From an uncultured Bacilli bacterium (GTDB lineage Bacteria; Bacillota_I; Bacilli_A; RFN20; CAG-826), in the NCBI GenBank assembly GCA_944358865.1, contig CALVRV010000015.1, positions 1-33,790 of the forward strand: a DNA stretch of 33,790 nt, in the 5' to 3' direction. The notes beneath the pieces are model-generated. The model worked only from the letters and a program-made list of their open reading frames with translations. It was not told where the DNA came from and did no database searches. The position numbers and the translations under genes are program-made. This document shows, one piece after another, positions 1 through 33,790 of the stretch. Position 1 is the first letter of the stretch, and each line of letters opens with the position of its first letter.

Positions 1-597
1 ACAACAACACTTCGTAACTGGGATAAGAAAGGACTTTTAAAGCCTGATGAACTTACAAAAGGGAAAGCTAGGCGATATAGAATTGAAACGTTACGAAATA
101 TAAACAGAAATATTATTTTTACTAAAGATGATTTAAAAACAATTGCTTATGCTCGAGTTTCTTCTCATGATCAAAAAGAAGATTTAAATCGACAAGTCCA
201 ATTATTGGAACTCTATTGTGCAAAACATGGCTATAAGTATGAAGTAATTCAAGATATTGGTTCTGGAATGAATTACTATAAAAAGGGATTAACAAAACTT
301 ATTGATTTAATTTTAGATAATCAGGTTCAAAGATTAATTTTAACTCATAAGGATAGGCTTTTACGTTTCGGTGCAGAATTAGTTTTCTCAATCTGCGAAG
401 CAAAAAATGTTGAAGTCATTATTATAAATCAAGGTGATGAAACCCCTTCGTTTGAAGAAGAACTTGCTAAGGATGTTTTAGAAATCATTACAATTTTTTC
501 TGCTCGATTATATGGAAGTCGTAGCAAGAAAAGCGAAAAGCTTATTAGTGATTTGGAGAAAGTAGTTGAAACAGATTTCACAGAAAATAAAAATTGA
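1..597 (+). CDS. tnpA: IS607-family serine recombinase TnpA (5'-truncated by window edge)
   Basis: Transposase of an IS607-type element: a serine recombinase expected to excise and integrate the element through a circular intermediate. The frame is open from base 1, so the gene begins outside the window; about 198 codons remain. The first visible residues (TLRNWDKKGLLKP) match the recognition helix and wing of the MerR-like DNA-binding domain found at the N-terminus of this family. About 55 residues in, AYARVSS carries the catalytic serine of the resolvase fold, followed by LTHKDRLLRFG and the helical end of the catalytic domain. A TTG at 205 could be taken for the start, but that would discard the HTH and the active-site serine. 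It ends in TGA and overlaps the start of tnpB by 32 nt in another frame, the usual IS607 arrangement. No internal damage is seen. Confidence 0.93.
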   Translation, partial: TTTLRNWDKKGLLKPDELTKGKARRYRIETLRNINRNIIFTKDDLKTIAYARVSSHDQKEDLNRQVQLLELYCAKHGYKYEVIQDIGSGMNYYKKGLTKLIDLILDNQVQRLILTHKDRLLRFGAELVFSICEAKNVEVIIINQGDETPSFEEELAKDVLEIITIFSARLYGSRSKKSEKLISDLEKVVETDFTENKN

Positions 598-1846
598 ACC
601 AAATAACATACAAAAAACATATCTTATTAAATGTTTTGGCTGTAAACGCTTTGCATATAATTGGGGTGTAGAGCAATATAACGAAAACATTAAGAAAGGT
701 ATATTTAAAGATGGTTATGATTTAAAAAAAGAATTCAATTCTTTAAAAAGGGATAAATTTTCTTTTGTTTTTGAAGTTACAAAATATGCTACTCAACAAC
801 CTTTTATTCATCTAAATAAAGCTATTAAAGACACTTTCAAAAAAGGAGCTAAGCCAATTGAACTTGCTTTTAAAAAGAAATCAAATAATGAAAGCTTCTA
901 TATTGGTGGAGATCAAATTAAAATTGTTAAAAAACCTAATTCAAACAAGCAGTATATAAAAATTCCCTTACTTGATAAACCTATAAAATTAACTGAAAAA
1001 ATTAAATATGAAGGAAAAATTATATCCTGTACAATTTCTCATATCTATTCGATATATTTTGTTTCTTTTACTTTTGCAATTTCTAAAGAAGAGTTATTAA
1101 AAAAGAAAGCAAAACTTGCTGTTTTTAAAGAAAAAGCTCTTGGAATTGATTTAGGAGTCAAATCAGCTTTAACTCTTTCAATTCCATTTAGCATTCATTT
1201 ACCTGAAGGCATAAAAAAAGAAAGCAGAAAGCTTATTAAATTATCTCGACAACTTGATAGAAAGATCCACCCAAGAACCAAAGGGGATCAAACTAAAAAG
1301 TCTAGAAATTATTTAAAAGCTTCTTATCGTTTAGCAAAAAAACATCTACGTATTTTAAATATGAAAACCGATTTTATTGAAAAAGTTTCTTCTATAATTG
1401 TTAAAAACTTTGATTTTATATGCATGGAAGATTTAAATGTTAAAGGAATGCTTAAAAATCATTATTTAGCAAGGGCCATCAGTGAAGTTTCTTTTTATAA
1501 ACTTAAAGAAAAGATACATTCAAAATGTGATATGGTTGGAAAATATTTTCTTTTGGCGGATAGATTTTTTGCTAGTTCTAAAATTTGTTCAACATGTGGT
1601 AATTATAATTCTCAAATAAAATTAAGTGATAGAAAATTTATTTGTGATAACTGCGGCGTTACAATTGATCGTGATTTTAATGCTGCAATTAATTTATATA
1701 ATTATTTAATTAAAAAAGTAGGTAGAGTTACTGCCGAATTTACGCTTGTGGACTTAACGGCTCTGATAAACGATTTCGATTTAAATCGTTTGTCAACCAG
1801 TAAGGTAGAAACAAGAAACCAACGTAATTTTTATATTAATTTATAA
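566..1846 (+). CDS. tnpB: IS607-type TnpB, RNA-guided RuvC nuclease
   Basis: 426-residue TnpB, the transposon-encoded ancestor type of Cas12 nucleases; members studied elsewhere cut DNA guided by an RNA from the element's right end. It looks intact. RuvC-I is ALGIDLGVKSAL with D195, RuvC-II is FICMEDLNVKG with E288, a four-cysteine zinc ribbon follows (C341, C344, C360, C363), and RuvC-III is TIDRDFNAAINL with D370. The start is a TTG at 566 preceded by GGAGA at 555-559 (6-nt gap), inside the end of tnpA. There is no ATG that would keep the N-terminal beta-barrel. Length is normal for the family (about 370-430). The C-terminal coding sequence also contains a strong hairpin (1768-1791) likely to belong to the guide RNA. 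Cleavage activity is inferred from intact catalytic residues only. Confidence 0.95.
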   Translation: MKQISQKIKIEPNNIQKTYLIKCFGCKRFAYNWGVEQYNENIKKGIFKDGYDLKKEFNSLKRDKFSFVFEVTKYATQQPFIHLNKAIKDTFKKGAKPIELAFKKKSNNESFYIGGDQIKIVKKPNSNKQYIKIPLLDKPIKLTEKIKYEGKIISCTISHIYSIYFVSFTFAISKEELLKKKAKLAVFKEKALGIDLGVKSALTLSIPFSIHLPEGIKKESRKLIKLSRQLDRKIHPRTKGDQTKKSRNYLKASYRLAKKHLRILNMKTDFIEKVSSIIVKNFDFICMEDLNVKGMLKNHYLARAISEVSFYKLKEKIHSKCDMVGKYFLLADRFFASSKICSTCGNYNSQIKLSDRKFICDNCGVTIDRDFNAAINLYNYLIKKVGRVTAEFTLVDLTALINDFDLNRLSTSKVETRNQRNFYINL

Positions 1847-1862
1847 TTATTTATAAGTTTGG
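1768..1862 (+). ncRNA. Predicted 3' part of the TnpB guide RNA (reRNA/omegaRNA) and element right end
   Basis: In IS200/IS605 and IS607 elements the guide RNA overlaps the 3' end of tnpB and runs off the right end, so that the flanking DNA becomes the guide. Here a perfect 9-bp hairpin (AAACGATTT at 1768-1776, AAATCGTTT at 1783-1791, 6-nt loop) lies in the tail of tnpB. A short AT dyad sits at 1841-1856, and the flanking gene's reading frame is visible from about 1862. IS607 elements prefer GG targets, and GG at 1861-1862 is the best junction candidate. The 5' end of the RNA cannot be fixed by eye. The exact junction could differ by several bases. Confidence 0.45.
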
Positions 1863-2747
1863 TATAACGGTCACCAATTAATTGATAAGTTAAATTCGTA
1901 TCACTCGGTGTATCTCCAATAAAATCTACTTCTACTTGGCTAAATATATCATCATAATCTAAATCATAAATATGAGGATTTAAATTATTTTTAATAGTAA
2001 TTTTTGTAGGATAAACTAAAGAAGAAGTATTATTTTTAACTTCTAATTTGATCTTATTATTTATATTTGAAGTTTCATATATATAAGTGATACCTTCATT
2101 TAATGCGTGAATAACATTATATTTATCAACATAAGCAATATCACTATCACTAGATATAAATTCTAATAACGATTCATCAAAATATCTTAATGCATCATTG
2201 TTATTTGAATAGTCATTATATTAATATCAATATAAGAAGAATGTCCTACTAATAAAGTATCATCAGATAAAGAAAATGTATAATTAGTGGGTTTTTGTAA
2301 AGGTTTTGCGCTTATTTGTATAGTTTTTGAAATATTTTTATTATCGTCACTTGTAATAACAAATTCACCAGAAGCATCAGAAGAATAACTTTCAATATAA
2401 AAAGAATTGCCTTGTCTTACAACATTAAAATTTGTATCATCGCTAATCGTATAACTTATTGCTTTATTAGAAGCATTATTTGGTAATACTTCATAAGTAA
2501 TTCTTTGTGTCGTGCCATAAATAATATCTATATGTTCAGTATTGTTTTCAATATTAATATCACTAACTGGTACATATTCTTCTTGATAAGAAACGTTATT
2601 ATTAATTAAAAAAGCAAAAATATATCCAAAAAAATTACTCTGATTCGCGCTTAAATCACCTGGCAAAGCACTTTCAGCAATAATAAAAACATTTAACAAA
2701 ATACTTAACGATAAAAATATGTATTTAAGAATATTTTGCTTCTTCAT
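1862..2747 (-). pseudogene. Secreted Ig-like (BIG2-type) protein, frameshifted and truncated by the IS607 element
   Basis: The first part reads from ATG at 2747 as a secreted protein: a Lys-led hydrophobic segment (residues 3-25) followed by beta-rich sequence with BIG2-like phrases (ITYEVLPNNASNKAISYTISD). That frame stops at 2187. A second minus-strand frame continues without a stop from about 2219 to the IS end and carries on sensibly (YSNNNDALRYFDESLLEFISSDSD broken as two pieces, then an Ig-like continuation). One missing base near 2214-2222 (after codons for YIDIN) reconciles the two. About 300 residues remain before the element interrupts the gene. A sequencing error at the frameshift cannot be excluded, but the 3' loss is real within this window. 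No Shine-Dalgarno precedes the ATG. The start lies 39 nt after the yfcE-like stop, so it may once have been co-transcribed with 2787-3845. Confidence 0.72.
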
Positions 2748-2748
2748 A

Positions 2749-2763
2749 TGATAAAGTTTATCA
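2749..2763. promoter_or_regulatory. Perfect 15-bp palindrome just upstream of the Ig-like pseudogene
   Basis: TGATAAA, one central base, TTTATCA. It ends 1 nt before the start codon at 2747 and lies between that gene and the phosphoesterase stop. It could be an operator, or on the minus strand a GATAAA -10-like box. No second copy was noticed in the window. Confidence 0.4.
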
Positions 2764-2786
2764 AAGATAAAATAAAAATAAAATTA

Positions 2787-3332
2787 CTAAATATTTAAGC
2801 ATTCTAGCGTTTTATTATCTAATAAATCTTTAATTAAAATGTTTTTGTCATCAAAAATAATATATGTATGATTTATTTTTTCTTTTGGAAGAGAAATACT
2901 ACCAGGATTTATATATGTAATATTAGATATATTTTTAAATCCATAGATATGATAATGACCATAAAAAATAATATTAATATTTTGATCAACAACATCTTCT
3001 TGATTAAATTTAAGATGCTGACCATGAATTAAAAGCACATTCATATCATTAAGTTTTAAAATTAATTTATCATGTAAATGAAAATCTAAGACCATTTCAT
3101 CTACTTCTGCATCACAATTACCTTTAATTGCAATTATTTTATCTTTATATTGATTTAATAAAGATACAACTTTTTTTGGTTCATATCCTTTTGGTAAATC
3201 ATTTCTAGGACCATGATATAAAATATCTCCTAGAATAATTAATTTATCAAAATTATCATTATTAAAAATGTTAATAACTTTTTCTAAATAATAATAACTA
3301 CCATGTATATCACTGATAATAAGATATTTCAT
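2787..3332 (-). CDS. yfcE: YfcE/MJ0936-type metallophosphodiesterase
   Basis: 181-residue calcineurin-like phosphoesterase of the short YfcE family, cytosolic, binding two metal ions and hydrolysing phosphodiesters of undefined physiological identity. All metal-binding motifs are present in order: SDIHG (D8, H10), LGDILYHGP (D36), KGNCD (N72), IHGQH (H103), YGHYH (H126, H128) and the family signature NPGS near residue 142. Length is typical (about 180). It starts 3 nt after the flavodoxin stop, so the two form one transcript with probable translational coupling. The true substrate is unknown. Confidence 0.92.
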   Translation of the reverse strand: MKYLIISDIHGSYYYLEKVINIFNNDNFDKLIILGDILYHGPRNDLPKGYEPKKVVSLLNQYKDKIIAIKGNCDAEVDEMVLDFHLHDKLILKLNDMNVLLIHGQHLKFNQEDVVDQNINIIFYGHYHIYGFKNISNITYINPGSISLPKEKINHTYIIFDDKNILIKDLLDNKTLECLNI

Positions 3333-3335
3333 AAA

Positions 3336-3845
3336 TTATTTTTCAATCCATTTCTTTAATAATTCATCACAATTATCAACATCATAACCACGAATAGAAA
3401 GACCAGATTTAAGATTGCTTGTTTTTAAAGATGATCTTAATTCTAATTCACCTAATCCAAAATCCCCTTCCTCATTTGTGCAGAAAGGTTTAACTATTTT
3501 TCCGCTCAAATTATATGTTTCTAAAAATGTTTTAATAATTCTTGGAAAAGTTCTATACCAAATAGGAAATCCTAAATAAATAACATCATAGGCATCTAAA
3601 TTTTCAATTACTTTAACAAATGGTGGGCGAATATTATTTTCATATTCTTCTTTTGCTCTTTGATTACATTCCTCATAAATATATGGATATGGTTCAACAG
3701 GTTCAATTTTTAAAAGTGTCCCGCCTGTATAAGAAGCAATCTTTTTTGCTACTTTTTGAGTATTTCCTTCTTCAATATAACATATTGAATCATGCATTAA
3801 ATTACCACCTTCTCTAGAAAAATAAGCAATTAAAATATTCGACAT
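3336..3845 (-). CDS. Flavodoxin-fold protein (Flavodoxin_4-like)
   Basis: 169-residue flavodoxin-like protein, probably FMN-binding and cytosolic. The first strand is ILIAYFSREG. The phosphate-binding loop is separated from it by a short insertion and appears as EEGNTQKVAKKIA, an arrangement seen in a common Firmicutes flavodoxin subfamily. Later landmarks are YDVIYLGFPIWYRTFPRIIKTFLE (quoted here in parts: YDVIYLGFPIW, then FPRIIKTFLE), which forms the isoalloxazine-side loop, and a short C-terminal helix. The ATG at 3845 has a good TGGAGGT site. Electron donor and acceptor cannot be told from the sequence. It leads a two-gene unit with the phosphoesterase. Confidence 0.88.
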   Translation of the reverse strand: MSNILIAYFSREGGNLMHDSICYIEEGNTQKVAKKIASYTGGTLLKIEPVEPYPYIYEECNQRAKEEYENNIRPPFVKVIENLDAYDVIYLGFPIWYRTFPRIIKTFLETYNLSGKIVKPFCTNEEGDFGLGELELRSSLKTSNLKSGLSIRGYDVDNCDELLKKWIEK

Positions 3846-3872
3846 AAAAATACCTCCATAGGAACATTAAAT

Positions 3873-3881
3873 ATTTTAGCA
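3873..3881 (-). promoter_or_regulatory. Possible extended -10 promoter of the flavodoxin/yfcE unit
   Basis: On the minus strand the sequence reads TGCTAAAAT, a TG-N extended -10 box, about 28 nt before the ATG at 3845. It leaves room for the TGGAGGT ribosome site. The -35 (TTTAAA, 17-nt spacer) is weak in very AT-rich DNA. The rest of 3882-4066 shows no gene. Confidence 0.4.
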
Positions 3882-4066
3882 ATATATTTAATATTTTTAA
3901 ATTATATATTTAATTTAAAGTTGCAATTTTAAAATTTAGTTTTATTTCATGTTTTTAATATACCACTATGAATTAAAATAGATGTTATTAGAGATTTTGA
4001 TTTATTATCATTCACAAAAGTCAAAAAAAATTAAAGTTTTGGGAATGAAGTAAAATATAACAATTA

Positions 4067-4099
4067 AAAATGATGTAAGACATTGCCCTACATCATTTT
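4067..4099 (-). terminator. Rho-independent terminator closing the starch/nuclease operon
   Basis: An 11-bp perfect stem (AAAATGATGTA at 4067-4077 with TACATCATTTT at 4089-4099) and an 11-nt loop. Read on the minus strand it lies 25 nt beyond the stop of the CBM26 lipoprotein and runs into a T tract (TTTTTAATTG). The flanking A and T tracts make it potentially bidirectional. Confidence 0.82.
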
Positions 4100-4123
4100 A
4101 ATTAATGTTATTTATAATGTTTT

Positions 4124-4939
4124 TTATTCTTGATTAGAATATATTGACCAAGTTCCTTCAACTTTATTTCCGTCGCTTGTCCAGGCTTGCTCACTATCTA
4201 AAATAGTGTATAAATTATTTTCTTCACGTAAAGCCAAGTCAATATCTATTGTTTGAGCGCCCCAATCTTCACTGCCATCGCCACTTCGTCTTGAGAAAAT
4301 ACATGAATCGTATTTTTCTAAATCAATATCGATATACCAATAATTATATCCAATTGGATTGCCCTCGCTATCAACACCAGTTTGAACAAATTCAATCGCG
4401 TTCATTTTTTCACCTGGCCATTCTAGTTTATAACCGCTATCACCCCAAAGATAAATATAGGTAGATGCTCCAAATTGATTCCACCAAGAAGCATCTTGGA
4501 AATAAATTCTTGTTAAATCTCCAACTGGTGGATCAGGTGGAACATCACTTCCTCCGATATCACTATAATTACCTGTATAAGAATAAAAAGCGTATAAGAT
4601 TTCACCATCGATATCATTTGAAAGTTCGTCAATTACTTTAGGTGTTCCTTCCCCATCATATATAATCCATGAAGTAAATTCGACATCTTTACTAGTGGAA
4701 GTTATAACATCTTTACCTGGCAAAGCTTCACCAGAGATACCTTCGTATAAGACATAATTTTCTAAAAATAATTCATCATTATTTTGACCTTTTTGGCCAT
4801 TATATAAACCATTTTGTCCTAAAACAAGATTAACACTTATATTATCAACTGCATCAACGTGATTGATATTATTATTACAAGCACTGATGAAAGGAATAGT
4901 TAATCCTAATATTGAAACAAATAATATTTTACTTTTCAT
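4124..4939 (-). CDS. Starch-binding lipoprotein with CBM26 module
   Basis: 271-residue lipoprotein. The signal is MKSKILFVSILGLTIPFISAC, giving lipidated C21. Residues about 35-125 form a module with NGLYNGQKG, LYEGISGEALPGKD and a W/Y-rich end, which I do not assign to a named family. A short Pro linker (VPPDPPVG) leads to residues 143-265, which look like a CBM26 starch-binding domain: RIYFQDASWW, YIYLWGDSG, WPGEKM, YNYWYIDIDLEKYDSCIFS and a QTIDIDL strand, with the aromatic and Trp residues typical of alpha-glucan binding. No catalytic domain is present, so its likely job is to hold starch or glycogen fragments at the membrane surface for the co-transcribed amylase and pullulanase. RBS is GGGAGGT; it starts 16 nt after the amylase stop. 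CBM26 assignment is by motif recall and fairly confident. Confidence 0.8.
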   Translation of the reverse strand: MKSKILFVSILGLTIPFISACNNNINHVDAVDNISVNLVLGQNGLYNGQKGQNNDELFLENYVLYEGISGEALPGKDVITSTSKDVEFTSWIIYDGEGTPKVIDELSNDIDGEILYAFYSYTGNYSDIGGSDVPPDPPVGDLTRIYFQDASWWNQFGASTYIYLWGDSGYKLEWPGEKMNAIEFVQTGVDSEGNPIGYNYWYIDIDLEKYDSCIFSRRSGDGSEDWGAQTIDIDLALREENNLYTILDSEQAWTSDGNKVEGTWSIYSNQE

Positions 4940-4955
4940 TATTAACTAACCTCCC

Positions 4956-7427
4956 TTATTTTTGAACAACAATTACTCCATATGGAGTAAGAGTTCCTGT
5001 TGATGAAGCGCTATTTAATGCATATACAGTGCCGTTTGTTACATCAATATTTGCCGTTAAATTATTTTTACCAACATTGATATAAACATCAAACGTTCCA
5101 TTTGAAGAATTAACTACAAAATAATAAACATCTTGGCAATCATTAAAATCATAGCCCTGATATTGAGCGTTTTTACCATATAATGATTTAATTTGTGTTA
5201 ATTGTTTAACAAAATCTAGCATGTCATTATCGCTAGTGCTTTGTTGTTGTTCCTCAAAGGATTTAATTGTTTCATTATATGTATCCCAAGTTACTTCATA
5301 CCCATTAAAAGCGTAATCAGTAGTAATACTTTCATCACCCCATTTAAATGGTTGACGATACCATAAATCTAAATTATTTTCATTTTCATATAAGGCGATG
5401 TGTTGATCGGTATTAGAAGACATACCTAATTCATCACCATAATAAATCCATGAAATACCTGGGGTTAGTAAAGTTGATGCCATACCAACTTTCGCGCGAT
5501 TAATTTCATCTCTTTTACCAGTAATTTTATCTGTATCACCAGACATATGATTAATTAATCTTTGTACGTCATGATTAGAAGTAAAAGCAGAGTTAATAAA
5601 ATCGCTACGATTTCCACCAGGGACACTGACACCAGTATCACCTAAAGTGTAAGTGCTATTACTTTTAAATGTATCATATGTTTCACTTTGATGAATTTTA
5701 GAAGAAGTATTTGTCTGGTGGCCAACATTATCATATAACCATTCACGATTATGATAATATAAACCAAAATCAAATTGAGAATCTAAAGCTTGATAATATG
5801 GTGCAATTCTTGTACCCCAACCATCAAAGTTTTCACCAACTAAGAAACAATTTGGATAAATAGCTTTTAAACGATTAGCGAATTCTTTCCAAAAATTAAC
5901 ATTTTTAGTTAAATCACTAGAATAATCAAAGTCTTTAGTAACAGTTTCCATCATTTCAGTATCATAATAAGTTCTTTCTCCAGTGTCACTAATGACAATA
6001 TCATTTCCAGTATCTTCAACTTCATCTTTCATATAGATGTGTTTAACCGCATCTAATCTAAAACCATCTAAACCAAATCCAAGCCAATATAGAGCCATAT
6101 TAATAACTAAATCTCTAGTAGCTTGACAATCATAATTAAGTTCAGCCATACCAGAACCAAATTTTCCATAATAGTAATAATTTGATTCACCATCTTTATA
6201 CCAATCTGGATGGTCTTCAACATTAACATCAACATATCGACCATCTTGATATAATTTAACTTTGTCACCTTTAAATTTCCAATGGTACATGTCGCGATAA
6301 TTAATTTCTTCACCAAATTCATTATGTCCAACTTCTCCAGCTTGAGATTTCATAAACCAAACATTATTTTTACTTGTATGGTTTAAAACTAAATCCATTA
6401 AGACTTTCATTCCTTTTTGATGCGCTTTATAAATTAATTCACGATAATCACTTATTGTGCCAAATTTAGGATCGATTTGATAAAAATCTGTTACATCATA
6501 ACCATGATAAGATTCACAAGCTTGAACAGGTGTTAACCATAAAACATCGACACCTAAATCATCTAAATAATCAAGAGAATCAATAACACCACGAATATCA
6601 CCTAATCCATCACCATTACTATCTCTAAATGAGGCAACAAATATTTGATATCCAACACCTAATGAAGAAAAATCACTAGAAGTAGGAGAATTATTAAATA
6701 TTGAAGATGAGGAATCAACATTTGTTTGACTACGATATTGACCTGTTGTATCTGTCACAATAGGATTAACATCTACTTCATTAGAATAAGTAAAAGTATA
6801 ATTTTTAACATTTCCTTGGACACAATATATATGTAAGTAGCCTTTCTTAGCTAATTCTTGGTCAATATTTTGAATGTATGTATTACTACCACCATCACTA
6901 GTCCAGTGTGTACCTCCGCTCATAGAATTTTGATCAATAATTAAAAATCCTAGTCGAGTCATATTTTCAAAACTGACAGGGTTTCCACTTCTTCCACCGA
7001 CAAGATTTTCAGCATTTAAATCTATATCCATAATACGTCCACTTTGATCAATATCAGCACCGCTATTACCAATATTGGTCATCCAAGAAGTAGACATTTC
7101 ATAAAATGTATCTTGAACTTGCTTATTACTAGCGCCCCACAAAGTACCTTCACTATCAGTCGGAGCGTTTTGCCAAATCCAAAAAGCATAATTATCGTAA
7201 TTACCATCTTCGCGATAATAATGGAAATATATGTGGCCTTCTTTAGACCATGTACCAACCCATTCATCATAATTTTCTACATTTGTTGTTGATGGATTAT
7301 GACTTGTTGTTGTAGTTGTAGAAGGATTTGGAGTAGTTGTGCTAGTAACAGGATTATCATTATCACAACTTGTAATTGTTAAACATAAAGTTAAAGCGAT
7401 AATAGATATATTTTTTTTATTAATCAT
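4956..7427 (-). CDS. Secreted lipoprotein alpha-amylase (GH13) with N-terminal CBM41
   Basis: 823-residue membrane-anchored alpha-glucan hydrolase. I chose the ATG at 7427, not the upstream one at 7469: it gives a clean lipoprotein signal ending LTITSC (C21) and has AAGGAGA about 11 nt upstream, whereas the longer form overlaps the previous gene. A Thr/Ser/Pro linker (about 25-48) precedes a CBM41-type module (IYFHYYREDGNYDNYAFWIW, about 65-170). The GH13 barrel begins near 258 (GYQIFVASFRDSNGDGLGD) and has all four conserved regions: DLVLNH, GFRLDAVKH (nucleophile D459), FLVGENFDG (acid/base E532) and TSNHDVQRL (D620). A C-terminal beta domain ends at VIVVQK. The GDG near the barrel start suggests calcium binding, common in this subgroup. 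Precise specificity (alpha-amylase or neopullulanase-like) is not decidable by eye. Confidence 0.93.
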   Translation of the reverse strand: MINKKNISIIALTLCLTITSCDNDNPVTSTTTPNPSTTTTTSHNPSTTNVENYDEWVGTWSKEGHIYFHYYREDGNYDNYAFWIWQNAPTDSEGTLWGASNKQVQDTFYEMSTSWMTNIGNSGADIDQSGRIMDIDLNAENLVGGRSGNPVSFENMTRLGFLIIDQNSMSGGTHWTSDGGSNTYIQNIDQELAKKGYLHIYCVQGNVKNYTFTYSNEVDVNPIVTDTTGQYRSQTNVDSSSSIFNNSPTSSDFSSLGVGYQIFVASFRDSNGDGLGDIRGVIDSLDYLDDLGVDVLWLTPVQACESYHGYDVTDFYQIDPKFGTISDYRELIYKAHQKGMKVLMDLVLNHTSKNNVWFMKSQAGEVGHNEFGEEINYRDMYHWKFKGDKVKLYQDGRYVDVNVEDHPDWYKDGESNYYYYGKFGSGMAELNYDCQATRDLVINMALYWLGFGLDGFRLDAVKHIYMKDEVEDTGNDIVISDTGERTYYDTEMMETVTKDFDYSSDLTKNVNFWKEFANRLKAIYPNCFLVGENFDGWGTRIAPYYQALDSQFDFGLYYHNREWLYDNVGHQTNTSSKIHQSETYDTFKSNSTYTLGDTGVSVPGGNRSDFINSAFTSNHDVQRLINHMSGDTDKITGKRDEINRAKVGMASTLLTPGISWIYYGDELGMSSNTDQHIALYENENNLDLWYRQPFKWGDESITTDYAFNGYEVTWDTYNETIKSFEEQQQSTSDNDMLDFVKQLTQIKSLYGKNAQYQGYDFNDCQDVYYFVVNSSNGTFDVYINVGKNNLTANIDVTNGTVYALNSASSTGTLTPYGVIVVQK

Positions 7428-7443
7428 AAATCTAATTATCTCC

Positions 7444-7863
7444 TTATTCGACATAATCCCATATGCCATATAGTGTTAATACAGGAGGATATAAATTTTC
7501 TGGCACGGTATCAACACTAAAATCCCATAAATCTTCACTAGACGCTACTAGGGGTTTTGTTGACCAGCCAACAAAAGTATTAAAAGCAGGGTCATTAGAT
7601 TCTGGCTCTTCTGGCACATCAGTAATTAATTCATGAGTTCTACCATGACCAGTATAATATGTTTGACCAGCAATGCTTTCATAAATACTGAGATAATAAT
7701 AAATAGTAATATCTTGAATAATTGCAGGTCTAGATGTTGTTGTAGTAGTTAAAATAGGATCTTCACTAGTAGTGGTTGTTGATGACGTTGTACTTTCTTG
7801 ACACGCACCTAAAACAAGAACCATAGGAAGCAAAGCTAATACAAATTTATATTTATTTTTCAT
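7444..7863 (-). CDS. Small lipoprotein with one InlB B-repeat-like domain
   Basis: 139 residues from the ATG at 7863, which has GGAGGAT 7 nt upstream; the longer 153-residue reading would overlap the pullulanase gene and hide the lipobox. The signal ends LVLVLGAC, giving C21, followed by a Ser/Thr-rich stretch (SSTTTTSEDP). Residues about 45-139 resemble the beta-grasp InlB B-repeat/Listeria-Bacteroides repeat: a Tyr-rich first strand (ITIYYYLSIYES), then FNTFVGWSTKP, WDFSVDTV and the ending LTLYGIWDY. Such repeats normally mediate surface binding. It lies 4 nt after the pullulanase stop and 16 nt before the amylase start, so it is tied to glucan use, possibly as a scaffold. No ligand is known. 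Confidence 0.78.
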   Translation of the reverse strand: MKNKYKFVLALLPMVLVLGACQESTTSSTTTTSEDPILTTTTTSRPAIIQDITIYYYLSIYESIAGQTYYTGHGRTHELITDVPEEPESNDPAFNTFVGWSTKPLVASSEDLWDFSVDTVPENLYPPVLTLYGIWDYVE

Positions 7864-7867
7864 TATT

Positions 7868-10800
7868 TTATCCTCCAATCGCGTATACGACAAATTGTCT
7901 TGCACCTAGTGAAATTGTCTTGTTTCCTAAACTAATACCTTCACTAGTTAAACCATTAGGAGACGCACTATTATAAATAAGTGTGCCTTGTCCTGCTTGA
8001 TCCCAACTTAATGTTGAATCAAGTCTTCCAGCAAAGAATAAATAATATTTTGTGCCAGTATGATTATTTCCAGTTGCAAAATATAGACCTAACATTGTCG
8101 CACCTGGATTATTATCAGTAGCAAATTCATGGTTATCCCAGTTTGAGAAACTATTAAATGGTGATCCAGGATCAGAATCATAACTTAATCTTGCATCGCT
8201 AAAGGTTTTACGAATCTTAAACATCTCAACAAAGCCTTTGTAAACATCATAAACATTGACATCTTGGCCTTGATATTCGATTGATATTTTACGGTCATAT
8301 TTAAAGGAGTTAGTTTCATCACTATTACGATATGAATTATGAGTAATAATTTTACCATACATTCTAGCTTCATTAGTGGAAACTTCAACTTCTGGATCTT
8401 CACTATAAGAAGGATAATCTGGATAAGGACGTACTTCATAAGATTCATTTTCTGGATTAACTTCTTTACTTCTAAATAATTCTTCTCCGCCTTGTATAAA
8501 TGTTATACCTTGTGAAAACGCTACTGCAGCATGAGAAGCTAAAGATGCTTTAGCCACATCTAAAGGATTTGGTTCAACACTAGCAGGAGGATTTGAAGTT
8601 GTTTCAGAAGTATGTTCTGCAAGAGTGTAATTTAATTGATCAAATAAAGTGTAATTATCATGACAAGAAACATAATTAACTGTTTGATATGGATTTGCAC
8701 CACCAGCATATGGATTAGTTCCTCTTAACATAGCGGCAACATTACCAGCATTCGTGCCATCAAAACCTTGAGCAACAAATCCCCAACCTGGATATGGATT
8801 ATTTGTTCCATAGCCTTGGTCATTACCACCTCTAACAGCGTTTCTTCCTCCATCATTAAAGCCACCTAAATGACCAGGTGAATCACTAGAAGCATATAAA
8901 TCGGTGTATACAACACTGCTATCAGTGCCTTTTGTGCCTTCTTCACCACCATAACCACCTGATGTCCAACCTTCACCATAAACGACAAAGTCTGGATCAA
9001 TTTCATGTAATGCATCTTTTACTTTACGCATTGTTCCAGTATCAATAAGACCCATAAGGTCAAATCTAAATCCTTTGATTTTATATTCGCTGGCCCACCA
9101 AGTAACACTGTCAACAATAAATTTAGACATCATTGTTGCTTCAGTTTTAACTTCATTACCACATCCAGCGCCATTTTTATAATAACCATCATCAGTCATT
9201 CTAAAATAATAATTAGGCATTATTTTTTGGAAATTAGATGATGTGGCAGAGCTAACATGATTATAAACAACATCCATAATAACTCTTGTATGGTTGTCGT
9301 TATTTGCAAAAGCTTGCACTAATTGTTTAAATTCTTTCACGCGGACTGCACCATCAAATGGATCACTAGAATAGCCACCCTCTACTACGTTGTAGTTTAA
9401 TGGGTTGTAGCCCCAGTTAAAAGACATATCAACTTCGTTATTTGATTGATCAAAAACAGGAAGAATTTGTACAGCGTTAACACCTAATTCTTCAATATGA
9501 TCAAATCCAGTTGTTACTGTAATATTATCTTTTGTATATGTTGTTCCTTCTTCAATAAAGGCTTGATAAGTACCAGGAGTAGATTCACCATTCCAAGTAT
9601 CATCCATTGTTAAATCACGAATATGAATTTCATATACTGCTAAATCAGTTGGCTTTGCTAAATCAAAAACTGGATCACCATCCCAAACAAGTGGAATATC
9701 ATCCCAACCTTCTGGATCGGTAGTGTCAAAATCTAAAACCATACCTCTTTCACCATTGACACCAGCAGCCTTAACATATGGATCAACAACTTCGTTTTGG
9801 CCTGAACTATTATAAACATAATAGTTATAATATCTTCCGTTTAAATCACCATCAACTTCACAAGACCAAACACCGCCTTCCATATAATTCATACGATAAA
9901 TAGTGTAAGCATCGTTGATATTACTAGGATTCTCATCTAAATAACCAGGAGTGCCTGTATAAAAAAGACGAAGTTCAACACGCGCGGCCATTGGAGCCCA
10001 CAATCTAAATGTAGTTTTTTCTTTAGTATAGATAGGACCTAATTGACCATCATATGTATAAAATTTTTCAAAACGATCTGTACCATATAATAAGTCAAAA
10101 TCAGCAGGTCGAGTTTTTGGACGATCTTTATAATTTGTAAAAGTAATTTCAATTTGATAAACAACTGAAGGTGGCATGTGATATTCAAAATGAATATCGA
10201 TTTCATTTGTCTTCTCTAAAACATCACCACTTGCAATCATATAATCATCATATTTGCTAGTTTGTTCAGTTAAACCTAAATTGTAATATCCAGGTGTTAA
10301 AGCATGAACACGATAAGAAGAAATAGGACCAGTACCTTCGACATGAATGGTTTTCCAATCTGTGAATTTAGCATAAGTAATTTTGTCACCTAATGTTTCT
10401 TCTTGAGTAGCGAATATATCAATATTTGCACCGTTACCATCAATAGCCCAAATGTCTAGATGGCCGTTTTCATCTGGTGTAAATTTACTATAATCAATAA
10501 CTGTATCTGTTGATTGACCCGCCCAAGTATTTTGTACTTTGATAATAAAATAAAATATTTCATGAGGTGGATAATCTTCTTTTGGATTTAATGTAATATA
10601 CATGCCAAAATCATCAACACCGTCAGCTTCTAATTCAACACCATCGGCACCACCAGCCCAAACATAAAATCTTAAATTATCGTAATTTGTTGGTGGATCC
10701 ATTTGATAGCGAATAGTTAAAGTATCAGGTATAACAATAGGATCATCGCTAGCGTTTTTAACACCAATATATTCACCTCTTGGGTCATCGCTAAATTGAG

Positions 10801-10906
10801 TCATGACCTCTTTTTCTTCTTCACTAAGACGAATCGGATTCGTGTTAGCGCACACTCCAATTGTTAAGGCTAAAAAACCTAACATCGTTACATGACGAAT
10901 TTTCAT
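7868..10906 (-). CDS. pulA: Secreted type I pullulanase (GH13_14-like)
   Basis: 1012-residue debranching enzyme expected to cut alpha-1,6 bonds in glycogen, amylopectin or pullulan. The signal peptide is short (MKIRHVTMLGFLALTIGVCA). The residues before C19 do not make a proper lipobox, so cleavage after A20 by signal peptidase I is more likely. Residues about 60-170 resemble CBM41 (LTIRYQMDPPTNYDNLRFYVW), and a CBM48-like module follows at about 290-395 (TTFRLWAPMAARVELRLF). The barrel contains the pullulanase signature NWGYNP (497-502) and catalytic GFRFDLMG (D616), YGEGW (E645) and SCHDN (D750). Starts with AAGGAGGG upstream. No C-terminal anchor is visible, so it may be released, unlike the lipoprotein amylase in the same operon. 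Confidence 0.95.
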   Translation of the reverse strand: MKIRHVTMLGFLALTIGVCANTNPIRLSEEEKEVMTQFSDDPRGEYIGVKNASDDPIVIPDTLTIRYQMDPPTNYDNLRFYVWAGGADGVELEADGVDDFGMYITLNPKEDYPPHEIFYFIIKVQNTWAGQSTDTVIDYSKFTPDENGHLDIWAIDGNGANIDIFATQEETLGDKITYAKFTDWKTIHVEGTGPISSYRVHALTPGYYNLGLTEQTSKYDDYMIASGDVLEKTNEIDIHFEYHMPPSVVYQIEITFTNYKDRPKTRPADFDLLYGTDRFEKFYTYDGQLGPIYTKEKTTFRLWAPMAARVELRLFYTGTPGYLDENPSNINDAYTIYRMNYMEGGVWSCEVDGDLNGRYYNYYVYNSSGQNEVVDPYVKAAGVNGERGMVLDFDTTDPEGWDDIPLVWDGDPVFDLAKPTDLAVYEIHIRDLTMDDTWNGESTPGTYQAFIEEGTTYTKDNITVTTGFDHIEELGVNAVQILPVFDQSNNEVDMSFNWGYNPLNYNVVEGGYSSDPFDGAVRVKEFKQLVQAFANNDNHTRVIMDVVYNHVSSATSSNFQKIMPNYYFRMTDDGYYKNGAGCGNEVKTEATMMSKFIVDSVTWWASEYKIKGFRFDLMGLIDTGTMRKVKDALHEIDPDFVVYGEGWTSGGYGGEEGTKGTDSSVVYTDLYASSDSPGHLGGFNDGGRNAVRGGNDQGYGTNNPYPGWGFVAQGFDGTNAGNVAAMLRGTNPYAGGANPYQTVNYVSCHDNYTLFDQLNYTLAEHTSETTSNPPASVEPNPLDVAKASLASHAAVAFSQGITFIQGGEELFRSKEVNPENESYEVRPYPDYPSYSEDPEVEVSTNEARMYGKIITHNSYRNSDETNSFKYDRKISIEYQGQDVNVYDVYKGFVEMFKIRKTFSDARLSYDSDPGSPFNSFSNWDNHEFATDNNPGATMLGLYFATGNNHTGTKYYLFFAGRLDSTLSWDQAGQGTLIYNSASPNGLTSEGISLGNKTISLGARQFVVYAIGG

Positions 10907-10924
10907 TAATATCCCTCCTTTTAA

Positions 10925-11869
10925 TTAAATTTCGCCTTCACAATATAAATAGTAGATAATTGCCCCTGGCCAAAAAAAGATAATAAGTAAAACAAATATA
11001 GCGACATTTAAGTCTCTTTTTTGTTTGCCATTAACAGTGTTATTTGGCATAGTGGAATTATTAGTTTGTATATAATAAGGATTGTTATTACCACAATAAG
11101 GACAACGCTCGTTATTTTCATTTAAAGAAGCACCACAATGTAGACACTCATTTGCGACAAGATAATCGCTAATCGTATTATTTTGACTATCTTTTTCTTT
11201 TAATAATTCGACATCATCATGGCTTGCTCTAATATCAAGAATATTAAAGTTATCAAGCATAAAACCATAAGCATACAAAATAGTATTTAATTTTTCTTTA
11301 AAATAATCTTGGATTTGCAATAAATTTGTTTTAAATTGACGATATGTTAAATTATTTTTAATAACATAATCACTTAAAAATGGTTTTAATATTTCATTAA
11401 TTTGACGATTAATAAATATTTTTAATGAATTAATATAAACTACATTATTTGATAAAAATCTATCTAATAAAGAATTGAAAAAGTTATTAAAATCATTGAG
11501 TTTAATAATTAAAGATCCTCGGATTTTTAAATGCAATACAACATCTTGATATACAGCATCATTAAGTGTGATATTTTCATGACTTCCAAAAGTAGAATTG
11601 ATTATCATGTTATTTTTATTAATAAAATAAATATCATAAGGCAATACATCTTTACTATTTTGATATGTTGATAAAGATTCGATTAATTTATTATCTAGAA
11701 TGTATTGTCCTTCACTCAATATTTTAATTACAGCATTATAATCTCTAATTAAAGCAATTTGATTGCTTTTAACAATTAATTTGCTTCCATAAGAATATTT
11801 GATTGGATTGATATGACATAATAAAATTCCATTGTCATTAAAATTATATGAAATCGTAATTTTTGCCAT
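10925..11869 (-). CDS. SPFH-domain/zinc-ribbon membrane protein (YdjI-like)
   Basis: 314 residues. Residues about 20-220 look like the SPFH/virion-core-like domain found in B. subtilis YdjI-type proteins (SNQIALIRDYNAVIKILSEG, then an even beta/alpha pattern up to GFMLDNFNILDIRAS). A zinc ribbon follows with C242-x2-C245 and C256-x2-C259 (CLHCGASL, CPYCGNN). A polar linker leads to a single hydrophobic segment (about 288-308, NVAIFVLLIIFFWPGAIIYYLY) at the extreme C-terminus. It has no signal peptide, so the SPFH and ribbon parts should be cytosolic and tail-anchored. Its place between a secreted nuclease and a pullulanase (gaps 15 and 18 nt) suggests a membrane-organising or envelope-stress role for the secretory load, but that is inference. 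RBS AAAGGG. Confidence 0.8.
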   Translation of the reverse strand: MAKITISYNFNDNGILLCHINPIKYSYGSKLIVKSNQIALIRDYNAVIKILSEGQYILDNKLIESLSTYQNSKDVLPYDIYFINKNNMIINSTFGSHENITLNDAVYQDVVLHLKIRGSLIIKLNDFNNFFNSLLDRFLSNNVVYINSLKIFINRQINEILKPFLSDYVIKNNLTYRQFKTNLLQIQDYFKEKLNTILYAYGFMLDNFNILDIRASHDDVELLKEKDSQNNTISDYLVANECLHCGASLNENNERCPYCGNNNPYYIQTNNSTMPNNTVNGKQKRDLNVAIFVLLIIFFWPGAIIYYLYCEGEI

Positions 11870-11884
11870 GTTGAATAGCCCTTT

Positions 11885-14107
11885 CTATTGAATATTGTTC
11901 TTTCTTTGCTCTTTTTTAATTATTAATATAATTATAGCAGAAATTATTATACTTAATCCAATAATACATGATAACACAATTACAACAACAAAACTACCTA
12001 AATTATCATCAATCGTGACATATGGGGAATTGTTAATCTCACTTCTTCCGATAAAATTTTCATAAGTAGATGTGCCATATTTTCCAATAATGTAATCATA
12101 TCTTTCCATCGCTAGAGAAATATCATCACTTCCCCCTGATGAAGCATTAACTAATTTTGTCTTTTCTTCTTCGGAAAGTGTATTGTATAAATCTTTTAAA
12201 GCATTCCATTCATCAATGCTTGGAGGAGTATTTCCAGTCGCATCACAATGTAAATTATTTAAAAAGTCGTAAGCAAAATCACTCGCTAAATATTGTTCTT
12301 CAATAGGTGGTTCATCTGGGTCTGGATCAGGATCTGGTTCAACAACTTCTTCAATAAATTTATATAATTGAATAGCTTGTTGGTTTTGATATGTAGCGCT
12401 TTTATAATATCTAAAACCAGGCCAGCTTGAATTAAATCTTAAATAAGTAGAATTGCTTTCAATATATGTTGAATTGTCTTGATAATAAATATCATTTTTA
12501 ATGCTAGGAACGCTGTTAGATTGGCTTAACCCATTGCTGTCTGCATTTTCATTATAAATATATGTTTCATCATTATATGAAATATCATAACCGCTAGTGT
12601 TTGAACCAGAAATATTAACCGCGTAATTTGTTGCATTTGTGTCACTTATTACACCATTATCTATACTAATTTCAACATAATTATTTGCAGCATTAATTTT
12701 TTCTAATCCAGGATTTAATACATAACCAAGAGTATTAGATGATTCATAAACAATAAGATATGTCCCATTATAATCATTTAAAGAAGATGTCACTTTTTCA
12801 AATGTACCACTTAAAGATGTAGAATTAACTACCTCAACATCAATCGTATCACTAATATTAGGATATAAAACTGAAGTCGCTGTAATTTGAGTTTTACCTT
12901 CTCTTAAACCTAAAACTAAACCACTACTAGAAACACTTGCAATACTTTCATCTAAACTAGAATAAGTAACGTTATTAGAAGCCTCGCTTGGTGTAGCAAT
13001 AACACTTAATTGTTTTTGTTCATTTACTTTTAATTGTAAAGAAGAAGGACTTATTTCAATACTTTCTAATGTGATAGGTTCACTAACAGTGACAAGACAA
13101 TTAGCTTCTAATAAATCACTTCCATAATAAGCATAAGCATTAATTGTTGCGCTTCCCTTTTCTAAAGCAGTTAATAAACCGTTGCTATCAACACTTACAA
13201 TACTAGAATTACTGCTAGAATAGTTAATTTCAACAGTTTTATCAACACTGACATAAGCATTTAAATTATAAGTTTCACCAACTTGTAAATCTAATGTTGT
13301 CGGCATAATAATAGCGTTTTGATTGCCCCAAATTAAATTTGCATATTCAGGATGGTCAACAAAAGGATTACGATTGCCTTGGTTATCATTAACAGCGTTA
13401 TTACGATAAATATCTCTATTGGCCACACCAAAAGTATTATGCCAAGATAAACAAGTCTCAACACTATCAAAAATGTCAGTTATTTCATAACCATAATAAA
13501 CACAACAATACATTGCCGCTCTTGCTACTTCACCTTTAGCTTCATCACAAGGTTCAAAATAAGAACTTGTTGTATAACAATCCCATAAATCACCATATGT
13601 TTGAACTTGATTAGAAGAATTATGAGCTACTTCAGCAAATTTTTTATTGCCTCTAATGTTATTAATTTCACCTTCACAAGCAAAAATATTATGATTGTCA
13701 GTATCAGAATTAGGGAATCTAGTTTGTGTAAATATATGTTCTCTATTCCATGTTGTAGGAGAATAGGAACCACCAACATGAGCAGATTTATCAAATTCTT
13801 GACGAGTATATAAACATATTACTTTATTATTGCTACCTTCAGCCTCATCTGCATCTTCATATCTATCCCAATCATATGATTTAGATCTAGGATTATTAAA
13901 AGACGCTAGTTCATCTAATAAAGCATCCCCTACTAGACCTTCACATCTAGCGTAATAGTTGCTTGGATAATCACCAACTTGAGCGCCAGAAAAAGCATCA
14001 ACATGACCAATATTATCAAAATTAATATTTGGTGATATTAAAAGTGAAACCGCTAGTAAGGAAATAATGCTCATAGCAAATGTTTTAATTAAATTTATTT
14101 TTTTCAT
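11885..14107 (-). CDS. Membrane-anchored extracellular endonuclease I with BIG2 repeats
   Basis: 740 residues. A Sec signal (residues 1-25) leads to an endonuclease I/NucM-type nuclease (about 75-262): WNREHIFTQ with catalytic H124, the metal-ligand region NNIRGNKKF, KGEVARAAMYCC, and a QGNRNPFVDHPEYANLIW ending. Two bacterial Ig domains follow (about 267-345 and 348-430: SVDSNGLLTALEKGSATINA, SVSSSGLVLGLREGKTQITA). A Ser/Asn-rich domain, an acidic PDPDPDPDEPP linker (about 595), a helical stalk and one C-terminal membrane helix (about 703-727) with a KKEQRK tail complete it. It should cleave DNA or RNA outside the cell while tethered. It is first in the glucan operon; the AGAAAG ribosome site is weak. 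Confidence 0.92.
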   Translation of the reverse strand: MKKINLIKTFAMSIISLLAVSLLISPNINFDNIGHVDAFSGAQVGDYPSNYYARCEGLVGDALLDELASFNNPRSKSYDWDRYEDADEAEGSNNKVICLYTRQEFDKSAHVGGSYSPTTWNREHIFTQTRFPNSDTDNHNIFACEGEINNIRGNKKFAEVAHNSSNQVQTYGDLWDCYTTSSYFEPCDEAKGEVARAAMYCCVYYGYEITDIFDSVETCLSWHNTFGVANRDIYRNNAVNDNQGNRNPFVDHPEYANLIWGNQNAIIMPTTLDLQVGETYNLNAYVSVDKTVEINYSSSNSSIVSVDSNGLLTALEKGSATINAYAYYGSDLLEANCLVTVSEPITLESIEISPSSLQLKVNEQKQLSVIATPSEASNNVTYSSLDESIASVSSSGLVLGLREGKTQITATSVLYPNISDTIDVEVVNSTSLSGTFEKVTSSLNDYNGTYLIVYESSNTLGYVLNPGLEKINAANNYVEISIDNGVISDTNATNYAVNISGSNTSGYDISYNDETYIYNENADSNGLSQSNSVPSIKNDIYYQDNSTYIESNSTYLRFNSSWPGFRYYKSATYQNQQAIQLYKFIEEVVEPDPDPDPDEPPIEEQYLASDFAYDFLNNLHCDATGNTPPSIDEWNALKDLYNTLSEEEKTKLVNASSGGSDDISLAMERYDYIIGKYGTSTYENFIGRSEINNSPYVTIDDNLGSFVVVIVLSCIIGLSIIISAIIILIIKKEQRKNNIQ

Positions 14108-14354
14108 TTTATAAATCTACTTTCTATCAATAATTAGTGTATCACATATTTAAAAAATATGTACTTAAAAAAGTACAATAATAACAAACAAAATTAATAT
14201 TAATGTGTAGGTAAAAAATTACCATACTAGTAAAAATAAAAATTTTTTATCACCCTGACAAATAATATTAGAATAATAAAATCAATATAATTTTACCAAT
14301 TAAGGGAAAATATAATCAATTATTAGACAACCATTTATAAATTATTAATAGATA
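14108..14354. other. Non-coding region between the HipA-like module and the nuclease operon
   Basis: 247 bp of very AT-rich DNA with no credible gene. It holds several short dyads: two adjoining ones at 14145-14176, and GGTAA/TTACC at 14210-14223. Reading the minus strand, the nuclease operon promoter must be here. The best -10-like box is GATACA preceded by TGT (about 45 nt before the ATG), with no convincing -35. No T-tract terminator for the upstream gene is evident. Confidence 0.5.
14145..14176. repeat. Two abutting palindromes upstream of the nuclease operon
   Basis: CATATT/AATATG (14145-14150, 14156-14161) and GTACTT/AAGTAC (14161-14166, 14171-14176) share the G at 14161. Both have 6-bp arms and A-rich centres of 4-5 bp. 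They could be adjacent operator half-sites or RNA hairpins in the leader of the nuclease operon. Confidence 0.5.
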
Positions 14355-15161
14355 CTAGAATAATTTAAATATTTTAGTTTGTAATAGGGTATCATTTTTA
14401 TTTTGCAATTTTTTCTTTGTTCTATAATATTTGTCGATACTAATTCCAAGTAATTGCGCAGCTTGTTTGTTAGTTAAATCTTTATTTTTAACTTTCTCTA
14501 ACAAATCATAAAACGCTAAAATGTCGACATATTTTTCTTTTCTTCCTTGATAATGACCTTCGTTTTTTGCAATACATATGCCTTCTTTTTGTTTGTCTTT
14601 AAGATTTTTATATTGCATTTTATACAAATAGCGAAGCGTTTTAAAAGTAATTGAATTATTTATCTTATTACCATCAAGATAGACTTGATTATTAGATGCA
14701 ATATTTTGAAGAATTATTTTAATTACACCAAAGACATTTGCTTTTCCTTTAACTTCATCTATATTTACTGTCTTAGGTTTATCATAATTAATTAAATAAA
14801 ATTTATCTCCAGAATATCTTTCTTTGCTTTTAATTAAAAATTCTATCGGATCCATAAAAGTCATATTTACTTTTTGAAGTAATTCATAATAATCTTCTCT
14901 ATTTTTTAAAGGCACTCTTTCTGAAATAAATACGGGTACAATATTTTTTCTAATATAAACTTCTTTTTTTAAATCTAAATTAAGACCTGGAATACCTTGA
15001 AATAAATCACTATCTAATAAATCAATAACTTCATAATTTGGATAAAAACGATATTCAAAAGTTTCATCTTCATTTAAAAAATATTCAATAACACAAATTC
15101 TATATTCAATATTAAGTTTGTCTTTTAAACAAATTATTCCTTTAGTTAAACTATGTTTCAT
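14355..15161 (-). CDS. HipS-like / resolvase-HTH fusion, probable antitoxin partner of the HipA-like kinase
   Basis: 268 residues, cytosolic. Residues about 20-125 resemble the N-subdomain 1 of HipA (the stand-alone HipS of HipBST systems): FQGIPGLNLDLKKEVYIRKN, then PVFISERVPLKNREDYYELL and MDPIEFLIKSKERYSGDKF, recalling the family pattern of a Pro-Gly loop, small hydrophobic core, FF-x-LLPE-like helix and DPFELL helix. Residues about 172-255 resemble the E-helix and C-terminal DNA-binding domain of a serine resolvase (QKEGICIAKNEGHYQGRK, then LTNKQAAQLLGISIDKYYR). No resolvase catalytic serine motif is present, so recombination is not expected. It overlaps the kinase gene by 4 nt (ATGA), implying translational coupling. 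The last residues, about 251-261, are encoded by one of the 31-bp repeats. The HipS relation is motif-level inference; the HTH relation is stronger. Confidence 0.68.
   Translation of the reverse strand: MKHSLTKGIICLKDKLNIEYRICVIEYFLNEDETFEYRFYPNYEVIDLLDSDLFQGIPGLNLDLKKEVYIRKNIVPVFISERVPLKNREDYYELLQKVNMTFMDPIEFLIKSKERYSGDKFYLINYDKPKTVNIDEVKGKANVFGVIKIILQNIASNNQVYLDGNKINNSITFKTLRYLYKMQYKNLKDKQKEGICIAKNEGHYQGRKEKYVDILAFYDLLEKVKNKDLTNKQAAQLLGISIDKYYRTKKKLQNKNDTLLQTKIFKLF
14379..14409 (-). repeat. 31-bp repeat, distal copy, inside the 3' end of the HTH gene
   Basis: Matches the copy at 16049-16079 in 28 of 31 bases by eye and in the same orientation. On the minus strand it runs ATTGCAA, a 17-bp centre containing AATGATACCCT, then ATTACAA (ATTGCAA in the other copy). 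It encodes residues about 251-261 of the partner protein. Confidence 0.88.
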
Positions 15162-16018
15162 TTACTGTTGCCTACCAATTTATCATAAGAATATTTAAGT
15201 ATTTTCATAAATCTTTCTTTTATCATCACCTTATAAAACTGTTTATAAATATTAGAAATATCAAGCGAATCAATTAGTTGATTTATCTTATTAAGATCAA
15301 CTTTTGGATATATTTTAATTAACGCATCATTACATTCTTTATATTTTAAAGAAGATATGACTTCAAAATATGATGATTTTTTATTATCAAGCTTTATTTG
15401 TGAAGTTGGAAATGAATAAATTCTTTTATTAATTTCATCTTCACTACTTAAAATAAATTTAATTTCATCTTCGTTTGTTAATTGTGGAAATAAAGATGAA
15501 CCATTATCAAATACTGGAGCAAGCTTATATTTATTATCTTTTTTTAAAAATCCCCAGTTTGCACCATGACGATCGAAATTTCCAAGCAAGGCATCTATTA
15601 TATATATCTCAAAAAATATTGAAATTGTTTCATTTACATTAGTTATTTTTTTATTTTTTTCTAAAAGGGAAATAATATCTTCATATGAGTATTGATATTT
15701 TTCTTTATCGGTTTCAATTGTGGATTCTCCAACATCATTAAAAGGAACAAATTCATATCCATTGACGGCAAAATCTTTACAAGCCACTACAAATTCCCCA
15801 TTATATATTCCAAGATAGGTTTTATGAGCGTTAATTCCTAATAGTTCAAAAATATGGCTACCTAAAAATTCACAAATATGATTATTTCTTTTTCCAAATT
15901 TTGTGTTTTTTTGGAATTTGAGCATGTATGGCTCGCCATTAATTAAAATTCCTAGTTTTCTTTCTGAGCCACCATATCGAATATTACTTAGTTTACAATT
16001 AGAGAAATCATAATACAT
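15158..16018 (-). CDS. HipA-like (HipT/CtkA-type) serine/threonine kinase toxin
   Basis: 286 residues from the ATG at 16018. A longer reading from TTG at 16054 is unlikely because the promoter -10 box falls inside that extension. Kinase landmarks: a Gly-rich loop with NIRYGGSERKLGI, then MLKFQ (K34), catalytic loop LLGNFDRHGANWGFL (D149, N154) and metal-binding PVFDNGSSL (D171). These match stand-alone HipA-like kinases such as CtkA and HipT, which lack the HipA N-subdomain. HipA-family toxins phosphorylate translation factors or aminoacyl-tRNA synthetases; the target here is unknown. It is followed, not preceded, by its probable partner with an ATGA overlap. No Shine-Dalgarno precedes the ATG. 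Confidence 0.86.
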   Translation of the reverse strand: MYYDFSNCKLSNIRYGGSERKLGILINGEPYMLKFQKNTKFGKRNNHICEFLGSHIFELLGINAHKTYLGIYNGEFVVACKDFAVNGYEFVPFNDVGESTIETDKEKYQYSYEDIISLLEKNKKITNVNETISIFFEIYIIDALLGNFDRHGANWGFLKKDNKYKLAPVFDNGSSLFPQLTNEDEIKFILSSEDEINKRIYSFPTSQIKLDNKKSSYFEVISSLKYKECNDALIKIYPKVDLNKINQLIDSLDISNIYKQFYKVMIKERFMKILKYSYDKLVGNSK

Positions 16019-16025
16019 GCTAATA

Positions 16026-16054
16026 ATTATAAATGACAATATAGATATTTGCAA
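16026..16054 (-). promoter_or_regulatory. Promoter of the HipA-like module, predicted leaderless
   Basis: -35 TTGCAA (16054-16049), exactly 17-nt spacer, perfect -10 TATAAT (16031-16026), then 7 nt to the ATG at 16018. Transcription would start at or next to the start codon. The -35 is part of the ATTGCAA element of the 31-bp repeat, so a protein bound to the repeat would block RNA polymerase. Confidence 0.78.
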
Positions 16055-16079
16055 TAGGGTATCATTTTATTTTTGCAAT
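16049..16079 (-). repeat. 31-bp repeat, promoter copy, candidate operator
   Basis: Same sequence as 14379-14409 apart from three bases. On the minus strand two identical ATTGCAA heptamers start 24 bp apart, about two and a quarter helical turns, flanking a conserved AATGATACCCT centre. The inner heptamer supplies the -35 box of the kinase gene. The HTH of the downstream gene is the natural candidate to bind here. Confidence 0.88.
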
Positions 16080-16107
16080 ACTTATAAAAATATTGTTTGA
16101 AATTATA

Positions 16108-16764
16108 TTATTTATACCATTTAATAGGTGTAAGATTGTTTTTGATTAAATATTCATTACACAATTTAAAGTGATTGTTATTAAACCATCCTCCTCTATT
16201 CGCACTTAAAGGAGATGGGTGATTAGCTTTTAAAATTAAAAAATTAGGATTAGTCAAATATTTAGATAAACTTTTTGCATATCCTCCCCATAATAAAAAG
16301 ACAATAGGCTTATTAAGAGTGTTTATAAAAGATAAGATGTCTTTAAAAAATAATTCATATTCTTTAATGTTATGAGATAATGGTTTTCCTTTTTCTACTG
16401 ATAATATGGAATTTAATAATAAAACACCTTGCTTAGCTAAATAAGTTAAATCTCCATCTTGTTTTGACATATCGACATGATATTCATTTTCAATTTCTTT
16501 ATATATATTCTTTAAAGAAGGAGGTAAGGCCACTCCATGATTAACAGCAAAACAAAGTCCCATTGCTTGATGTGGTTCATGATATGGATCTTGGCCGATA
16601 ATGACAACTTTTAATTTATCAATTGGACAATATTTAAAAGCATTAAACATTTCTTTTCTTGGTGGATAAATTATTTTATTTTTATATTCTTCATCTAAAA
16701 ATAGTTTTAATGTCTTCGCATATTCTTGCAATTTAATCTTTTCAAATAATTCATTCCAATTCAT
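16108..16764 (-). CDS. ung: Uracil-DNA glycosylase
   Basis: 218-residue family 1 UDG that removes uracil from DNA to start base excision repair. Motifs are complete: VVIIGQDPYH with catalytic D59, GVLLLNSILSV, PIVFLLWGGYA and HPSPLSANRGGWF with H182. Length matches the family (about 220). The N-terminus MNWNELFEK is the normal beginning, so the start is secure, yet no Shine-Dalgarno precedes it. A -10 box lies 6 nt upstream instead. It reads in the same direction as the HipA-like module, 89 nt upstream of its start, with no clear terminator between. Confidence 0.97.
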   Translation of the reverse strand: MNWNELFEKIKLQEYAKTLKLFLDEEYKNKIIYPPRKEMFNAFKYCPIDKLKVVIIGQDPYHEPHQAMGLCFAVNHGVALPPSLKNIYKEIENEYHVDMSKQDGDLTYLAKQGVLLLNSILSVEKGKPLSHNIKEYELFFKDILSFINTLNKPIVFLLWGGYAKSLSKYLTNPNFLILKANHPSPLSANRGGWFNNNHFKLCNEYLIKNNLTPIKWYK

Positions 16765-16770
16765 ATTAAC

Positions 16771-16799
16771 ATTATCGTAAAGTTAAAGATAATAAACAA
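16771..16799 (-). promoter_or_regulatory. ung promoter, predicted leaderless
   Basis: -35 TTGTTT (16799-16794), 17-nt spacer, -10 GATAAT (16776-16771), then 6 nt to the ATG at 16764. It is arranged back to back with the glycosyltransferase promoter, the two -35 regions being about 4 bp apart. Confidence 0.7.
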
Positions 16800-16803
16800 T
16801 ATG

Positions 16804-16832
16804 TTTAATTAACAAATTAAATTAATTATAAT
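16804..16832 (+). promoter_or_regulatory. Promoter of the glycosyltransferase operon, predicted leaderless
   Basis: Perfect -10 TATAAT at 16827-16832 with 7 nt to the ATG at 16840. The -35 at 17-nt spacing (TTTAAT, 16804-16809) is weak. No Shine-Dalgarno is present in the 7-nt gap. Confidence 0.65.
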
Positions 16833-16839
16833 TTATCCT

Positions 16840-17925
16840 ATGGAGAAAAAAGTATTAATTGTATTTAATCATCCAGCCCCTTATAAAGTTAATTTGTTTA
16901 ATGAATTAAATAAATATATACCTATTGAGGTTGTATTTGAAAGGTCAAGAGCTAAAAATAGACATTTGAAATTTTATATGGATAATAAATTTAATTTTCC
17001 ATATTCATTTATCAATAAAGGCAATTTTAATAATGAAAATTCATTTAATTTCCAAATAAAAAACATTATTAAAAATAACAAATATGACTTAATCATCATG
17101 AATGGGTATTCCACAATTAGTGAATTAATTGCGATTAATTATATGAATAAACATCATATACCATGGACATTATTTATTAATGGCGGATTGATTAAAAATG
17201 ATCATATAATCAAAAAACATATTAAAACTAATATTATTTCAAGTGCGAAAAACTATATTTCTCCATGTCTAGAAGCTGACAAATATTTAAATTATTATGG
17301 TGCGACAAAAAATATTTATCACTATCCTAATTCGACTATATTTGAAAAAGATGTATTAAATAAGCCATTAAACGAAAAAGAAAAACAACAATTAAAAATT
17401 AAACTTGGATTAGATTTAAAAAAGACTTTTATTGCTCCATGCCAATTCATAAAAAGAAAAAATAATGTATTTTTGCTAAATATTTTTAAAGATTTGCCAC
17501 AATTTAACCTTTTATTAATTGGAAGCGGAAAACAATTACATAAATATCAACGCATTATTTTAAAAAACAAAATGAATAACGTTAAGATAATACCTTATTT
17601 AAGTAAAGATGAATTAGATGCATATTATATGGCTGGTGATGCTTTAATTAATTTATCTAAAGAAGATATTTATTGTCATACAGTAAATGAAGCAATGGCC
17701 AAAGGATTACCTGTTATTGCTAGTAAAAATATCGTCGCGGCATTACATCTTATTAAAAATGGGGAAAATGGATATTTAGTTAATAAAAATGATAAAAAAG
17801 ACATTGTTAATGCTTTAGAAAATGTTAATAATAATATGGCTTATAATTGTCTTATAAGCGCAAAAGAAAACACTATTGAAAAAAGTGCCTTAAGAATTAG
17901 TGAGATTATTAAAAAATTGTTATGA
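16840..17925 (+). CDS. GT4-like (GT-B fold) glycosyltransferase
   Basis: 361 residues, cytosolic face of the membrane. The N-terminus KVLIVFNHPAPYKVNLFNEL is the typical first strand and loop of a GT4 acceptor domain, so the start at 16840 is reliable despite lacking a ribosome site. The donor-binding half contains LLLIGSGKQ (about 225-233), LSKDELDAYYMAGDALINLS and EDIYCHTVNEAMAKGLPVIAS. The last is the nucleotide-sugar site, in a D-x7-E form in place of the usual E-x7-E; NGYLVNKND closes it. It probably adds a sugar to a lipid-linked surface polysaccharide. Donor and acceptor are unknown. The next gene overlaps by 4 nt. Confidence 0.88.
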   Translation: MEKKVLIVFNHPAPYKVNLFNELNKYIPIEVVFERSRAKNRHLKFYMDNKFNFPYSFINKGNFNNENSFNFQIKNIIKNNKYDLIIMNGYSTISELIAINYMNKHHIPWTLFINGGLIKNDHIIKKHIKTNIISSAKNYISPCLEADKYLNYYGATKNIYHYPNSTIFEKDVLNKPLNEKEKQQLKIKLGLDLKKTFIAPCQFIKRKNNVFLLNIFKDLPQFNLLLIGSGKQLHKYQRIILKNKMNNVKIIPYLSKDELDAYYMAGDALINLSKEDIYCHTVNEAMAKGLPVIASKNIVAALHLIKNGENGYLVNKNDKKDIVNALENVNNNMAYNCLISAKENTIEKSALRISEIIKKLL

Positions 17926-19124
17926 AGAAAATTATTTATTTAACGACTGCGATGGATAATGATGACTACGCTGAATATATTAAGCATTGGTCAATTAAGC
18001 CTAACCCATCTAATCAAAACTTTCATAATAAGATGATTAGATCTTTAGCGTTAACTTACCATGTTGATGTTATTAGTGTTAGACCTTATTCTAGAAAATT
18101 ATGTGATTTAAAAAAACTACCTAAGCAAGAAAAAATTACAAATAATATTACTTGGCATTATTTAGCAATTAATAAAAATCCATTTATTAAACTTGTCTCT
18201 ACAAAAAATAAAGCCATAAATATAATTAACAAATTAATTAATAAATCTAATAATGATGAATATTATTTATTTACTGACACGATTAATCTTGGAATAGTTC
18301 ACATTTTAAAACATATTATAAAAACATTTAAAAATATAATATATATTGGTGTTGTCAGTGACTCCCCTTCTAATATTTCTAATACATCTAGATCTTATAC
18401 GAAATATATATTAAATAATACATCTTCATTAGATGGATATATTGCTTTAACTAGAGAATTAAATGACTTATATAATCAAAATAAAAAGCCTTATTTAATC
18501 AATGAAGGTGTTGTAGAAATTAATGAAAATATTAAAAAAGATTATTTACCGATTAAATATTTCTTTTTTGCTGGCGCATTATTACCTCGTTATGGCATTT
18601 ATGAATTAATTGAAGCTTTTAAAAAAATATTAAAAAAATATCCAAACTATTATTTGTTAATATGTGGTCATCATGGTGATGAAAATTATTTAAATGAACA
18701 AATAAAAGACTTTGACAATATTCGTTATTTAAAAACTATACCATATCTAGATGTCTTATATTACGAAAATGGTGCGATTGCAAATATTAATCCTCGTCCA
18801 TTTAGTGAGGATTTAGATCGTTTTTCTATTCCTAGCAAAACATTAGAATACGCTTGTAGCGATGCTTTAACTATCTCAGTTAAAAATTCAAAATTAATCA
18901 AATATTTTCCTCAAGAAATATTGTGGACAAAATCCGCTAAAGTAGACGATTTATATGAAGCAATTGAAAAAGTTATAACTAATGAAGAATCATTAAATAA
19001 AGAATTAGCTAAAAAAGCAAAACAAATAGCCCTAGATAATTTTAGTAAAGAAAGTGTAAATAAAAAAATAAGTAATTTTTTGGAGATATTAACAAATGAA
19101 CATAAGGATAAATGTCATAATTAA
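17922..19124 (+). CDS. Glycosyltransferase, GT4-like
   Basis: 400 residues. GT-B layout: N-terminal acceptor half (KKIIYLTTAMDNDD, IRSLALTYHVDVISVRPYS), a central hinge near KYFFFAGALLPRYGIYELIEAF (about 205-228, quoted only in part as FFFAGALLPRYGIYELIEAF), and a donor half with YLLICGHHGDENYL, PRPFSEDLDRFSIPSKTLEYA and a DNFSKESV end. The hinge phrase is typical of GT4 (GxLxxRKGxxxLIEAF-like). It is weaker in the E-x7-E region than its neighbour, so family assignment is less certain. It overlaps the previous gene by 4 nt (ATGA) and the flippase gene by 29 nt, so translation of all three is coupled. It probably works on the same polysaccharide repeat unit. Confidence 0.8.
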   Translation: MKKIIYLTTAMDNDDYAEYIKHWSIKPNPSNQNFHNKMIRSLALTYHVDVISVRPYSRKLCDLKKLPKQEKITNNITWHYLAINKNPFIKLVSTKNKAINIINKLINKSNNDEYYLFTDTINLGIVHILKHIIKTFKNIIYIGVVSDSPSNISNTSRSYTKYILNNTSSLDGYIALTRELNDLYNQNKKPYLINEGVVEINENIKKDYLPIKYFFFAGALLPRYGIYELIEAFKKILKKYPNYYLLICGHHGDENYLNEQIKDFDNIRYLKTIPYLDVLYYENGAIANINPRPFSEDLDRFSIPSKTLEYACSDALTISVKNSKLIKYFPQEILWTKSAKVDDLYEAIEKVITNEESLNKELAKKAKQIALDNFSKESVNKKISNFLEILTNEHKDKCHN

Positions 19125-20607
19125 TCTTATCCGCACGATATCTTTAACTATTTTATCTTTTATTACTTTTCCTTATGTTTGTCGTGTCTTAGGTGATGAT
19201 GTTTTTGGTGCATATACTTGGGCAAATAGCTTTGTTTATTATTTTTTAATATTAGCAAAAATAGGTATTCCAAATTTAGCCATTAGAGAATGTGTTAAAG
19301 TAAGAGATAATAAAGAATTATTATCAAATAAAGTTCAAGCATTTTTTATTTTACAAGGTTTAGCCACTTGTTTATCTTTTGGCTTTATGTGTGTGTTTAT
19401 TTTTAGTGTTCCACAATTATTTGAAGTTAAAGAAATTATATTTTTATTGGCTATTAATTTTATAAGTGGTGCATTTTCTTTTGAATGGGTATTCATTGCT
19501 TTAGAAAAACAAGCATATATGTCAATTCGTTCAATCATTATTTTAGCAATAAGTGCGATATTAATTGTCTGTTTAGTTAAAAATAGAGATAATGTACATA
19601 TTTACGCTTTGATTACTGCAGGTATGACGGCAATTATTTCTATTGCTAATATGATTTATTTAAAAGAAAAAATATCATTTATTAAAACTATGCCCTACCA
19701 TTTTAAACAATATTTTAAACCTTTGTTAATATTGTTTTCTGTATCAATGACATTAGCTTTATATAATTCTAGCGATACATTTGCATTAGGATTTATTGAA
19801 GATAGTAAGCAAGTAGATAACACTGCATCATATCCTGCCGTCGGAGCGTATTCGGTTGGAATTAAAGGAATTGATATAATTATCGCTATTATATCGAATT
19901 TATCGACTGTTTTTATTCCAAGATCAACTTATTTATATTCTTTAGAAGACAAATCATATTTTAATAGATTAACTAAATATTCTATTAACATTGCATTATT
20001 TATTGTTTTACCGGCAATTGTGACTATGTCTTGTTTAAGCAAAGAGATATGTAGTCTTATATCTGGTCAAGAGGGATATGAAAATGCATATATTGTTTTA
20101 ATTTCTCTTGCTTTTATGATGCTAACATATTCTATTGGCGAAATAATATATGGACAAATATTATTACCAATGAAAAAAGAAAAATATTATTTAATAACTT
20201 TATTAATTGGATTAGTTCTTAATATTTCTCTAGCTTCACTATTTGGATTATATGTTTTTAAAGATACACCAGAAATTGGTGTTGCTTTATCAACGATGAT
20301 TGTTGATGCTTTAGTATTAATAACTTTAGTTATAATGACATATAAATGGGTCAAACATGCTTTATTTAATAAAAATGTTATAAAGTTATTATTTAGCAAT
20401 ATAATAATTGCAATAATTACTGTATTAGTAGTAAATATATTCCCAATAAATAATCTTTATATAAATTCATTAGGACAAACAAATGCATATTTATTAACAC
20501 TTATACTTGTCGTTTTAATAGATGCGATTATTTATTTAGTAACATTATATATTTTAAAAGAAGATTTAATAATGTCGTTTTTTAAAAAGAAAAACAAAAC
20601 TGCCTGA
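19096..20607 (+). CDS. Wzx-type polysaccharide flippase
   Basis: 503-residue integral membrane protein of the oligosaccharide flippase family (MOP superfamily), predicted to carry about 14 helices. The beginning INLIRTISLTILSFITFPYV and CRVLGDDVFGAYTWANSFVYY are typical of RfbX/Wzx proteins (first helix, then G-x-x-x-x-G-xY motif). Mid-protein AVGAYSVGIKGIDI and VFIPRSTYLYS fit the family. It should move undecaprenyl-linked repeat units across the membrane. A GGAG site at 19082-19085 precedes the ATG; the start lies inside the glycosyltransferase gene. It is the last gene of the plus-strand run, and a strong terminator lies 231 nt beyond. Confidence 0.9.
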   Translation: MNIRINVIINLIRTISLTILSFITFPYVCRVLGDDVFGAYTWANSFVYYFLILAKIGIPNLAIRECVKVRDNKELLSNKVQAFFILQGLATCLSFGFMCVFIFSVPQLFEVKEIIFLLAINFISGAFSFEWVFIALEKQAYMSIRSIIILAISAILIVCLVKNRDNVHIYALITAGMTAIISIANMIYLKEKISFIKTMPYHFKQYFKPLLILFSVSMTLALYNSSDTFALGFIEDSKQVDNTASYPAVGAYSVGIKGIDIIIAIISNLSTVFIPRSTYLYSLEDKSYFNRLTKYSINIALFIVLPAIVTMSCLSKEICSLISGQEGYENAYIVLISLAFMMLTYSIGEIIYGQILLPMKKEKYYLITLLIGLVLNISLASLFGLYVFKDTPEIGVALSTMIVDALVLITLVIMTYKWVKHALFNKNVIKLLFSNIIIAIITVLVVNIFPINNLYINSLGQTNAYLLTLILVVLIDAIIYLVTLYILKEDLIMSFFKKKNKTA

Positions 20608-20672
20608 TTTGCAATAATTATTAATTATTTTACGTATATTATAATATTTAATTATTATTTTATTTTATAAAA

Positions 20673-20691
20673 AGAGCTCTTCAAGAGCTCT
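20673..20691 (-). terminator. GAGCTC-type hairpin, second terminator for the minus-strand surface gene
   Basis: Arms AGAGCTCTT and AAGAGCTCT around a single base (or 7-bp stem with 5-nt loop). On the minus strand it is followed by TTTTTATAAAAT, a usable T tract. It lies 214 nt past the surface-protein stop, beyond the main terminator. Confidence 0.6.
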
Positions 20692-20837
20692 AAAGGTAAA
20701 ATCATTTTTAATAAGTTTTTGCTTTAGATTTAAATAGTAATTTTTATGTACTCTAAGTGATTAAAAATGAGGTGAAAAGAAAATCAATAATGCTTAATTT
20801 AATACTTATGATAAGATATCAATATCCTTATATAGGA

Positions 20838-20867
20838 AAAACGATGTCAAGGGGGTGACATCGTTTT
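20838..20867. terminator. Strong bidirectional terminator between convergent genes
   Basis: A 12-bp perfect stem (AAAACGATGTCA at 20838-20849, TGACATCGTTTT at 20856-20867) with loop AGGGGG. Plus strand continues TTTATA and minus strand TTCC after five Ts. It serves the flippase operon on one side and the surface-protein gene on the other. Confidence 0.9.
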
Positions 20868-20904
20868 TTATAAACTATCTCTTATTTAAGAAATACTTTT
20901 AATT

Positions 20905-23208
20905 TTATTTGCTTAAACGTCTTTTTCTTTCATAAATAAAGAATACACATAAAGCAGATAATGACACGACTGAAACAACCACTATTGTTGCAATTAATGT
21001 AGAATTATCATAATTTGCAATAATAGGCGCGGCATTATAAGCACCTAAATATCTTTCTAAACATGCATCATATTTGGTAATAAAATCAGTTCTTAATATT
21101 CTATTTCCAGTATATGAAACATCACCAAAGCCATAATCATAGACCATAACATCTTCTAATGTTTGACGATATTGGTCCACTAAAGATTCATATTGAGTTA
21201 AATAAGTATCGAAATTTTCATCGTTTTCAACAACATCACAAGTATGAATATCTTCTAAAGCATTTATGGCTGGAATTAATGCTGAAGCAACTTCATCTTC
21301 TGTTGCATAAATAGAGATATATTTTAAATATACAGCAGCGTTGTTGTGTTCTGGATCATTATCTATCATTTCAATTTCAACATGTCCCCACATTGGAGTG
21401 GTTAATACAAATGAATAATCTGTAGCACTGCTTGTAAGAATAGTGGTTCCAACAACATTATTATTAACTTTTACGTTTAAAGTAACATCTTCACTATTAT
21501 CTGATGCGGTAGAAGCATTAACGTCAATACGTGTAATCAAAGCTTTATTATCTTTAATAAACGCATCGGAGAAGAAATTTAAAGATGTTGTAGGTTTTGT
21601 TCCTGTACCAAAATGTAAACCTTTATCATCTGAAAAAGAACTTAATGTAGAGCCATCATTAAAATAATATTCCCATGTTACACCATCATGAGTAAATTGA
21701 TTACCACTTGGATTTCCTGTTGGTTCATATGTATAAACAGGTTCAACATATTCTAAGACATTGACATCAAAAGTTAATTCATTTGAAGTAAATCCTTCAT
21801 ATGTGAATTTAATTTTAACTTGTTGGGTTCCTAAAATAGGAGTGGCAGGATCAAATATAAATTCATGACCCACGAGAAGAGTTTCACTTTCATTATCGCT
21901 ATAATTAACACTAGCAACTAATCCAGTAGTATCCCATTGTTCGTTTGTATAATATTGAGTTTTTTCTAAAGTGCCATTTAAATTAACAGAACTAATTTCT
22001 TTTTCTTCAGCTGGTTCCCAAACAAAAGTGACTGAATCCAAGTAAATAGCTCCTTTTTTTGATCGAATTCCAACATATTGATAATCGCCTGTTACATCTA
22101 AAGTTGTTTCATTATATGCTAGTTCAAATTTATCATCGGTAGAATTATTATACAAATCGTTTGCACTAGTAAATGGAGTGTTGCTTAAATAAGCTTCAAC
22201 AATATTAGAAGTTGATCTATCCCATTCAATTAAAATTTGTTTAATTTTTCCCCCAGAAGCAGTAGATACGATACCTTTATCTGATTCTGAATTATTTAAT
22301 TGTATATTGCCACTATTATTTGCAATTTTGCCGCTGTAAAGAGCGCTAGAATTAAATTGTTTATTTGTAAAATTAGAATAAGATGAACCGCTTACAAGAT
22401 CACCTGCAGTAATAACATCACTAATTAAATTAGGTGCTTCACTAACAGTAATACCTTCTATTGTTAAAGGGTTAGAAGATAATTCATTATAATTAGCGAC
22501 TACTTCAACACTTGTTACCCCAATTGCTGGTGCTTCTGGAGTAAACGTCCAAGTAATATCACTAGCTTTAATATCTACTGTATCGTCGTTACCTTTAACG
22601 GTTAATCCTGTAGTATCCCAGGCTTCATTATCATAATATTCTTTTTTGGCCATATCACCAGATAAAGAAATATTTGTGATTTCAACTTCTGGAGTTGGAT
22701 CTTTTAATGTAGCATCAATTGAAGTTAGTCTTACTTGATCACCAATATTTTCAAACACTATTTCTTTAAAACCATTAACACTAGAGATTATCCCATTATT
22801 GTTTGCAGCATCTCCGCTATCAGAAGATACTACACTAAAGCTAGAAGCATTGCCTTGTGAAGATTTAAATTCTAATTTTGTTATGAGTCTATTTAACGTT
22901 GAAGTTAATGTAACTACGTTATTTTTGTAAATTCGTAATGAATTCGCATAAAACTTTGGTGGGTTACTGCCTTTTCCTTGAATAACTTTTATATTAACAC
23001 CAGTGACTTCATGTGTGTAGCCTTCTGAAGGAACATCTGAACCATTATCATAAAGGTTTGTTAAATCAATAGTCACTGTCTCATCCGCTGCCTTAACACG
23101 AGTTAAGTCGTTGCCATCAACAGGGTTTGTTAATACTGTGGATGCAAATACACCACCAACAAGTGCAACACCCATTAACGCCATAAATGTCTTTTTAAGC
23201 ACGTTCAT
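20905..23208 (-). CDS. Large surface protein with Ig-like modules and C-terminal membrane anchor
   Basis: 767 residues. A signal peptide (MNVLKKTFMALMGVALVGGV...) probably cleaves near VKAAD (about residue 41). Two related Ig-like modules (Ig_3-like) are recognisable by KEYYDNEAWDTTGLTVKGND (about 190-210) and TQYYTNEQWDTTGLVASVNY (about 415-435), each ending in a strand with LTIEGITV or LTFDVNVLE. Between and around them are jelly-roll-like modules (IKQILIEWDRSTSNIVEAYL, ITKLEFKSSQGNASSF). A helical stalk (about 640-725) and one membrane helix (about 733-757, TLIATIVVVSVVSLSALCVFFIY) with basic tail ERKRRLSK anchor it. No catalytic motif seen; probably an adhesin or glycan-binding protein. 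RBS AAAGGAAA. It stands alone between terminators. Confidence 0.82.
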   Translation of the reverse strand: MNVLKKTFMALMGVALVGGVFASTVLTNPVDGNDLTRVKAADETVTIDLTNLYDNGSDVPSEGYTHEVTGVNIKVIQGKGSNPPKFYANSLRIYKNNVVTLTSTLNRLITKLEFKSSQGNASSFSVVSSDSGDAANNNGIISSVNGFKEIVFENIGDQVRLTSIDATLKDPTPEVEITNISLSGDMAKKEYYDNEAWDTTGLTVKGNDDTVDIKASDITWTFTPEAPAIGVTSVEVVANYNELSSNPLTIEGITVSEAPNLISDVITAGDLVSGSSYSNFTNKQFNSSALYSGKIANNSGNIQLNNSESDKGIVSTASGGKIKQILIEWDRSTSNIVEAYLSNTPFTSANDLYNNSTDDKFELAYNETTLDVTGDYQYVGIRSKKGAIYLDSVTFVWEPAEEKEISSVNLNGTLEKTQYYTNEQWDTTGLVASVNYSDNESETLLVGHEFIFDPATPILGTQQVKIKFTYEGFTSNELTFDVNVLEYVEPVYTYEPTGNPSGNQFTHDGVTWEYYFNDGSTLSSFSDDKGLHFGTGTKPTTSLNFFSDAFIKDNKALITRIDVNASTASDNSEDVTLNVKVNNNVVGTTILTSSATDYSFVLTTPMWGHVEIEMIDNDPEHNNAAVYLKYISIYATEDEVASALIPAINALEDIHTCDVVENDENFDTYLTQYESLVDQYRQTLEDVMVYDYGFGDVSYTGNRILRTDFITKYDACLERYLGAYNAAPIIANYDNSTLIATIVVVSVVSLSALCVFFIYERKRRLSK

Positions 23209-23354
23209 AATAGTTTTCCTTTCGTATTTTTATTGCGATAAATAACATGTAAAACAAATTACATAAAAAAATAATTTGCTAGTTTAGTTAATTATCAATT
23301 GTGTAAGAAACGTTAAAAAATAATCGTTTGTCTTCACAACTATAAGTCTAGTTG

Positions 23355-23369
23355 TTTTTTTTTTTTTTT
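23355..23369. repeat. 15-base T homopolymer (A tract on the transcribed strand)
   Basis: Fifteen consecutive Ts on the plus strand, about 150 bp upstream of the surface-protein start. It is the longest homopolymer I noticed in the window. Runs of this length slip readily in bacteria. Confidence 0.9.
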
Positions 23370-23374
23370 CAAGA

Positions 23375-23393
23375 GGGTATTTTACAAATACCC
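23375..23393. repeat. 8-bp perfect inverted repeat next to the homopolymer
   Basis: GGGTATTT (23375-23382), loop TAC, AAATACCC (23386-23393). It has no T tract after it on either strand except the poly-T that precedes it on the plus strand, so it is more likely an operator or leader hairpin than a terminator. Confidence 0.6.
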
Positions 23394-23457
23394 AATATTT
23401 AGTGCTTTTATTAATAAAATATGTGTTTTCAATTAATAAATCACTATTAAAAGAAAA

Positions 23458-23473
23458 TGTGGCATTCGCCACA
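23458..23473 (-). terminator. Terminator of the opp operon
   Basis: TGTGGC (23458-23463), loop ATTC, GCCACA (23468-23473), with the stem extended by GAAA/TTTC across one mismatch. On the minus strand it is followed by TTTTCTTTTAATA and lies 33 nt after the last gene's stop. Confidence 0.78.
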
Positions 23474-23505
23474 CTTTCTTTAAAAGGATTACATATGTTT
23501 AAAAG

Positions 23506-24396
23506 TTAAATATTATAAGTGAAAGACATATTATATTGAAAAATATTATTATCTAAAGATGTAATTTGTTTATCAATATAACATTCTAAGGATAATGTTC
23601 CTAATGACTCATCTTTAACAATAACATAATAATTATTTTGTGTTTCAGTTGAATTAATATCATCTAATAAATAACCTTTATCTAATAATTGAGTTACAAA
23701 ATCTTGTAAAGATGATGAATTATTAACAATTAATGTTAAATTAACCATCGGAAGATAACTAACAAAAGAATTAGAAGTAGTCATTGATATTGAAATTAAA
23801 TCCTGAGGTGCAAATTCAAAATATGTTTGAATATCTTCACTAAATAAACCTAAATAATTAGTAATATTATTATCTCCACTTGGCCAAGAAGTAAAAGTAT
23901 AAGTAGAATCAATATAAGCATCAATTGTTAATCCTAAAGAAATATCATCATAATAGACATTAAGATAAAATTGACTACTAACACCACTTCCATCAATAGA
24001 TAAATCTTTAAAAAGATAATAATCGTGTTCTTCTTGATTAGTTAATTGATCATCTAAAGTATAGTCATCTTTAACAAAATTATAATAAGTTTCAACATCT
24101 TCAACATAATCGCTAGGATATAATAATGTCACTATATTAGTAATACTATTATAAGCAATAGAATAGTTGCTTGAATAAATTTGACTAGATGAAGAATCAA
24201 CACTGATTTGACCATAAAATAATTCTTCACAATAAGGAATAATATTTCCGTTTAAATGTGATTCCATTAATTGTATTTCATCATCAGTGTAATTATTTAA
24301 ATAATTGTTTGATGTTGATGTTTCTCCACTGCCATCACACGCTAGTAAGGAAAGGCTAAGAATAGATAATAATAAGATTGTTTTAATTTGTTTCAT
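23506..24396 (-). CDS. Lipoprotein of unknown function, last gene of the opp operon
   Basis: 296 residues. The signal MKQIKTILLLSILSLSLLAC gives lipidated C20, followed by a short Ser/Thr linker. The mature part is acidic and beta-rich and seems to contain two related halves of about 110 residues: each has a segment like VEDVETYYNFVKDDYTLDD or LQDFVTQLLDKGYLLDD followed by a Y-rich strand (EEHDYYLFKDLS; TQNNYYVIVKDES) and a strand of alternating residues. I recognise no named family and no active site. It starts 15 nt after the leucine-rich-repeat gene with AAGGAGGC upstream, so it is made with the transporter. A role in presenting or sensing peptides at the membrane is possible but unsupported. 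Confidence 0.75.
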   Translation of the reverse strand: MKQIKTILLLSILSLSLLACDGSGETSTSNNYLNNYTDDEIQLMESHLNGNIIPYCEELFYGQISVDSSSSQIYSSNYSIAYNSITNIVTLLYPSDYVEDVETYYNFVKDDYTLDDQLTNQEEHDYYLFKDLSIDGSGVSSQFYLNVYYDDISLGLTIDAYIDSTYTFTSWPSGDNNITNYLGLFSEDIQTYFEFAPQDLISISMTTSNSFVSYLPMVNLTLIVNNSSSLQDFVTQLLDKGYLLDDINSTETQNNYYVIVKDESLGTLSLECYIDKQITSLDNNIFQYNMSFTYNI

Positions 24397-24411
24397 TTTA
24401 TTTTAGCCTCC

Positions 24412-26493
24412 TTATTTACTAACAATAGGTGTAGGAATATTGGTAATAGGATCAACTTCAAATTCCCCTGCCCAATAAACAACACAACTATCATCATAGA
24501 AATCTTTACTAACACGATATTGATTTAATTCATCTTCATTACAATTAATAAATATAGCTAGTCTTTCACTATAAGTTCCATCTTCGTTAGCGGGTCTCAT
24601 GTTAGTGAAAGTATTAGAATATAAAGTAATATTCCCACTTTGACTATAAGGAATATAAATATAGTCTAAAGAATGATTACCTCTAAAAGCATAATTGTTA
24701 AAAGTATAAACACTTTCAGGTATATCAATATGAGTTAAACTTGAACAACCATCAAATAAATACGCTGCAAAAGAAGTAAAGGTTTTATTATTTGAAAGTT
24801 TAATATTTTCAAGGCCAGTCATATTTGCAAAAGCGCCATCTTCGATAACTGTTACAGTATCTGGTATAGATAAATCTTCTATACTAATGCAGCCAGCAAA
24901 AGTTTGATACCCAATTGTGGTTACTCCTTGATATCTTGTTCCATTTCTTCTTGTTTGGAAATTAACTTCTTGTAAACTTGTCGCATTTAAAAACATTTGA
25001 TAAGAAGTAGAAACTAAAGAATAAGGAATGTTAACTTTAGTAATTGAATCATTATTTGCAAATGTTGAACCTTGGCTAGAAGAAATAGCAACACTACTTA
25101 AGGTAGTTGGTAAATTAATTTCATTTAAAGGTGTTAAAGAATTTTGATTATCATCATATAAAACAATACTTGATAAACTAGAATTTTCAAAAGCACTTTG
25201 GTCAATTCTAATCACACCAGTTACATAAGGTGTACCATGTTTATCATAAGTTGTTTTGCCTTGATATAAACGAATTGTTTCTAATTGATCACAATTAGAG
25301 AAAATGTGGCTAGAAACAACAGAAACATTATAAGGAATATCAAATTCACTTATAGCAGTATTATTAAATGCATATTCACCAATGCTAACAATATTATCAA
25401 AAGCTCCATCACCTAAAATAAATTCAGATAGATTGATACATCCACTGAAAGCATAATTAGGAATGCTAGTTAAATTGCTTGGCCAAGTAAACGAAGTAAT
25501 ATTTTCACATCCTTCAAATGCACGTTGACCAATACTTATCATAGAAGTTGGTAAATCAATTTCACTAATACCAGTATAAGCAAAAGCAGACGCTCCAACA
25601 CTAGTAACAGTGTCACCAATAACGATATCATTTAATTTAACGCATCCTCTAAAGGCATTATCACTAATAGTGGTAACTGACTCTGGAATAGATACACCTT
25701 CTAAATTAATACAATTATCAAAACTATTAATAGGAATAAGAGTTAGATAATCTGGTAGTTCAACATAGACAAGATTTGACATATTAGCGAATAATCCATC
25801 TGACCAAACACTGACAGTTTGTCCCTGTGTTAGATAATCAGAAAGATAAATTTTATGGTATTCATCACTTTGATATTTTTCAGGAATTACAGAATCTTTA
25901 TCATTTAATAAAATAGTGTTTTCTTCAACAATATCTTCGCCAATCTTGAATAAAATTGAAGAAATTATCGTAATATCATCTTCAGGTAAGTTATTTAAAA
26001 AAGCCGTATTTTGAAAAGCTCCTGTACCTAAAGAAGTAATATTATCTGAAAAATTGATGGTGGCTAAATTTTTACAATTGGCAAAAGCATATTGTCCAAT
26101 TGAAGTAACGCTATCAGGAATAGTAACACTTGTTAAACGAGTGCATGAATCAAAAGCACCATCTGCAATAGCAACAACAGGAATTCCATTTACTTCATCA
26201 GGAATTTTAAAATCACTAGGATAATCACTAGTGTTGACTAAACGTGTAATTGTCGCTTTAGGATTATCGACATTAGCTTGATAGGTATATTGTAAATAAG
26301 GTAGATTGGCTAAATTTGCAAGCCAAATATTAGCTGCAAGAGCGTAAATTATTGCTAAAATAACAACTACTGCACCAAGAATAGAAAAGCCAACAATATA
26401 ATTTCTTTTTTTACGTTTTTTAGCTAAAGCTAAAGCTTCAGCCTGCGCTTTTGTGTGGACTTCCATTAATTGAAATTTATCAATTTCTGCCAT
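24412..26493 (-). CDS. Membrane-anchored BspA-type leucine-rich-repeat protein
   Basis: 693 residues. A cytosolic N-terminus (about 30 residues, ending KKRKKR) is followed by one membrane helix (about 32-58, YIVGFSILGAVVVILAIIYA), so the rest is outside. Residues about 95-670 are LRR_5 (BspA/TpLRR) repeats of about 23 residues with the pattern IxxxAFxxCxxLxxIxIPxSVTxIG, for example SIGQYAFANCKNLATINFSD and TISDNAFRGCVKLNDIVIGD. I estimate 15 or more. No enzymatic module follows. BspA-type repeats bind host or microbial surface proteins in other organisms. It begins 1 nt after oppF with AGGAGGT inside the oppF end, so it is part of the oligopeptide-transporter transcript, an unusual partner. 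Confidence 0.87.
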   Translation of the reverse strand: MAEIDKFQLMEVHTKAQAEALALAKKRKKRNYIVGFSILGAVVVILAIIYALAANIWLANLANLPYLQYTYQANVDNPKATITRLVNTSDYPSDFKIPDEVNGIPVVAIADGAFDSCTRLTSVTIPDSVTSIGQYAFANCKNLATINFSDNITSLGTGAFQNTAFLNNLPEDDITIISSILFKIGEDIVEENTILLNDKDSVIPEKYQSDEYHKIYLSDYLTQGQTVSVWSDGLFANMSNLVYVELPDYLTLIPINSFDNCINLEGVSIPESVTTISDNAFRGCVKLNDIVIGDTVTSVGASAFAYTGISEIDLPTSMISIGQRAFEGCENITSFTWPSNLTSIPNYAFSGCINLSEFILGDGAFDNIVSIGEYAFNNTAISEFDIPYNVSVVSSHIFSNCDQLETIRLYQGKTTYDKHGTPYVTGVIRIDQSAFENSSLSSIVLYDDNQNSLTPLNEINLPTTLSSVAISSSQGSTFANNDSITKVNIPYSLVSTSYQMFLNATSLQEVNFQTRRNGTRYQGVTTIGYQTFAGCISIEDLSIPDTVTVIEDGAFANMTGLENIKLSNNKTFTSFAAYLFDGCSSLTHIDIPESVYTFNNYAFRGNHSLDYIYIPYSQSGNITLYSNTFTNMRPANEDGTYSERLAIFINCNEDELNQYRVSKDFYDDSCVVYWAGEFEVDPITNIPTPIVSK

Positions 26494-26494
26494 C

Positions 26495-27553
26495 TTATTT
26501 ACCTCCTATCTTTTTTAATTCATTTTTATATTGTTCTAGTTCTTTTTTGTTTGCGCGAACAAAGTGACCTTCTTCCACTTCATAAAATTGAGGTACATCA
26601 TCTTCGGTATAGTTATGCATTAAAGGATCATAGACAACTATTTTTTTATGTCTTTCAATTTGAGGATCTGGAATAGGTACTGCACTTAATAAAGATTTAG
26701 TGTAAGGATGTAAAGGTGCTTCAAATAATCTTTCAGCTTTAGCTAATTCAACAATTTTTCCAGCATAAATAACTGCAATACGATCTGAAATATATTTAAC
26801 AATACTTAAATCGTGAGCAATAAATAATACTGTTAGATTATTTCTTTCTTTAAATTCACGAATTAAATTTAAAACTTGAGCGCGAATTGACATGTCAAGC
26901 GCACTAATAGGTTCATCAGCGATAACAAATTCTGGATTCATGACCATGCAACGAGCAATACCAATTCTTTGACGTTGTCCACCAGAAAATTCATGAGGAT
27001 AACGATTTAAATATTCCGCTCTTAATCCAACTTTTTCCATAATGTCAGATATTTTATTTAAGCGGTCTTCTTCATTATCATACATATGGAAAGCTTTTAA
27101 ACCTTCTGAAACAATATAATCAATATTTGCTCTTTCATTTAAAGAAGCACTTGGATCTTGGAAAATCATTTGTATTTTGGTTTTTAAAAGTTTTTCTCTT
27201 TCTTTTGGAATCTTTCCAGAAATTAATACGTTATTATAAGTAATTTCACCACTTCTAACAGGATTAATACGTATAATCGCACGACCGATAGTAGTTTTAC
27301 CTGAACCAGATTCACCAACTAAACCTAAAATTTCGCCTCTTCTTATATCTAAATTAAGATGATTAATAATAACTCTTTCAACACCACCCATTTTAAAAGA
27401 TATTTTTACATCTTTCATTTTAACAATGATATCATCAGGGTTTTCTTGTTGAGATTTTGCAAATTCATCTACTGAAGGTTGATATCTTTTTTTATTTAAA
27501 TGTAATTTTTCACGTAAAGAAGAAATATGTTTATTAAATTTTTTATTTGCCAT
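26495..27553 (-). CDS. oppF: Oligopeptide ABC transporter ATPase OppF
   Basis: 352-residue ATP-binding subunit. Walker [18 protein letters not shown] (about 77-93), Q-loop [16 protein letters not shown], signature [14 protein letters not shown], Walker [13 protein letters not shown] and switch His in LFIAHDLS are all intact. The C-terminus carries the oligopeptide-transporter extension ([16 protein letters not shown]). It should pair with OppD on the cytosolic side of OppBC. It overlaps the end of oppD by 11 nt. RBS AAGGAGA. Confidence 0.96.
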
Positions 27554-28889
27554 AATCTATTTCTCCTTGTTCTTTTAATAATTCATCCGCAGCACGTTTC
27601 ATTCTTTCACGTAATTCTAAAATTACTTTTGGTTTTTGAATTTTTGGTGCTCGTTTATCTAATAACCATGTTTTAGCACTGTGAGTGTCAGATATTTGAA
27701 TCATTGGTGGATTGCTAATAAAATCAATTGCAAGTGCATATTGATTACGTTCTGCAAATGGATCACCAATAATATCTTTTGCAAATGAAGGAGGATTACC
27801 TGGAATAAATGATAATGGTTCATCTTTACTACCTAATTGAGGTAAAGAAGATAATAAAGCCCAAGTATATGGATGTGCAGGTCGATAAAAAATATCTTCA
27901 GCCGTGCCATATTCAACAATCTCTCCACCATACATAACCGCAATACGATCAGCAATGTTTGCAACAACACCTAAGTCGTGAGTAATAAAGATTGTTGTCC
28001 AATTAAATTCTTTTTGTAAATCTTTAATAAGCTGTAAAATCTGACTTTGAACAGTAACATCTAATGCAGTTGTTGGTTCATCACAAATTAAAACTTTAGG
28101 ATGACACGCTAACGCAATAGCGATAACAACTCTTTGTCTCATACCACCACTATATTGGAATGGATAATCTTTATATCTTTTTTCAGCATTAGGAATTTTA
28201 ACTTTTTTTAATAATTCAATTGCTTCTTTTTTGGCTTGTCTTTTGCTAATGCCATGAGGCTTATTTTTAATTTGATAATTTGTTTCTTTATAAGCATCAT
28301 ATTTTATAAGTAATTTTTTAAAGATATTTATTTTTTCTTCATTATTTAGCAATTTTTCATAATTCTTTGCAAAAAGTTCACTTTTTTTAATTTTTTTGTT
28401 TTCAAAGTAATCTTTTCTTTCTTCTTTTGACATGCCTTGTAGATTAGATTTTTCTAAAAGTTTATCATTTTTTCTTTGTTCTTTATATTGTTTTAATTCT
28501 TCTTTTGAAGGACGAGAATGTAGTCTTAAAACTTCACTAATTTGATAACCAATTGAAAATAAAGGGTTTAAGGAAGTCATAGGGTCTTGGAATATTGTCG
28601 CAATTTTACGTCCTCTAATATTTAGCCATTCTTTATTGTTTTTAATTTGGACTAAATCTTTTCCTTCAAACATAACTGAACCGCTAGAAATAAAACCGTT
28701 AGAATCAAGCATGCCAGTAAATGTTTTAGTAAAAACAGATTTACCAGAACCAGATTCACCAACAATCGCTAGTGTTTCACCTTCATAAATATCAAGAAAA
28801 ATGTCTCTTAAAACATGAGATTTATGACCACGTGTAACAAATCCTAAAGAGAGGTCTTTTACTTCAATAACTTTATTTTTTTCTTTCAT
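27543..28889 (-). CDS. oppD: Oligopeptide ABC transporter ATPase OppD with a long Lys-rich insertion
   Basis: 448-residue ATP-binding subunit. Walker A GESGSGKS (44-51), Q-loop [10 protein letters not shown] (Q101), signature YSGGMRQRV (246-254), Walker [13 protein letters not shown] and [10 protein letters not shown] are intact, as is the C-terminal [14 protein letters not shown] extension. Standard OppD is about 330-360 residues. The excess is an insertion of about 90 residues (about 126-215) between the Q-loop and the signature, in the helical subdomain that touches the membrane subunits. It is strongly basic and predicted helical ([20 protein letters not shown]). RBS GGGAGG. Confidence 0.95.
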
Positions 28890-28907
28890 AATAAATTTTC
28901 CTCCCTT

Positions 28908-29981
28908 CTAACGATGTGATTTTGGATCAGTCGCATCAGCAATAGCTAATCCTAAATAGAAAAACGCTACAGTTAACGGAACCATAACAATAAGTGGTCC
29001 TAATAATAAATAAGGATGCGACATCCAAGCCATACCTTGTGTGGCTTCAGTTAAAACTTGTCCTAAAGTAATATCACCATCACTAACTCTAAATGATAAA
29101 TTAAAGTAAGCTAATCCAACTTCGCTAGATATAGCGGCAGGAATAGAAGTTGATGCCACAGTAACAATAACTGAAACTAAATATGGTAATAAATTGTGTG
29201 AAATCATTGTAATTGAAGAAGAACCAAGGGTTTGGCTTGCAATATTATATTCACGATTACGAATAATAATAATTTGATTTCTTACAAACCCTGCTAAGCC
29301 TATCCATCCTAAAGCGCTTAATAAGAAAACGACAATTAAAAATCCATATTGTTTCATGTATGGAGATAATAATTGCATCAATAAAATATCTAATAAAATA
29401 GTAGGAATATTTCCAACGAAATTTCTAAATTCAATTAAAATTGGATCAAGCCATTTAAAATATCCCCAGGCTGCACCAATAGTGATACCTAAAAATACAT
29501 TGATAGCAGCAACCGTAATACCAAGCAATAAAGATAATCTAGATCCAGTCCAAACAACAGACCACATATCGGTCCCTCTAAACCATGTACCCATATTATC
29601 GCCACATATACCAAACCAGAATTGAGAGTTAGGTCCAACATAATATGGAGGAGCAACACCTTCAACAGGATTTGGTAAAACTGTATCACCAGATATATTA
29701 AGAGGTGGATAATAATTAATTAAAGGTCCAAAAATTGTGAAAAACAAAATTAGAAATAACGCAAATAAAGCAACAATAACTAATGGCTTTTTAAATAATT
29801 CTTTAAAAGTCATTCTCCAATAAGAATATGGAACAGCGTTAAGTCTTTCAGCGTTTTCTAAGTTAGTTCCAACTACTTTAAATAATTCATCAACATTTTG
29901 ATTGATATTATTATAGACATTAGTTGTCTCATCAACTTCTTGGAAGATATAATCTAAATTTTCTTTTTTCTTATTTTCCAT
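28908..29981 (-). CDS. oppC: Oligopeptide ABC transporter permease OppC
   Basis: 357-residue permease with a cytosolic N-terminal extension (about 60 residues), a first helix (PLVIVALFALFLILFFTIFG, about 68-87), an extracellular loop with WFGICGDNMGTWFRGTDMWS, and five further helices. The EAA-type coupling loop is NREYNIASQTLGSSSITMISHNLLPYL (quoted in parts: NREYNIASQTLG and HNLLPYL), which contacts the ATPases. The usual DxxGRD motif of OppC loops is changed to FRGTDMWS. Starts 13 nt after oppB with TGGAGGT. Confidence 0.94.
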   Translation of the reverse strand: MENKKKENLDYIFQEVDETTNVYNNINQNVDELFKVVGTNLENAERLNAVPYSYWRMTFKELFKKPLVIVALFALFLILFFTIFGPLINYYPPLNISGDTVLPNPVEGVAPPYYVGPNSQFWFGICGDNMGTWFRGTDMWSVVWTGSRLSLLLGITVAAINVFLGITIGAAWGYFKWLDPILIEFRNFVGNIPTILLDILLMQLLSPYMKQYGFLIVVFLLSALGWIGLAGFVRNQIIIIRNREYNIASQTLGSSSITMISHNLLPYLVSVIVTVASTSIPAAISSEVGLAYFNLSFRVSDGDITLGQVLTEATQGMAWMSHPYLLLGPLIVMVPLTVAFFYLGLAIADATDPKSHR

Positions 29982-29994
29982 ATACTAACCTCCA

Positions 29995-31170
29995 TTAACT
30001 ATCAGATGATGAGAACGATACACGTGGATCAACTAAAGCAGTAACAATATCGCCTAGTAAGAATGCAAGAATTGATAATATTGCCGAAATAATAACAATA
30101 GCTTGCAGTAACGATGTATTATGTGAATCATTCGCGGTAATTAAGGCTGCACCAATACCATTAATTGAATACATTTTTTCAAGATAATAAGTACCTAATA
30201 ATGCCCCAATAACTGCACTTGGAATAGAACGCACCAAAGGAACAATCGCGTTTCTTAAAATATGTGTAAACATAATACGGTTTTCTGATAAACCTTTCGC
30301 ACGAGCAAATTTAACATAATCGCTGTTAAATTCATCAACCATGAAACGTCTAACCCACATCGCGATTCCAGCCATTCCAGTAAATCCCATTGTTAGAATT
30401 GCAGGTAACCAGCTAACAAAATCATTTTCGCTATATTGATATGGTAAAGCGCATAATCCACATAAAAGTGCCATCCAAATATAGTAATAAGCAACACCAG
30501 GTATCGCATCAATAGAAATTATATAGGTCAATCCTATCTTATCTAGAATACCACCTTTATATTTTGCCATTAAGACACCTAAAGGATAGCCAATAACTAA
30601 TTGCAAAATAACTGCTAAAATTCCTATTTTAAATGATGTCACCATACGAGAAGACATATAATCTAAAACATAAGTGCCATCAGCAATGCCAGGAAGATCA
30701 CTTAATTTACCAAAATCAATAATAAATGTACGACAATCAGATACAGTAAATAACATGGTATTAATATCTAAAGATGTACGACATAATAATTTTGGAAAAG
30801 GCAAAATAGCATAGAAGAAGTTAACTAATTGTTCTAATATTGAACCAGAAAGCCCCATTTCTTCTTTCCATGCATTACATTGTAAATTAAATAATTCTTC
30901 AGTAATGTGTGGGCCACTAAACTTAGTGATACAAGTTGCATCAGCAGGTGTAGCAGCACGGATTAAAAAGAACGTAACTAATATTGTTAAAATCAAAGAA
31001 ATAAGTGCACTGCCTATTCTTCTTAATGAATAATGAAGTAAAGGATGAGCAAATATTTTTTGCATACAATGTGTATTCCCAAACAGGATTTTTCTTTTCA
31101 CTAATATAGAAAAGACAACAAATAAAACCAAAAATCCAATTACGGAATACCCAACTAAGTAAGTAGTCAT
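29995..31170 (-). CDS. oppB: Oligopeptide ABC transporter permease OppB
   Basis: 391 residues from the ATG at 31170 (AAAGGAGA upstream). A longer reading from 31224 would pass through the hairpin between oppA and oppB and adds an unconvincing N-terminus. First helix about 5-25, second about 60-80 (SLILTILVTFFLIRAA), then a long extracellular loop with four Cys (CITKF, LQCNAW, LLCRTS, SDCRTF). The permease core follows, with coupling loop DYVKFARAKGLSENRIMFTHILRNAIVP (in parts: YVKFARAKGLSE, HILRNAIVP). The extracellular loop is longer than in proteobacterial OppB. Confidence 0.94.
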   Translation of the reverse strand: MTTYLVGYSVIGFLVLFVVFSILVKRKILFGNTHCMQKIFAHPLLHYSLRRIGSALISLILTILVTFFLIRAATPADATCITKFSGPHITEELFNLQCNAWKEEMGLSGSILEQLVNFFYAILPFPKLLCRTSLDINTMLFTVSDCRTFIIDFGKLSDLPGIADGTYVLDYMSSRMVTSFKIGILAVILQLVIGYPLGVLMAKYKGGILDKIGLTYIISIDAIPGVAYYYIWMALLCGLCALPYQYSENDFVSWLPAILTMGFTGMAGIAMWVRRFMVDEFNSDYVKFARAKGLSENRIMFTHILRNAIVPLVRSIPSAVIGALLGTYYLEKMYSINGIGAALITANDSHNTSLLQAIVIISAILSILAFLLGDIVTALVDPRVSFSSSDS

Positions 31171-31203
31171 CTTATCTCCTTTCTTGACGTCTATAATTAG
31201 AAA

Positions 31204-31230
31204 GCAAGGAAGGGATAAACCCATCCTTGC
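31204..31230 (-). terminator. Hairpin between oppA and oppB, possible partial terminator or mRNA stabiliser
   Basis: GCAAGGA (31204-31210) pairs with TCCTTGC (31224-31230), and GGG/CCC pair inside across one mismatch. On the minus strand it is followed by TTTCTAATTA, a poor T tract. It lies 42 nt past the oppA stop in the only wide gap of the operon, where it could leave oppA mRNA more abundant than the rest. Confidence 0.65.
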
Positions 31231-31271
31231 CTATAATTATAAACAATAACGAGTGTTTATTTAATATTTAA

Positions 31272-33611
31272 TTAATAAATATTCATTGTGCCGTGTTCAG
31301 CAAGATAATCAGCTTTTGATTGTTCATATTTGGTATACGCAGCACGTCTTTCTTCACCAGTAATGGTTTCTGCTAAGACATATAAGCCATCTAAACGATG
31401 GTTAGCTAAACCATATGAACCGCTTGGAGAATGATAACCACTAGCGCGAGAGACACTGACTTGTCTACCTTGACCATACATGGTTAATGGTTTGTAAATA
31501 GCTAATTCGTTAATTAACATATATTCAGCTTTTGCAAATTCATCATAACGGTCATTGATGTTGTTATAAATTCTATCAGCAGCGTCAACTAATGCAGTGT
31601 ATTCTTCTAAAAGGTTATTAGATTGTAATGTACCATCTTCACCAATGTAGTAGTTAACTGTTTCTTCTTCGCCGACAAATTTAAAGATACTTGACCAGTC
31701 ACCATCAATAGTGAAGGTATTTAAATAAGACATTGGATCACCATAGTCTGGGCCCCAACCCCAAGTAGTGCAGATATCAAAGAATCCACCATTACTAACT
31801 GTTTCATAGTTAGAGGTATTAACTCTATCAGTTGGAACAATTAAGAATTTTAATGAAGTATTTGATTTAACAAAATCAGCACCTTGAGCATTAGGCATGT
31901 TATTTAAACGACGGTTGTAAGCAAGAATTGTTGCATTGTCGTAAGCTTGTTGTTCAGGATTAACACTACCAGTTGTGAAATATTCTAATTGAATTGGGAA
32001 TGTAATGTCAGTGTTATCTGGATTAGCGTTATATAATTCAATAGCTCTTAAAGCGTTTTCTCTTAAGGAAACTAAATCATCATATGATGCATTAACACCA
32101 TCATATTGTCCTTGCGCTAAAACTTCTTTAGCTTCATCAACAGTAATACCTTTTTGTTCAGCATAATATGGATAATAATGGCTTTCAACATAGTCATTGC
32201 CGTTATCATCTTGAACGAATCCAACAGGAACATAAGTATTAATCATATATTGTGCTTCATAGGCTGGATCAGCGTTATATTGATCGCAATAAACATCTAA
32301 ATCTAAGCCAGCAATGAGTAATTCTCTTACTTCTTTAATAGACATTGCTCTAGAAGCATTTTCAATATCTGCTAATGAACCACTTGTTGAATAAGAAGTT
32401 CTATCTTGACGAGCAACGTTAAGGTTTAAACCATAAACGTAGTCAATATAATCATATGTACGAGAGTTAACGTTTGGATCATATGGGTTTTCAATAGTAC
32501 CAGTGCCATCTGGACCAGTAATATATTTTTGCCATCCTTCAGCGTCTTTACTATCGATAGTAAAGCCATCAACTTGATTTTGTTCAAACATTTCTCTTGT
32601 AAATTCTGGACCTTCACCCATACCAGCAATACGATAATTAATGCTATTTACATAAACTTCATCAGCGTTCCAATAAAGATCATTTTTTTCGTAAATAACA
32701 AAGTTTTCATTGCTGGTTCTTAAAATATAAGGACCACAATATAATAAACTTTGAGGATCTTTACCAAAGTCATTAATGCCTATTTCGTTAATAAAATATT
32801 CATTACTTGGTAAATATGGTGAATAAGTTAATAATGTTGGGAAATAAAAGGCAGGGTGTGATAAGGTATAACGAATAGTGCCGCCACCTTGTGCACCTGG
32901 TTCTTCAATAACTTCAACACCAACTCTTTCAAAATTACGAATTGCTTCGATGTCACTAGCGGTATAATTAGTAACTTCGCCAGAAGCATCAAAAATTAAT
33001 TCGTTTAAACGAGCAGCATACAAAGTTGGATTGTTTGCAAGTGTAGACCAGAAACCACCAACATTAGCAATTTGATAATCAATGTAAGATGCTTGATAGA
33101 AAGCCATTGCGCCTTCTAAGAAGTTTGTGACTAAGTAATATAGTTCACTAGCGGTTCCATATTCAAGAACCTTTTTAGCGCTATTAACAAAGTCGTAAGC
33201 GCTGACATATTGAGGAGTAGAAACACCATTGATAGTCGCATAATATTGCTCGCCATCATGTGTTACCCAAGGAATGCCAGACTTAATCTTGATGTCAAAC
33301 TGTTGATAGTTGTTAGTTTGAGTAATACTTTCCGCTAATTGTTTTTCTAGTGTGCCGAATTCATTTTGTAATAATAAACCATCAACAAAGTTAGCAAAAT
33401 GGCTAGCTGAAGAACCATCTTGAACTTTTAAATAGTTTAAACCACCAGTAATTGCAGTAGCTAAAAAAGCATTATAAGAATCTTTTGCAGTCTTACCTGG
33501 AAAATAAGGATCATCACTTGGAATTGTAAATGTTCCTTCAGTAGTGGTAGTACAACTAGTTAACGCCAACACTGCTGTTAGGATAGCTGCAAATCTGAAT
33601 GTTTTTTTCAT
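31272..33611 (-). CDS. oppA: Oligopeptide-binding lipoprotein OppA
   Basis: 779 residues from the ATG at 33611, chosen because it gives a clean lipoprotein signal (MKKTFRFAAILTAVLALTSC, C20) and has AAAGGAG upstream; an in-frame ATG at 33638 adds nine charged residues before it. The mature protein is a cluster C solute-binding protein (SBP_bac_5): features include TQTNNYQQFDIKIKSGIPWV, ISAYD-like VSAYDFVNSAKKVLEYG, LLYCGPYILRTSNENFVIYE (a typical GPY motif) and a WGWGPDYGDPMSYLNTF ligand-site segment near residue 620. It is about 200 residues longer than E. coli OppA, as in many low-GC Gram-positives. It captures peptides for OppBCDF. Confidence 0.95.
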   Translation of the reverse strand: MKKTFRFAAILTAVLALTSCTTTTEGTFTIPSDDPYFPGKTAKDSYNAFLATAITGGLNYLKVQDGSSASHFANFVDGLLLQNEFGTLEKQLAESITQTNNYQQFDIKIKSGIPWVTHDGEQYYATINGVSTPQYVSAYDFVNSAKKVLEYGTASELYYLVTNFLEGAMAFYQASYIDYQIANVGGFWSTLANNPTLYAARLNELIFDASGEVTNYTASDIEAIRNFERVGVEVIEEPGAQGGGTIRYTLSHPAFYFPTLLTYSPYLPSNEYFINEIGINDFGKDPQSLLYCGPYILRTSNENFVIYEKNDLYWNADEVYVNSINYRIAGMGEGPEFTREMFEQNQVDGFTIDSKDAEGWQKYITGPDGTGTIENPYDPNVNSRTYDYIDYVYGLNLNVARQDRTSYSTSGSLADIENASRAMSIKEVRELLIAGLDLDVYCDQYNADPAYEAQYMINTYVPVGFVQDDNGNDYVESHYYPYYAEQKGITVDEAKEVLAQGQYDGVNASYDDLVSLRENALRAIELYNANPDNTDITFPIQLEYFTTGSVNPEQQAYDNATILAYNRRLNNMPNAQGADFVKSNTSLKFLIVPTDRVNTSNYETVSNGGFFDICTTWGWGPDYGDPMSYLNTFTIDGDWSSIFKFVGEEETVNYYIGEDGTLQSNNLLEEYTALVDAADRIYNNINDRYDEFAKAEYMLINELAIYKPLTMYGQGRQVSVSRASGYHSPSGSYGLANHRLDGLYVLAETITGEERRAAYTKYEQSKADYLAEHGTMNIY

Positions 33612-33630
33612 TTCACGTTTTCTCCTTTCT

Positions 33631-33648
33631 TCAATCATGAATGATTGA
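33631..33648. promoter_or_regulatory. Palindrome at the oppA transcription start
   Basis: TCAATCAT, two bases, ATGATTGA: perfect 8-bp arms. It begins about 6 nt after the -10 box, so it covers the predicted start of transcription. It could be a repressor operator or a 5'-end RNA hairpin just before the ribosome site. Confidence 0.6.
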
Positions 33649-33653
33649 CTAAA

Positions 33654-33682
33654 AATATACTACAATCAAAAATAAAAAACAA
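33654..33682 (-). promoter_or_regulatory. oppA operon promoter
   Basis: -35 TTGTTT (33682-33677), 17-nt spacer, -10 TATATT (33659-33654). The leader would be about 36 nt and contains the AAAGGAG site. It uses the same -35 sequence as the ung promoter. Confidence 0.68.
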
Positions 33683-33701
33683 CGCTAAATTTATTCGCAC
33701 G

Positions 33702-33732
33702 CATCAATTGTACTGTTAACTTTCAATTGATG
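33702..33732. repeat. 9-bp inverted repeat upstream of the oppA promoter
   Basis: CATCAATTG (33702-33710) and CAATTGATG (33724-33732) separated by 13 bp that contain the palindrome GTTAAC. It ends about 20 bp before the -35 box. No T tract follows, so a regulator site is as likely as a terminator of the upstream frame. Confidence 0.55.
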
Positions 33733-33790
33733 TGAGACTTTTTAGTCCTTGCTCGTTTCTTATTTTAACAAATTCATCTTTTAATTCAAT
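33716..33790 (-). CDS. Possible C-terminal fragment of an upstream gene
   Basis: The minus strand is open from the window edge for 24 codons and then meets TAA. The residues (ELKDEFVKIRNEQGLKSLTS) look like a normal charged helix, and the other two minus frames stop within a few codons. Too short to assign. It may be chance. Confidence 0.35.
   Translation of the reverse strand: MELKDEFVKIRNEQGLKSLTSIES

Follow-up and report, generated by a model that had tools for sequence, protein, structure and literature searches.

A predicted surface starch operon headed by an endonuclease I gene in an uncultured member of the Bacilli

The stretch of DNA analysed here (the window, 33,790 nt) is the whole of contig C15 of G000, the genome of an uncultured Bacilli bacterium (1.19 Mb in 39 contigs, 97.65% complete). 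It was compared with a genus set of five genomes (G000 to G004) and a family set of 116 genomes. The named relatives found through the pullulanase locus are uncultured, mostly Bacilli, Bacillales or Erysipelotrichaceae, and several carry gut or rumen sample names. Small-genome uncultured Bacilli of this kind are difficult to cultivate, and what they feed on is largely a matter of guesswork. A conserved set of surface starch genes, with the importer encoded elsewhere, would predict a growth substrate.

Gene order and predicted products

Six genes on the minus strand (14107-4124) encode, in this order, an endonuclease I (EndI), an SPFH/Band 7 protein, a pullulanase (Pul), a small InlB-like lipoprotein, an alpha-amylase (Amy), and a CBM26-type lipoprotein (Table 1). 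They are separated by 15, 18, 4, 16, and 16 nt, respectively, when the likeliest start codons are used (ATG 7863 for the small lipoprotein and ATG 7427 for Amy, 7469 being disfavoured). On the minus strand of the window, the strongest terminator-like site lies 3' of the last gene, an equivalent terminator follows the last gene in a sister genome (L068:18112-18142), and no terminator-like site was found in the intergenic spaces of the unit, either in the window or in the sister genomes. ORFs, strand, spacing, and terminator thus bear out the earlier note, which had described six minus-strand genes with 4-18 nt gaps and one terminator. Promoter-like matches are as frequent in the window as in shuffled sequence, and therefore no promoter is claimed. 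There is no CcpA (cre) site upstream of EndI in the window, and a conserved leader is not evident across the three operon-bearing genomes. A single cre hit upstream of EndI in G004 (1 mismatch) was rejected since it extends into the 5' end of the coding region.

Table 1. Features of the unit, with positions in the window
Feature	Position	Strand	Basis
EndI: endonuclease I, two Big_2 domains, membrane anchor at the C-terminus (LPXTG absent)	11885..14107	-	Pfam, motifs, hydrophobic segment
SPFH/Band 7 protein, zinc ribbon, membrane segment at the C-terminus	10925..11869	-	PF13421, 38 bits
Pul: exported pullulanase, PUD (CBM41) + CBM48 + GH13	7868..10906	-	profiles, motifs, solved relatives
Small lipoprotein with one InlB B-repeat-type domain	7444..7863	-	lipobox LGAC, predicted fold
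Amy: alpha-amylase lipoprotein, weak PUD (CBM41) at the N-terminus	4956..7427	-	PF00128 255 bits, PUD 21-26 bits
Last lipoprotein: InlB-like + starch-binding-type domain (CBM25/26/41-like)	4124..4939	-	lipobox ISAC, VIA-align
Rho-independent-type terminator	4067..4099	-	15-pair stem, loop of 3, T tract

Five of the six products look exported, the exception being the SPFH protein. EndI matches PF04231 with 93.4 bits (curated cut-off 25) and Big_2 with 98 bits, and it has a WNREH motif, a signal-like N-terminus, and a hydrophobic C-terminal segment (residues 709-727). The EH motif is retained in three genomes, and the solved endonuclease I structures 1oup/2ivk are matched weakly. EndI is most likely a secreted, membrane-tethered endonuclease I, with predicted nuclease activity on DNA/RNA. 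The SPFH protein (weak zinc ribbon match, hydrophobic segment at 287-305) has no N-terminal signal and ends in a membrane segment, and thus most likely faces the cytoplasm. It is 44% identical in G004 and absent from G003; the protein is dispensable to the unit, and a needed role for it is not supported given the five-gene version.

Among all NCBIfam models, Pul scores best with TIGR02104 (type I pullulanase), its 469.4 bits falling below the curated cut-off of 504.5 bits; PUD and CBM48 score 31 and 42 bits, and solved pullulanases match with E about 1e-95. The GH13 motifs NWGYNP, FDLM, GEGW, and CHDN are intact, and NWGYNP fits the YNWGYDP-type motif that, together with the GH13 catalytic residues, we take to be the signature of type I pullulanases. 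On inspection of the sequence, the last residues of the signal peptide, IGVC-A, make a poor lipobox, and the G003 Pul has no Cys at that place; in this genus Pul is therefore probably not lipidated but secreted. Amy has the lipobox ITSC and intact catalytic motifs, and among its best solved matches are 1wza and, for the catalytic domain, the surface amylase SusG. Related gut enzymes that are named pullulanase can cut alpha-1,4 bonds (PMC5320581).

The small lipoprotein of the window has no Pfam match to the InlB-like family PF09479 (Flg_new), which matches clearly in the relatives L075, L084, and L177. In a structure model built with 26 relatives, pLDDT exceeds 90 for most of the domain, and the five best PDB matches are without exception structures of Listeria InlB that include the B-repeat (TM 0.82 against 2y5p, by target length; best E 9.5e-4). 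The modelled domain can be assigned to the InlB B-repeat fold, and the InlB-repeat lipoprotein proposed earlier is retained on the predicted fold of the window copy, without the Pfam match. In the last lipoprotein, residues 31-122 align with an InlB B-repeat (VIA-align, Z 5.9). For residues ~140-268 the ten best VIA-align rows are CBM41, CBM25, and CBM26, the families being tied at Z 7.0-8.2, which lies in the middling range of the tool. This domain matches CBM26 (PF16738) with 14-16 bits (15.7), below the cut-off of 28.1, and its relatives score 19-27 bits. All ten rows belong to a single functional class, and the CBM26 profile match, weak but obtained independently, agrees with them; the domain is a candidate starch-binding-type module. 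A Foldseek search with the model returned antibody-like beta-sandwiches only, and a sequence search of the C-terminal domain against solved structures found nothing. Relatives join the two kinds of domain in one chain: a lipoprotein in L084 has a clear Flg_new (InlB-type) repeat and a CBM26 match, and in L075 the lipoprotein two genes past the pullulanase has CBM26, Flg_new, and Big_2, in several copies. The earlier note had listed an amylase lipoprotein with CBM41 and a CBM26 lipoprotein; both are lipoproteins by their lipoboxes, with CBM41 weak and CBM26 below cut-off.

Conservation in the genus and the family

The full six-gene order is present in G004, followed by the same Fld and MPE neighbours as in the window. 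In G003, which lacks SPFH, the other five genes lie in different flanks (its UDG gene sits on another contig). The order is thus not unique to this genome, and the refuting outcome that the earlier note had named, a gene order seen nowhere else, did not occur. The order EndI-Pul-InlB-Amy-CBM26 persists between G000 and G003 across ~40% Pul divergence and the change of flanks, which argues for functional coupling. G001 and G002 have neither a PUD protein nor a long pullulanase, the absence being less sure in G002, which is only 89% complete. In the nuclease domain, the closest EndI matches of these two genomes reach only about 35% identity, so that the operon-type EndI seems to come together with the starch genes.

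Family-wide, 30 loci with a long pullulanase (>=40% identity) could be scored, some of them from closely related genomes and thus not all independent. The InlB-like lipoprotein is the next gene after Pul in 25 of the 30, a relative of the two-domain lipoprotein lies at most four genes away in 15, and a gene of MsmK size (840-860 aa) is found upstream in 14, where the order is MalF, MalG, MsmK, two small lipoproteins, Amy, lipoprotein, Pul, InlB. The starch core of the unit is therefore a recurring cassette of the family. In G000, contig C21 (L118) carries MalE, MalF, MalG, a second amylase lipoprotein, MsmK, and two lipoproteins; compared with the genes directly upstream of the amylase in relatives, MalF/MalG are 55-63% and MsmK 46-49% identical. 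A LacI regulator lies on C27, and importer loci lie on both C21 and C27. The absence of a transporter and regulator noted earlier thus holds for the six genes of the unit and fails for the genome. Since importer genes stand directly upstream of the amylase in many relatives, the simplest reading of these sequences is that an ancestral starch locus was split in this genus, and the missing transporter looks like the product of that split rather than a transporter-free strategy. The MalK/MsmK-like ATPase on C21 (L118:6389-8932) is 847 aa long, with known domains ending at ~369 and followed by ~480 aa without a family; its size of ~850 aa is kept in family relatives.

The distribution of the nuclease is different. 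EndI genes occur in 105 of the 116 family genomes, usually in several copies, and an EndI gene directly precedes the Pul cassette in three of the five genus genomes and nowhere else among the 80 loci compared. Coupling of nuclease and starch genes is thus real and limited to the genus, the nuclease being a local addition; the unit is nuclease-led, as described earlier, within this genus, and the cassette elsewhere in the family is not. A family-wide link between EndI and starch genes was considered and rejected: among the matches listed, a nuclease lies within ~4-11 kb of a PUD protein in few genera (a lower bound). Among the same matches, EndI adjoins starch enzymes in this genus and in G125, from another genus (again a lower bound). 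The G125 locus (L133:11338-18391, minus strand) is an independent case, in which the gene for a secreted EndI immediately precedes those for a GH13 enzyme and another pullulanase, all in one orientation.

The purH gene is absent in all five genus genomes, with matches in 13 of 14 control genomes. Purine synthesis is therefore probably incomplete in the genus and purines are probably scavenged. This makes nucleic-acid salvage by the nuclease plausible and offers the supply of nucleic-acid precursors as a testable growth requirement. Of the DNA/RNA scavenging suggested earlier, that much stands; a Bmp-type nucleoside-binding protein was not found, and the cassette has no nuclease elsewhere in the family.

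Proposed working of the unit and competing explanations

We consider the following proposal as a whole probable. A single transcript would place starch-capturing and starch-cutting proteins on the outside of a cell of Gram-positive type. The fourth and sixth products, both lipoproteins, would hold alpha-glucan near the cell, the sixth by its CBM25/26/41-type domain, with the InlB-like domains serving as binders or spacers; the Amy lipoprotein would cut alpha-1,4 bonds and Pul alpha-1,6 bonds, and maltodextrins would enter by the MalEFG-MsmK importer encoded on C21. Tethered EndI would cut DNA/RNA at the surface and supply nucleotide salvage in a cell unable to finish purine synthesis. The starch function of this surface operon is well supported, and the degradation of starch or glycogen with non-catalytic binding lipoproteins, as first suggested, gains from the order kept in two more genomes; feeding on mucus or host glycogen found no specific support.

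The role of the InlB-like lipoproteins is the point at which another explanation competes best. InlB-type repeats act as spacers or adhesins in other bacteria, and there is a considerable chance, somewhat short of even, that here too they serve generically, as spacers or as adhesins towards host or bacterial surfaces, and do not bind starch. Their only fold relatives are InlB B-repeats, with no carbohydrate-binding modules among them, and no paper was found that ties such repeats to starch binding; against this stand the position directly after the pullulanase in most scorable loci and the pairing with CBM26 domains within single chains of relatives. The InlB-like lipoprotein beside the pullulanase is an obvious candidate for a novel component that serves in starch binding or docking. 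That the InlB B-repeat lipoprotein forms a so far unrecognised module for alpha-glucan binding or enzyme docking, and that the genus in addition runs a joint starch and nucleic-acid apparatus from one promoter, is a bolder combination that we regard as unlikely.

EndI and SPFH may instead be hitchhikers, a rearrangement in the genus ancestor having put a common surface nuclease upstream of the cassette with no joint function. EndI is indeed widespread in the family and adjoins this pullulanase in one genus only, the SPFH gene can be lost, and by a rough estimate (~4 EndI and 9 GH13 genes and an assumed ~1,100 genes per genome) the family should contain several EndI-GH13 adjacencies by chance alone; the survival of the five-gene order between G000 and G003, and the lack of close EndI relatives in both genus members without the cassette, make this explanation rather unlikely. 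Two or more transcripts, EndI-SPFH having its own promoter and serving, for example, to clear extracellular DNA, and Pul onward having another, would find room for a promoter in the SPFH-Pul gap of G004 (55 nt) and the EndI-Pul gap of G003 (at least 85 nt, about 100 nt) and a hint of different histories in G+C (SPFH 0.23, Pul 0.35), but this is improbable given the short gaps throughout the window and the intergenic spaces free of terminator-like sites.

Relation to known systems and other features of the window

A Gram-positive polysaccharide utilization locus (gpPUL) is defined by a degrading enzyme, a carbohydrate transport system, and a transcriptional regulator in the locus (PMC5320581). 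With two GH13 enzymes and neither transporter nor regulator among its six genes, the unit is not a gpPUL by this published definition. It has in common with the gpPUL starch loci of Eubacterium rectale/Roseburia (PMC5320581) the exported GH13 enzymes with CBM26/CBM41 and a presumed ABC import of maltodextrins, and differs from them also in its small InlB-like lipoproteins and the nuclease at its head. The unit works like the surface half of a gpPUL and is a variant of known Gram-positive starch loci; its most unusual parts are the pullulanase-linked InlB-like lipoprotein and the leading nuclease. Like the Bacteroides Sus system (SusG, SusE/SusF), it combines a surface amylase with non-catalytic surface starch-binding lipoproteins, but neither SusC/SusD nor an outer membrane is expected, the binders are of InlB/CBM26 type instead of X25 type, and the pullulanase lies inside the unit. 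The amylosome of Ruminococcus bromii (Sas20, Amy10, Amy12; PMC9112005) is likewise rich in CBM26 surface starch proteins, and the Pul catalytic domain has near relatives in Amy12 and Amy10; in contrast, no Pfam match to dockerin or cohesin domains was found in the six unit proteins, whose attachment would be by lipid or membrane anchor.

For the nuclease the closest parallel lies in mycoplasmas, where surface nuclease genes precede ABC transporter operons and are considered to support the uptake of nucleotides (PMC9740415). In both cases a surface nuclease gene stands first in an operon for nutrient uptake, and the bacterium has a small genome and depends on nucleotides; the mycoplasma enzyme is of SNase type and precedes a transporter, whereas endonuclease I precedes starch enzymes here, so the parallel is one of logic and not of homology. 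No paper was found that links a nuclease with a starch operon.

Several other features were noted. EndI residues ~609-740 match parts of other proteins of the genus, and several secreted proteins of the genus (including the one at window 20905-23208, minus strand) seemingly have in common a helical C-terminal region followed by a membrane anchor without LPXTG. A short ORF for an exported product (2187-2747, minus strand), which matches Big_2 weakly, may represent a truncated surface protein. At the contig edge, an ORF (566-1846, plus strand) with a zinc-finger CxxC pair resembles, by eye only, IS200/IS605-type OrfB/TnpB. Upstream of the unit (14355-16054, minus strand) lie a HipA-like gene (HipA_C, 57 bits) and a partner gene without a known family; a second HipA-like pair is located on C10 (L121:3757-5419) with 32-34% identity. 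Finally, a membrane-anchored leucine-rich-repeat-type protein (24412-26493, minus strand) is encoded within an oligopeptide ABC transporter operon and holds the same place in G004 (L134) with 55% identity.
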